NCBI GenBank assembly: GCA_036320915.1
Contig: JAXBDG010000006.1
Location: forward strand, 2,170,001-2,234,000
Length of the DNA: 64,000 bases
Source: Linnemannia elongata
Taxonomy: Eukaryota > Mortierellomycota > Mortierellomycetes > Mortierellales > Mortierellaceae
Direction of reading: 5' to 3'
Below, piece by piece: positions 1 through 64,000 of this stretch. Under the pieces are notes generated by a model. It had not been told where the DNA came from and searched no databases. It saw only the letters and a list, made by a program, of their open reading frames with translations. The translations under genes were made by a program, and so were the position numbers. The stretch's first letter is position 1, and each line of letters begins with the position of its first letter.

Positions 1-167
1 GGCTGAATGCCCATGCATTCTCCTTCAAAAACGTGCGACTCTCATCTTACTCGTCACCACAACAAATACCACCTACATACCATATATTAGATACATCAAG
101 CGATAGTCTTCTCCATCCTTCTCGTAGCTATCCCCACAACACAGTCAGATATCTCCCCCACATCATA

Positions 168-480
168 CTGCTTCGTTTCGATTGACTACTAGTCATAGCT
201 CTCGCCATTCTTGCCTATTTGCCGAGCTCTCTAGATCTGCCTCTACTCGCACCACCCCAGACGCGACCAAGTGAGCTCATACTTTCTTTTTGGAGAGAAA
301 AAGCGCGACTGTTGCCGCCATTCTCTCTGATCTAGTTTTCTACTTGTAGCCCGAGCAGCGTCTTGACCTCGACCCTATGCTGATTCGCGGATAAGCCCAC
401 TTACCACGCTATCAATGGAGATTACAGCCACGAGGTCACTCTAGGAGTCAATGGGAGGGATTTAGGCAAGATGAGGTATG
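168..480 (+). pseudogene. Degenerate partial copy A1 of the secreted-protein array
   Basis: This is a decayed relative of the array genes downstream. The expected start reads as a broken ATG near 168 (catactgc where the other copies have caccatgtc). It is followed by a sequence resembling the signal-peptide exon (about 200-270) and a donor-like gtgagc near 271. A recognisable piece of exon 2 at about 410-478 would encode NGDYSHEVTLGV and a GKM motif, matching the N-terminal part of the mature domain. The cysteine-bearing half does not follow. Sequence resembling a second copy begins instead, so the copy is truncated. No full reading frame exists. The homology is clear by eye; the exact limits are approximate. 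Confidence 0.6.
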
Positions 481-548
481 ATACATGGGGGTTTACAAAC
501 ATATGCTAGGAGTAGGTATGCCATAAAAGCCTCTTACTCCTAACCTGA

Positions 549-1076
549 ATGACGATGGTTATTGTGTCTCTGAATCCCAGTTTCTTTTCTTCTCAGGTCC
601 TAATATCAATGGACCCCTTCTTCTGTCGTGGATTGACCGCCGCATTGGAAACGGAAGAAATGTGCCGTTCTTCAGCACTTTTCTGGTGGTCTTTCAGAGT
701 CTACTCGGAAAATGGTGATCACCATCACAACATGACCATGATCATCCAAGGTACCTTCTAGAGCAATCTGAGATAAAGGTCAAGGGACGTCTCGACTCAC
801 TGCACGGACGATGGACTTTGGTGTGTGACCCATGGTGACCCCGAAAGCCCGGAAATGGCGATTCTGTACAAGAGGTATGAGTATCGACTACCAGGCACCT
901 TGCTTGCGGGGACGATAATCCACGGGTCGCTTGTTTCCAGTACTGGAACTATATCATTTTTTAGAAAGGGCATCATCTACGGGTTGAGACACGGCCCAAA
1001 CTTTAATACAGCTTTTCGTGTCGAATTAGTCTCACGCTGCCCTCGCCTCTTTGTCGTACAATTCATGGACCACTGA
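549..1076 (+). pseudogene. Degenerate copy A2 of the secreted-protein array (exon 2 remnant)
   Basis: The segment carries a second exon-2-like stretch. A WW motif with YSENGD appears at about 684-715. After two frame breaks comes the cysteine block, which would read THCTDDGLWCVTHGDPESPE at about 797-853, very close to the intact paralogues. Past the YK motif (about 868) the frame runs out of homology and the last two cysteines are lost. The WW-to-HC distance is similar to that in intact copies, which suggests this is the rest of a separate copy rather than the continuation of A1. No matching signal-peptide exon or ATAAAA-plus-ATG arrangement was found. A gccataaaagc sequence at 520-530 could be a relict promoter. 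Confidence 0.55.
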
Positions 1077-1438
1077 TACCTCACCGTGCATGACGTGGAC
1101 GTAGGGTTCATTCCAGAATTAAAGTAATGGCCGGTTATTGATTGCACGCTTATTGTGGTTAAAAAAGGGGCTGAAGGAAACGTAGGAGTGTTTTTTCAGC
1201 CTCTTTGCTTGTAAACAATTAATACAAAGGCTGAAAGGCTTTGTGTTTGCTCATGTGTAGCATGGTAGATAAAAGAGAATACCAGCAACAAAAATGATCG
1301 CCTCTGAAAGGCAAGAGGAGAGTAAGAGGCTAAGTAGTAACGGGATTGTTTTCAATGATAAACGACATGCTTTGTGTTTTGTTTTTGTTCCTGTACCTAT
1401 TGTTGTTCGCACAAGAGGCAAGTACAACCGAAGTATTG

Positions 1439-1448
1439 ATAAAAAGGA
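1439..1448 (+). promoter_or_regulatory. TATA-like box ATAAAAAGGA of array gene B
   Basis: An ATAAAA(A)RG element lies 167 bp upstream of the ATG at 1606. Equivalent elements precede the other intact array genes at nearly the same distance, so it is most likely the core promoter of the gene at 1606-2222. Confidence 0.55.
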
Positions 1449-1605
1449 GCATTCTTTTTGTTTGTTTGTTCTTACTCCTCCCAAAAACGAGCGACACTTA
1501 TATCGCGCCTTTCTACACTTTGAACATTCATTCACACACACTTTTGATCACTCCTCTTTCGCATCCTCTCTCAAAATACAATAGCATAACTCCAACACAT
1601 ACACC

Positions 1606-2222
1606 ATGTCGCGTCTTTTCTTTTGGCTTCCTTCCTTTTTTTTCGCCACTATTGCTCACGTCGCCCTGTTCTCCGGACTCACCTTGGCCCTCCCCGCTTC
1701 GAACTCAATCTCTGTGCGGTCAGGCTCAAACTCGACTGGGTGAGTTTCTTTCATGCATTCGTACCCGAACAATCTCTCCCCTCCATTGTAGTGATTATTC
1801 TACTTTCACAGACTCTGTTTCTCTTCTCTCGTCCAATAACTTATATGCGCCTCCTCATTTTCTTGTGCGCTTTTAGATCGTTCGTCACACTGCAGCGTCG
1901 AACCACCATAAAAATGGACGTAAAATGGCTGTCTAACATGGACACCTGGTGGCTCTTTACCCAAAAGTACAGTCACGACATCTCGTTGACAGTCGACCAT
2001 TCCTACACGGGCAAAATGGAGTACTCGTCAAAAGATTTCAAGTCCCACTGCCATGACGATGGGATTTGGTGTGTAACCCATGGCGATCCTCTCAGTCTAG
2101 AAATGGCGATTTGGTACAAGGGGCGCAACTTTCAGTTTCAGACTATGACAATCGGTTGCTACGTCGAGGGATTTGATAGATGTCGCGAGTACATTACTTT
2201 TATTGATAGCGCGCTAGTATAG
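1606..2222 (+). CDS. Array gene B: small secreted cysteine-framework protein (unknown family)
   Basis: Two exons (1606-1739 and 1877-2222) are joined across a 137-nt phase-2 intron (gtgagt...ttttag), giving 159 residues. Exon 1 encodes a typical signal peptide (MSRLFFWLPSFFF, then ALFSGLTLA), with cleavage probable near residue 28. Exon 2 encodes the mature domain: a WW-LF motif, GKMEY, then HCHDDGIWCVTHGDP, IWYKG and two late cysteines. The cysteine spacing C-x6-C-x28-C-x7-C is identical in all four intact copies and suggests two disulfides in an extracellular protein. I do not recognise the family and assign no function. An effector-like or cell-surface role is only inference from secretion, small size and clustering. 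The start is supported by the signal peptide and by the position shared with paralogues. Confidence 0.8.
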
Positions 2223-2870
2223 ACGAGAGAAGAAGAGGATGTGTTGAAAGGAAATGGACGGTATTTGGATAGGTTGCGTTTTTTTAGCACAGCATACCTA
2301 GTCATTTTTAGATGTCGAATACACCTCCAAGCTTCAATTGAATTAGTTTGCTTTGAGTTGAGTGTCTCTTCCTTCCTTCTAGTCTCCTGTTTGACACCTT
2401 TCTTTCCCTTTCGCTCAACGAAATGATGAGCATTGAGTCGTGTGTATCATGGCAAACAAACGCAAAACAAAACACAGAACTGGTCATTTTTTTTGTTTGT
2501 CCGGTTGTATGCAACACAATAACTTGTGTACTGTACATAAAAACTGCCGCCTCCTAAAGGACACGAGGAGAGACCGTAGTTGACTTTTACCATCAGCCCA
2601 CAATATCATTGTTCTAAAAGCATCAGGAGGAGCATTGCTTTCTTCTTGATCCTTGACAAAGCTTCCATTGTTTCTCACGCATGAATTGCCGTCTTCAATT
2701 GTTCTTTCCTCCAAAGATTGCGCTCACGCTTGAAATAATAGGTGAAGGGGTCAAGAAACAAACACATTTTTGAGGATCGTGAGTTTCAGAGAACAAAAGG
2801 CATCGCCTGTTTGGTTTTGCGCTTCCCTTTCTACTTCTAGGACAAGAGACGTGTTCAATGGCGAACGTAA
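2223..2870. other. Spacer between array genes B and C
   Basis: About 650 bp with no convincing gene. Reading frames here are short and have no recognisable motif. The spacer carries blocks resembling those upstream of other copies, consistent with duplication of whole gene-plus-promoter units. Confidence 0.4.
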
Positions 2871-2880
2871 ATAAAAGGTA
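2871..2880 (+). promoter_or_regulatory. TATA-like box ATAAAAGG of array gene C
   Basis: An ATAAAAGGTA element lies 155 bp upstream of the ATG at 3026, at the same relative position as in the other intact paralogues. Confidence 0.55.
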
Positions 2881-3025
2881 CAGATTCACCTTTTCTAAGA
2901 ACACACGCTTCGCAAACCGCACTTTCTTACACTCTGGACAATCACATACACGTCCGCAATCTGCTGCTTCGTCCTCGTCGTTTTCTTTCTCAAAACATAA
3001 AATCAGGCTTATCCCATACCGCATC

Positions 3026-3635
3026 ATGATGCGCTTCTTACTTTTGCTTCTGACCATTATCCTTACCCACGTTACCCTATTTTCTGCATCCGCTTCTGTC
3101 CACCCGGCTTCTAATACGACCTCTGCCTCTTTCACCTTAAACGAGACAGAGTAAGTTCTATTTGATCTACTTGCATCAAACCCCTGTCAGCTGGTTGCTA
3201 TATACCTCGACCTCTTTTCACTTCCTCCTTTCTCTCAACTCAATTCTTATTAACCGTATTATTTTGTTCGCGTACTTTAGCTCCGTCACTGCTGCCGGAT
3301 GGAAGAATGGTGACCTCGGCCTAGAAATGACCCTATTGAGGTATTCTATCCGGTCCACATGGTGGCTTTTCACTAGAGAGTATATCCACTACGTCGACTT
3401 GGAGGTCTGGGAAACCTACAAGGGCAATATGAAGTACCAGTCAAAAGACTTCAACTCCCACTGCCATGAGGATGGAATCTGGTGCGTCAATCATGGTGAT
3501 CCCAAGAGCCCGGAAGTAACGATCTGGTACAAGGGGCAAACGTATCAACATAATACCGTGTCAGAAGACTGCTGGCTCGGCGACCAGGATACCTGTCAAC
3601 AGTATAATGATATTGTCGAACGCTCGAGGGCATAG
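3026..3635 (+). CDS. Array gene C: small secreted cysteine-framework protein
   Basis: Exons 3026-3150 and 3281-3635 flank a 130-nt phase-2 intron (gtaagt...ctttag) and encode 159 residues. The N-terminus (MMRFLLLLLTIILTHVTLF) is a strong signal peptide. The mature domain has a TWWLF motif, GNMKY, HCHEDGIWCVNHGDP, IWYKG, YQHNTV and a final CWLGDQDTC, preserving C-x6-C-x28-C-x7-C. The second position of the VTHGDP motif is Asn here instead of Thr. Two ATGs lie in tandem at 3026 and 3029; the first is taken. The paralogues on either side are in the same orientation, each with its own promoter-like box, so each is probably transcribed alone. Function unknown. Confidence 0.8.
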
Positions 3636-4322
3636 AGTAGGGTCGTTGTAGAATGTTGTAATGGGTTGAATATTGGCTGGACGGTGTAGGAGATGTGCTA
3701 GTGGGGAGAAGGGGAGAATTTTCTAGCGCTATAAAATATGCGCTGTTACCTCAGCCTTCAATCGAATGTTGTTTCCTTCGTCATGTATGTCGTCCCCGTG
3801 ATTCTTGCTTCGTTGGCCATGGTCGTTACTGTGTCGCATTCAACCGACAGTACTCAAGTGCTCACCCATATGTTCTCCCGTCTTGTGTCCCTGGGTTGAA
3901 TGGAAGAATGAGAGAGACAGAGAGGTGGAAGGGTAGATCAAGATCATTTTTGTTCCTCAACAGAAACAAAAGAGTCAGAGTATAGGTCTCAACTGGAGCC
4001 GACTATTGTTGTCTCAAAAGTACAGATATATCCACTTTCACTCTTTTATGCACGACATAAAAGATGGACAATCATCGCTCTTTTTCAGTGCTCGAGCTTA
4101 TTATTTTTGTTTTTCGTTCCTGATAGTTGCAGCCAGGCGTAGAATGCATGAAACGGGATCATCCACTGTCTTATTTCAGTCCCTCCAAAGCATACGTTTT
4201 TCAGCATATACTCCACGTTCACAAATGTTATCCGCACTGCACACTGTATACAACACGCTACCGACTACCTATCGTTTGTCTCATCTTTAAGGCGCAACCA
4301 GAGAGCACCACCACCCCACACC
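3636..4322. other. Spacer between array copies C and D
   Basis: No convincing gene. At 4141-4155 the sequence corresponding to the ATAAAA box of the intact copies reads gcatgaaacg, so the putative TATA element is lost ahead of degenerate copy D. A tataaaatatgcg sequence near 3731 lies about 590 bp upstream and does not match the usual spacing. Confidence 0.4.
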
Positions 4323-4862
4323 ATGTCGCGCGGGGGTTTTTTGGCTCTCAATTACTGTCCTCACCACTCTTGCCCACGTCGCCCTGTTCTCTGGCATCGC
4401 CTCCTCAGTCGTTCCCTGTCAAGACGATCCGGATAGGTAGGTTTCTCAGTTCTCTACACCTGCACCCAAAAATTAATCTGAAGCACGGATCATTGCTGCA
4501 AATCTGCTTCCCTCTACCCATCTACCCTTGTCCGCCCTTATATTTCTTTGTCATGCCTTCTCGCTCATTGCACCAAGAAAATAAAATTCTCTTGCACAAC
4601 CTCAACACTGAGATGGCTGTCTGACAAGACCGTGTTCCACATCTTCAACAAAGAGTATATACAAGTTATTCAATTCACACACGACACAAAATACCTCGGC
4701 ATTATGCAGTACAAATCAAAGGGCTTTGATGCGCACTGCCAGGAGGATGAGCAATGGTGTGTGACCCCTGGTGACCCTACCAGTCTATAGTTGGTTATCT
4801 GGTACAGGGGGTATTACTATCAACAAGCAACCTGCTCATATGAATGCAGGAGTGAGAGATGA
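4323..4862 (+). pseudogene. Array copy D: secreted-protein pseudogene with frameshift and nonsense codon
   Basis: The copy keeps the two-exon layout but is broken twice. After ATG TCG CGC a run of five G shifts the frame by one base; in the shifted frame the signal-peptide exon is well preserved (an LAHVALFSG motif) up to a gtaggt donor near 4436. Exon 2 keeps HIFNKEY, IMQYKSKGF, HCQEDEQWCVTPGDP, but a TAG at 4788-4790 falls where paralogues have a Glu-containing segment. The same frame resumes with VIWYRGYYYQ and ends at TGA 4860-4862. The acidic HED motif has also drifted. The G-run frameshift alone could be an assembly error. The in-frame stop, drifted motif and lost promoter box together favour a real pseudogene. 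Confidence 0.7.
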
Positions 4863-5388
4863 CTTTTGCAGCTTGTACATTGACTCTATGGAGCGAGAGC
4901 TGTGAGTTAGAAAGGGGGAGGATGGATGGTGTGAGGGTTGGATAGTGGATCGTATGATTGCTGTATGAGGCGCGTTACCGTCATTGTGTCGCCCTCTTAG
5001 TGGACAGCTGACCGAAACAAAAGTATTAAAGAGAGCAAGTCCATGTCTTTTCCCTTCTCTATTGTCTATGTCTTTATTCTTTTTTGACGCGACCTTTTGA
5101 GCTTTCTTCTTTTCAACATAAACCTTCCTCGCGTGCCACTGACCTGGCTGCAAACACACTCAACATAATGACTGTCAGATCAATGTCAACCCCTAAAGAA
5201 AAAAATATGGCTCACTTTCCCCCTACCCCCTTTTTTATGTTCCAACAACCGGATGGACAATGTAGGAGGCTGAAATTAAGATCCCTGACTGCAAAGAGTA
5301 ACAATCATCGCTCCTCTTTGGTCATCATTGCTTGCGTTTGGTTCCTAGTCCTACCATTCTTTTTAGACTCAGAACGCTAACTTTTAGC
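4863..5388. other. Spacer between array copies D and E
   Basis: About 525 bp without a recognisable gene. It includes a block (around 5141-5160, gcgtgccactgacctggctg) that recurs in similar form near 6395-6415 upstream of copy F, showing that flanks were duplicated along with the genes. Confidence 0.4.
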
Positions 5389-5398
5389 ATAAAAAGGA
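5389..5398 (+). promoter_or_regulatory. TATA-like box ATAAAAAGGA of array gene E
   Basis: The element lies 147 bp upstream of the ATG at 5536 and shares extended similarity (ATAAAAAGGATGCA) with the decayed box of copy F (GGTAAAGGATGCA near 6880). Confidence 0.55.
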
Positions 5399-5535
5399 TG
5401 CAAAAATACTTTCCTCGTTAGACTCGCCTGTCGTCAATAACACCACACAATAGCAATACATATCACCTACGGCTGCCTCCTCCAGATCCTTATCCTCCGA
5501 TCTCGACCGGACAGTTCCCACAATACACACACACC

Positions 5536-6121
5536 ATGCCGCATCATTTTTTTTCACTCTCAACAGTTGTTCTTGTCGCTCTTGTCCACATTGCCCTGCT
5601 CTACGGCATCGACTCCAAACAAGAGCGCCCCTGCACCCCTAACCCGGATGACCCGTATGAGTAAGTTTTGACTACAACAACCAGAAGCTCGGTTGTTCCC
5701 GAAACCTCTGCTCGTCTCTTTCTCTCTCTTTCTCTCTCTCTCTTTTGTCTCTCACGCCCTAATACTTATTTTTCCACAATTTTCGGAAAAAAAAAATAGC
5801 ACCCTTGAGTGCCAATACTCATCATTACAGTGGGTGTCCACCAAGACAACATGGCACCTTTTCACCGGAAAGTATAAGCACTATGTCCTATTCGTCCACC
5901 TCGGACATTACGGTGCCAACATGCGGTATGAAGCAAAGGGGTTCACAACCCACTGTCATGAAGATGGAGCCTGGTGTGTCACTCATGGTGACCCACAGAG
6001 TCCAGAGGTGGATATCTGGTACAAGGGGTACAACTACCAGCATAGCGCCAGGACAAAGCCGTGCCATGAGCCAAATGGCGATGAATGTTCCGAGTACGTT
6101 AATTATATCACACTCTTCTAA
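5536..6121 (+). CDS. Array gene E: small secreted cysteine-framework protein
   Basis: Exons 5536-5660 and 5800-6121 flank a 139-nt phase-2 intron (gtaagt...aaatag) and encode 148 residues, slightly shorter than the paralogues. Signal peptide MPHHFFSLSTVVLVALVHIA. The mature part starts with two extra cysteines (ERPCTPN and LECQYSS) that the other intact copies lack, and then shows TWHLF, ANMRYEAKGF, HCHEDGAWCVTHGDP, IWYKGYNYQH and CHEPNGDEC. The core spacing C-x6-C-x28-C-x7-C is kept, so the extra pair probably forms a third disulfide (inference). Function unknown. Confidence 0.8.
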
Positions 6122-7049
6122 AGGGAGGGAGGAAGGAGGAAGGAGGATAGAGATGGACGCTACGTGCGTTGTGAGAGATGGATGAAGGTTAGGACGATTA
6201 TTGACGTAGGGGGGGATTCGCCGTTGTCGCGTCTCGCCCAGCGGCCAGCTCCAAGCTGAAATAAAACCTTTTTTTTTACATTCTTAAAAATACAGCGACA
6301 GATCAATTTGGTCTCTTTGTCTACTTTGTTCTTTTTTCTCAAGGCCTTACCCACTAAGCATTGCTTCTTCTGATCGATGATCTGTTTACTCGCTTGTACT
6401 TGCCTTGGCTGCAAGCACAACGTCCATGTTCTCGTTGAAGAACCAACAATCGCGCCCCATTTTGTTCTCCTGTGTTTGATTCCGATAAGCAAAAAAAATA
6501 TCAAAACAAGCGTCATCGACGCGGTGCGTCTTTCTGTCTGACATGTTGCTTGGACATGGTCATCGTGATCCTTGGTTTCTTGAACGGACAAAAGGAGGAG
6601 GCAAACACGCATTTGAACCCGTTAGCAGTCTTTAGAGGATGAAAGCAAAGGGCAGAGTAAGTGCAAGAAAGTATCTCTGTTTTTGATATACTGTGTTCTT
6701 TTCGCGTATCTAGTTTGTGCATGCTCAGCTATTGCCATTGATAAGAGCAACCGCTACATTCTTTGTCAATTCGCTTGTGGAGAAAAGGGTTGAACAATCA
6801 TTTCTTTTACTTGGGTACTCGCTCTCACCTTTTTTCCTCTGATATAGTCGCGTTCAGGAACATCGGGCACAGATATGGGTAAAGGATGCATCCCAATTCG
6901 TTATCCCTGCACAGAACACACGACCTGCATAATACCCTAGCACTGTCAAGTCTCATTTGGACGACGCATACTCCGCCTTCTAGGCTCGACTGCCTGCTCC
7001 CTACTCCTTTTATTCCCTTCAGTCACGGTCAAACACTATCACCACCTAC
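6122..7049. other. Long spacer between array genes E and F
   Basis: About 930 bp with no supported gene. Short open frames on the minus strand lack motifs. A block near 6540-6600 (gacatgttgcttggacatgg) reappears in diverged form at about 10015-10070, marking an extra copy of the spacer beyond the last gene remnant. Confidence 0.4.
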
Positions 7050-7589
7050 CCCATAACCCGCTTTATATTTGGCTACCGCCCTTGCTCCCGTTACTCTTAT
7101 ATCTGGCATCACTTTCGCGGGGGTTTGCTGTGAACGAAACCCATAAAAGTAAGTGTCTAACCGTTCCACCACCTTCTGAAATCTCAAGCGCAATAATTGC
7201 TGCAACCTATGTTTCTTTGTCTCTCTCTTTTGTCTCGCTTTCATGCCCTAACACTTATTTTTTCTACTCATTTGTGTTCGCCTTCTTTTTCAACGGGATC
7301 TTCCGCATCGGAATAGAAAATAGTCTCGATGGATGCAAACCCTTGAGACTGAGGTGGGAGTCCACCAAGACCTCATGACGCCCAGTACTTTGGCGTCATG
7401 GAGTATGAGTCCAGTTATTTTGAGAGGCACCTCCAAGAGGATAGAGCCTGATGTGTAACCATGTAGATCCTATGAACCCGAAAGCCACCGTAACGTGCAA
7501 GGGGAGCGATTATCGATATCGAATCTAAGGACTGCTCAGTCGGAGGTTCTTTTTGCCCCGAGTACGTGAGTTATGTCACAATCGACTAG
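7050..7589 (+). pseudogene. Array copy F: heavily degenerate secreted-protein pseudogene
   Basis: The signal-peptide exon is only faintly visible (about 7050-7150, with no ATG) before a gtaagt at 7150. Exon 2 begins at about 7340 with LRWESTKTS, very close to the start of exon 2 of gene E, and then meets a stop. About 50 bp of the WHLF segment are deleted. The remainder reads through several stops, with relics of the MEYES, QEDRA and final TAG (7587-7589) regions. Both the cysteine block and the frame are destroyed, and the upstream ATAAAA box has decayed to GGTAAAGG. This is the most eroded copy that can still be aligned. Confidence 0.65.
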
Positions 7590-8294
7590 AGGTGAAAGAA
7601 GGGTGGAGGGGTGGTGAGAGGGATGGTGTGTGTCGGGGTATTGTTGGGACGAGGTTTCTTTTTTATATATATATTATGGTGTATCGTTTACCCGCGATGA
7701 TAGAAACAATTCTTTCAGGATGAGTTGCATCAGAGAATCGAAGTACTGGTTGAATCTCACCTTGGATCAACAGATGTCTACACACGCACGCACACACATA
7801 TATAAACATTCGATAGGCCGTAATCCGTAACTTTTTCCTTAGGTGAAAGAGATAGACAGGAAAGAGGCGACAATGTTGAGCCCGTGGTCATGCTTAGGCG
7901 ACAAAAGAAGGAGAGTAACAGCTCAACCCAGAGGCGTCACTTTGATGAATTAAATTTTGCATTTGCACCATGTGGCAAAAACGTCGTCTCTAACATGATT
8001 GAGAAATGGGCTTTTAGGTAACCTCAGTCAGAACGCGACATCGTCAATCTAACAACCGGACGAGCCCTTCTGTTTTTCATGTCCTTCAATGAAAGCATGG
8101 ATGAATCGCGTTATTTTTAACTCCTTCATAACCCACCTCTATTGTCATTTACGGTTATCTAATTAACCCTTGACTTTATTGTCGTTCGCCTACGTGTCGA
8201 GAAAAATACAATTATCGCTTGTTCTTTTTTGTCTTTTGTCTGAAAGCAGGTAATCTTTTTTTCCCCCAAGAACCGCGTTCAAGGGTGGATGTGA
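7590..8294. other. Spacer between array copies F and G
   Basis: About 700 bp with no gene I can support. AT-rich with short frames only. Confidence 0.4.
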
Positions 8295-8304
8295 ATAAAA
8301 AGGG
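8295..8304 (+). promoter_or_regulatory. TATA-like box ATAAAAAGGG of array gene G
   Basis: The element lies 185 bp upstream of the ATG at 8480 and matches the boxes of the other intact copies. Confidence 0.55.
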
Positions 8305-8479
8305 TGCACACAATCTTGCCTCTTACTTTCCCTCCAGAAACAAACCTAGCCCATCGAACTCTCTCTCGCCTGCAACAACAATCTACCCACTCGGAACAGG
8401 GAACACTACATACCACCACTACTTATTTCTTCGCGTCCTCATTCTCACATCCCAGCCGGCCAATATCACCACTTGCACC

Positions 8480-9057
8480 ATGTCGTGCCTTAATTTATGG
8501 CTTCCAATCGTCGTTTTCGCCATTCTTGGTTACATTGCCCTGTACTGTGGGTCTGCCTCAGCTCGCCCCATCTCAAATGCGGTCGCTCTCAGTCCTGTCT
8601 TGGAGTCGGGAAAGTAAGTTTTTCATCTACTTGCATCTCCCAAAAACTCTTATATTATTTTCTCCTCTGACATTTTAATCACCACTCACTCTTCTTTTCC
8701 TTACTTTTCTTTAGCACGATCGCCGAGGCGATCAAAGCCTCAGGGGTCCATTTGAATCTTATATGGCGTTCAAGGTTCTCCCAATGGCACTTTTTTGACA
8801 GCAAGTACAACCACGAGGTCACCTTGCTCGTCGGGTCCTACTACGGAAAAATGGAGTACGTCTCAAGGGACTTCAAAAGTCACTGCCATGAGGATGGAGT
8901 CTGGTGTGTCACTCATGGTGACCCACAGAGTTTGGAAATTGTTATCTGGTACAAAGGGTACAACTATCAGCATAATACGGTTACAGCTGACTGTAACTCT
9001 AAGATGCCTGTGTTTTGTCGCCAGTATGATGACTATATCGATCCCTCGGTGGCATAG
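8480..9057 (+). CDS. Array gene G: small secreted cysteine-framework protein
   Basis: Exons 8480-8613 and 8715-9057 flank a 101-nt phase-2 intron (gtaagt...ctttag) and encode 158 residues. Signal peptide MSCLNLWLPIVVFAILGYIA with likely cleavage after GSASA. The mature domain shows QWHFFDSKY, GKMEYVSRDF, HCHEDGVWCVTHGDP, IWYKGYNYQHNTV and CNSKMPVFC, with the conserved C-x6-C-x28-C-x7-C framework. The stretch from HCHEDG to YQH is nearly identical to that of gene E even though the first exons differ. This points either to strong constraint on this block or to gene conversion. Function unknown. Confidence 0.8.
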
Positions 9058-9327
9058 TGGAGAGGAAGAGTTGTTAGGACGGTTTGGTGGTGGTTGTGGG
9101 GAAGGAGATCTACTGCAAAACATTATACTACCATACCACCAGAGTCAAGCGTGTCCAACAATAAACAAAGCCCCGCGTTATATTTAACTTTCGAGGATGG
9201 TCCTTATTGTTTTCCCAAGTAACAATTGCATCCATCTTCCTCGTTGTAAGATAAAAGAAATGTTGTTTGTCTCTTGACTACAGAACCACATTCTCTTCAA
9301 ATGAGCCGCGCTCAGGCGTAGAAGTGC

Positions 9328-9337
9328 ATAAAAGAAC
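9328..9337 (+). promoter_or_regulatory. TATA-like box ATAAAAGAAC before remnant H
   Basis: The element lies 158 bp upstream of the ATG at 9486. Unlike D and F, this remnant kept a good ATAAAA box although its coding part is broken. Confidence 0.45.
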
Positions 9338-9485
9338 GCGTCCCCCACTCCTTTTCCCTGACTGGCTGTGATGCATTCTTTGACGTTCTTTTTCTTACAT
9401 CTTGATATTAAACCCTCACGCGCTTTTCACTCAAACGTCTTGTTCTCTCCTTCAAACTCACTCAAACACTGCGTCCGCCCACCTC

Positions 9486-9592
9486 ATGTCACGCCTAGCG
9501 TTTTGATCTTTGACCATTTCTGTTGCCACCATAGCCTACGTTGTCCTTTTCTCCGACATCATTTACGCGTTGGTCCCCTGCGACCCATATAG
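9486..9592 (+). pseudogene. Array copy H: orphan signal-peptide exon
   Basis: ATG at 9486 starts MSRLAF and then hits TGA where the paralogues have Trp (tttgat against ttttgg). The rest of the exon remains readable (SVATIAYVVLFSD, then VPCDPYR) up to a gtgaac donor at 9593. No second exon follows. Instead there is pyrimidine-rich sequence and an uninterrupted run of 22 G at 9760-9781. The copy is therefore a truncated pseudogene at the end of the array. Confidence 0.6.
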
Positions 9593-9759
9593 GTGAACTT
9601 TAAACTATTCTACCTGCTTCAAGACAAAGCAATCAGAAATATTGGACGTCCGCAGAAACCTATCTCTTTATCATTCCCCTCCCACATCTCAACGCTCCAC
9701 TCTTCCAACTTTTTTTTTTGCTCGCTGGCTTTTCTTTTTTGTTTCGGGTCGATTCCATC

Positions 9760-9781
9760 GGGGGGGGGGGGGGGGGGGGGG
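9760..9781 (+). repeat. Homopolymer run of 22 G
   Basis: Uninterrupted G22 at the broken end of remnant H. Such a run can form a G-quadruplex and is prone to slippage and sequencing error. Confidence 0.9.
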
Positions 9782-10814
9782 AATTGAGGGTGTGTATTCT
9801 GAGATGAGTTTGACGGAGCTGCGAGAGGGAAGGGTTCGTGAGTTGTTTCCTTTTTATTACGCCTGACTCCAAGCTCAGAGCGCAGACACACACACCCAAA
9901 CTTCAAAGTTTTTCTGCAATGAAGTGAGCGCTCCTTTTCCTTATTTTCGATTTTTCTTAGTTGGGTAGACATATTCACTTCCAATGCTTGGCTTCGATGT
10001 CATGCACTTACTCGACATGGTGCATGGGCATAGTCACGTTGATCCTTGACTTCATGATGGACAAAGGAAGGAGGGTAATACTTTGAAAACTGGCCATCCT
10101 TAGAACAACAATGCAGAATGGCGGGAGGGAACAAATAGAATCTATTCTTGTGACTAATGATGCATAGGGGCAGACAAAAAAGCATTCCACATAGGCTTTC
10201 GGATTCAACAACTGCTTTATTACTATTATGTCTATGATATATGTGCCTTTGCCGATTGAATCCTATATACTCTGTCCGAGAGGCCTGCATCGTCCAAATT
10301 TCGTCCGCCATATAATTACCTATCGACTCTCCTTCAAAGAAGGAGAGCAAGAAGTAAGGGAAATATAGAGCTGGTTAGTCCAGGTTCAAGAACGAATCCT
10401 CAACAACGCGAGTATTTTACACGGCCAAATAGCAAGAGGAAGAAGGAGCAAAAACAAGAACGAAAAGATCAGATCAAGTGGAGCATCTCCTCAGCTCATC
10501 CCTCCAGCTCGCTCTTTGAACGAGACTCAGGGAGAGAATCATCGCCATGATGCACCCACGAACCAGAGTCGGATAGAAAAATGCCACTTTTCGATCCACC
10601 AACTCAGTTCCAGACCCATAGACAAAATGACGGTATGATCGACCCGTTGTTCCGTGGACCAACTCGCCCCCACGCCCCCACCCTTCCCAGCAATGCCACT
10701 CTACCATCCAGCAACCCCAATTCCCCTCTTCACCCCTCCTTCATTTGATGACTTCCAATCAATGCTTCTCTGCGCGATCAATGAAAAGAGGACCCGCACA
10801 GCCAATCCTTACTA

Positions 10815-10978
10815 TGGGAAAGGGGAGGGGGGGGGGGGGGGATGTGGGGGAAGGACGACCTACCTTGGAAGGGGAAGAGGGAAGGGGAAGAGGAAGGGGA
10901 AGGGGAAGGGGGAAGGGGGAAGGGGAAGGGGGAAGGGAAGGGGAAGGGAAGAGGGAAGGGAAGGGGAAGGGGTGGTGA
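10815..10978 (+). repeat. GGGGAA/GGGAAG purine-rich tandem repeat
   Basis: Imperfect tandem units of GGGGAA, GGGGGAA and GGGAAG run for about 160 bp with nearly no pyrimidines, making open frames in all three forward frames (Gly/Lys/Glu/Arg). These frames are best read as artefacts of the repeat. Confidence 0.8.
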
Positions 10979-11490
10979 AGTTCAATTTGAAAGGTCTTGG
11001 TATGAAGAGTGTTCCATCTCCAGGCATAACACCCAGAGACTATGAAGGATGGTAGACCGCAAGAGAATGCGATTGCGATAAAAAGAGTCATCTCCACTAT
11101 AAAACAATCCCAGCACAACCCAAGTATTCCGCCTTTTGCATTGTTTTCATCATCGCGTCTCACCCCTCAATGCAAAATAGCTTACACTAAAAGGCATAGC
11201 AAAGTTTTGTTCAATAGTGCAGCAGTGAGCTCTACCGTCGACTAACAAACTGTACGTCTGCAACGGCTCGGAGACTACCTACTAAGCTGTAGCGATCTGA
11301 GAGAGACCCACTACAGCCCCTACCTGCAGCGTCCAAAGGATCTTGTCCCCAGACCCCCAGACAACTGCAGCTCCTATGACCCCCAGGAACCTACCCCCAG
11401 GCAAAGAACCACCATGAGAACTATCACCCTTGCATCCGTTTACAGGAGCAAGGGGATAGGGGAGAGAGAGAGAACGGATAGTAAGGAATT

Positions 11491-11520
11491 GTAGAAGGGT
11501 CAAAACCTAAACCCTTCTAC
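11491..11520. repeat. Perfect 10-bp inverted repeat (hairpin)
   Basis: GTAGAAGGGT at 11491-11500 and its exact reverse complement ACCCTTCTAC at 11511-11520 are separated by a 10-nt loop. There is no adjacent T-run and no gene that would make it a terminator. Confidence 0.75.
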
Positions 11521-11723
11521 CCTACAGGAACTGTGTTGTTGCAATAGTCCTGGCACTGCGGACCGAGACTATGTTGGGCACCCCTCTTTTCACAACAGAG
11601 AACCATTGACCAGTCCCACCAGGCCATCCACTGGAGAAAAGTAGCCAGCCCTTATGGCATAAGGCCAGCCACCTCTCGCAGTGGACGATGAAGTTTTTGG
11701 AATGAAGAAGCTCCGAGAACAGT

Positions 11724-11790
11724 AGTCCCTTGTGAGCCCCACGCTCGTAGGCCCACGCTAGCAGGCCCACGCACAGCGTGGGAAGGGACT
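11724..11790. repeat. Compound repeat: direct CCCACGC units inside a larger inverted repeat
   Basis: Three CCCACGC units in about 35 bp are flanked by AGTCCCTT (11724-11731) and its complement AAGGGACT (11783-11790). CCCACGCT (11738-11745) also pairs with AGCGTGGG (11775-11782). Together the arms can form a 16-bp stem with one 6-nt bulge. Confidence 0.65.
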
Positions 11791-12668
11791 AAAGACTCGT
11801 TTATGGAGAGCTTAGAGTGACAGAACCAAAGAGAGGGAGCGTGGGAGAAAGCGTGGTCCTCGATATAAACACCAGTAGGCCTGTTGACTCCATCTTTAAC
11901 GCGTAATGTTTTTTGTCCTTCTTAATGTCACATCACCGAATGAACCGTACTGCACAGAGTTGAATCATATACGTTCCTTATAGAGAGCAGGAGTTACTTG
12001 CTTGCATCGAGGTCAAGTCATCGCGAGTCAAGTGTTTGAAAGTGGGGAAGGGGTTGTTGTGAATGGTGGAGTGGAAGAGAGAAGAAAGAGAAAGAGGCGA
12101 AAAGGCTGCGGAAAAGGAATGGTGGCAAAAGGTGGGAGTTGAACAAGAGAAAAAAAAGGTCGCGTGGTACAGATAATCTCTAAGCCACAGATTGATATCG
12201 CTGTTTTATCGAATACGTGCGACCACCGTGTAATAAGGCGAAGGATGCAACCATGCACAGGAGAAACAAAAGTGAAAGCCAAGGAAGGGTAAAAAGGGGC
12301 TTCTTTTGCTGTTGCCACTAATACTTTATCTGAGACAGAACATTCCTTCAGATGCATCATTCACCCAGGTAAGCTGATATTCCGTCCTCATTCACTGACA
12401 CATATCTGAGACTCAACGCGATCAATCAGCTATTGGTGAGGTTTGGTTTCTGAGCAAGTGCGAGTTGAGGAGTGACTAGATCAACAGGCAATGTCTCTTG
12501 TTGACGGTCGCACACCCTTTGTCTACTCTTGATGATATTGTTATTTTTCATTGCAAGTTGCTGTCGTTGTGGTTGTTACTGTCAATAATGTTGCACTCGG
12601 TCGCCTGATTCTCCTAGCAATCGCCTTGTTGCTGACCAAGGTTCTTCGGCAAAGGCAGAGAAACATGC

Positions 12669-12800
12669 CTATCCACTGGATCCAACACTAGCACATCCGG
12701 CTACAGAGGCTTTCTCTATCCACGGGAAGGAAGTTACGTGGACCGCGCCAGATTGAACAACGAGGAGGAGGAAGTAGGCCAGAAAAGCCAGGAGCGCCAT
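12669..12800 (-). CDS. Possible 43-residue secreted peptide
   Basis: A short frame starts at ATG 12800 with MALLAFLAYFLLLVVQSGA, a convincing signal-peptide shape, and ends at TAG 12669-12671 after a short Ser/Gly tail. It has no homology that I recognise and no clear cysteine pattern, and it could be the first exon of a longer gene. Support is limited to the hydrophobic N-terminus; chance is a serious alternative. Confidence 0.25.
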   Translation of the reverse strand: MALLAFLAYFLLLVVQSGAVHVTSFPWIEKASVAGCASVGSSG

Positions 12801-12804
12801 AGTG

Positions 12805-13482
12805 ATGGTTAAAGACTGCTTGAGGATAGATATGGTTGACATGTCTGAGTCGATAAATGGTGTCTGTGTAAGGATGGAGGAAGAGTACGAGGATGATGAA
12901 GAAGGATATAAAGGAGAAAATAAAAAAGAAAACGGAAAGGGAAACCTCGGCCGAGAGTTGGCATCTATCCAGCCTATTAATGGTACACAAAAAAAACATC
13001 CAAGGGCAACGTATGCGGAAAAAAAACAAAAAGTGGCACAAAAAAAGCAAGAGGTAGGAGCCCTGATAAAAACTCGACGAGTTTATAGGAAAGCGCGTTA
13101 TAGAGTCGCCCGCAAGTTACTCAAGCTCATGAGCGAGACTTGCCCTCCTTCCACAACAGCAAAGAGAACCTTTCATATTTCGCCTTCCCCAAGCATTATT
13201 TGCAACTGGCATTACTCGCCGACCCCCCCCCCCTCAATCGATTTCTCCACCGTTGCCTTTAATTCAAAAAAACCGTTCCACAAAGAGGATGTAAGGGAGA
13301 AGTATTCGCCTTATTTAATGAGAGGAATGAAGAAAAATGCAAATGAATGGGGGAGGGGGTATACGATAAGAAAGACACGCAAACAAGAAAAGAAAACTAT
13401 CAAAAGCACACCCCTAACCGTGGAGGCGGCGGGATCACCAAAGAACCCGAAAAAGAGAAAACAAACTCGTACGAATGACTAG
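12805..13482 (+). CDS. Doubtful Lys/Arg-rich open frame (about 225 residues)
   Basis: A long open frame begins at ATG 12805. It is acidic near residues 25-45 and then strongly basic, ending in a KNPKKRKQTR-like tail that resembles a nuclear localisation signal. There are no recognisable domains. A C9 run interrupts it in the middle. It runs tail-to-tail into the minus-strand gene ending at 13485, leaving no room for a 3' untranslated region for either. The length is more than expected in purine-rich DNA, where stops should be frequent, so it is listed but could be non-coding. Confidence 0.22.
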   Translation: MVKDCLRIDMVDMSESINGVCVRMEEEYEDDEEGYKGENKKENGKGNLGRELASIQPINGTQKKHPRATYAEKKQKVAQKKQEVGALIKTRRVYRKARYRVARKLLKLMSETCPPSTTAKRTFHISPSPSIICNWHYSPTPPPSIDFSTVAFNSKKPFHKEDVREKYSPYLMRGMKKNANEWGRGYTIRKTRKQEKKTIKSTPLTVEAAGSPKNPKKRKQTRTND

Positions 13483-13484
13483 TT

Positions 13485-14432
13485 TCAGTAGTACTCGCGA
13501 GAGCCCTTGTTCTTCTTCTGCTTCTGCTTGTTCTGCTTGTTTTGCTTGTTACGGCCATTGGACTCGGTACCGGAAGAACGGGCCTGATCCTGCTCATCCA
13601 ATCGCTGGACAAACGCGCGCTCCCAGGAGCGGAGATCCACGCGGGGAGAAGACATGCTCGTCTGGTCGTCGGTCTTGAAGGTGAGGTTGTGTTTGAATCG
13701 GATACGTTCCTCTTCGCCGAGGAAGGTCTCGTCATCAGCCTCGTCCTGGTCGTCGTCGCCCTCATCGCTGGATGATGCGGAAGAAGAGAGAGATGGGGTG
13801 GCGTTGTTGGTGTTGTTGTCCTCGTCTTCAGAGAATACTTCGTCTTCGGGGCGGCGGCGACGGTCAGCGCGCTTGTTGGAGCGGCGTTTTGGGGAAGCGG
13901 GAGCGGCAGCGATAGTGTCCAGACCCAGTGCCTTCTTGGTGGACTTCTTTGTGCTGGCGTGCTGCTGCTTCTTTCCGATCTCCTCCTCCTCCTTGTCGTT
14001 GTCGTCGTCGTCGTCGTTGCTGCTCTCGCTGATATCATCCTTGAAATACGTCTCGTCGTTATCGTGCTTGTCCTCGTCGCTGGTGTTATCTTCAGAAGAA
14101 CCCGAGTTCTTAATCCTCCGCTCGCTCAATTTCCGTTCAATCCGCTCCTTATCCTTCTGACTAGCAGCACCTTGCTGGATCTTGCGCCAAATAAAGTTCT
14201 TGGTCGCACGTTCACGGGATTTTTGGCCCAGGTAAGCGCGGTGGCGGCTCGAGTCCTTGAAGTCGCTTTCGGGATAGTGGAACAGGTCGATGGGTGCGAC
14301 CGTCTTGTATGTGTTTTCGGTTGAGATGTTGATAGAGGTAGAGCTGGTGGTGGTGGAGGTGGTAGAGTTGCGGATGGAATCGTCAAAGGCGATGGTAATA
14401 GAAGAGGAGGTGATGGATTGAAGAGTGGTCAT
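13485..14432 (-). CDS. Hypothetical acidic, Ser/Lys-rich low-complexity protein (315 aa)
   Basis: Single exon with ATG at 14432 and TGA at 13485-13487. The ordered-looking part is near residues 45-95: DLFHYPESDFKDSSRHRAYL followed by a basic GQKSRERATKNFIWRKIQQ helix. The remainder is disordered, with long acidic runs (SSNDDDDDNDKEEEE), a KKSTKK basic cluster, a SPKRRSNKRADRRRR stretch that looks like a nuclear localisation signal, a second acidic block, and a C-terminal Asn-Lys-Gln repeat (NKQNKQNKQKQKKNK). This composition suits a nuclear or nucleolar protein, but that is inference. The open frame extends upstream only through a TTG, so the internal ATG was chosen. Confidence 0.6.
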   Translation of the reverse strand: MTTLQSITSSSITIAFDDSIRNSTTSTTTSSTSINISTENTYKTVAPIDLFHYPESDFKDSSRHRAYLGQKSRERATKNFIWRKIQQGAASQKDKERIERKLSERRIKNSGSSEDNTSDEDKHDNDETYFKDDISESSNDDDDDNDKEEEEIGKKQQHASTKKSTKKALGLDTIAAAPASPKRRSNKRADRRRRPEDEVFSEDEDNNTNNATPSLSSSASSSDEGDDDQDEADDETFLGEEERIRFKHNLTFKTDDQTSMSSPRVDLRSWERAFVQRLDEQDQARSSGTESNGRNKQNKQNKQKQKKNKGSREYY

Positions 14433-15210
14433 GTAGGTGTGGAGGTAGGCTTGTTGGTGTTTGGTCAAGAATAAAGTTGGGATGGTGAAAGTTGTTGTGG
14501 TAGTGGTAGTGTTAGCTGTGGGTATGTTGCTTTGCGCTAGTATCTTGTAGAGTGTTGCTGTAGTTTAGTTGTGGGTGTGAGTGAAGAACAAGAAAAGGGT
14601 GGGGGTGGAAGGACCTTTTAAAGGGAAGAGGAGGTCGTTCTTCGATTAGAAATGAATATTGTGGGTCCGTCCATTCATCTGTGCCTATGCCTGTCTCTTT
14701 TCCGGCGTCTGTCCTGCTGTCTCTCCCCGCAGGATAATCGATAGTGTGCAATTGACCAATCAGAGCCACCCGCAGTACTGCGGGCGCATCATCGTGCAGC
14801 TCAGAAATTTTATTTTATTTTGCCCTCATTCCTTTGAAGGTACTGCAAACAAACAAACAGGGCAGAGAGACGCCGCACTCTCCCTCGGCGCATTGTGAAG
14901 AACGGAAAGATATTTTCACTCCGCTCGTAACGACGCTTACAGAAACAGACATCACTCGTCATTTGTTTGTGGGTGATACCTGTTTGAGCATTGTTTTCTA
15001 GGTGAACTGCTTGATTACTTTTATTAGTGCTTTTATCCTGTCAAAGGACTAGTTGTATACAATCGAAACAAAAAAGAAAGAAAGGAAGAGAAAAGAGAAA
15101 ATTGAAAAGAGAAAATTGAAAAGAGAAAATTGAAAAGAGAAAAGAGAAAAGAGAAAAGATAAAATAATAAAAAGTCTGCTAGGAGCCGCGGCGTGGGTGA
15201 ACCAGCACCA
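14433..15210. other. Intergenic region between the acidic protein gene and the kinase gene
   Basis: About 780 bp; both flanking genes are on the minus strand. It contains a purine-rich tandem repeat of about 15 bp (gaaaattgaaaagag, three units, about 15090-15135) just past the kinase stop codon, and on the minus strand a TTTAAAAGG-like promoter element near 14613-14625 upstream of the 14432 start. No gene seen. Confidence 0.4.
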
Positions 15211-17646
15211 TTACCTACGACCATCAGATGCACCATGCGAGTCACGGTGTCCGGATGTGCTCAGCCCAGGGTTGCTGGCCATGCTGCCTCCCAGAACTCC
15301 ATCCTGTGAGGGATTATACGTGAACCCCTTGAACTGCAATTGCACCGTCTCGCTCAGATACGACTCCTCAACCACAGAATCCAAGGGCTCCTCGCTGGTA
15401 AATTCCTCGTCGAAATTGGAGGTATCAATCGCAGACGAGACCGAGGGCTTGAAGGGTGGTTGAATCTTCTTGGCCATGAGATGAGGGAATGAGATGGGCT
15501 TGAAGAATGGGTGTTGCTTGATCGCACTCGAGCCATTGTTTCCTAGACGCTCATTGGGATCTCGAGTGAGCAGGTCAGACAACAAGGACCTGGCATCGGG
15601 GGAAATCTCGTCAGGGAATCGGAGCTCGTCTTGCAGGATCTTTCGGTACATCTCGTGGATATTCTCGTCGTAGAATGGAGGCAGACCCGTGAGCATCTCG
15701 TAGAGCAAGACACCCAAGGTCCACCAGTCGACCGTCTTGGTATAGCCCTGGCCCAGCAACAACTCAGGAGCAAGGTACTCGGGAGTACCGCAGAACGTGT
15801 TGGTTGTCTCGGTCTCGGTCATGCCTAGCTTGCACAAGCCGAAATCGCACAGCGCAATGTGTCCGGTATAGTCCAAAAGGATGTTTTCTGGCTTGAGATC
15901 ACGGTAAACGACGTTGAAGCCGTGGAGACACTCCAGGGCGCACAAGAGTTCAGCAGCGTAGAAGCGGGACCTCTCTTCGCTAAAACGGCCCTCTCGCTGG
16001 AGGTGGTGAAAGAGCTCTCCGCCATTAACAAAGGCGAGAACGAGGTACAATTTCTCGGGCGACTGGAACGAGAACTTGAGTGGGACGATGAAGGGGTTGT
16101 TGATCTGGGCCAGGACCGTTCTCTCTGCAAGGGTATGGTTGACCTCACTGCGAGAGATAATGTGCGCTTTGCGCAGGATTTTCATGGCGTAAATACGATT
16201 GGTATCGCGCTTGCGTACTTGCATGACCTAGATGCACGAGAGAGTGAGTCCAAAAGAGAAGGCCAAGTCAGTCTAGAGAAATTATGGCGGGAAAACACAA
16301 AAATGTGTTTGTGCACTGAGCGTTCGGGCCTTTTGCATTTGTTTTTGCGCCATGTGTCTGCAATGTTACCTTGCCAAAACTTCCCTTGCCGATAACCTTG
16401 AGCAAGTCAAAGGCGTCAACGGCCAGATGGGTGTTGCCCTAAGAGTTTCGAAGATGAAAAAAAAGTGTGCGCTTTTCTGTCAATCGACTTGTAGTGTTGT
16501 AACATACGCTCAATGAATAAGGTACCCATTACCGATTTGAACCCAGACAGTTCATAATTGGTCTCAGACAAGGAATCAAGAAAGGTGCTGTGCTTACAAT
16601 ATGGCTCTTAAAGACAAGCTGGATGCGGACTTTGCCGGTGCCGCTGAGGAGGGGAAACCATTCGTCTTGCATCTGATCGTCGAAAAGAGGCTCTAGAAGG
16701 ACGTTGCCGAGAAAGATGTCTTGACTGGAAGCGTCACAGGCCCTCGTGTCGCCTGACTTTGACGGATAGGGATTGCGGACATAGAGCGACAATTGGGCCT
16801 CAGTGAATCTTGACACATCACTAGATTGGGTTGAAGGTTGGTCAGAAATGAAAAAAGAGAGCATGGCCCAGTGTCAGAAGGTGCAATTCTTTTTTTGAAA
16901 GATTATATCCATGGTTGTAGAGCATTGAATCAGATGGGTTTACAAGTGAGTGAGGATGTTGGGGTCCGATGATAAGAATAGCCCCTCTTTTTGCGCTTTT
17001 TTATACCATGCTGCTGCTGTTTCCTCGCTTCATATTAAGCGACAATTGAGCAGCATGGAAGGATGAGGAACGATTCATGGCAGTTCACATGCTCTCATGC
17101 CCCTGCCCAAAGAATCGACTGATCACTTCTTCTTTCCTTCTTCCTTACCCCCTACTGTTGCATATGCATCGCATTGCGCTCTTGCTTCCCGCACCATGGC
17201 CACCAACACCACCAACACCACCATACCTTTCACTATCTGCTCAATGACTTCATGATCCACACAAGGCGACCCATTCAAAAATAGCGCCTTTTTTTTGTTC
17301 GTTCATTTAGTCCCATGAACACCGCATAATTTTTTTCTTGTTGTCTGCGCCCGTTCCTGAATAAGAGATCCCCATGGTGGCGAGATGGAAGATATCGCCC
17401 GAAAGAAAAAGGAGATCTCTTTTGTTGGTCACGTATGTTTGTATGTATGTATGTGTGTATGTGTGCATGTAGGCTCCTTTAGTCCAGGCCATTGTTAAAA
17501 AATGAAGTAAAAAGAGGAGGGATGCGATGTAGGGAAATGAAATTACCATCTCCAATGTGCATAAACCTTAGGGCAGAAGACACCCTTGTGGCTCGCTCAC
17601 ATCCCCCCATGGTTGTTTTGGTTTTGTTATTTCAGCTTTTTTTTTC

Positions 17647-17677
<31 letters not shown>

Positions 17678-18644
17678 GGCGGGTGATTTTGGGCGGGTGA
17701 TTTTTTTTTTTTGTTTTGTGTGTGCGTGGATGTGTGGATGTGTGGATGTGTGTGGCCTGTTCCTGGACCAGCCCAGGAATAGAAGATAAACCCGAGAGCA
17801 CCACCATTGCCAAAAAATAATCTCATTCGAGAATGGTGAATGAGAAAGATTGAGAAGAGGCGGGAAAAAAAAAAAAAAAAAAAAAAAAAAAGTGAGTGAG
17901 TGAAGAGAGACAATGAATTAGCAACTTACAAGTGAGCTCTGTATTGCCATACTGGGTTCGACATCTCTCCACCGAGAGCATCGATCAGGACCTCATTCTT
18001 GTCAAACTCTAGGACTGCGTAGGGGAGCCACCACTTGCGCTGAAGCGACTCACGGCTGCTGTTTGTCGGGCTGCCGTAATGGGGATGATTCTTCTGCGAA
18101 CCTATCGTACTGTCGAAACCCGTAGGGAGCGTCAGTCCGCGGGCCTCAACAACCCGAATCACAAGCATGCCGCTCTTGGACGGGTCTATGGATGATGTTG
18201 GACTGACACTTCTGCCATTCTGAAAGGTCGAGCTTGGAGGAGTTCCATTTCCATTACTGCTAGTGTTGTTGTTGCTGTGATAATATTGATGGTTGGGGTT
18301 TGGTGGCGACGGTGGAGAGAGGACCTTGGTTTGGCTAGAGGGTGGGCTGAAGTAAGCAGAATCCTTGTCTCGCTCCTTTTCACGCTCCTTTTCTTTGTTC
18401 TCTATCAAAAGTTGCAAATATGAGATGAATGATGACAATGCAGTGAGTGAGTATCGAGTGAAAAAAAGTGAGCGAGATATGCATGCAAGGAGGATGTGTG
18501 TAGTATCTAGCTTGGGATGTGTTGTTTTTTTTCGTAGGATAGTATAGTGTGAGAAAGTGCAAGCAAAGAGAGTAGGATTGACAAAGGGAGAGGGGAGGAA
18601 GGAAGGGGAGGTGGCCTACTCTTTGATTGCAGCCAGGAGGACAT
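15211..18644 (-). CDS. YPK1: AGC-family protein kinase with N-terminal C2 domain (YPK1/Gad8 type)
   Basis: Five exons by splice consensus and frame (18644-18620, 18401-17930, 16820-16598, 16438-16370, 16227-15211) encode 601 residues. After a Ser/Pro-rich N-terminus comes a C2-like domain (GMLVIRVVEARGL to IFLGNVLLEPLF, roughly residues 85-235). The kinase domain follows: glycine loop GKGSFGKV, AMKILRK lysine, YRDLKPEN, DFGLCKL, T-loop TFCGTPEY, then an AGC C-tail with a turn-motif region (DTSNFDEEF) and hydrophobic motif FKGFTY. The kinase sequence follows yeast YPK1 far more closely than SCH9 (LKVIGKGSFGKVMQV, HTLAERTVLA, PFIVPLKFSFQSPEKLY). Known relatives act downstream of TORC2 and PDK1 in plasma-membrane and sphingolipid homeostasis. 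Intron 2 is unusually long (1109 nt) and holds opposed T and A runs. The first exon (MSSWLQSK) has a non-ideal gtaggc donor and is the least certain part. Confidence 0.85.
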
Positions 18645-18751
18645 GTTGAATGAGATTCACTGGAAGGGGGTGTGTAGAAGGTGGTGAATGGGAGTGCAAT
18701 GAGAATGAGAGAGAGCGTAATGAGAAAGAGAGAGTGATGGAGGTAAAAGAG

Positions 18752-18783
<32 letters not shown>

Positions 18784-19309
18784 GGTAGTAGCAGGGATAG
18801 AGGTGTTGGTTTTTATTGTTGTGAAAAGGGGAGGATAAGAGTGCAAAGGTTCCAACGCTTTTATACCTCTCTCTTTCTTTCTTTCTTTTGTCGAAGGATG
18901 GGCAATTTGCCTTCCTCGTTTTTGCGTTTTGCCTTTTGGCGCACAAATCACATCTCTCCACAGACAGACAGTCAATGAGCAGCTGCAAATTCACTCGACT
19001 CTAATTGCATATGACCATTTCACACCTTTTTTTTATTTATTTCACACGGCACAGAACATGGATCTGCGACTCTTTGACTCTGTCCAATCTAATTTGCCCA
19101 TCCGCCCCGAGTCCCCTTCCTTTTCTTTTCCTTCACTTTGGCCCTTCTGTGGAATTTCATTGACTCTTTTTAGTTTCTTTTCTTTTCTTTCTCTCTCTCT
19201 CTCCCCCTTCTCCTTTTCTTCTTCTCTGCCTACTCCCCTCACCTATACCCACCTGCCCGCACCCAACCCTCTCATTCCCCATTCAACCACCGAGAGGAAC
19301 AGACTAACC
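18645..19309. other. Divergent promoter region of the kinase and phosphatase genes
   Basis: About 665 bp between divergent start codons (18644 minus, 19310 plus). Contains GTT/GGT microsatellite DNA (18751-18790), a CTTT-rich tract and pyrimidine tracts (19150-19230) leading to the phosphatase start. A minus-strand TATAAAAG-like element lies near 18860. No gene. Confidence 0.4.
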
Positions 19310-21117
19310 ATGCTGCGACCCATCCTTCTCCTGGCCCTCCTGGCCTTACTCATCCTCTACTTCAGACAACCACACTCCAACTCATCCCCCATCCACTCCA
19401 AGACAGTCAAGACCTTCCTTAAACAACAACACCAACAACAGCCGCCAAAGAACGGAAGGACAGTCGCCGTCGGGGACCTTCATAGCGACCTCGCACAAAC
19501 CCTGGCCGTCCTCCGTCTTGCTAACGTCATCGACGCAGACTCGAACTGGTCCGGAGGACACGACACCCTCGTCCAAACTGTAAGTCGTCGTCGTTGTCGT
19601 GGGTATAGATGTATCATTTTTTTTTTATTTTTATCGTTGTCGCATTAGCAGGGTTATTGACATTCTGCGTTCTCTTAATGTGTCCAACTATAGGGTGATA
19701 TTGTAGATCGTGGACCAGACACCATTGCCCTTTACAACCTTTTTAACAAGCTCCGCAAACAGGCCAAGGAGGCTGGAGGAAAGGTACATCGTCGCATTGG
19801 GACAACCAACCTTACTAAGGAGAACCCTGCTATTTAATATAGTGGAGTTCTGTGTGTAGAGCGAAGAGTTTTGCTAACAGTCAACGTTACCTTTTGCTGA
19901 ACTTTTATAGGTTGTCAACGTCTACGGAAAGTAAGGACACATTAGCAGGAAGCAAAGAAAAGGGACTGATGACAAGTGCACGGAATGGCGAAACAACCAG
20001 CGAGGAACGGATTCAACTCACACGATGCATCTCTCTCTCTCTCTCTTTCCTTCCTCTTTCTCTTACTCATGTTAGCCATGAGGTGATGAACTTGGGTGGA
20101 GATTTGCGTTACGTGACAGAGGAGGATTATGCCTCGTTCGGAGGTCGACAGAAGCGCAAGGAAGCCTGGGATGTCAAGACAGGCTGGCTCGGACAGGAGA
20201 TCTTCAACAACTTCAATATCACCCACATTCAGAACGGACACACCGTCTTTACTCATGGTGATATGGAACCCGAATGGGCTCGACTCGGCGCCGAAACCCT
20301 CAACTCGTTGTCTCGCGATGCGATCTGGAAGGGCGACTTTAGACACGCTCCTATTTTCCAGGGATCAGGCAAGTGTCTTTTTTTTTGGCAAGGAGAGAGA
20401 AAGGGGCAAGGGAATGGAGGAGCAATCATGGAGCTTGGTACTTTTACCATTTGGTGTATGTCACACTCCTTGGCACATACTTACATATGGTTTTGTTCGC
20501 CCTCCCTATGATCCAATAGGTCCCATTTGGAGTCGCTCCCATGCGACACAGGAGGACGGCATGGAAGAGACTTGTAAAAGAGTCGATGCCGTCAAGAAGG
20601 CACTCGGAGTAAGTACCATCCCTGGACAGGGCTTTCAGAGACATTCGTCCTCTTCTCTCCATTGAGCAATATTATTTTGGAACGGATGATATGAAACGGG
20701 ACCAAGAAAGAGATACTCAAACGCGTTATTATTACACCTGCATTGTCTTTTACCCTAGGTGAATCGTTTGATCTCGGGACACACTCCTCAATATCGAACA
20801 GGAAAGATCCTTTCGATCTGCAATGGCGGTTACATGGTCATTGATGTGGGCATCAGCAAATACTATGGTACGACTACTTCATACTTGCTCTTCTTTGCTT
20901 TTATGTTTTATGAAGATCTGCGGGTCTTGTAAGATGGAAATATGGAAGGCCTCATGATTTGGTATACATCTAAGGTTTGTGTTGGAGAACTCAACTTATT
21001 AAACGGTTTATGTTCTTATTTTTAGGTGGCCACTTGGCTGCGCTGGAGATTGTCGAGAACGACGATGGATCGCAGAGCGTCTATGCTCTCTACCCCGGCG
21101 GCAAGCGGTTGGTGTAA
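19310..21117 (+). CDS. PPP-type metallophosphatase, Shewanella-like family, membrane-anchored
   Basis: Seven exons (19310-19579, 19694-19783, 19911-19930, 20076-20368, 20520-20608, 20759-20867, 21026-21117) give 320 residues. The N-terminus (MLRPILLLALLALLILYF) is a signal anchor or signal peptide, so the enzyme probably acts in the secretory route or at a membrane. The metal-binding motifs follow in order: GDLHSD, GDIVDRG, GNHE (split by the 20-nt exon 3 and exon 4), THGD and GHTPQ. These define the calcineurin-like/PPP phosphoesterase fold, and the spacing and WLG and HGDMEP segments resemble Shewanella-like phosphatases. Intron 4 appears to be of the GC-AG type (gcaagt at 20369). The start ATG is the first in frame before the hydrophobic segment. 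Substrate unknown. Confidence 0.85.
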
Positions 21118-21257
21118 GGAACGGGATATTTACATCTCTTTTTTTTTTTTTTTTTGTGTTTGATATTTACAAAAACTGTGTTTATTTGTAGTCAACAATT
21201 AAAAGGAACAAACAACGCACAACGCTTCAGATATGTATATGACTTGCTACTGAGCTA

Positions 21258-22384
21258 TTAACGAGCAAAGCGCATCATGAAGGCGACGATCAATCCACCA
21301 ATGACCACACCCTCCATGAACCCAAGTCCTCCGATGGTCGAAGACTCGGTAGCCTTCTTGGCCAAGGCTGCTTCTTGGTCCTTCTTCCAGGAGAGGAGGA
21401 TGCTTGAGATGTCTTCGACAATGCCGCGGCGGAGCTCTTGGGCCTCGACGGGTTGGATCTTGGTGCTCTCCATAGTGCTGATGTTGTTATCGGTAGTGGT
21501 GATAGAGGAAAGGACGATACTGCGACGGTTGTGGGACTGGGTTTGGCTTTCGGAGGTCTCTTGGGAATGAGTTGGGTCGGATGAGGTTGTTGCGGATGCT
21601 GAATGGCTAATGGATCGATCCTCTTCGTCGGCTTTGAGAAAAGATCAGATGAGAAAACAGAAAGAAAAAAAAAAAAAGAGAAAGTGATGAGAGGTAAGAG
21701 AGTGTGAGCAAACCAGTGTGAATAAGGATGACAGCTGGGAAACAAAGAAAATTAATGTTCACCCACTCCTTCCCTCCCTCCCTCCATCTTGTCACATTGA
21801 CGATGTCAAGGGTGACGACCAGATGATCCCTTATTATTATTATTTCCTGTCTCAAAGGACTTACAGTGAGTGGGCGAGGAGGGGGCAGGGCTGACGGTTT
21901 GGGCACCGCCATCCTTCTCGGGATCATACCCATCCTCCCAATTCATCGAGACGACTCGACTGGCACGCAGGGTCTCACGGCGGAGCATCCCCACGGCCTT
22001 CATGATCATCGACCTCCACTTTAGGTTGATCTCCATCCGTTCTATTTTTTTTTTTTTTTTTTTTCATGGTTGTAAAGAAGGATATGGTAGAGAGAGGGGA
22101 GAGATAGCTGGTTAGTGAAAAGGCATGCAAGTTTGTATTCGCCAGTATGCATGGATACATGCATGTATTCGACGAAGAGGTGTGCGTGTCTCATCAATGG
22201 CGCTGCTTACCAAGGTCCTCCTCGGACAGATCCAGGAACTGGGCCCCATTCAGGCACGCGGTCTATTTTGCAACACAAAAAGGTGGGGGATTACATCAGA
22301 AATGCAAGACAAACAAACATTTCAGCAAAAATCCGATCCAAAATAAAGGGGCATATCAGACTTGATCAAGAGGACAGATCACAC

Positions 22385-22416
<32 letters not shown>

Positions 22417-23130
22417 GGCCCGCTTCTAATATAATAACTTTACCTGGCGGACATAACGTCCAAGGTCCTCAGTAATGGCACGAGGGTACCGCCGCAGACT
22501 ATACCCAAGGTACTCGGCCACATGGGCACTAGTCCATGCTCGCACTTCCGCCGGCAGATCCGGGTACGGCGTCTCGTCCACGATCAATGTCGCCGATCGA
22601 TGGACTGATGGGCGTGAGAAGCTGTTGGATCGCTTCCAGGGCGAGACTGGTGGTGACGGCATCTGTTGCTGCTGCTGCTGTTGTACTGGAGAAGAGAGCA
22701 ACGGGGACATGTTTGGAAGCGAACCAAGACGTGCGGTGGGGCAGGAAGCAGATGACCGAAGTGGTCGTCCACCAAACCGCCCACTCTCCCTCTCCCTCGA
22801 TCGTGAACCATTCGAGGACGGGATATTGATCGGTTGTGTCGAAAAAGCCACGGACGCCGAGTGTGGGGTGTTGGATGCGGAGGTTGGGGGTGCTGCTTGG
22901 GAGGGGAGGGCGGATTTGTAAAAGTCACTGTCAGAGGGGGACATAAGGGGTGGGTAGACATAAGCCTTTGTTGTCGACTGTTGGATGGCTTCGGAGGGGT
23001 ATGCCAGCGGGACATGGACTTTCTTGTAATAGAAGGATCCAGAGGTCGTCGATGCGTCGGGCTCCTCTCGTGGGCTGGCGGTTGTTGTGGTGCAGTCTGG
23101 GGTAGGGAAGGAGGTGATGATTGGATCCAT
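21258..23130 (-). CDS. SAM-domain protein with C-terminal membrane anchor (429 aa)
   Basis: Four exons (23130-22444, 22262-22211, 22041-21865, 21631-21258). Residues 1-200 are disordered and rich in Ser, Pro and Gln, with a Gln7 run and PPVSPW motifs. A sterile-alpha-motif domain spans about residues 205-285: VRAWTSAHVAEYLGYSL, then FLDLSEEDL, then a long basic helix ERMEINLKWRSMIMKAVGML. A Ser/Thr-rich linker follows, a probable coiled helix (EAQELRRGIVEDISSILLSWK), and a final hydrophobic segment (GGLGFMEGVVIGGLIVAFMM, about residues 405-424) with only MRFAR-type residues after it, so it looks like a tail-anchored protein. SAM domains usually mediate oligomerisation or partner binding. No specific function can be named. 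It is convergent with the phosphatase gene, 140 bp away. Confidence 0.75.
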
Positions 23131-24497
23131 TGTTGAAGAGTGTAGGAGGGTTGAGTGGATGTTGGAAAAAAAACGACAGAGAAAAGGTACTGCAGAAAAA
23201 ACGTTGGAAGCAGGAAGGACAAAGAAAGAAATGCGTCAAGAAGTCAAGAAGGAAAGAACAAAAAAAAAACTAGAGAAAGATGAAAAAAGAAATAAGAAAA
23301 GTATGAAGGCAGTTGGATCAAAGGGTCATTAAAAAGGATGGTGATTCCTGAAGGAAAGGGCGCTCCCGAGAGTGGGAGTGAAGGGAGTGTGGAGATGGCG
23401 AATGAAGAGTAAGAGTTGAAAAGAAAAGAAAACAAAGAAGAGTAAAACCAAACAGAAGAAGAAAAAAGGACAAATGATCATGACTACAAAACATAACACT
23501 TCCATTGCTAAGTGGCCAATGCCCCTATTCCAAATTATTTTTGCACTTTTGAATCCGTTCAGCCCACGAGGACGTGATTCAGGGCGTAAATGCTACTGTA
23601 GGTCATTTGAGCATTTTGCTTTTCCTCCTTCCTCTTGATCATTCATCCGTCCGCTATCCTTCTTTTTCTAGTGTCGTTTTACCTTTTCTATGCAGAAGCC
23701 ATTTACCCCTCTTTTCTTTTAGCTTAATGATATCGTGTCCACCTCATCATCATCCTCTCACAGGAACCTGTATTCTCTTATTACCGTTGCGTTGAGATCC
23801 TGACTCAGGAGCACGGTGCATTATTTTTTTGAAACGTGTATTTTGTGCTCCTGTCTTGTGGGCGTACCTGTAGTCCATGCATAGCTTTCGCAATTTTGAC
23901 GTGATCCTCCTCCCCCTCGCCTCCTTGCTTCCCCTGCACCTTCCCAGCCTCAACACCTATCTCGCCTCTGAAGAGGATACATATATTCAAACATCTGCAC
24001 TTTACTCCTACATCCATTTCAATCGCATACTATGACCGTTACCAGCGGTCCTCCAGTCTTCGCCTTAACGCCTTCGCCTTAACGCCAACGCCTCGGCCTC
24101 ACTCCCTCTCCTTCACAACGTACCCCCCAAGGCGCCCGTGATGTAGTCTCGACCCAGTCCTTCACAGATTCCGAGTACTGGACCCATTCCCAAAGAGTAT
24201 CTTCATCATAGTAGGTGGTCGTGGTCCTCTCTCCCCATTCCTTCCTTTTTGGGATGAAATTATGGAGAGGAGAGGAGCGATGATAGTTAAGGAGATCGAA
24301 ACGGAAGACACCTAGTTCCACCTTGGATCGCCCCCGAAGGGCAGCAAGGGTCATCCGGAGGTATGCGCAGGTGCGCCTGGCGCAGAATCCTCGGTTTTGT
24401 GCAGTACACTTTATCTATTCTGCTTCGCTATTGCGACGTAGAATAACGTGCTAGCTTGAGCTACACTTAGCCTTCCGTGATTAAAACTTTGACGTTC

Positions 24498-24535
<38 letters not shown>

Positions 24536-24893
24536 AAGCCCAAGCTCAGCTGGCAGAGAAGAAGCGTCAGAGCGAGAAACGTCAACCTTGTCCCCCAGTC
24601 GAGCCGCGCCCGACCGTCACCAACCACCCCCACCTAATAGCCGTACTCTATTTTTCTCTGTATTTTATTTGCCCAGCCCTTTTATGGTTATCTGACTATC
24701 TGTTTTTTTCCCACTTTAGTTTTTGAGCCACCAACAATTTCACCCACCAGCACACCACATTAAGCCTGTATGTCAAGAAAACAGATCAAGGGATAAGAGG
24801 AAACAGGTTAAGAGGACCTTGATCGAGATGTGAAGAAACGGGACAAGGAAGGACTAAAAGGGTTCTTTATGGTGATACCAGGTGAAGAACTAA
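23131..24893. other. Intergenic region with A35 tract
   Basis: About 1.76 kb between minus-strand genes. No supported gene. A minus-strand frame at 24079-24354 (91 codons) has no recognisable domain. The region includes a run of 35 A (24499-24533) followed by aataaag, which could mark the 3' end of a retroposed sequence, but no target-site duplication or enzyme fragment was found. Confidence 0.4.
24499..24533 (+). repeat. Poly(A) run of 35 nt
   Basis: Uninterrupted A35 followed by taaagccc. It may be a slipped microsatellite or the tail of an inserted retrotranscript. Confidence 0.85.
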
Positions 24894-26600
24894 CTATCTG
24901 CTATCTGAGGGGATTTTCCATAAATGCGACGATATGCCTATGGACACAATCGAGTTGATCTTAAGTACCTCCGACAGCGCCTGAGCTCCGTTGGGTCCGA
25001 TTTTGTTGTTCCATAAGTCCAAAGTGGTCAGAGTCGAGTTGATCTTGAGTGCCTCCGACAGCGCCTGAGCTCCGTTGGGTCCGATCGAGGTGCTCCATAA
25101 GTCCAAAGTGGTCAGAGTCGAGTTGATCTTGAGTGCCTCCGACAGTGCCTGAGCTCCATTGTCTCCGATCTTGTTTGCATGCAGGCTCAAAGTGGTTAGA
25201 GTTGAGTTGGTCTTGAGTACTTCCGACAGCGCCTGAGCTCCGTTGGGTCCGATCGAGTTTTCTTGCAGGTCCAAAGTGGTCAGAGTCGAGTTGATCTTGA
25301 GTGCCTCCGACAGCGCCTGAGCTCCGTTGTCTCCGATCTTGTTTGCATGCATGCTCAAAGTGGTTAGAGTTGAGTTGGTCTTGAGCGCCTCAGACAGCGC
25401 CTGAGCTCCGCCTGGTCCGATCGAGTTGTATCCCAAGTCCAAAGTGGTCAAAGCCCAGTTGATCTTGAGTGCCTCCGACAGCGCCTGAGCTCCGTTTTCT
25501 CCGATCTTGTTTGATCGCAGGTTCAGAGTGGTTAATGTCGAGTTGGACTTGAGTGCCTTAGACAGCACCTGAACTCCGTTTTCTCCGATCGGGTTATCCC
25601 ATAGGATCAAAGCGGTCAGAGCCGAGTTGAACTTGAGTGCCTCCGACAGCGCCTGAAATCCGTTGTCTCCGATCAAGTTGCGCGATAAGTTCAAAGTGGT
25701 CAGAGTCGAGTTGATCTTGAGTGCCTCCGACAGTGCCTGAGCTCCATTGTCTCCGATCTTGTTTGATCGCAGGTTCAGAGTGGTTAAAGTTGAGTTGGTC
25801 TTGAGTACTTCCGACAACGCCTGAGCTCCGTTGGGTCCGATCGAGCTTTCTTGCAGGACCAAAGTGGTCAGGGTCGAGTTGGACTTGAGTGCTTCCGACA
25901 GCGCCTGAGCTCCGTTGTCTTCGATCTTGTTTGCTCGCAGGTCCAAAGTGGTCAGAGTCCAGTTGGTCTTGAGTACCTCCGACAGCTCCTGAGCTCCGTC
26001 GGGTCCGATCGAGCTGTGTCCCAAGTCCAAAGTGGTTAAAGTCGAGTTGATCTTTAGTGCTTCAAACAGCGCCTGGGTTCCTTCTTCCGGGATGAAATAA
26101 TTGGATACCAAACGCAACGTGACCAGAGCTGAGTTGATCTTGAATGCTTCAGACAGAACCTGGAGTCCTTGGTCTCGAAACGAGATCTCCTTCAAGGTCA
26201 AAGATCTCAGAGTCGAGTCGGTCTTGAGTGCTTCTGACAGCGCATGGGCTCCTTCGGCTTTGAGGACGCAGTACTCTATGCCCAAGGTGGTTATTGTCGA
26301 GTTTGCCATGACGCTAGTTATTACTTCGTCTCCGACAGGTGTTGCTGGATCCGTATAATAAGGACAACCCTGAATAGATAAGTGTTTTACAAATCGCCTG
26401 TGTTTCTCGAAAAAATCCATGCTGAGACCATCCTCACCCTCGGAGACTTGGACAGATTTGTAGAGTGCCGGTGTAAACGAGTCGTTCCAATCCTGACTCA
26501 CACGCGCACAAGACGCGAGGTCCCTGGGGCGAAGGCTGCGGGCAATTGTTGAGCGAACCTCATGTAGATCGAGAGGATGTATCTGGGACATCTTATTCAT
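24894..26600 (-). CDS. F-box and ribonuclease-inhibitor-type leucine-rich-repeat protein (568 aa)
   Basis: Single exon from ATG 26600 to TAG 24894-24896; a second in-frame ATG is at 26591. Residues 10-55 resemble an F-box (PLDLHEVRSTIARSL, then DLASCARVSQDW, then ALYKSVQV). From about residue 100 there are 16 tandem 28-residue repeats of the form NSTLTTLDLxxNxIGxNGAQ plus ALSEALK, the ribonuclease-inhibitor (RNI) class of LRR. Units 4-16 are nearly identical at protein and DNA level (84-bp periodicity), so recent unit duplication or conversion is likely. F-box proteins usually recruit substrates to SCF ubiquitin ligases, with the LRR as binding surface. That role is inference here. The Mucoromycota-style expansion of such proteins makes it likely one of many paralogues. 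Confidence 0.85.
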   Translation of the reverse strand: MNKMSQIHPLDLHEVRSTIARSLRPRDLASCARVSQDWNDSFTPALYKSVQVSEGEDGLSMDFFEKHRRFVKHLSIQGCPYYTDPATPVGDEVITSVMANSTITTLGIEYCVLKAEGAHALSEALKTDSTLRSLTLKEISFRDQGLQVLSEAFKINSALVTLRLVSNYFIPEEGTQALFEALKINSTLTTLDLGHSSIGPDGAQELSEVLKTNWTLTTLDLRANKIEDNGAQALSEALKSNSTLTTLVLQESSIGPNGAQALSEVLKTNSTLTTLNLRSNKIGDNGAQALSEALKINSTLTTLNLSRNLIGDNGFQALSEALKFNSALTALILWDNPIGENGVQVLSKALKSNSTLTTLNLRSNKIGENGAQALSEALKINWALTTLDLGYNSIGPGGAQALSEALKTNSTLTTLSMHANKIGDNGAQALSEALKINSTLTTLDLQENSIGPNGAQALSEVLKTNSTLTTLSLHANKIGDNGAQALSEALKINSTLTTLDLWSTSIGPNGAQALSEALKINSTLTTLDLWNNKIGPNGAQALSEVLKINSIVSIGISSHLWKIPSDSR

Positions 26601-27539
26601 AAGGGGGATTGTAACAAGTGTGAAGGGGATGACGACGCGGACACTAATAATGATGTCGCAGAAAGGTACGATAATGATGTAGGAATGAGGGAAAAGGAAA
26701 GGAAGAAATGAACGAAATGATAAAGGTGAGAGTGATTTTCTATTGCAAGGCGAGAAAAATATTGGGAGGAAAGAGAGGTGTTTTTATTCGGGTTCACCTT
26801 TCTGGCTAATAAAAAGAGAAAAGGGCTACTGCGGTTATTGCGATTGCTGAGCGGGACTTCAACATGGAGTGAAAAATATGAGAGTAGACCGATCATGGAT
26901 CATGGTTACACAGAGAAAAATTCAAGGGAACTGAGGAGAGGGTGCCTGTTGCCCTATCACTTACAAAAGTCCTTTGCTCTCGTTTCTTTGCTTTGCTATC
27001 TCACTTTACTGTTTGTTGTTTACTACCTGTGACCCACAGAGAACGAATAGCGACGTGATATGGCGCAGAGCCCTCCCCTGGGCTGGGGGGGAGACTGAAA
27101 GCCGGGTAAAGATAGCCATGATGTGCATTAGATGAGGAAAAAAATGAAAACCTCAAAGAGAGAATAAAGAATGAATGTTATATTGGACACAATTTCGTCC
27201 GTGGAAGACAGTCTTGAGGGTAAAAAATAAAACTTTGGAGAAGGACAGTGCCGCGCAATTACTGGTGAGGAAAAAAAGAGAAACCTCTGGAGCCACCCTA
27301 AAAAAATAAAAGGGGTGAGTACAAGTGCATCTGGTAACTCTATGCCTTGTTTGAGCGAGAACGCATCTTGCGACCATGATTAGCATGAGTAGCAGGGATG
27401 TGCGTGTTGCGTTTCGATGGTGGGCGTTTAGACTTGTTTTTACGTGTTCTTGTGCGCGTCTGTTTAGTAGCGCTAGGTTGTTCGTCTATAGCGAGCTGAG
27501 GTGAATCACCGTGAAAGTCAGGACGAGATTGCAAGCGAG
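26601..27539. other. Intergenic region upstream of the LRR gene
   Basis: About 940 bp with no supported gene. A minus-strand frame near 27340-27585 (basic, Arg/Lys/Thr-rich) lies immediately 3' to the dead chromodomain sequence and may be part of the same relic. Confidence 0.35.
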
Positions 27540-27905
27540 GATGTGCAGGGTGGGTTGGGTGTCGGCCCAAAAATCCACTATGCACTTCCTCTCGACAAAG
27601 TGATCTTCAGGCTCTCAGGAGTTTTCATCGTCTGGATAGTTCTTCTACTTGACCAAGTATTCCGTATTGCCATCGTCTGTGCGACGAGCGTCAAAGATAC
27701 ATTCCAGTTCATAGACCGGCTCAGTGACCAGCTCGTCAAAATCAAGTTTGAGCAAACTCTCCAACAGCCGCTCATCAACTGCGAGTGGATTCTTGGTCGC
27801 TCCAGGGCATGTCCGATCCTCATGTGTGGCTAGCGAAGCGCCACATGGGCAGAAACCATCACGCATAATGTAACCATATCCTTGGCTCCTGTCGCCACGA
27901 GGACC
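27540..27905 (-). pseudogene. Relic of a chromodomain protein (probable retroelement or recombinant fragment)
   Basis: On the minus strand a frame reads YTGPRGD, GFCPCGASLATHEDRTCPG, then VYELECIFDARRTDDGNTEY, LVK, stop, KNYPDDENS, stop, EPEDHFV and KCIVDFW. The block from VYELECIFDAR to FW has the shape of a chromodomain (E-x-I-L-x-x-R, YLVKW, YP-x-x-x-x-xW, EP). Both conserved tryptophans are replaced by stop codons: TAG at 27645-27647 and TGA at 27615-27617. Chromodomains of this type occur at the C-terminus of Ty3/Gypsy integrases and in HP1-like proteins. No integrase, RT or LTR was found nearby, so its parent remains uncertain. The N-terminal CPCGASLATHEDRTCPG segment has a zinc-binding look. 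Confidence 0.6.
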
Positions 27906-28227
27906 AGTGTATTTGAATAGAGACGCGCCACTTGAGGTTCTGTTCGCTTTTTTTTTTTTTTTTCGTACACAATTTTATTTCTCTGACAAACAGAACAAAG
28001 GAGGCATTTGGAAGTAAAAGAGACTACAGACCAAACTCTTCAGTGAACCATCTGCCAGTCACAGTCCGGTCCGGGACCTGGCTCTGCGCAGAGGTTCTGT
28101 TCGCGATCGGGAGCGCCTTATTTTTGGTGTCAGGCGCGCCTGCAATATACTACCCCTTAACTAATTATCACGTGCAACTATTTACCAAGATTATAAATAT
28201 GTAAATAAACCTCGGTTCACAGGATCT

Positions 28228-28310
28228 GGTAGGATGGCCGAGTTGGTCTAAGGCGCCGCACTCAAGTTGCGGTCTCGAGAGAGGCGTGGGTTCAAATCCC
28301 ACTTCTACCA
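28228..28310 (+). tRNA. tRNA-Leu (anticodon CAA)
   Basis: An 83-nt type II tRNA. Acceptor stem GGTAGGA pairs with TTCTACC with one G-T wobble, discriminator A at 28310. D-arm tggccgagttggtctaaggc, anticodon stem CCGCA/TGCGG with loop CTCAAGT (anticodon CAA), long variable arm around ctcgagag, and T-arm with B-box ggttcaaatcc. No intron. A T4 stretch at 28315-28318 can terminate RNA polymerase III. It reads UUG leucine codons. Confidence 0.95.
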
Positions 28311-28449
28311 TCATCTTTTGCTGCCCTTCGAGGTGGCTCTCCTTTTGCTCGATGCGGACGCGTTCACCCTCCTTCAACGAAGTAGAGGCCATTCCTTTTT
28401 CTTTATTTTAAAGCAAAGCGCTTCTCATTTTTGACAAGCCGCAAAGTTC

Positions 28450-31400
28450 TTACATGGCCCGACCAGATCCACGGCTCGACTTTTGCTGACGAGCCTGCTC
28501 AGCATGGAACCAATAATCATCATCTGAAGTTGCCTCACGACCAGCAGCGACATTGCCTAAGTTCTCGTCAAACTCCCGGATCTTACCGCTAGCCTTGTTC
28601 AACCCTGCACGGAGTTCAGATTCCAATCGGTTCGCAGACTTTTCGGCCTCGTGAGTCTTGGCACTCCACCACCGGCGACCGTCATCTTTGGCTTGTTTCA
28701 CTCCGTCCTGGATCTCGGACGTGGCCTTGTGCGTGGCCTGTTCGGCTCCAAAGATGGTTTCCTTCAGGGAATCGACGCCGCTTTGGAGGCTTTCTTTGGT
28801 GGATCGGAGGTCGTCGCGGATGTGGTCCATCAGGTTGGGGCCGTCGTAGCCATTTGCGGATCCTGAGTGCTCGTGGTGATGGTGAGTGTGGACTCGTTGA
28901 CCCTCAGCGGTGGTAGCAGCATCAATGACATTGTCGTAGGCCTTGCTGGCGGTTTCGGACATGTTCCTGCCAACGGTTTCGGCTTTGGCATGGACGTCGC
29001 GTTCGGCTTTGGCGGCAACGCGTTCGACATTTGCTCCGAGATCGGAGATCTTGGTGGTGATGTCGGGGGAGTAGGAAGAGGAGGAAGAGGAGGTGGAGGA
29101 TGAAGAGCCAGATGACCACCAGCTACGACGCTCGGGCTTGGCGGCGTTCACGGCTTCGACGATGGTCTCTCTGGACTTAGTGGTGGCCTCTGCAGCCCTA
29201 GCCTCGGCGCCAAGAAAGGCATCCTTCAAATTGTGAAGACCATCGGAGATGTCACTTTTGGTCTGCTTGATGTCCTCAACGATGTGTTCCATGAGATGTC
29301 CGGTGGAGTCGAAACCATCGTGGCTGTGCTTGGTCGAGGCAGTACTGGTAGCCGTGGTGTTTGACGAGCGAGACCAAGGCCAGCTCCAGCTGCTATCAGA
29401 GGAAGATGAAGAGGTGCTGTCACGCATCTCGACCTTCAAACCATCCAACTGAGAACGGAGGCGAGCCTCACGTTCAGAGTAGGCGCTGTGCTCACGGGAG
29501 ATCGAGCTGGAAGACTCGCGGGCAGACAACTCGGCGGCGCGCTTTCTCTCGGCAAGGTTGGACTCGGCACGGTTCTTAGCAGCAAGGGCCTCAGCCTCAG
29601 CTCTTTCAGCTGAGAGCTTCTGTTCCATCTCCTTAGCAGCACGGCTGGCAGAGATATTCTTCTCTGACAAGAGAGCATCGGCCTTGGCGCGAGCATCACG
29701 AGCCGCAGCCTCAGCCATCTCCAAAGTGCGCTTCTGGTCAGCGTTAATTGAAGTACGAAGAGAGGCCAACTTCTTCTCGGCGGCGAGGGCATCGGCATGG
29801 GCACGGGCCTCACGAGCAGCAGCCTCGGCTCTGTCGGTAGCAAGGCGAGACTCCATATCCTTTAAGGACCTCTCAGCAGTACGCTTCTGCTCCATCAACA
29901 ATGACTCGGCCTTCAACTTGGCCTCACGAGCAGCAGCCTCGGCCTTCTCGATAGCCTTGACGCGCTCCATCTCCTTGGCAGCCAACTCAGCATGACGTTT
30001 CTTCTCTTGGAGCATAGCCTCGGCGTGGGCCTTGGCCTCACGAGCAGCAGCTTCAGCCTTCTCAAAGGCAAGACGGTCAGCCATCTCCTTTGCAGCACGC
30101 TCGGAAGCTCTCTTCTTCTCCAATGCAGCAGCATCCTCACGCTCGCGGGTCAAGCGGATCTCCAAATCACGAGCAGCCTTTGCAGCGCGCTCAGCAGCCA
30201 TCTTCTTCTGGACCTCCAACTCCTTGGCAGCTTTCTCAGCAGCAAGTTTCTTCTGCATCGCCTCGGCTTCGGCACGGACCTTGGCCTCATAAGCAGCCTT
30301 CTGAGCACGCTCATGAGCCAATTTCTCCTCCATTTCCTTAGCAGCACGCTCGACCTTGAGTCTCTGCTCGCGAGCAAAAGTCTCAGCCTGGGCACGGAGT
30401 TCAGCGTTGGCCTGTTCCTCCTTGAGCTTCTCCATACGGATACGCTCTTCAATCTCACGGGCGTTGCGCTCGATCTTGAGCTTCTCCTCACGGATACGGG
30501 TCTCAAGTGCAGCCTTAGCCTCCTGGGCAGCTTTCTCGGCAGCAGCGGTCTCAAGGGTAGCACGGTGGTGGATCTCCTTGGCGATCTGATCAGCCTTCTC
30601 CTTCTGATCACGGGCCCAGGCTTCAGCTCTGAGTTTGATCTGAGCAGCAGCAGCATCCGCCTCAGCCTTCTCGCGCAGGACACGTTCCTGAACCTCGCGG
30701 GCGGACTGCTCAGCCAAAGTGCGTTGCTCAAGCTCCCAAGCCTGCGCGCGGGCCTTGGCATCGGCAACAGCACGATCGGCAGCAGCCTTTTCGGTAGCTA
30801 GACGCATCTCGAGCTCCTTGGCGCTACGCTCCATTGAGATCTGGCGTTCGCGGATTAAAGCATCGCTGGTAGACTTGGCCTGACGAGCGGCAGCCTCAGC
30901 TCTGGCCCTAGCATCGGCAGCCTTCTTTTCGAGATCAGACTGCTCCTGGGCGAGACGGTTGGCAAGATCGAGAGCAGCGCGCTCAGCAGCCTGCTTGGAC
31001 TCCCAGCCGATGGACTCGGTGCTGGACCTGATAGAGACGCTGGCGTCCAAATCACCAGGGGAGCTACGGAAGCGACGGTCCCACCAGGAAGAGCGACCCA
31101 AGGAGGTAGAGTTACGGCTACCTGGCCAGTTGTAGTAGCTGGCATCACGGATATCAGCCGAAGAGATCTCCTCACCGTTGGTCCAGTACTCGGTCTCATG
31201 GGGGAGGCGATCACTGATAAAGATCTTGCGATGGCTGTTGGCATAGGAAGTCTCATCTACACGGGCAGTTCCCATTTCCTCCTTGGTTGAGGACCAGACA
31301 TCGACGTCCTTGTTGTCAAGACCACCGTTGCTGTTGAGGCCAGCCCGTCGGAGCCAATACCCGCCATCCTCGCGGATCTTGGAGGTGCCTTGCTCCTCAC

Positions 31401-32754
31401 CGGTACTCCAGAGGTCATAAGACTCGGGGCCGGAGGCAGCACCAGCAGCCCCAATGCCAGCAGTTCCGGAGCGGGTTGAGAACCAGCTCTTGGAAGTATG
31501 GGTGGTCGACTCTGGGTGACGATCCTGATCGTGATGGAACCAAGTCTTTTCAGTCTCTGACTTGAGGGAGGACGAACCAGAATCAGATGGAATAGATGCA
31601 GAGGCATTTCCGAGAGGGCGTTGAACAAGGCGAGACTTGTCCTCAACCCATCCCTTGGCGCTATCGATAGCGCCAGTGGCCTTGGCCTTTACATCGTTGA
31701 CCTGGGTCTTGATGGAATCTTCGGCGATGGACGAGTTCTTGTTCCACCATTGCTTGACCTCCTGGGTCTTGTTGTCAATCTTGGTGTCGAGCTTGTCGGC
31801 CTTGACCTCGGCGGTGTGCCAGGCCTCGCGAGCCTTGGAAGTCAGATCAGCGCGGGGGAGGGCTGAAGTTGAGGAGTGGGACGAGGAGGATGAGACATGG
31901 GAGGAAGCCCATTTGTTGTATGAGGGCTGGTCAACACCGAGGAGGTTGCGGGTGGTGTGGGGGAGGAAATAGTACCCGGCGGCAGAGGCGAAGGCCACTG
32001 GAGACAAGGCCTTCAACAGTGCTCCTCCTTTATCATTAATTCGTAGATCAATTGATCAAAGAAAAAAAAATTAAAAAGTGTTGGAAAGTGAAACCAGAGT
32101 ACCGAAACATGACGCGAGGAAAAGAAAGAAAATCATTATTACGCGATGACACAGGTAGAGAATGTATACATACCTTGGCGGGCGGCAAGGGATCCTGTCA
32201 GACCAGCAATGGCGACATAGGCAATCCCAGGGAAGAGATCCTCCTCGGGAGCAAGCACCGAGCGCGTATTGGTGTGGTTGGGACTCCGGCTGTTGGCCTC
32301 GCGACGGAACTTTGACTTGACCTCCTCAGGTTTGATCTCGGACTTGTCCACAAGGTGGGGAAGCAGGCTCGCACGGTGGGCGTGATCGAAGCCGCTCTGT
32401 TCCTCCTATCCCACCAGCCAAGCAAAAATAACACAATAACAACGGGAAGCAGGGAGCAGAAAACAAACAGTGAGTAAAAATGAAGTTATCGTAAAATTGA
32501 GCAACCAAAGCACAAAGAACTTACAGTCTCGTCGGCATAGACGGGGTTGAACGAGGCGCGAGCACTGCTGGCGACAAGCGCGGCAGCAGCAGCGATTGTC
32601 ATAGGCTAAGTAGGGCGAGAGATATGCACAGAGTTGAGTCTGATTTCCATGTGTTTGTCATGTTTTCACACACTTGCCTCTGTTTTCCCACACAGAAAGA
32701 ACAAAATAAGAAGAGTCCGATCTACAAACTTACGCGCATGACGGAGTGAACCAT
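28450..32754 (-). CDS. MIC26/MIC27-type MICOS subunit with giant coiled-coil extension (1303 aa)
   Basis: Four exons (32754-32734, 32605-32525, 32405-32174, 32027-28450). The N-terminus (MVHSVMRPMTIAAAAALVAS) resembles a mitochondrial presequence. Residues about 90-135 have the apolipoprotein-O/MIC26-MIC27 signature: a first membrane segment FPGIAYVAIAGLTGSLAARQ, then ALSPVAFASAAGYYFLPHTT. Family members organise cristae junctions in the inner mitochondrial membrane and are normally about 200-300 residues. Here about 1150 residues are added: an LEA-like helical region (TGAIDSAKGWVEDKS), three W-x-x-x-EE repeats (DLWSTGEEQGTSK, DVWSSTKEEMGTA, EYWTNGEEISSAD), a coiled coil of Ala/Glu/Lys-rich units (about 455-978), and two C-terminal amphipathic repeats (LMEHIVEDIKQTK and LMDHIRDDLRSTK, each ending in RRSWW or RRWW). 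One continuous frame covers it, so it is not an annotation join. Confidence 0.8.
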
Positions 32755-33419
32755 GTTCGTAGTATGTGTTTTTGCTGACGTTAAATGAGTGAAGAGTGTT
32801 CTTTGGTGAAGATAGTATTATAGTGTAACAGAGTAAGGAGTCGTATTGTGCTTCCACAGATCACTTCCAAAGCGGTGGTTCTTGTTGCCAGGAGAGCACA
32901 ATGAAAAAAGAAAAGTATGTACAAGGGAGAGAAGGTATTTACAAGTGGGTGGGAAAGAGTATTAATGCTACACAATCAAGCGTATGGAGGAGATGTGATA
33001 TGTGAATGTGGAGGGGAGTGGGAAGGAAGAAGAAAAAGAAAGCGTAGAGAAGAGAGTGGATGGGGGGACTAAAAGTGAGAAGAGTGAGTGAGCAAGAATG
33101 TCTGCAGGATCTACATGAAACGAGACACTTAATTTTTTCTTTCCTTCCAACAGTTCGACAGAGCCTCCAAGCAGTCACGACAACTCTTGCCAAGGTGCAC
33201 CATGAATATCAGGAATGTTGAGACCACCATAAATGTTGCGATATAACTCATCCAGGTGTGATGCCCATGTTTCCTGTTTATTGTTAAGATGAATATCTCA
33301 CTGTATTGCTACGGCGACGGATAAATAGCAGTTCACTTTTCTGCGACCTATACAAGATATCAAAAAGGGGCAAGTGTTTCGCTGAAGACCAATTCCATAA
33401 TCGCATCACGTTCTGTTCT
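32755..33419. other. Upstream region of the MICOS-like gene
   Basis: About 660 bp with no supported gene. It lies between the minus-strand MICOS gene and a doubtful plus-strand gene. A ggataaatag sequence near 33318-33328 could be a TATA element for the latter. Confidence 0.35.
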
Positions 33420-33929
33420 ATGGCCTTCAACGGCACAGAGCAAGGAAAAGAGCTTTTCCAATTGCAGTCGGGTTCTGCTACTATCGCTACTACCTCGTCC
33501 ACCACAAACCAAACGACGTGGGTTAATCTTGGCACAAGTAAGAATAAGACCGTCCAGTCAAAGCTAGTAAGTAGCGTCAGGTGCCCAAACGTGTCCTGGA
33601 TGAGAGAGGGACTCTTGTCGGGAAGAGTATACCACATTCCTGGAGGTGATGGTGGCGGATGTGGAAGTAGAGTCAAGAATGAGAGGTTGAAGGGGAAAAA
33701 TGCGACGTGAAGTAAAAGGAGTCGTTGTGTGAAGGAAAAAAAATACTGTCAGACCCCCACAACAGTCAGTCAAGACAGGTCACGTGTAGAAAGGTCCAAC
33801 TCTTTTCCAACGCCCAAGTCGGGAGGCAGAAGAACAGGACGACAACCAGGACTCCAGGCTGCGAGCAAGAAAAAATCTTCATTCACTAACAAGAATCTTA
33901 GTGGTTCTCCCTGTCGCCAATTAATATGA
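33420..33929 (+). CDS. Possible two-exon orphan gene (107 aa)
   Basis: An ATG at 33420 opens a 49-codon exon (MAFNGTEQGKELFQLQ...) that ends exactly at a consensus donor (aagcta then gtaagt, 33567). An acceptor actgtcag at 33752 continues in frame into 59 codons (33753-33929) rich in Ser, Arg, Lys and Pro. A TATA-like ggataaatag is about 95 bp upstream. There are no domains and no homologue I recognise. The open frame also continues past the donor, so the splice is unproven. Confidence 0.28.
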
Positions 33930-34476
33930 GAACTACTGGAAAAAAGACTTGGAGTCCGTCAATTGCCCTGCATGTTTTAGCAGTTTAATTTCTCTCATCT
34001 GCAACTGCAGAAGTAAGAAGGTCCACAGGTCTCAAAGTATCAAGGATGTTGCTTGAACGTGGGAGGTGTGTGTGTCCAGCAGACTTACTTTCATTGCATG
34101 TGGCATTTGGTGGTCACTGATAGGCAAAGGAGTAACGGGTGGCGTGTGTTCCCACTGCCCTGCCCACACCTCAATAAAGTAGTAAAAGAAGAGTAGACTG
34201 CTTCGTGGCTAGGGTGTGTTGGACATCAAAAGCATGTCCAGCAGTGCCCTCGCCCACGCCCAAAGGGGACAGTGTGCTGGATAAAAATAGAAAAAAAAAA
34301 GAGAAGACAAGACCAAGCCACTTTCTTCCAACTCAGAGTGTTCAGAGTATGAGTACCCTTTTCTCCATCATCTTTTCCCTTTTAACTACACCACTTCCCT
34401 CCCCTTTCCTTTCATCTCACAACACCCACCAATCCCAAGAAAACTCACATCCGGATCCCGGCAAACTCGGCTCATC
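33930..34476. other. Intergenic region upstream of the type I membrane protein gene
   Basis: About 550 bp with no gene seen. It contains repeated gtgttggacatc/gtgtccagcag-like segments around 34070-34290 and a ggataaaaat TATA-like element near 34279. Confidence 0.35.
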
Positions 34477-35340
34477 ATGCACATCTCCACATCTCTCTTG
34501 GGCGCATCCGCCCTGGCCATGTTCCTTGCCACTTCCGTACAAGCACAGGACCCCGGCGCAGGCGGCGCCCCCGTCGCCGTCGCCTCTCCCAAGGCAACCG
34601 ATAAAGTCAGCATTCTCTACTCGGACGACCGCAATATCGAAATCGCAACAGAGGAGGTCCCCTTCAATACCTGCTTTGCCTCCGAACATGCCTTCCTGCC
34701 TTACTCCTACCTGACCTTTGCCCCCAAGAACTCGACCATTAACTTTTATACCGACTCGAACTGCGAGACGTTTACATTCGGTCTCGATGGATACTATGGA
34801 GGATACCCCGGCGCTGCTCGATCTTTCAAGTGGGTCGGATGGGACGAGGTCAACTTGGGCGAGTACTTCAACAAGGGACCTATCAGCGGCCAGGGCGATG
34901 CGGCCACTCCCGGCGACAACACACATACCGCCCCTCCTGGTGGACAGAACCCCGGTACCGCTCCTCCCGCCACTACCAACCCTGACAACGCCCACGCCGC
35001 CGATCCCGAGACCAAGGCCCCCAGCGACTCGTCATCATCATCTTCGACATTCTTTGGAGGCGTTGTTGGTTCGCTCGTTGTCCTCTCGGTTGGAGGACTC
35101 ATTTTCTGGAAGACGGCAGGCAAGAAATTGGTGGAAGACAAGGGTAAAGGTGTCCTTCCTTACAACAGAGTCGGTGGTCATCGGGACGGCGATATCTTGC
35201 TCACCAACAACAGTCGTGGTGGGCAGAACTCGTTCGAGATTGGCGATGAGGATGATGAGGAGGATGATGATGAGGTCGATAACCGCCGTCAACACCGGTC
35301 GGGACGCCAGGAGCGTTACCACGACGACGACCAAGTTTAA
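34477..35340 (+). CDS. Type I single-pass membrane protein, cell-surface type (287 aa)
   Basis: Single exon. Signal peptide MHISTSLLGASALAMFLATS with cleavage after VQA. A small ectodomain (about residues 40-125) has two cysteines (FNTCFASEH and DSNCETF) and aromatic Gly/Tyr patches (LDGYYGGYPG, KWVGW). A Pro/Thr/Ala/Asn-rich stalk follows (residues 130-185), probably O-glycosylated, then a Ser run, a membrane span FFGGVVGSLVVLSVGGLIFW (about 189-208), and a cytoplasmic tail that is first basic (KTAGKKL) and ends highly acidic (GDEDDEEDDDEVD). The layout suggests a surface sensor or adhesion protein of the wall-stress type, but the ectodomain is not one I can name. Confidence 0.7.
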   Translation: MHISTSLLGASALAMFLATSVQAQDPGAGGAPVAVASPKATDKVSILYSDDRNIEIATEEVPFNTCFASEHAFLPYSYLTFAPKNSTINFYTDSNCETFTFGLDGYYGGYPGAARSFKWVGWDEVNLGEYFNKGPISGQGDAATPGDNTHTAPPGGQNPGTAPPATTNPDNAHAADPETKAPSDSSSSSSTFFGGVVGSLVVLSVGGLIFWKTAGKKLVEDKGKGVLPYNRVGGHRDGDILLTNNSRGGQNSFEIGDEDDEEDDDEVDNRRQHRSGRQERYHDDDQV

Positions 35341-35936
35341 ATCATTGCCTCTTCGCCTTATTAGACCTACGCACTCACTTATTAGAACAACTATTCCTCT
35401 ACTCCCTCCGCCCTTTCATCATAGCACAAAAAGAAAAAGAGAAACACAACAAAAAAAACGCACAGAACGGACCTTTTTTATTGTTGCTTTTTTTCTATTT
35501 TTGTTATTTACTCTTCATGCACTATCCACATTCGAAAATACACACCCATTCATTATCATCCCCACAGTCAATTCTATCCACTATGTCTTGAATACTGCAT
35601 CTTGATGCATGCCGTGTTCTTGTCGTTCAATGTGAATCGCTTGTTGAAGGATACACTGCCACCGCCGCTATGTAGTCTACACCTCGTTCCCCGTTTTACC
35701 CACTTATTTCCACGAGTGGCAAAAGGAGAAACGAACATATTTTCTTTCCCAGTCCTTGTCAATTTTCTTCTTCCCTGATGCTCATCACAGATTAATAGAA
35801 AAAAAAGACGCCTCGGCCCAGTATCTTTCACCCACCTACCCGCGGACTAATTGCTCACAACCCACTCTATCATATATTTTTTTTGTCCGATCTTCGACCT
35901 GTTCTTCCCCTACCCTCCCTCGGGCTCTTTTTTTTT

Positions 35937-35979
<43 letters not shown>

Positions 35980-36248
35980 GCCACATATCCACGCGAAGGA
36001 AGGAGTATGCAGAGAAGAGAACAGAAATTTTGCATCACTTTTAGTTCTTGTCCCGCTCGACCTTGATTGTCCTGGTGGACAAGGAAAAGGGAAAGGCCTT
36101 CTTTTTTTGGGAGGAAGTCTGGAGCGGGTGACTAGGGTAGAGGAAGATTCTGGTTTTCTATTCGTCAAGGAAGGGCATTCGCAATCATTTTTTTTGTGCA
36201 ACGAACAAACGGACCTGTCCTTGTCCATCCACATACTACGAGTGTTAC

Positions 36249-36290
<42 letters not shown>

Positions 36291-36556
36291 GCGTGTCCTA
36301 GAACACGTGCGTTGGGAAGGGTGTTGTAACCATGTGTGCTTGTGAAAACAATTCATTTTTTTTAATATGCAACTGACAAGGAAAGGAAAGAAAAACAAGA
36401 CAAAAAGGAAACAGAACTGCCCTGCAGTAACTATGGCTTGATCTCAAACGGAAACGAAGGAAGGAAGGGGGGGGGGGCATAATGAAAACGACCCTACGAA
36501 AAAAAATAAATAATCCATCCTTTCCCTAATCCTATCTCAACTCCCTGTACAAGTAT
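35341..36556. other. Intergenic region with CT microsatellite and T38 tract
   Basis: About 1.2 kb between the convergent genes ending at 35340 (plus) and 36557 (minus). It contains a (CT)17 microsatellite at 35941-35974, a T38 run at 36252-36289 and a G run near 36468-36477. No gene seen. Confidence 0.45.
36252..36289 (+). repeat. Poly(T) run of 38 nt
   Basis: Uninterrupted T38, the longest homopolymer noted in the window. Confidence 0.85.
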
Positions 36557-38919
36557 CTACAAATGGCATCCAGGAACAGTGTTCTTGAGGGTGACAGTAT
36601 AGTCCAACTCCCTCTTCAAGTCACGACAGAACTCATCCATGTGCAGATCATTCTCGTCTTTTCCGAACGGGTTCTCGATCTCGCGACCAATGGCTTCCAT
36701 TCCAAAGAGCGTGAAGGATACGAGGCACATCAGGGGGACGGTGAGCCAGCCCAAAACGTCCAGGAAGGTGAATGGTAGAGCGAGGCAGTACAGGTACACC
36801 ACTTGACGCCTAGAAGAGGTGATAGTAAGCAGAAGAGGGAAAAGGAGGGAGGTTAGAAGAGAGATTGAAAGATAGGCAAACGAGAGAAAGAGAAGAATAG
36901 GGAGAGTGCGGTGTGGTTTGCATGATCATTAGAGAAGAAAAGGACGGTTGATGTCAACAGACAGGTGAGAGATAGGTATAGCTTGCGCTAGTGGAGAGAA
37001 ATAGGAGTTCCGTTCATGTGCATCCCTCCTCTTTGTCCCCTTCTTTGTCCAGCAGCACAGCTTCGAAATAGAAAAAGAGGGGGGAGAGAGAGTGCAGCAA
37101 AGCAAGGCAAGGCAAGCCAAGAGAGAGGACAATCCAACCGAAAAAAGGAAAAATAAAGCATCCCCTCCTTCGAAAAAAGAAGGTAATCGGTGTAGTGTGC
37201 AGCAACAAAAAAGATACTTACAAGTGGATACTGTAGGCGAGAGGGATGGGAGTAAAGACGATGCGCTCCATGTTGGTGAAGATGTCGGTCATGGAGTTGA
37301 TCGAGCTGAATAGGTTGCCGACTAGCGCGGTCTCGATCTGGTTGGCTCGCGACTGGGCAATCACCCACAGCGACAGACCATGCGCAATCTCCAACGGGAG
37401 CGACATTTGACCATCTTCGTTTCCTGACACAATGTTCCACATATCCTCGTTGAAATGGCGGTGAAGCTGGCGGTCTCCAAGGGCCTTGTCATGCGCCATT
37501 CTTGTCTCTGCTGACTCGTAGGCCGCACAGGGTTCGTAACCTTCGGGCAGGAGGCCTTCCAGGTCGAAGTAACGGACGCCAAACTCTTGACGGAGATGGT
37601 GCTTGACCGAGACTGCAAACGCCAACAACAGACGAATGATAACAACCTTCTCATAGTCATCTCCGTGAACCTCGGGTGTAGCTTGTTGCTGCTGAAGAGT
37701 AGGAGGAGAGTCAATGTCGATTAAGGTCGAGCTCGACACGTTCTTGACGCGAGTATCAACAACTCCGTTGCTGTTTCCGTTTCCGTTTGCACCGTTCTTC
37801 ATCTTGAGCGAACTGTCGCTTCGGCCAAAGAGGAGGTGGCTATGAAGGAGGTTTCGTTTGGGGTTGCTTCCACCAGACGAGGATGATGAGGCTCCTTCGT
37901 GGACGTGAGGGGTATCCTTCACACCGACCCAAATCATGCGCGAAAAGTTGCGAATCTGGACATCTAGACTGGCCCACAGCTTGCGACCCTCCCAGAAGCG
38001 ATCATAAGCAGTGTTTGTACGAAAGGCTAGAATCAAACCGACCACTACTGACAAAGCCGGCACTATTGGGTGAACATAGGGACGTATTGATGGTGAGTAT
38101 TGGCGTGAGTTTGCTGCGTGGTTTTCGTTTTATTGGTTCAGAGTCAGCAACAAGAAGGACAGCTTACCGATGACGGAGGCAACGTTGAGTGACCTGCCCA
38201 GGATATTTGACTTTTCGACGGCGAGGAGCGAGGCAGCAAAGGCTGTGATGATGATAACGTCTGTGATGACCGAAGGGATAACCGATCCGCGGATTCGAAG
38301 GGTGTCTATTTATCGTTTCGGCGGGAGGCAAGGTATAAACACATCGCATGAAAAAACCATGGTTAGTAAACAAATAAAAGCGTGTTTGTTGTGTGTTTTG
38401 TGTATCGCATACAAGCATAAGTTATGCCTCCAACCTAGCCATTGCTCTCTACTTTATTCTATCTTCGCTTTGGCCTTCAGTCTCCATGCACGCGAGAGAA
38501 AATAGGTGCGGAATAAAGTTTTTCGGGGACATGTGGACACCTAATTTGACTACCACGAAATTGGTCTCTCCACTTGACTTGTCCACTCTTTTTCCTTATC
38601 CTCATTATTCTTCTTTGTTGGTCGTCCTCATCCTCTTCCGCGGTGGTTGGTTACTGTTTCGCCCTTTTCCCGGTCTAGCTTATCCAATTGGTCGAAACCA
38701 ACCAGGCACAAAAGCTGGATGTCGTTCACTGTTCCTTCTTTTTCCTTTTCACAGCACTCGTTTCCATTGTTCGAGAAAGATACAACTCGGAAGACTGATC
38801 ATCCCCTGAGTGAGATCATTTTAGGTGCAAAAGCGAGGCAAAAATGGTGTACCTGGATAAGTCCAATAGTTGCGTCGGTAATACTCAGCCGGGCGCTTGA
38901 AGTATACTGCGTGAACCAT
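36557..38919 (-). CDS. Bestrophin-like (UPF0187) membrane channel (432 aa)
   Basis: Four exons (38919-38853, 38305-38168, 38062-37222, 36809-36557). The N-terminus (MVHAVYFKRPAEYYRRNYW) leads to a first membrane segment (PSVITDVIIITAFAASLLAV) and then VPALSVVVGLILAFRTNTAY, where RTNxAYDRFWEGRK is a hallmark of the fungal and bacterial bestrophin-related family. A Ser/Asn/Gly-rich insertion sits near residues 120-190. Later segments include EIAHGLSLWVIAQ and the last pair LYCLALPFTFLDVLGWLTVP and LMCLVSFTLFGMEAI, ending in the conserved EIENPFGKDENDL motif. Family members are anion channels or transporters. The C-terminus is short and the four exons are in frame. The start was chosen because the exon joins in phase and matches the family N-terminus. 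Confidence 0.8.
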
Positions 38920-39649
38920 GTTTGTGTAGAAGAATGTATGTGTGTGTGTGTGAGAGAGAAGGGTGTGTTCCTGAGATATATTTTGGGCGAAGGATGAAGA
39001 GTAAGACTTTTGTGGAACAGAACGATAACAAGATGAAAGAAAGGGGTGAAAACAAAAGATCCGAGAGTGAAAGAGAGAATGTGTGGAAGCTTATGAGAAG
39101 AATAGAGTGAGTGGAGAAGAAGTGGTGTGAAGAAGAGTGAAGAAGAAGAGAAAGAAAAGAAGAAAAAAAAAGTGGAAGGAGAACAAAAGTGGCGTAATTT
39201 AAAGAAACTGGAAGTTTGAGAGCAAAGCAATTGGTGAGGGTTTTCTGACGTCCAAGAGTGAGAGAAGGTGAGGGTTAGACTGAATACTCAAAGGCAAGGT
39301 AGAACAAGGACTGAGAAGGACAGAAGAAGAAAGAGGAGTTGGAGCGGGTTGAGGTGAAAATAATGTTGTACTCCTCTATTCAAAGCAGTGTAAATAAAGA
39401 ATAAAGATAAAGATAAAGAAACAATCAAGAAAAGGGGAGCAAAGAGGCCCTTGTTCCTTGTCCCCTTCATCCTTCCTTCCCCCCCTTTCTTGTTCCTTTG
39501 TCCTTGTCCTTGTCCTCTTTCCCTTTGCTTCGTCTTCCTCTCCAACTTTCTTCGTTCAATTGCTTACCCCTTCTCTTTTCCTTCCTCCTTTCCTCCGTTC
39601 TTGCTCCTATTACTGCCGTTATTGTCGAGTGATGCGAACATGCTCCATG

Positions 39650-39685
<36 letters not shown>

Positions 39686-41469
39686 CCTTTCTGCACTTTT
39701 TTTTTCCCCTTCGGATATCCTTTACCTTTCTTTGCCTTAGCCTTGTCTCTCTGTTACTTTCTACCATTCCCTGCGCTTTGTTTTTCTCTTGAGCTCTCCT
39801 TTCTTTCGCAAAGATGGTTTATCCCGCTGCACTCATTCTCTTTCAACCATGCATGTAGCACCATGCACACGCACAGAGCATAAAGGACTCTTTGCGTCAG
39901 ATCAAAGGGGTGGGTGAGGATGGGGTATAACAGAAGCGAACATCAATGACGATAGATGTGCTGTACAAGTGAGGGCGATCTCCTTGTTACGATGAATACA
40001 ACAGCAAACGACTACAACAGAGCAAGTGGGGCAATGAAGTGACGGAAAATGACAAACTGCGTCTCTTCCTTCCACGCTCTCACTCTCACTGTTTTAACTT
40101 TCGTTTACTCGCCTGTATGTCGTGCAACTTGAACCCTCAGCCCTACCTTTCGGAGCCTCACAACCATCCCTCCTCCGTACTTTTACCCTTTTTGAACAAC
40201 AGAGACAGAAAGAAAAAACTTTGCCTCCAACTTACCAAGCCCAGATGTATGAGAGCGGCTGTCTAACTTCATTCCTCCTTCCTCCTCTGCGGCCCTTTCT
40301 CATTAACAAGGAAAAAGCGAGAGCCCTCACTTTATTCTTTTTCCTGGCGAATCCGATCTTACACACATGGCCTTCATTTTTTTTTTTTTGTTTGATTAAC
40401 TTTTGCACCGCCCTTTCTGATGGATCCCATATCCAGGCCGCGAGGAGGTCGCTTCTCTCTCTCCGCCGAGTGATCGCAGCTCAACCCGATTTAACCGATC
40501 ATTACACACCCCTCCTTTTTCTTTTCTTCGCACTGCCGCCGCCGCATGGGATACTCCCCCATCTCCTTTGTCAAACGCCAAGCGGAATCAGAATAAGCCA
40601 GCATCATGGCCCAGATCTCTTCCCTCAACCCTTTGCCGTTTATTTTTTCTCTTTCACATTTTTATTTTTTCTCCTCGGCGCCACCGGATCATCAATTTTC
40701 ATTTTCTCTTACTATGATGGCTCACGTACTGTTTATGTTTTTTTTTCGATCTCCTTTCAGCATGCATGTACTTGTAAAACTACACATACGCACACTTGTT
40801 TCATCATTTAGACAGCTCATCAAGAATAATGGTGGCAAACTAAGCTATCAAAAAAGCACAAAGCGAATGAACAGCCCTGCGTGTTTTTGTTGTTGTTGTT
40901 TTTGTTGCACCCCTTCTTCTCCGCGGGTAATAAATCCTCGGCAAGTAGGCATTGACTGGGTAGAAAAAAGTAGGCAATATAGGTAAGTGATCACATAACA
41001 AAGTAAATGGTTAAAGAAGAGATCTCCTATCTATGCAGGTGTTGGCTCGCATGATGATCCAAAGCAGCCTAACGCGCATTGTTGCCTTTTTTTGTTTGTT
41101 TTGATTTTTTCTTTCTAGGCTTGTTTGGTCGTTTCAGGAAAGTAAGTGGTCCACACGATCATTCCGCCCCTCGTCTGCTCTTTTTTTTTTTTTTTTTTGA
41201 TGTTCTCGATGGCTCTTGTCCTCTACCTTATCAATCGCAGAGTGGGCCTATGCCTAGGGGTTGAATTGCTACGCCTGCTTGCGCGTTGGTATTCTAGTGC
41301 ACTTCCTCGTTATCCAAATGGGGACGGCACATGTTGAGAAGGTATTCCCTTACTGCGAGCATGTCAACAGGATTGTTCTGTGAACACGCCACGAGGGAGA
41401 GACTGATGGACGGAGTAAGAGGCTATGTTCACATATTTGACATATTTGGTGTCAGAAGCAGGTACAAGG

Positions 41470-41508
<39 letters not shown>

Positions 41509-41901
41509 GAATGGTCTCGAAGGAATGTAGTTTGGATCCCATAAGGGCCGAGGCTCATTAACGGCGACGGTGCAACTCAGATACCATGTCGCTTGTACAC
41601 CAGAGGTGTTATTTACTCATTTGTTTTCGCCTTTCTGGCGCCAGTTCCTAGTACAAGACGTCTAGGCCCAGCACTTGGTCATCACAGAGATAGTTTTATA
41701 GGCAAAGGAACGGAGAAAAGCAAAGTAAAAAATAATAATCGAAGACGCGTTGGCTGGATTGCATAGTGACCCTCCGTAGAAAGAACATAGCTGGACAAAA
41801 GAAGAAATGTATTTCGGATTAGGAGGGTAAACTAGTAGACGAGAAAGAGCTATGAGATTGTAGAAAGAAGCTGAGGGCGATAAGGAGATGGAATGAATTG
41901 C
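38920..41901. other. Long gene-poor interval
   Basis: About 3 kb with no gene I can support. It has pyrimidine tracts, a T-run near 39653-39685, and a (GA)17 microsatellite at 41472-41506. Open frames on both strands are explained by low-complexity composition. Confidence 0.4.
41472..41506 (+). repeat. (GA)17 microsatellite
   Basis: Perfect GA dinucleotide repeat of about 35 bp. Confidence 0.85.
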
Positions 41902-42393
41902 TTAGAACAATCCTCCTGTGAGCTTGGAGAGGTAGTTGTAAGTCGCATATGTCGTCAACAAGAGTCCCAGCATGACAACAGAGTCTACAGTTGAAAGCAG
42001 ATAGTTGAATAAAGAAGTGAGGGAAGGGTAGATGTTAGTTTATCGGTTGTCGTTCACCCTACGAAGCAGCCAGTGTTCGTTCCTGTCAAAGCTGTTGGTT
42101 GCTTCTGAGCAGGCTCCTTTGGAGTTATCCAGGAGAAAAGCAGTTGAAATGGTCTCGAGGTTGAACATTGAGAAAGAGTCACGATGAAAAGCTCGTCCTG
42201 TGGCCCTCGTTGCTTCTCATCATCTCGTTAGAGTATCCTGCATCCTTCGTTCCTTGTGTGTTTGTTCTCATCTGCAAAGATGTGTGAAAAGAAACGTACT
42301 GAAGACGGCCTTCTCCCATGGCTCGAGCATGTAGAGTCCTGTGGTGACCTCGTAGCTGTAGTTGAGTTGCTTGAAATAGCTGCGGAGTCCCAT
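41902..42393 (-). CDS. Small activating subunit of serine palmitoyltransferase (58 aa)
   Basis: Two exons (42393-42300 and 41984-41902) around a 315-nt intron. The product reads MGLRSYFKQLNYSYEVTTGL, then YMLEPWEKAVFNS, one membrane span and a short tail. The YxxxTxLYMLEPWE-xx-F-NS core matches the mammalian SPTSSA/SPTSSB family, whose members bind the SPT catalytic heterodimer in the endoplasmic reticulum and raise activity and set acyl-CoA choice. The exon junction falls inside the Phe-Asn-Ser triplet and restores it exactly. It is only 58 codons and split, so automatic annotation easily misses it. A CACGTG sequence near 42587 lies upstream. Confidence 0.85.
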
Positions 42394-43005
42394 GGTTGCT
42401 GTTGGATGAGTTTTTATGATGATGAGTGAGTGAAGGAGAGATGTGGAATGCGATGAAAAGGCTTGAAAAAGAAGTGCGGAGTGCCCTGAAACGCTAAAAG
42501 GTGATCTCCCTGTCTCTCCCATCTGCAAGAAAGTGACTCTGCTTTCCGCTTTCGCTTGGAGACTTCACCCGTGGCTCCGTGGCTCACGTGCACCGTAGTG
42601 GAAGGGTGTAAAAACAGTCGGGTCTGCCTGCGGGACAATTTGCATGGGCATGGAAGTGAAGGATAGGACCGCCATTCAAAGGCTAGAGGGTATCGTACAT
42701 GCTACATGGTACACCACTATCAAAATATCCTACCATGTCCGTCGTCGAGTTCAGTTGACAGCTCAGTAGAGTGTATAGTTTGTGGCATTGGAGTTGAGAG
42801 GCGACTGTCAGTCTAGCACCATCCCCTATGTCTCAAAAGCAGTCCACCCCTGGCCATTTGCTCACCTTTCCCCACAAACCCACTTGGCCACCACTTGTTC
42901 TTATTCCACTTTGTCTCCACCTTTTCTCTTCTTTCCTTTTTCTTTACTCTCCCACGCCAGAACAACAACCACAACCACAACCACCACCACAACAACAAGA
43001 GAACC
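42394..43005. other. Divergent promoter region (SPT subunit / oxygenase)
   Basis: About 610 bp between divergent start codons. Contains CACGTG near 42587 and ACA/CAA-rich sequence just before the oxygenase ATG (42961-43000). No gene. Confidence 0.4.
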
Positions 43006-44848
43006 ATGACCCAGGTAATGCGTCCTCAACAACAAGTTACACTCAACATTGACCCTCCCCTCCTCACCTTTCGGAATGAAACCATAAAACTCATTGCCAC
43101 TAAACACGTTTTTTTTAACTGACATTCACCTTTTTGCTATTCTCCCTTGTGTCTCGGACATTTTTTCCACCTCACAGAACAAAGCCGTCGTTATCGACTA
43201 CCAGGACCTGGTCACCAACAAGGACGTGTCGGCCCAAATTGAAGAAGCCTTTGGATCTCACGACCACTGTCTTGGCCTCTTGCTCGTCAAGAACCTCCCC
43301 CCTACTTACCTTGCCCTCCGAGAACGCCTTTTGAGATTGGCTTCTGTCTTTGCTGCGCTTCCCGAGGATGCAAAGGACAAGACTGTTCATGCCGCGAGTC
43401 GGTATTCTTTTGGGTGGAGTTGTGGCAAGGAAATCATGAACGGCAAGCCTGGTAAGGATAGGTTCCTTTTTTTTTTTTTTTTTTTTTTTTTTTGGTTTTG
43501 TTGGTTTTGCTGGTTTTGTTGCGGGACCCGGGACCATGGATAGACGAGGCATTGGAGTCCAGAGAGGAAAGAGAAGAGGAGGGCGCAAGCGTGGGAGGGG
43601 GGGGGGGGGGGAACCACTCGGACACATGACGGAGATGAACTTTGCATACGAATTGGGATATTCCGTGGGGAAAATATGAACAGCAAACGAAGCGACGAAC
43701 CAACCAACATCCGGCACGGCGCTCCTCGGCAATTGACGTTTTATCACGACTAGGAGTACTTCCTTGCGGGGTTTGAAAACAATCTGTTTCTTGGAGCATG
43801 AATTCCCATCAAGGTCAACACGACGGAATACAAGGACAAAACAAAAAGTGCTCTAAACGAAAACGAAAAAGGCGCCAAACGGGAAAAAGAGGAGAACTAG
43901 AGGTAGAAGGGGAAGAGAGGAAGGGAACCCATCGTGTTGATTAGACTAGTTTGTACGACCAAGAAGCTGCACTCCACATTTTCGCAATGCATGTTGACCC
44001 ACTTTTTTTTTTCTTGCGCACTTTTCCCCTCGGCTGACCATTTTTTTCTCATTAATATTCTTCTCACGCTGAGCATAGATGTATCCAAGGGAAGTTACTA
44101 CGCTAACCCGATGATGGACGAGCCTGAGGCCTCTAAGGTCCTCCAGGAGCAGTTTCCCGAATACTGCCACCCCAACGTCTGGCCCAAGGATTCCCTTCCC
44201 GAACTTGAACAGGCCTTCAAGGAATTAGGCCAGTTCATCGTCGGCGTCGGTGCGCAGGTGGCCAAGACCTGTGATGCCTTTGTCCACGCCCAACTCCCTA
44301 CCACCTTCTCCCCCACTCACCTCCAGGATGTCATCCAGAAATCCAAGACGACCAAGGCGAGACTGCTGCATTATTTCCCACAGACCGGCGTCACCGAGGG
44401 CGAGAAGCGGGATGATATGGATTCGTGGTGTGGATGGCATTTGGATCATGGATCCTTGACTGGTCTCACGAGCGCCATGTTTATTGATGAGTCCAAGGAG
44501 GGACTCCAGGAGGTTGCGTGTCCGGATAAGGAGGCTGGATTGTATATCCGTAACCGTGGCCAGCAGGTCGTTCAGGTCTCGATTCCTCGGGACCATTTGG
44601 CCTTCCAGACGGGCGAGGCTTTGCAGTTGGCGACCAGGGGTTTGTTAGCTGCTACTCCACATTGTGTGAGGGGTGCGACTGCCCCTGAGGACGATCCTGC
44701 TAGGTATGCGACCTTGGCCAGGAACACGTTTGCGGTTTTCATGCAGCCCTCGCTTGAGACTGTTGTTACTGAGGATGGACGCAGCTTTGGAGAGTGGACC
44801 AAGGAGGTTCTTGATCGTTACTATGACAAGGAGACTAAGGAGGTGTAA
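43006..44848 (+). CDS. 2-oxoglutarate/Fe(II)-dependent (isopenicillin N synthase-like) oxygenase (350 aa)
   Basis: Three exons: 43006-43014 (only MTQ), 43178-43451 and 44079-44848. The double-stranded beta-helix motifs are present: HLDHGSLTGL (His and Asp metal ligands), then PHCVRGA (distal His), and RNTFAVFMQP (2-oxoglutarate-type Arg). The N-terminal part (IDYQDLV, HCLGLLLVKNLPP) is also of the isopenicillin N synthase-like family. Substrate unknown; such enzymes hydroxylate or desaturate small molecules. The start exon of three codons follows the family because the alternative upstream frame has no homology. Intron 2 is 627 nt and holds T and G runs. It is convergent with the LEU2-LEU1 gene (390 bp apart), so a functional link with the cluster is possible but unproven. 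Confidence 0.75.
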
Positions 44849-45237
44849 ACTTTTTTGAGGATGTAGAAGTGTAAGAAAATGTCGTTGTAATTAAATTGAG
44901 TATGTGTTCTACACTGTCATTTGGTATGGATTGAGGTTGTCTTATTGTGAATCCGTGCATTGAAATGTCCACTGCTATCCACCCCACACACTTTTGGCGA
45001 ACCAAAAAATCCTTCATAATCCGAGTTGCCTTTACCACTCGGGGGTTTACTTTTTTAATAATCTCATCTCCAAAATCAAAGTAAATATCATGGAAACGAG
45101 AGAGAAAAAAAAAAAAAAAAAGGAAGGCGGATGGGTTTTCTTTGAAAGATGTTTATTTACAAGTTTGTTTACAATGTGAATGAAAAAAATGAGATTGAAA
45201 ATGTTGCAAAAATGGAGAAAGGGGGGGTTTTTTTTTT
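44849..45237. other. Convergent 3' region
   Basis: About 390 bp between two stop codons, containing an A-run and T-run. No gene seen. Confidence 0.4.
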
Positions 45238-48200
45238 TTACCAAGCGAGCTCGCTCTCGTCACCACAGTTGCTCTTGGAAGGAGCAGCAGCGGCAGCAGT
45301 TTCACTACCACAGCTAGAAGCCTTCTCGGGAGCAGTAGCAACACGGAAGAGCTGCTTGCCATAAGTCTTGTACATCTCCGTCACACCACCACCAGCCAAG
45401 AGACGCTCCTCCATCAACGACAATCCGAAGGGATACTCCTTTCCGTTGCAGTGGACCTTGCGATCCTTGACATCAATCGCAACCTCGGCACCCTCCTGAG
45501 CATCCTTGTAGAAAGCCTCGTCATCAAGGGTGATTCCGAGGAGGGACATGTTGGGCTGGTTACGGGCGTAGATGAAGGCGTAAGACTTTGCGATCACGGC
45601 CTTGACACCGGCACCGAGAAGGGCACGGGGAGCCTCCTCGCGAGAGGAACCAGAACCGAAACCACTGCCGCCGACAACGATGTCGAAGCCTTGCTTAACG
45701 AGGTCGCGGAATTCGGGCTTGACGAATTGGAAGGCGTGGGTGCCGAGATCAACGTCGGAGGTTCCGGGCATGAACTGGGCGGGGATGATGGCGTCAGTGT
45801 CGATGTTGTCCTCGAAGCGCTGGACGCGACCCTTGATGGTAGCCGAGAAGGAGGGTGGAGGGGCAGGGAGGGAGGAGCCGTCGGCGGAAGCCTCATCGTA
45901 AAGGATGGGGACGGGCTCGGAGTAGACGACGGGCTTGCCCTTCTCGATCCACTGCTCGAGCATCTCTTCGTAGCGGACACGGTCGATCGAGTCAAGGAGG
46001 TCGCGGGGGTTGCGGATCTTCATGTCGAAGGATGAGGCGGCGACGGTAGCGGCAGAGGCGAGGTTACCGATGGCACCCTTACCCATACGGTTACGGAAGT
46101 TACGGTTCTGGGACGAGAGCCAGACCTCACCTTCGCCGGCTTGGTCAGCAGCGACGGCGATACAGTAAGAGCATCCGGGGGCACCGATGATGAAACCGGC
46201 TTGCTCGTAGATCTTGAGGAGTCCGAGACGACGGAGCTTGGCGACGATGGGGACCGAGCCAGGAGTGACCTTACGCTTGCCTCCGAGGGCGGGGACAAGA
46301 CCCTTCTTCAAACCAGCCTCAAGGACAAGGGCAGCCAAGATGAGATCCTCCTCGGCCGTGGTACAGGCTCCAATGAAGCATCCGTCGAGTTTGGTTCCTG
46401 AGCAGGCATCGACATCGACACAGTTATCAGGATCGGGGTAGAGGGCAACGAGGGACTCGACCTTGGCGAGGTCGATGACGTGGGTCTCGGCGTACTCGGC
46501 ATCCTCATCGGCCTTGAAGTAAAGGGCAGAGTTCTTGTGCTGGGGGTTCTTGCGCTTGGCAATGTAGGCGGCGGTGGTCTCATCGGCCTCACAGACTCCG
46601 GCAATTCCTCCAAACTCGGTGGCCATGTTGGCGAGGGCGAAACGGGCATCGCACGACAAGTGCTTCAAACCGGGACCAGTGTACTCGACAGAACGCTCAA
46701 AGGCGACAGTGTTACGCTTGAGCTGCTGGAGGACATAGAGAATAGCATCCTTTCCACCGATACCGAAGGGAGGCTGGTTAATGAAGCGGATCTCGACCGT
46801 CTCGGGGACCTTGAACCAGGTCTCACCAGTGACCAAGGGCATGACAACATCAGCAGCACCAAGACCGACAGCAAAGGCACCGACGGCACCAGCAGAGCAA
46901 GAGTGCGAGTCGGCACCGATGATCATCTGACCAGGCTGGGCACGCTCACGGTAGAACTCTGTGTGAAGAATCGAGTAGTTGGCGCCGTAGAAGTCGATCA
47001 ACTTTGCCTCCTTTGCGAAGTCAGTCGAGGCCTTGATGAGCTCGGTGGGCTTGGGGAGGTGGTTGATGCTGGGATCGACGGTGTGGTCAACGGCGAGCCA
47101 GAAGCGATCGTTACGGTAGACGGAGGGGCGACCCATCTGATCGTAGGTCTTGTCCATACCCTTCCAGGTCAACTCGGAAGCCAAAGTCCAATCGACAGAG
47201 ACGCAGACCATGTCGCCGGGCTTGACGTTACCGGGGGCAGTGAGACCAATGGCGTTGTGGGCGATAATCTTCTCAGAGATGGTCATTCCACGGCGGCCGG
47301 CGGGGCGACCAATAGCCAAGGGACGGGTGATGGGGGCACCCTCGGCAGCGTTAAGACCAAAGAGCTCCTTCTCGAGGACCTCAAGAATCTTGTCACCCAT
47401 CTCCTTGGTGGTCTTCTCACCGCCCAAGTCACGGGTGCGGAATTCGTAACCAGCGGTATCAGGGCCATCCAAGACCTTGCGGACAGCATCCTCAACAGCG
47501 ACAGCCTCAGCCTCCATATCAAGCGAGTAGCGGAGCAACATGGCGGCCGAGAGGATGGTACCGACGGGGTTGGCAATACCCTTGCCTGCAATATCAGGGG
47601 CAGATCCGTGGATAGGCTCATAAACTCCCAAGCAGGGCTTGCCCTTCTCAGGGAGACCGTTCAAAGAAGCCGAGGGGAGGAGACCGAGGGAACCAGGGAT
47701 GACGGAAGCCTCATCCGAGAGGATATCGCCAAACATGTTCTCGGTCAAGATGACACCGTTGAGTCCACGAGGGTTCTTGACGAGGAACATGGCGGCGGAA
47801 TCAACGAGGTGGTGATCGACCTTGAGCTGGGGGTATTCCTTCTCAATCACATCCGTGACAGTCTTGCGCCAGAGACGGGACGAGGCCAAGACGTTGGCCT
47901 TGTCGATCGAATGAATAGGCCAGTGGGGCTCATGCTGGAGAGCAAGGGCAGCAGCAAGACGAGTAACACGCTCGACCTCAGCCTTGGAGTAAGGAAGGGT
48001 ATCATAAGCAAAACCATCCTCCTCGGTAGCCTCCTTGCGGTCACCGAAATAGATACCACCGACGAGCTCACGGATCATCATAAAGTCAACGCCCTTGACG
48101 ATGGATTCCTTGAGGGGAGAGTGGGAGATAAGGGAATCGGAGGCAAAGGTGCAGGGGCGGAGGTTGGCGTAGAGGTCGAGGGACTTTCTGAGGGCGAGGA

Positions 48201-48750
48201 GTCCTTGCTCGGGTCTGGGGTTTCCTGTAGCCCACTTGGGACCTCCTACTGCTCCGAGGAGGATGGCGTCGGCAGCCTTGCAAGACGCAAGCGCCTCGTC
48301 TGTGAGCGCCGTGCCTGTTTGCCATAATGGTCCAGTTTACAGTTCCAGAAGGTGAACGTTTGCAGGGAATTAAGATTCGAATTCGGATCAAAGGGATAGC
48401 GAGAAGTAGTCACGATTAGTTATCTTGTCCACTTTTGGCGTCGTATCTCTCAAACAAAATGGGTGATGTCCTCATGATCCAAGTTCATAGCGTTAATCCA
48501 TCCAACAAAGACAAGAACAAGAACAGAACAAGAACAAGAACAGGAAACAAGAAAGAACAAAGAAGAAAAACGTACCGTGGGCATCGATAGAGGCACCACC
48601 GATCAACTCGGTCTTGAAGGCAATAGAGATCTTGTGTGCGCGGATCTTGGCGACGAGCTCGAGGACACGCTGGGCCTCGGCAATGACCTCGGGACCGACT
48701 CCGTCTCCGGGGAGGAGGACGACTGTGGACTTCTTAGCAGCTACCGTCAT
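45238..48750 (-). CDS. Fusion enzyme: 3-isopropylmalate dehydrogenase + isopropylmalate isomerase (1083 aa)
   Basis: Two exons (48750-48576 and 48314-45238). Residues 1 to about 385 are a complete IPMDH (LEU2): [33 protein letters not shown], and [18 protein letters not shown]. Residues about 402-860 are an aconitase-type large subunit (LeuC-like) starting [15 protein letters not shown], with substrate motifs ([18 protein letters not shown]), Fe-S ligands FIGAC and GCSYC. Residues about 880-1050 are the small-subunit domain ([28 protein letters not shown]). The tail is Cys/Ser/Ala-rich. The two enzymes catalyse consecutive steps of leucine synthesis, in reverse order along the chain. The isomerase half looks like the prokaryotic/homoaconitase-like LeuC type rather than canonical fungal LEU1. 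No mitochondrial presequence is visible. One frame runs through the joint, so it is not an assembly artefact at that point. Confidence 0.9.
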
Positions 48751-49803
48751 GATATTGTTATTGTTGTTATGTGTAAAAAGAGGAGGTGTACAAACGAAAG
48801 GAAGCGGGCGTGTATGTGACAAAGAATAAGTTTACAAATGAGAAGAACGAGGAGGAAATGTAAGAGAGGAGGGGCAACAGCTGTGTGGGAAGAAAGATGT
48901 AAATCAAAAGGGGGTATTGCTTGTTGCAAAGAGAAGGGAGTTGGGGAAAAGAGGAAAAGGGGGGAAGATGTGTATGAGGATTAAGAAAAAGAAAAAAGAA
49001 AAGCAAAAAAGGGAAGAAAATGCCGCGACCTTTTAAAGATGAGAGAGGAGCATGCGCATGAATAGTGAAAGTAAAAAAAAAAGTCCGAAGTGTGCTATAC
49101 TGGGATTGTGATGACAATTAGAATACAATGAGAAGTATAAGGAATCAATAGAAAGGCATCCATCTGTCGGGCTGTCCCAATCAAATTGCACGAGTGACTT
49201 GTATGACTCTGATCTGTCCGAACTAGAGGTTACTCACTTCTCTTTGCGGCTACTGCTCACTCATACACACACACACACACTCACGGCACTCGTACTCGGT
49301 CAAAACGGCTGCATGAAGAGGCAATTGCAATTGCGTGTCGTCTTGCTTGCTTTGGTCAGGCACACAGCCAAAGGAAAAACGAGGAAAGAAAGAGGCAAAA
49401 ACAAACAAACAACTTCGCACATCGCATACACACAGTGGAAATGAGGATAAACCAGGGTAAAATGGATAAACTACCCCTGCCCCTGATGGAAACACAACAC
49501 TCCATATCGCCATTGCCAGACAAGAGCGATACCCACACTCGGCTATCTTGTTGACGCCCAATTGGTCGCGTGTTGTTGTAAGTTGAATCGTGTATCATAA
49601 TGAAGTGAGAGTTGTGGGTCATCGGCTCAAGTTCAATTGCCATCTTTTTTTATAAACCCGAGCGTGCAAACACGAAAAGAGAGATCAAGATCTTGAATGA
49701 GTATATGGTCTACATTGGGGTGCGTGTTTATTATGTTTTTTAGATGTTTGTGTTTTGCTGCAAAAAAGTTCGATGGAAACTACAAAGATAAAAGGCAGTG
49801 TGC
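48751..49803. other. Promoter region of the LEU2-LEU1 gene
   Basis: About 1.05 kb between same-strand genes. No gene seen. It holds a minus-strand TTTAAAAGG box (49029-49037, about 280 bp upstream of the ATG) and TGACTT/TGACTC sequences (49195-49200 and 49203-49208) that resemble Gcn4/CPC1 half-sites. Confidence 0.4.
49029..49037 (-). promoter_or_regulatory. TATA-like TTTAAAAGG upstream of LEU2-LEU1
   Basis: On the minus strand TTTAAAAGG is centred about 280 bp upstream of the ATG at 48750, within a GC-poor promoter. Confidence 0.35.
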
Positions 49804-51159
49804 TTATCCAGGGGGCAAGAGGGAGGCATCGACGCCAGATCCCTCCTCCTGAACCTCATCCTCCTCCAACTCATGGCGATCATAGATAGGCGAACGAGGC
49901 ATAGCCATCATTCCACTCCTGGCAGCCTCAAGGATACCAAAAGGCTTAACCAACTTGACAAAGGCATCGATACGATCAGGCTTGGCCGACAACTCGATCA
50001 CGGCACAGTCGCCACTGACATCGACCACTTTACCCTGGAACAACTTGGCCAGCTCTGTCAACGACTTTAAGTGGCCGTGAGTCTGACGGAGTGCGTTTGA
50101 GGGCGTCATTTCCTCGTCGGCCTCATCCTGCAATAACTGCCAGCCATTAGGGGAACGCGAGTTCATCTGGGCGCGGACGTGTTCTGGTCCAAGGATCGAG
50201 ACCTTGACCAACAGCAACTCGCGCTCAATGACCTTGAATCCAGTGTAATCCAACACCGCCCACACTGGAACCTATTATTGTTTTTGTTATCAGGAATAGG
50301 GGTAAAGCAGTAGGAAGAATTTGCATTGTCAGACGCATTGATCTCCTTTTCTTTCTTTTTCTTTCTCACGGAGGAAGTAGCAAAGTTGTTAAGCCAACAT
50401 TGCACAATAGCTTGCAAGCAGACAAAAAAAAATAAGACTTACAAGGTCCTCCAATTGCCTCCGGGCCTGCTCAATAGTATTCGACTCGCCTCTCAACACA
50501 ATTGTCATCCTCGAAAGATCAGCCACTTCCGTCTTGGCAACCACCAACGAATCAATGTTAAAACCACGTCCAGCCAAGATCCCTGAAACGCGACTCAAGA
50601 CTCCGGGCTCGTTCTGGACAAGACAGTTAAAGATGTGGCGTTGCTTCGTACGCGTCATGCCGATGGGAGGAGTGTTGTAGAGAATGTTGGAGACAGCTTC
50701 TTCGGCCGAGGGAGGGGCTGGGTGGAGGTAGTCGGATGTCAAGGCCGGGTGGCGCTTGTGAGGATGCGAACGTTTGTAGGAGATTGCCGAGGTTGAGGAG
50801 GATGATTGACGGAGGGTCATCATGGGGGTGGTGAGTGTGCGGGCGGGCTTGATTGCTGCCAATGCCGAGTTGGCCTATGGGATCCATGTGGGAGAATGTG
50901 AACAAAGGTTGTTTCCTTCCATGGTTAGCATCCTTGTTTTTGTTATTCTCGTTGAAAGTGAGACGAAGCACGAGGAGAATAATAAAGTCCAATATGTCCA
51001 GAGGTCGTTGGTTGTTGTTCAAGCCAGCAGTAAAACAATAAAGTTGGTCCATATGTGTTTTCTTTCGTCCTGAATGCAATGGTAATGAGGAAGAAGGTAG
51101 TTGTTGGTTACCAATGGCGCTGCTCTTGTTGCGGAGCTGAGGATCCTTGAAGTCCACAT
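49804..51159 (-). CDS. ILV6: Acetolactate synthase regulatory subunit (315 aa)
   Basis: Three exons (51159-51112, 50874-50443, 50271-49804). The N-terminus (MWTSRILSSATRAAPL and the Thr/Arg-rich continuation) is a mitochondrial presequence. An ACT domain occupies residues about 85-165: RHIFNCLVQNEPGVLSRVSG, ILAGRGFNIDSLVV, VLRGESNTIEQARRQL, then VPVWAVLDYT. The C-terminal half (ERELLLVKVSILG, FQGKVVDVSGDCAVIEL, then FVKLVKPFGILEAARSG) is the second ALS small-subunit domain. The protein binds the catalytic subunit encoded at 60430-62963 and is expected to confer valine feedback inhibition. The start ATG was chosen because it gives a presequence and splices in phase to the ACT exon. The third exon joins in phase at Leu-Val. 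Confidence 0.9.
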
Positions 51160-51936
51160 GAGGAGAAGGGTGGTGATGAGTGGAGAGAGGTTTGAATGAA
51201 GAAGAAGAGAGAAAAGAAAGGAGAAACTCTCAAGAAAAGGAAAAAAAAAAAAAAAAAGAAAAGTTGCCAGTCCTCGGTTCTCGGTCCTTGGTGTGTGTGT
51301 GATCCCCTCTTTGATGCGTTTGATGGTCAGTCAAGTGTTAAGAACAGAGATCGATGGAGTGGAGAAATAGTTAAGCTAAACTCTAAATCGATAACGCTAA
51401 TGACCGTTAAGCCAAAAAAATGAGTAACAGTAGTAAAAAGCGTTAACTCGATGACAGGGTTGACGAAACAACAAGTGACCAATCACATCCATCGCATGTG
51501 ATGTTCTTATCGATGGGTTGTTGAAGGCGCAAAAAAAAAGAAAAGAAAGCTGGGACAACGCCCCTTCTTCCCTTCTTCCAGGAACAAGGGGTGCAACCTT
51601 CTTTTGCTGCTCGGACTCTAATCAACCAAATACCCCTGCCCTTCTGCCAGTCATATTTCTCTCCTTACCTATCTCGAGCGAGGAACCTTACTCATATCTC
51701 TCAGCTTAACCAACGCAACACTCATTGGTGCTGTGTTGCTTCCTCCTAATGCTAAACGATGCGCTTCCGATCTCCTCACTCTTGGCTGTTTCAAACAGCC
51801 GTCTCTTCAATGCCAATGGCAGTGGCAATGTCAACAGACAATGGGAATGATGATACTAACATGAAATTTCTATTGCTTACTGAAAATGATAAAAAAACTA
51901 ACATACAAAAACTACTCCAAATGCCAATCCAACTCT
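51160..51936. other. Intergenic region between ILV6 and the HIBCH-like gene
   Basis: About 780 bp between two same-strand genes. No gene seen. No clear TGACTC site was found in the ILV6 upstream part. Confidence 0.4.
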
Positions 51937-54211
51937 TTAGTTGATCCACTTGAGCTCACCCTCGGTGCCCTTGGTGACCTTGCGCGACAAGACCTCCATG
52001 ACCTTCTCCCTGACACCAATCTTTCCTCCACTCTTCTTGACACAGACATCAGCAACCTCCTCAGCAGTCAACTGCAGAGGTCCGCTGCCCTCAGACTGGC
52101 CAAGGACAATCTTGCGGATCTCGTTCTCCGAGGGAAGAGCATATCGAGAGTAGGGGTACTCTTTCCAGGTAGTACTGTTGGACAACGACAAAGCCTTAGG
52201 GGCCTGGTTTCTAAAGTACTGTCCCAACATCTGCTCACGGTCAACCTCCTCGATAGTGGCGGGCTTCCACTTGGGGTCGAGGGTCTTCTCGATTAAAAGA
52301 GCGCGAACGCCCTCGGCAAAATCAGATCCGTGCAAGAACTGACGAGCCAACTGATGCTCCATCCTGAAGCAGTCAGCAATGCCCAAATTGGCGCCCTCGC
52401 GGATCTGCTGGAGGGTGACCTTCAAAGAGGTAGGCGAAACGGTGCGAAGGGTCTTCAAGGTCTTCTCCGCGAAGGGAGTCTTTTCCTGCTCCAATGCGGC
52501 AACAATCTCCTCAACAGTGTTGAAACGGAAGCAGCGATCAATGGCGTCGCGGTTGTCCGAAAGGGCGTACTTGTGGTCGTGAAGGGGTTCGCTGACAAAG
52601 TCCTCAATAGCCATGTTAATAACATCGTGGTTGTCGGTCTCCAGCTCACTCAGGCGATCCTCCAATGCAGCCAAACGCTCCGAAGGAACGTAGTGAGTAG
52701 CAATTCCTGCAAGACTGTACGAGTAGTTAAATGGACAAGGGAGAGTACGATTAGTTAATTAGGACGAGTTAAGGTCAATAAAAAACAACAAGTGCGGCTG
52801 CGTGCATGAAAGTGACACCATCTCGCACAAGAGGATATAGTTTCTGTTTCCTTACACAGTATCAATGCCCTTGAGCTGGGTGCCAACAAGACCGAGGTAG
52901 GTACCAGTCTCACCATCCAAGCGAGGCAAGAAGAAGGATCCTCCGACATCAGGGAACAATCCAATGTTGGTCTCGGGCATGGCAAAGACAGTCTTCTCAG
53001 TGGCAATTCTGAAAGGAGCGTGGACAGAAAGGCCGACTCCGCCACCCACTAGTTAAAGGAAAAAGGAGGGAAGGTGCACTTTGGTTAAGCAAATTGGATC
53101 GAGAAGCATTGACCCATTCTCCTCGCTTAAGAGCACGTGGTAGTTAACGAAAACAACACAGTAGGACAATTTCTCCTTACTGGTAATGCCATCGAGGATG
53201 GCGACAAAAGGGGTCTTCAAGGTGGCGATCATATGGTTCAGCTTGTACTCCTCGGCAAAGAAGTCCAAGGCCTCGTTGTGCTTTCCAGAGCCAGCCAACT
53301 CGACGACCTGACGGACATCTCCTCCAGCGCAGAAAGCTCTTCCTCCTGCTCCCTTAATCACAATAACCTTGCACAAGTCTGATGCATCCCAGGCCTACAT
53401 ACAAAAAAAAGGCCGTATTAGAACAACAGAGTTCAATAAACAAGCAGTCCATCCCTCTCAGCGTAATAATTTGCATGCCCTTTGCATGCGGGTCATAAAC
53501 ACACATAATCCTGATGCATACCTGGAGCTGGGGAGTCATATTTCTGACCATGCTCAAGTTGAGGGCGTTCAATGCCTTGGGGCGGTTGAGAACAAAGGTG
53601 CGGGAAGAGAGGTGCTTACGGTGCAACACATCAGCCTATTGTTGTTTAGTGGAGATCGTTGCAAAGTCGAGTTTAGTTTCCTGCGCTTTCTTCCGTCATT
53701 ATCCTCGATTTCCTTGTACGTGCACGAAAACGAAGGTCCTTCACGCAATGCTTCAAAGTGACGATCCATACCTCAACAGCGTCGGCCTTGGCAGCAGTGG
53801 TAGACATCTATTTGTGTTTTTGAACAGGTAAGGATAAACCGGGTCGAAAAAAAAAGCGTGAGTTGTCCGTGCTCGGTCACTGCTGAGTACGCCTCAGTGG
53901 TCTGTAGAACCCTCGTGAGTAACGCCGATATCCCTCTTGTGTCGCAAGAGCAACAATATGCCCTCTAAGTAGTCGTTCTAATTCCCAGTTCCTGGCTCTT
54001 GCTGTTCGTGCCTGGCCCTTCCACCTATGTTTCAGTAACAGTCCTGTTAAGGCCTTGTTCTCCCGCAACTGCCAAAAAAAGGGGGGGAGGGGATCCGTAC
54101 GTTGACACGGGCACCGAGCCAGTTGTTGACCACGCGGATGCGGTTCATGGCGACAGTCGAGGGCGACAACACCTTGGAGGCGGCGGTCATGCGGATTGTC
54201 TGGCGCAACAT
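51937..54211 (-). CDS. HIBCH: 3-hydroxyisobutyryl-CoA hydrolase, mitochondrial (481 aa)
   Basis: Six exons (54211-54101, 53807-53772, 53635-53522, 53394-53181, 53048-52856, 52714-51937). After a mitochondrial presequence ([16 protein letters not shown]) comes an enoyl-CoA hydratase/isomerase fold: [70 protein letters not shown], then the typical [15 protein letters not shown] segment and a C-terminal helical half. These motifs set it apart from general enoyl-CoA hydratases. It hydrolyses 3-hydroxyisobutyryl-CoA in valine degradation. The splice between exons 5 and 6 uses the acceptor ending at 52715, giving GT+T (Val). The alternative acceptor eight bases downstream loses the frame. Confidence 0.88.
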
Positions 54212-56847
54212 GGTTGTTTCCTGTTGGGGTTGTTGTGGTTGTTCGAATGAATGAAGAGAGTGTGGGAAGCCCGAAACACAGACAAAACATAGTCAGGGCC
54301 GAACCGTGGGACACAAAATCGATTATATGACGTAGTGGAAATCGCTGCTCTCGCTCCCTTTACTTTTTTTTTTTTTTCAGGTCGAGCTCTGGGTTTCAAC
54401 TTCTAGGTTAGGGGATAGGCATGCTGGATCAGGCGTACCATACACAGTGCCGTATAGCGAACAAGCTCATGCGCAGTAGCAATAGAGAAGGCATACCCTT
54501 GAAGAGGAATAAAGGTTAGAGAGAGTGACCAATTGGTTGTTTTGTTCGAAGTGCGGAATGGGTTAGACTTTTCTTAAGTGTCTTGTTCGTTCCTCAAAGT
54601 TCCCACGCCCCCCAACAAAAGAAAAAAAAATGATCAGGTCCCGTACACACGAAGCGAAAAGCTACCTAGCATTGTGGTTGATCCCCCTCGCATGATTTGA
54701 TCATAACCATTTGTTCCATACTCCATTTCTCCCCCTTGGATGCTACCTTGTGCCCATCATCCCACATCACCATTGTTCACGCGCTCCTTTTTTTTTAGGA
54801 CCCTTCTCGTTCTTTTTTTTTCTTTTCTCATTTTCAATTCCTTTTGTTCTTCCTTCTTTTCCACCTTCCTCAACAAATTCACGACTGAAAAATAAATAAA
54901 GACAGGCATATCGTCATCATCGAACCTGCTCAATTCTCGTCCAATGGTACAGCCCATGGCGCTATCCTTATAAAGTGAATGCACGTTGGGTGTTTCGTCC
55001 TGTAATACTTGTGTTCAGGAATGAAGGAGCGCCAAGTTCCCACGCCAACTCCTTCTTTTACTTCTTACTAATTGAACACCATTGCTCCCTTTTCGTTTTT
55101 GCGCTCAATTCGAAAGACACGACAATTATGCTGCAGAGGACCAACGAAATCCCTAGAGGAGAACACTTTCTATCTGTACATGTTCTGCTTACTCTTAATA
55201 TTTCACTCAGTTTTTTTTTATGGGCGCGTTCACCAAGGCACGATACGACTATAAACTACATGAACCCGAGAAATATACTGGACAAGAACTGGATGCTGTT
55301 GTACACAAGGTGGTCCTTTGCAATTCCATCTTGCACGCCACAGGAGATCAGGGTTTCAACAAAAGACTTTGCCGTATATATTCGACTGGCAGCCTACACT
55401 CCTCGCCGTTGAGCTCGATGGGGGTGACTAGAGAGCCTATGCGCTCAGGGTACGGATCACTTCGACATCTACCGGCCCAACGGATGTTTGATATCTTCTT
55501 TCAGCTCTGTCAATAACAATGCAGATCTCGTCTTTAAATCGGGGGGAGGGGGGTTATATATACGCAAGATCTAACCTTCATCGACAACATCAACAAATGA
55601 AAAATCTCAAGACTCCGGGTGCCCTTCTTGATTATCATTTGACAGGATCAACAGCGACCGCGGATACAAGAAAAGGGGAGCAACACTATGATGATAGCAC
55701 ATTGTATCAGCAAACAATAACGCCCAGGTAGCATACATGCATTGACGAGATGCGAGATCGTTGGCAGCAAATCCTTACAATATAATAACAAACGGGGGCA
55801 AAAACGCACAATGGATATGTTTTTATCTTTTTTGTTTTTCCATCTTCTTACTTCACTCTTATCTTCCTCGCTCGTACAATGACAAAAAAAAAAAAGAGCA
55901 GCAGTATCAACATCACTTGTCTTTGAATGTTTTCTCCCGCCTTATTATAACCTAGAGCAATAAAAAGTACCGACCTCGTTTGTTCGTACCCTAGCCATGC
56001 GTGATGCGAGGGCCTATAGCGTGGAGGGGAAAAAAGGGGTATTTGGGTGTCTGTTGTGTGAGAGCTTGTGAACACTAAGATTGGCTAGGTAGTAGTAGCT
56101 GGGTTTAATCATATCTCTTGATACAAAGTAAGAAAACGACAAAAAAAGGGTAGGAGGTCGATTTGATTTCTTGAGCCTAAATGGAAAAATGCACTGTAAA
56201 AAGGCAAATGAGGACTGGGATAGCTACATACCATAGAAAGGGTGTTGCCAGTGGATAGCGTATCTAGGCATGAGCCTATAATTGGGACGTTCGAGACGTT
56301 TCGAACGAAGGAAAAGGAGAGATGAAAGGGAGCGAATAGAGGACTGGAAACAAGGTCAAGGTAAAAAAAAAGAAGGATAAGCATGCAAGAAAAGACGCGA
56401 TGGTTTCAAACGCCAAATGTGATCTGAAAGAAAAACGAACAGAAAGGAAGGGAAGGAGTGAAGGATGGAAGAGGCGCGTGCGAAAACCCTCCTTGCTAAG
56501 TCCTCCAACTGGAACCGACCGTTATTCGATAGATTTGATCAGTCATTGTCTTTTCCCATAAAAGCCGTCACACCTACTTCTCACTGGCAGAGATAAAGAC
56601 TGTCAGGGATGAAGTCAGGTACGGATTTCAACAGGCAAAAAGGGATATGATAACAAATGAGAAAATGTATTCAAGCTAAGGTACAAGGTGAGTGTATATA
56701 TACGAAGGAGGAGAGACTAGAGGAGAGGAATAGAAAGCTGAAGGGTGCCCTGGCAGTGGTGTGTGTTGCCAGGGTTATCTATATGAAAAATGCCAGATTC
56801 CAGAGATTGCGAGGAATTGAAAATGTGAGATCCTGAGGTTGCAACAC
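54212..56847. other. Long intergenic region between HIBCH and ILV5
   Basis: About 2.6 kb with no supported gene. Plus-strand frames at 54975-55412 and 55220-55516 are cut by frame changes and have no motif I recognise, but could be remains of a lost gene. A 20-nt segment at 56220-56240 resembles the ILV5 exon 2 donor region. No promoter element was assigned. Confidence 0.4.
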
Positions 56848-58369
56848 TTAGTTGTTCTCGGGGCGCAACTTGCGGACGGTCTTTCCGACGCGCCACATCT
56901 CGTGGTCAGCGATCTCGGCCAACTCGACTTCGAGCTCGGCACGGTAGTTGGGGGTCGAGTTCTTGGTCAAAGAGCGGCGGGTCTCGCTGCCGTTGGCGAC
57001 GGACTCGTACAAGTTCTCAAAGATAGGCTTGGTGGCATCTGTTAAGAAAAATTAAGAGGAAAGAGAGAATCGATTGATTAGTTTTTGTGTGCGGATCATG
57101 GAAACGAAGGACCATCGACGCATCGACAATACATGAAGCGCAATCCAATGAAGCAAAGGACGATGAGGGGAATGGCTACATACCGTAGAAAGGATCGCAC
57201 CAATCGAGAGCTCCGCGCTGAGCAGTTGTGGAGCAGTTGGCGTACATCCAGTCCATGCCGTTGGCACCGATCAAAGGGTAGAGCGACTGAGTGGCCTCCT
57301 CGACAGTCTCGTTGAAAGCCTCGGAGGGGGAGTGACCCTTGGCACGGAGAACCTCGTACTGGGCACGGAAGAGACCCTGGATGGCGCCCATGAGGACACC
57401 ACGCTCACCGTAGAGGTCAGAGTAGACCTCGTTCTTGAAGGTGGTCTCGTAGAGGTAACCAGTTCCGACACCGACACCGAGGGCGACGGCACGGTCCTTG
57501 GCCTTGCCAGAGACATCCTGGTAGACAGCAACGGATCCGTTGATACCACGGCCCTCGAGGAAGAGGTTGCGGACGGTGGTGCCGGAACCCTTAGGGGCGA
57601 CGAGGATGACATCGATATCCTTGGGGGGAACGACGCCAGTGTCCTCGGAGAAGATGACGGAGAATCCGTGAGAGAAGTAGAGGGTCTTGCCCTTGGTGAG
57701 GTAGGGCTTGATCTCGTTCCAGAGCTTGGACTGGGCAGCGTCAGAGAGCAAGTTCATGATGACGGTACCACGCTCGCAGGCCTCGTTGATCTCAAAGAGG
57801 TTCTTTCCGGGGACCCATCCCTCGGAGACGGCCTTGTCCCAAGAGGCGCCCTTGCGGGATCCAATGATGACGTTGAGCTTGTTGTCGCGGAGGTTGAGGG
57901 CCTGGCCACGACCCATGGGGCCGTAACCGAGAACGGTGAGGGTGTCGTCCTTGAAGGTCTCCTGGAGCTTGGCAGGGGGGTAATCAGAGCGCTCGTAGAC
58001 AATCTCCTTGGTGCCGCCAAAGTCCATGGTCTTGACACCGCGGGTCTGGGTGAAAGCAACCTGTTGATTCGCAAGGGATGTGTGTAAAAGAGAGAGAGAT
58101 GGAGATGTGAGTAATGAGATCGATATCATTTTTGGTTTTAGTGCGACGAGGATGGTATGGCACTGCATTGATCTGGATGAGAGCGAGTTCAAAATTCATG
58201 AAATCGGAGTGGAATATCATCAATAAAAAAAAAGAAACGTTACCTTGCAGGCAGCAGCGCGAGGGACGTGGGTAATGGCGGCAGAGCGGGCCATGACGGA
58301 GAAGGAGCGGGCGGTGGGGGCAGCGACGCGAGTCAACTGGCGAAGGGCGGTGCGGGCAGCGAAGCTCAT
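56848..58369 (-). CDS. ILV5: Ketol-acid reductoisomerase, mitochondrial (397 aa)
   Basis: Three exons (58369-58244, 58060-57184, 57038-56848). Exon 1 encodes a clear mitochondrial presequence (MSFAARTALRQLTRVAAPTA). The NADPH-binding loop is LGYGPMGRGQALNLRD. Later motifs include IIGSRKGASW, FSHGFSV, LVAPKGSGTTVRNLFLEGRG and the metal-binding SDLYGERGVLMGA. The C-terminal domain has EEATQSLYPLIGANGMDWMY. The length and loop identify the short class I form typical of fungi. It converts acetolactate or acetohydroxybutyrate to dihydroxy acids, immediately after acetolactate synthase, and sits head to head with ILV2. The frame is continuous across all three exons. Confidence 0.93.
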
Positions 58370-58564
58370 TGTGAATATGTAGTGTATTTGTTGGTGGGTA
58401 AGGTTGAGTTGAGAGGGGAGAGGGGATTGAAAGTCGTTACTTTGAAAGAAGAAGGATGACCAGAAGGTGAGTAGGACTGGACCTGGGTATTGGAGTGAGG
58501 ATGTGTGAGTGTGTTGTGATGAAGAAGAAAAAAAGAAAAGAGAAGGAAGAGGTCGGGATGGAGG

Positions 58565-58574
58565 CTTTTATATA
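58565..58574 (-). promoter_or_regulatory. TATA box of ILV5 (TATATAAAAG)
   Basis: On the minus strand TATATAAAAG lies about 196-205 bp upstream of the ILV5 start codon, in a position shared with the TATA-like boxes of several genes in this window. Confidence 0.6.
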
Positions 58575-58923
58575 AGGTCGGATCAAAAAAAAAAAAAAGA
58601 AAAGAAGTGGATCGGCTTGAGCAGGGTGTGTGTGTGTGTATGTACGCCAAGGGGTCCAATTGAACGATAAAGGATTAGTTAGTCCTGGCTGCATCATCCA
58701 AACAAGCGACGGGGACTTGTCTCTTTTTTTTTTTGTTGCTCAGCAAACGATTAAAATGATGTCTGTGGGTCAACAGTCCCCGTCTTGGATCGAATCAGTC
58801 ATTTGGATATGGTTGACCCAAAGGCACAAACGAAATAAGGTTAACAACACTAACACACATGAAATGTAAAAAATATCCCGAAGACCTCCTTCCCTTGTTA
58901 ACTTAACTCACAATCACCGAGTT

Positions 58924-58965
58924 TGACTGGGTTGATTGACTGACTGAATCATTGACTGGACTGAC
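58924..58965. promoter_or_regulatory. Cluster of TGACT half-sites with a TGAATCA core
   Basis: Within 42 bp there are four TGACT units (58924-58928, 58937-58941, 58941-58945, 58953-58957), a TGAC at 58962-58965 and a palindromic TGAATCA (58945-58951). Gcn4/CPC1-family bZIP activators bind TGACTCA and variants upstream of amino-acid genes, so this could be a control element for ILV5 and ILV2. Inference from sequence only. Confidence 0.35.
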
Positions 58966-60153
58966 AGAATAGCCAGCTACTGCTGTTCGCGATAATGAAA
59001 ATCCCGAAAGACATCTCCACCTTTTACTGGTTCTCTCCCGCGCTCGCTCTCACTCACTTTGCGATAATAGGATCCAGAGAGGATCCCTCCCTTTTCTCTC
59101 CCTTTCACGCTCTCAATTGTCTTGCTTCTTCCTTCTCTCACCAAGATCAAGGAATCAGCTTAAACTGGCAGAGTGGTTAGATCTCTTGTTCTTATCCCTT
59201 CCACTCCCACGCGATAAGGTGATCACGATTGAGCCTTTTAATCGACATCCACAGTAGCTTCGTGACACGGACTATGGTAAAGGCCGCCATCTGTGATCGA
59301 CGAATGTGGACAATTGGAAAGAGTTGGTGGCGCTTTTTATTTCTTTTTCCTCACTCGGATGAAAGATCGCCGACCGACATGACGAGAAAACTTGGATCAA
59401 AGTAAAATATGAAGGAGAACGGGTGAATGATCGCGTGTCAAAAATAGGAGCAAGTGTGCAATTGAAAGGAGACGGGCTTTTTTTTGTTGACCTGTTGTTG
59501 TGAAGAGTGATCGCCCCTCTTTCCTTTTTCTCTTTTTTTTTTTTTTTTGTTTAGCCATGCTGTGTTGATTGTTTATTGTACCTTTCAGCTCTCTTTCCGG
59601 GATCCTTGAGACGCCAGGTGATCCATTCTTTCTTCTCTTTCTTTGGTTTCCCTTCCTCATACTTGGACATGTTCGAATGAGCTCCATTTGTTTGACAAAA
59701 GGGATAAGTTATTTTGATTGCCTTTATTAAGGTTGTGTGTGAGTTGCGAGTGCGAGAGTGCTTATGTGAGTGAGTCCAGCAGATCTTGCGATTGAATGTG
59801 ATTGGTCCGTTGGCATGACTAACTTTTGTAAGTCTGTATTTCTGTTATCTGTCCCTCCTTATGCGCATTAGTCAATTTACTCTCTCTGTCACTCTCTCAA
59901 TTCCAAGTCGTTGGTTGGAGAGGGGATACTCCACACACACACTTGCATGTGCAACTTGTTGACTGTTGTCGTCAAATGCGTCAAAGTCACTTTTCCTCTC
60001 TACACCAGTTGATCGATCAGTGAGGAGGAAGGCCAAAGTAACAGCCCCCCTCCCTCCCCCTACTTACCACTTGTGCCCCTCCCCCCCTCCTCCCCTCTTT
60101 CTCCGTTGATCAAATCAACACTGCAATCAACCAACAACCATCAGAAATCAAAA

Positions 60154-60162
60154 CATATATAT
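60154..60162 (+). promoter_or_regulatory. TATA-like CATATATAT of ILV2
   Basis: CATATATAT lies about 270 bp upstream of the ILV2 start codon at the edge of a long pyrimidine-rich leader. Confidence 0.35.
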
Positions 60163-60429
60163 CTCCTCTCCCACTCCCCTCTTTTTTAATCTTTTTTTCT
60201 TCACTCTTCTTGTTTTCACTTACTGTACTTACACCTCCCCTCTCTTCTTTTTTCTTTGACCGCAGTCCTCTCTGCTTCACTTCTCGGATTTTCTTATTTT
60301 TTGGTTTTTCTTCTTCTTATCCGAACAAATCATCCTCTCTCTCTCTCTCTCCACTCTTCTCTTTCTCTCTCCCCTCTTTCAACGATACCCCTCCTCCCCC
60401 TTCACTCACTCACACATATACATAACAAG

Positions 60430-62963
60430 ATGCAAGCAGCACGTTTGGCCAGATCTACATACTCTGCCGTCAACAGACAGGCATTCAACCGTACCCTCTA
60501 CCTCTCCTCCGCAACAAAGATCGCCTCCACCCAGATCCGTTTCCGCTCCTCAGCCGCCGCCGCAGAAGCCTCCTCTTCTAGGTACTTTTTTTTTTTTCTT
60601 GTTATTTCCTCTTGACTTCTGCTCTGTGCAACGGCCGACAAAACACTGCATATGCTAACTAACCATCTCTCTTCCATATCTTTATCAAACAGCCCAGCAG
60701 TTGCAGAATCAGCAGCACCAAAACTTCACCCTCTGGAACGCCAACATCAACAACCAAAGAAAGCAAAGCCAGCTCATGACCACTCGTTCGTGGGTATGTC
60801 TGGAGGTCAGATCTTCCACGAGATGATGTTGCGCCATAACGTGAAGCATGTCTTTGGATATCCAGGAGGAGCCATTTTGCCCGTCTTTGATGCCATCTAC
60901 AACTCGAAGCAGTTCGAGTTCATCCTCCCCAGAGCTGAACAGGGAGCTGGACATGCCGCTGAGGGATATGCCCGTGTCACGTAAGTGATCTCTTTTCCAT
61001 CTATTTCCTTGTATGCTCCTCGATCTACTGCACGCTTTTGTTCTTTATGGTTTCGCTTATCTGGGTTGCACTTGTGGGCTTGTGCTTTTTTTTTTTCTAT
61101 CATAAGTCAGAACGGGGACTGAAGGAGAAAAGAAGGTTTTTTTTGTTGTTGTTGATGCTAACCAGTCGTCTCTCTTCTCCTTGTTCTCATTGGCTGGAAT
61201 GTACTTCTTGACCCACATGACTCTTAATTGTCACATATATCCTATATGTCTCCAGTGGCAAGCCCGGAGTCGTCCTCGTCACCTCCGGTAAGCATCTCAT
61301 TCATTCTTGATTTTCAAACCTAATCGCAACAGAACTGAAAGTATCCAAGAACACGATTACTCACCTTCCCCTTCCTCACATGTCAATCTGATCTATCCAA
61401 ACAATAACAGGCCCCGGAGCAACAAACGTCATCACCGCAATGCAGGATGCCCTCTCAGATGGAACCCCTATGGTCGTCTTCTCAGGACAGGTCGTCGTCA
61501 GTGCCATCGGCTCTGATGCCTTCCAGGAGGCCGATGTCGTCGGAATCTCCCGTGCCTGCACAAAGTGGAACGTCATGGTCAAGGACATTGCCGATCTCCC
61601 CCGTCGCATTAACGAGGCCTTCGAGATTGCCACCTCTGGACGTCCCGGACCCGTCTTGGTCGATTTGCCCAAGGATGTCACTGCCGCCATCCTCAACAAG
61701 CCCATCCCCGCTGCACCCGGCATCCCCGTCAGACCCCCCACCAGCCAGTCGACCTTCTTCACCGGCTTGGCTAAGGATGCCTCCCAGGTCACTTCCCCCC
61801 AGATCCTCCGCGCCGCCCAGTTGATCAACGCTGCCAAGCGCCCCCTCATCTATGCCGGTCAGGGTATCTTGGCCCACCCCGATGGCCCTGCTCGTCTCAA
61901 GGAGCTCTCTCACAACGGCAACATCCCCGTTACTACCACCCTCCAGGGTTTGGGTGCCTTCGACGAGACGGACCACCGCTCGCTCCACATGGTTGGTATG
62001 CACGGATCTGCCTATGCCAACTTGGCTATGCAAAAGGCCGATGTCATCATTGCCCTCGGAGCCCGTTTCGACGATCGTGTCACCGCCAACGTGGCCCGTT
62101 TCGCCCCCGAGGCCAAGAAGGCCGCCCTCGAGAAGCGCGGAGGCATCATCCACTTTGAGATCTCACCCAAGAACATCAACAAGGTCGTTCAGGCCACTGA
62201 GGCCATCGAGGGTGATGTCACCGAGAACTTGACCAAGCTCTTGCCTTTGATCGAGGGATCTGAGCGCAAGGAGTGGTTCACCAAGCTCGGTAACTGGAAG
62301 AGCCGTTTCCCCTTCTACCATGTCCAGGACCCCAAGGGTATCCTTGCCCCCCAGACCGTCATCCAGGAGCTCGACAAGCAGACCGCTCACATGAAGGAGA
62401 AGGTCATCATCACCACTGGTGTTGGTCAGCATCAGATGTGGGCCGCCCAGTACTTCCGCTGGCGCTACCCCCGCACCCTCGTCACCTCGGGTGGTTTGGG
62501 CACCATGGGCTTCGGTCTCCCTGCCGCCATTGGCGCCAAGGTCGGCAAGCCCGACCACATTGTCGTCGACATTGACGGCGATGCCAGTTTCTGCATGACT
62601 GGTATGGAGTTGGCCACGGCCGCACAGTACAACATTGGCGTCAAGGTCCTGATCCTCAACAACGACTTCCAGGGTATGGTCAAGCAATGGCAGGATCTCT
62701 TCTACGAGGAGCGTTACTCGGCCACTCAGATGTACAACCCTGACTTTGTCAAGCTCGCTGAGGCCATGAACATCAAGGGTCTCCGTGCCACCTCGATGGA
62801 GGATCTCCCCGGCGCCATGGCTGAGTTCTTGGCCCACGATGGTCCCGTCGTCTTGGAGGCCAAGGTCTGCAAGCGCCAACACGTCTACCCCATGGCCGCT
62901 GCCAGCAATGCTCTTGACGAGTTCATTGTCCACCCCGACCAGGCCGGTCAAAGCCGCGATTAA
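60430..62963 (+). CDS. ILV2: Acetolactate synthase catalytic subunit, mitochondrial (674 aa)
   Basis: Four exons (60430-60581, 60693-60980, 61256-61287, 61411-62963). Exon 1 encodes an Arg/Ser/Ala-rich presequence (MQAARLARSTYSAVN). The TPP-dependent core has YPGGAILPVFDAI, RAEQGAGHAAEGYAR (catalytic Glu), SGPGATN, a central FAD/TPP-family domain, and GDASFCMTGMELATA with NNDFQGMVKQWQDLFYEERY at the C-terminal active site. It condenses pyruvate (or pyruvate and 2-oxobutyrate), the first shared step to Val, Leu and Ile. Exon 3 is only 32 nt. At the position of yeast Pro192 (GQVPTSAIG) the residue is Val186 (61494-61496; GQVVVSAIG), while Trp of QWQ is kept. The partner regulatory subunit (ILV6) is at 49804-51159. 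Confidence 0.95.
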
Positions 62964-63311
62964 ATCAATTAGCTGCCGCCTCCTTTTCATGACACTTTCT
63001 TTTCCCCCTCACATACAACACCTCTGTAATATACCTCTTCCACCTCTTAGCATTTGCAATAAAACAAACAAAAACATGCAAAAAAACACACTTTTGTATC
63101 CATTCCTGTTGATCGATAACAAAGAGATCGAGAACGAGCCGAAGAAACACTAGGCTGCTTGTGCAGCACATGCGACTCATATTCGTTCTGTGTTGTCTTG
63201 TCGAAAAGAAAGTTCATCTGGTTGAATTGGCTGTTGTTATTGCAATAATTGATACACTGTACGAAAGGGAGAGAAAAAAAAAAAAGCATGTTTGGAGATG
63301 GGCGAAAATCT
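62964..63311. other. Convergent 3' region between ILV2 and CBP20
   Basis: About 350 bp between two stop codons, with an aataaaac polyadenylation-like signal near 63058 for ILV2. No gene seen. Confidence 0.4.
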
Positions 63312-63844
63312 TTACGCGTCCTCCTCGTCTTCGTCACCTTCCCTGAAGCGAGGATTTGCCTTGGACCGCTGTTGTTCTTCCTCGTCCTCCTCTTCATCTC
63401 TCGATCTCTTGCTTGGTTCTATATTTCACGTTGAGGTATCAAAATGCACCAATATCAGTCAGTAAACAAAAGTACGCATAATCAACAAGCAGGTGGAGTG
63501 AACAAAAAACCAAGGCAAGTCAGAGAAGCATCGCATAAGTACCATCTTTCCTGTCCTTGTAGTCAAGGTTAGCACCCTCGGGGATGGTGGTAATAGCCTC
63601 ATAGTTGGCCTTCTGGTCTCTCTCACGCTCAGCCTCCTGTTTGGCACGGACATGTCCCCAACCTCCACGACCGGCATCGAATTCCAGACGGTATTCGTCA
63701 CGGACCTGGCCACCACTCCGTCCACGACCAAACTGACGTCCTTCTCTGTATCCATGATCCAGATCCGAACGGACGATACGTTCATCCAATTTTGAACTGT
63801 TGATATATTTCATGCAATCCAGTGCGTCTGCATTATGATAGTAT
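63312..63844 (-). CDS. NCBP2: Nuclear cap-binding protein subunit 2 (CBP20), partial: C-terminal part
   Basis: Two exons at the window end (63844-63543 and 63418-63312). The visible part reads YYHNADALDCMKYINSSKLD, then IVRSDLDHGYREGRQFGRG, RSGGQVRDEYR and DAGRGGWG. This matches the end of the RRM and the Arg/Gly segment of CBP20 that contacts the m7G cap. A Glu/Asp-rich tail with a KRSRDEEE motif follows, longer than in animals. The protein forms the cap-binding complex with CBP80 in the nucleus. The 5' exons with the start of the RRM lie beyond the window end; nothing convincing is seen at 63845-64000. Confidence 0.85.
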
Positions 63845-64000
63845 CTATTCAGGGGAAAAGGGAGAGGGAAAAGGTTGTTACGTTGGTTTAGCTGTTTGAT
63901 GTGGGTGTGTACTGCACAAATCTCTTCAAAGACTATTCTTGCGACACAACTCGCCCTTTGCAATTCTGCCTGGATCTCATTTCAGTTTTTCATTTTCCCC

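Follow-up and report, generated by a model that had tools for sequence, protein, structure and literature searches.

Organization of the locus

The window analysed here, a 64,000-nucleotide stretch of Linnemannia elongata DNA, carries four genes of valine, isoleucine, and leucine biosynthesis and one mitochondrial hydrolase gene, contiguous at positions 45238 to 62963 (from the stop codon of the LEU2-LEU1 fusion to that of ILV2):

45238..48750, minus strand: LEU2-LEU1 fusion; exons 48576-48750 and 45238-48314; 1083 aa; Pfam and PDB matches
49804..51159, minus strand: ILV6, acetohydroxyacid synthase (AHAS) regulatory subunit; exons 51112-51159, 50443-50874, and 49804-50271; 315 aa; PF10369/PF22629
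51937..54211, minus strand: HIBCH, Ehd3-type 3-hydroxyisobutyryl-CoA hydrolase; 6 exons; 481 aa; PF16113
56848..58369, minus strand: ILV5, ketol-acid reductoisomerase; exons 58244-58369, 57184-58060, and 56848-57038; 397 aa; PF07991/PF01450
58370..60429, no strand: ILV5/ILV2 divergent intergenic region holding both promoters; 2060 bp
60430..62963, plus strand: ILV2, acetohydroxyacid synthase catalytic subunit; exons 60430-60581, 60693-60980, 61256-61287, and 61411-62963; 674 aa; PF02776/PF00205/PF02775

The gene models, whose splice sites were picked by eye, comprise 2 (fusion), 3 (ILV6), 6 (HIBCH), 3 (ILV5), and 4 (ILV2) exons, and all splice to uninterrupted proteins with best matches in Linnemannia elongata. 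ILV6 is identical at 315/315 residues to P0121, whose own best PDB matches are the AHAS regulatory subunits 6wo1 and 6u9d. The spliced models and their Pfam domains bear out the five contiguous genes, and the names given to them, in a preliminary description of this DNA, and the gene grouping is confirmed as real. Taking at least three contiguous genes as the measure of pathway contiguity, the block has the fusion, ILV6, ILV5, and ILV2, with HIBCH the sole gene recognised in between. Judged by eye, the genes flanking the block seem to have no connection with the pathway. Under uniform placement in the 51.1-Mb genome (two copies each of ILV5 and ILV6, one of the fusion), the probability that ILV5, ILV6, and the fusion would all fall less than 20 kb from ILV2 by chance is ∼1.9e-9, uncorrected for the choice of pathway. 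The intergenic gaps from the fusion to ILV2 are 1053, 777, 2636, and 2060 bp; gaps of this length, together with the opposite orientation of ILV2, rule out an operon read as a single transcript.

The LEU2-LEU1 fusion

The fusion protein joins a 3-isopropylmalate dehydrogenase (LeuB, residues ∼9-371) to an isopropylmalate isomerase (LeuC-LeuD), with a LeuB-LeuC linker of ∼19 residues (about 385-403). A Pfam search places PF00180, PF00330, and PF00694, the domain set of the fusion family, within this one protein, PDB matches are to IPMDH and to the large subunit of isopropylmalate/citramalate isomerase, and the AlphaFold model has a pTM of 0.84. The near-identical protein P0001 scores above the cut-off of the NCBIfam leuB model TIGR00169; the isomerase models among the 25 NCBIfam models shown, all prokaryotic, score below theirs. 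We found no point in support of a gene-model or assembly artefact, which is highly improbable given that a single uninterrupted 1032-codon frame spans nearly all of both enzymes, that a separately deposited, named L. elongata protein differs at only 2 of 1083 residues, and that PF00180 and PF00330 are joined in 120/120 relatives listed, of 599 (a set in which the fusion query and the length filter favour fused rows).

The order of genes in the bacterial leucine operon is leuABCD. The fusion keeps the B-C-D order but differs from the operon in being a single polypeptide encoded by a eukaryotic gene with an intron, and the LeuA match is unlinked, on contig C1. The preliminary description had identified the fusion correctly. 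The fusion is not new to this cluster: such proteins extend from chytrids and Blastocladiomycota to Glomeromycotina and to EukProt entries, including one labelled Physarum. We therefore dropped the fusion as an exceptional feature, since it is common in early-diverging fungi. In the tree it falls within a group of 8 Mortierellomycota rows (SH-aLRT support, 100%). It shares domains, length, and a terminal tryptophan (present in 86 of 89 listed rows at least 990 aa long) with the LEU2-LEU1 fusions of early-diverging fungi and some other eukaryotes, and its only distinctive trait among them is its position within an ILV cluster. The C-terminus reads LAW and so lacks the CIA targeting (TCR) signal, [LIM]-[DES]-[WF] (PMC10623007); among the same 89 rows, 44 end in [LIM]AW and 26 in the strict TCR motif. 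Our literature search, whose reach left out most subscription journals, met no published description of a LEU2-LEU1 fusion, and we do not claim its absence from print.

The HIBCH gene

HIBCH carries both marks of fungal HIBCH/mS47 proteins, an ECH_2 domain (PF16113) and the fungal C-terminal extension. Its closest solved relative is the Neurospora mitoribosome chain 6yw5_88, aligned over residues 10-474, including a C-terminal part beyond the alignment with human HIBCH (3bpt), which covers only 46-395. We take 6yw5_88 to be Neurospora mS47; the chain itself is named a hydrolase, and other chains in the match list are named mS47. HIBCH may thus be of the mitoribosomal mS47 type: it shares the 10-474 alignment with fungal mS47/Ehd3, and membership of the ribosome in Linnemannia is putative. 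The role in valine degradation first proposed for the gene is called into question by its best match to a fungal mitoribosome chain.

A second ILV5-ILV6 pair and the Mortierella alpina clusters

In the genome we found ILV2 and the fusion once each, and ILV5 and ILV6 twice each. Matches to ILV3, LEU4, ILV1, and the aminotransferase (BAT) are on other contigs. The second copies, ILV5b and ILV6b, are neighbours on contig C28, ordered and oriented as in the cluster, to whose copies they are 77% (ILV5) and 59-78% (ILV6) identical. Neither a LEU nor a HIBCH match occurs in the 60 kb read around this pair; ILV5 and ILV6 were the sole matches when wider collinearity with the window was sought there, and duplication of a larger block is therefore unsupported. 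The tree is compatible with a single old duplication of ILV6 (p-AU, 0.54). For that test the b group was defined only once the tree had been viewed, and the long row P0189 was excluded; support is weak at 25 of the 60 inner forks.

This kind of cluster is already known, in partial versions, from Mortierella alpina, in which two partially duplicated ilv/leu clusters are described, ilvB-ilvF1-ilvE1 and ilvF2-ilvE2-leuB1, with LeuA2 on a different contig from LeuB1 (Sonnabend et al. 2022, PMC8880518). The likeness is close, with the same enzymes (ILV2-ILV6-ILV5 and ILV6-ILV5-LEU2), the same phylum, and partial duplication; in Linnemannia, too, ILV2, ILV6, and ILV5 lie together and a second partial copy lies elsewhere (C28). 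As far as the published M. alpina description extends, Linnemannia differs in holding ILV2, ILV5, ILV6, and the leucine enzymes in one block, in having a LEU2-LEU1 fusion as the leucine gene, in the presence of HIBCH inside the block between ILV6 and ILV5, and in a second block of ILV5-ILV6 only.

Linkage across the Mortierellomycota

Linkage in relatives was judged indirectly, from source contigs of equal size and from consecutive locus tags; for each 90% cluster the size recorded comes from its longest contig, and for this reason matches and mismatches can err for the named strain. The linkage table holds 25/120 LEU, 95/120 ILV6, and 45/120 ILV2 listed rows, including 9/9 LEU, 70/71 ILV6, and 15/15 ILV2 rows from named Mortierellomycota (the partnerless M. 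alpina row P0195 is left out). Also outside the table are three relatives (P0004, P0127, P0245) and most partnerless rows from beyond the phylum; counts for other fungi include Entrophospora sp. SA101 (P0327) and further Rhizophagus rows, all scored as different.

By this indirect method, linkage recurs in relatives beyond chance. Within the table, LEU and ILV6 are linked in 4 of the 5 Mortierellomycota species for which both are listed: fusion and ILV6 have consecutive locus tags in Entomortierella lignicola, Dissophora globulifera, and Actinomortierella ambigua, and lie on an equal-sized contig in Mortierella sp. GBAus27b. ILV6-ILV2 linkage appears in 7/13 Mortierellomycota species versus 0/21 other fungal species, and LEU-ILV2 linkage in 0/13 species outside the phylum. 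In the other 6 of the 13 species, ILV6 and ILV2 are on contigs of unequal size; some of these mismatches involve short contigs, different strains, or the second copy of ILV6, and real separations are possible. Fusion and ILV2 share a contig in neither of the two Mortierellomycota species with both rows, both comparisons being across different strains. The rarity originally ascribed to the arrangement thus holds outside the phylum, where the ILV6 and ILV2 rows are on contigs of unequal size in 21/21 species compared, but uniqueness does not, given its recurrence in Mortierellomycota and the published M. alpina clusters (PMC8880518).

Regulation

We scanned 777 to 1031 bp of promoter for each of the five genes (for HIBCH, the proximal 1 kb of 2.6 kb). 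Neither the strict Leu3 site CCGN4CGG nor the Gcn4-type site TGASTCA occurs in these five promoters, and the words of at least 7 bases common to all five are A/T-rich runs. The relaxed motif TGASTMA is found upstream of the fusion (1), ILV6 (2), and ILV2 (2), counts for which no chance expectation was computed, and is absent from the scanned promoters of HIBCH and ILV5; ILV6b has one palindromic TGASTCA in its upstream region. In the M. alpina study (PMC8880518), Leu3 is reported absent from basal fungi and expression of branched-chain amino acid (BCAA) genes changes at most 4-fold. Isoleucine induces every gene of Leu biosynthesis, inside or outside the clusters; valine induces the clustered ilvE1 and ilvF1 together with ilvA, which is on another contig (Table 1 of that study); and all three BCAAs repress the unclustered leuA1 and leuA2, not the early-step genes. 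Co-regulation, which the clustering had been thought to suggest, is unsupported by this absence of strict Leu3/Gcn4 sites and the weak M. alpina response.

Origin and persistence of the cluster

We consider the locus to be a primary-metabolism gene cluster inherited vertically in Mortierellomycota and partly duplicated, with a probability of roughly 0.8 that covers the inherited, partly duplicated cluster and not the cause of its persistence. The GAL, DAL, and nitrate clusters are fungal primary-metabolism gene clusters in which, as here, several genes of one pathway are contiguous and each has its own promoter; those clusters are optional catabolic traits, whereas the Linnemannia cluster is anabolic and any co-regulation of it is putative. 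To our knowledge, fungi do not usually have their amino-acid biosynthesis genes clustered. Among the papers listed on fungal primary-metabolism clusters and on whole-genome duplication in Mortierella, the one drawn on here is PMC12616698, for a rival reading treated below.

Each gene of the cluster has introns, an upstream region, and a stop to itself. The synthase ILV2, its feedback subunit ILV6, and ILV5 make the valine and isoleucine precursors, most likely in the mitochondrion; the fusion, as a single polypeptide, catalyses two successive steps of the leucine branch, most likely in the cytosol. Against mitochondrial targeting of all ILV6 proteins, Table 1 of the M. alpina study (PMC8880518) gives no predicted signal peptide for IlvF1. 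At least ILV5-ILV6 was probably duplicated as a block, with copies then lost differently among lineages. As the cause of persistence we favour a low rate of rearrangement combined with weak selection for balanced, co-inherited ILV2:ILV6:ILV5 dosage, which the divergent ILV5/ILV2 promoter region would aid.

Pure inertia, in which the genes were once neighbours in the Mortierellomycota ancestor, rearrangement has been slow, and linkage has neither function nor any part in co-regulation, has somewhat less than an even chance of being correct. It fits the lack of strict Leu3/Gcn4-type sites in the five scanned promoters, the modest M. alpina responses (including induction of all Leu genes by isoleucine and BCAA repression of unclustered leuA1 and leuA2), the location of ILV3, LEU4, ILV1, and BAT matches elsewhere in the genome, and the prospect that HIBCH is a mitoribosomal protein; but a chance meeting of catalytic subunit, regulatory subunit, and next enzyme is unlikely by the estimate given above, and ILV5 and ILV6 are adjacent in the second copy too. 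A phylum-wide anabolic cluster kept by selection is a more tentative possibility: ILV2, ILV5, ILV6, the fusion, and perhaps a mitoribosomal protein would be linked for dosage balance without a Leu3-type regulator, and after block duplication different lineages would have retained complementary parts, with ILV2 and the leucine gene together in Linnemannia and split between two blocks in M. alpina.

Control of the whole block by chromatin or a shared regulator is unlikely. The block architecture with its divergent ILV5/ILV2 region, the relaxed Gcn4-like motifs of uncomputed chance expectation, and, in M. alpina, the joint valine induction of ilvE1, ilvF1, and ilvA would agree with it; against it stand the location of ilvA on another contig, weak overall regulation in M. 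alpina, and the promoters lacking strict motifs throughout and the relaxed motif at HIBCH and ILV5. We dropped as scarcely credible a secondary-metabolite cluster with ILV2 as a self-resistance copy against an acetolactate synthase (ALS) inhibitor, for which there are a precedent in the report that resistance-guided mining of fungal clusters yielded an ALS inhibitor (PMC12616698) and, in the window, a dioxygenase-like gene (named by eye) at about 43.2-44.8 kb, since ILV2 is the only copy found and should therefore be the housekeeping gene, and inspection by eye of the flanking segments examined revealed neither a synthase nor a P450.

The wide occurrence of the LEU2-LEU1 fusion bears on the ancestral fungal leucine pathway, in which the separate genes of yeast may be a derived state. 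If the cluster is indeed kept by selection, it would provide a natural experiment on the importance of linkage itself for primary metabolism in fungi. With the two first-enzyme subunits, the enzyme that follows, and two steps of the leucine branch in one block, and with different remnants of a duplication in related lineages, the locus lends itself to a comparative study of why pathway genes stay linked in basal fungi, from which Leu3 is reported absent (PMC8880518).

Gene content and layout of the cluster

Linnemannia elongata is placed in Mortierellomycota; the assembly comprises 51.1 Mb in 32 contigs, and the window is 2170001-2234000 of contig C29. Among the matches listed, the closest named proteins to the LEU2-LEU1 fusion (BGZ89_001573, 2 of 1083 residues differing) and to ILV6 (BGZ88_004082, 0 of 315) come from this same species. 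The five gene names that the preliminary description had drawn from motifs were borne out by Pfam on the spliced proteins, all of them uninterrupted, with splice sites picked by eye.

Cluster genes (spliced model and Pfam) and neighbors (named by eye from coding segments on both sides)
Left: dioxygenase-like gene
45238-48750, minus: LEU2-LEU1 fusion
49804-51159, minus: ILV6
51937-54211, minus: HIBCH
56848-58369, minus: ILV5
60430-62963, plus: ILV2
Right: cap-binding, WD40, ribonucleotide reductase, sugar-phosphate mutase, and proteasome genes

Successive genes are separated by 1053, 777, 2636, and 2060 bp, and no branched-chain amino acid (BCAA) pathway gene was recognized by eye among the flanking coding segments. 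A tRNA-Leu (CAA) gene lies at 28227-28312, some 17 kb away from the LEU2-LEU1 fusion, with no link suspected. In a stretch with GC above its surroundings, a long minus-strand frame (28453-32016, about 1188 codons) has a high content of Ala, Glu, Lys, and Arg and looks coiled-coil-like by eye.

Elsewhere in the genome, ILV3 is on C23, C1 carries an isopropylmalate synthase match, C12 carries one of the threonine-deaminase type, and aminotransferase-type matches fall on C5, C13, C27, and C9. One copy each of ILV2 and the fusion was found; other matches to the fusion are 29 to 42% identical and comprise aconitase-type matches and three dehydrogenase matches, two of which resemble homoisocitrate and isocitrate dehydrogenase by eye.

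HIBCH had been read as a valine-degradation hydrolase, and valine breakdown stands as one possible role. Its best solved match is 6yw5_88 (residues 10-474), a chain named 3-hydroxyisobutyryl-CoA hydrolase that we take to be the Neurospora mitoribosomal protein mS47; chains named mS47 also match, and human HIBCH covers residues 46-395. The product may function in the mitochondrial ribosome, in valine breakdown, or in both. HIBCH-family matches on C27, C2, and C10 are each weaker than the window gene.

Linkage in relatives and a second ILV5-ILV6 pair

Linkage was inferred indirectly, from locus tags and contig sizes in the protein search lists. Fusion and ILV6 are linked in four of the five Mortierellomycota species with both genes among the matches listed: consecutive tags in Entomortierella lignicola (BGZ46_005727/BGZ46_005726), Dissophora globulifera (BGZ99_007983/BGZ99_007982), and Actinomortierella ambigua (DFQ27_002788/DFQ27_002789), and equal-sized contigs in Mortierella sp. 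GBAus27b. The fifth is L. elongata, whose listed entries come from different strains and whose adjacency the window itself shows. D. globulifera has two fusion genes (P0005, P0007), just one with a neighboring-tag ILV6 among the matches listed.

ILV6 and ILV2 fall on equal-sized contigs in 7 of 13 Mortierellomycota species listed. Of these seven, the E. parvispora case is weak, because it rests on a 2.4-Mb contig and its ILV6 groups with a second-copy sequence; among the six misses are short contigs, strain mismatches, and second copies, and some may be real separations. Fusion and ILV2 shared a contig in neither of the two relatives with both genes listed; two A. ambigua strains each show one half of the cluster linkage. 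Outside the phylum, the matches listed gave one of five for fusion-ILV6 (Geosiphon, 45 tags apart), 0 of 21 for ILV6-ILV2, and 0 of 13 for fusion-ILV2. In Bifiguratus adelaidae (Endogonales), a partial 905-aa protein, P0323, joins ILV2 (8-582) to LEU2 (581-904), either adjacent genes merged by annotation or a true fusion, and hints at ILV2-LEU2 adjacency outside Mortierellomycota.

Second copies of ILV6 and ILV5 adjoin on C28, in the order and orientation of the window; 60 kb read there held no HIBCH or LEU match. The ILV6 tree has two copies in many of the species shown. A single old ILV6 duplication is possible, because with 23 second-copy sequences constrained to a single clade the tree fits no worse than the unconstrained one (p-AU 0.54). 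Together with the split arrangement of Mortierella alpina (ilvB-ilvF1-ilvE1 and ilvF2-ilvE2-leuB1; PMC8880518), this suggests a block duplication followed by different losses among lineages.

Distribution and structure of the LEU2-LEU1 fusion

PF00180 and PF00330 both occur in all 120 relatives examined (best 120 of 599), a list biased toward fusions by the fusion query and length filter; no Mucorales name was seen among them. Named fusions listed belong, by our own assignment, to Mortierellomycota, Glomeromycotina, Endogonales, Kickxellomycotina, Entomophthoromycotina, chytrids, Blastocladiomycota, and Neolecta. Three EukProt entries, one labeled Phypoly (presumably Physarum), group with the metagenome record P0106 (98% SH-aLRT). 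P0106 itself is a single 1475-aa chain made up of LeuA (2-381, short of bacterial models at about 369 of 516 positions), LeuB (411-759), and LeuC-LeuD (774 to about 1396), with the enzymes specific to leucine arranged as in the bacterial leuABCD operon.

Eight sampled ascomycete fusions, among them those of Fusarium, Clonostachys, Verticillium, and Cadophora, form a separate clade and share about 50% identity with the window protein. This divergent clade (part of P0077-P0120) also includes Pseudogymnoascus, and several of its proteins have IDW, MDW, or IEW at the C-terminus, fitting the strict iron-sulfur targeting motif. That clade apart, the tree broadly tracks fungal groups, with several deep forks weak, and fits vertical descent of the fusion.

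The AlphaFold model of P0001, near-identical to the window fusion (mean pLDDT 85.6, pTM 0.84), places about 19 residues between the last dehydrogenase helix and the first isomerase helix, and its tail (1057-1083) is low-confidence. With two steps in one chain, the intermediate may be handed on directly. A terminal Trp, present in 86 of the 89 listed fusions of at least 990 aa, resembles the [LIM]-[DES]-[WF] iron-sulfur targeting signal described for proteins such as yeast Leu1 (PMC10623007), but the window's LAW fails the strict motif.

Origin and maintenance of the cluster

The clustering is real and nonrandom, recurs within Mortierellomycota, and extends an already described cluster; we found no literature on a Mortierella acetolactate synthase gene cluster with leucine beyond PMC8880518, which describes two M. 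alpina ilv/leu clusters with partial duplication and reports that the regulator Leu3 is absent from basal fungi. Coregulation, raised in the preliminary description, gains no clear positive evidence here; in M. alpina, BCAA supply is reported to shift expression by at most 4-fold (Sonnabend, Seiler and Gressler 2022, PMC8880518). The cluster most probably reflects vertical inheritance with partial duplication (probability about 0.8), its linkage retained either by selection or by inertia.
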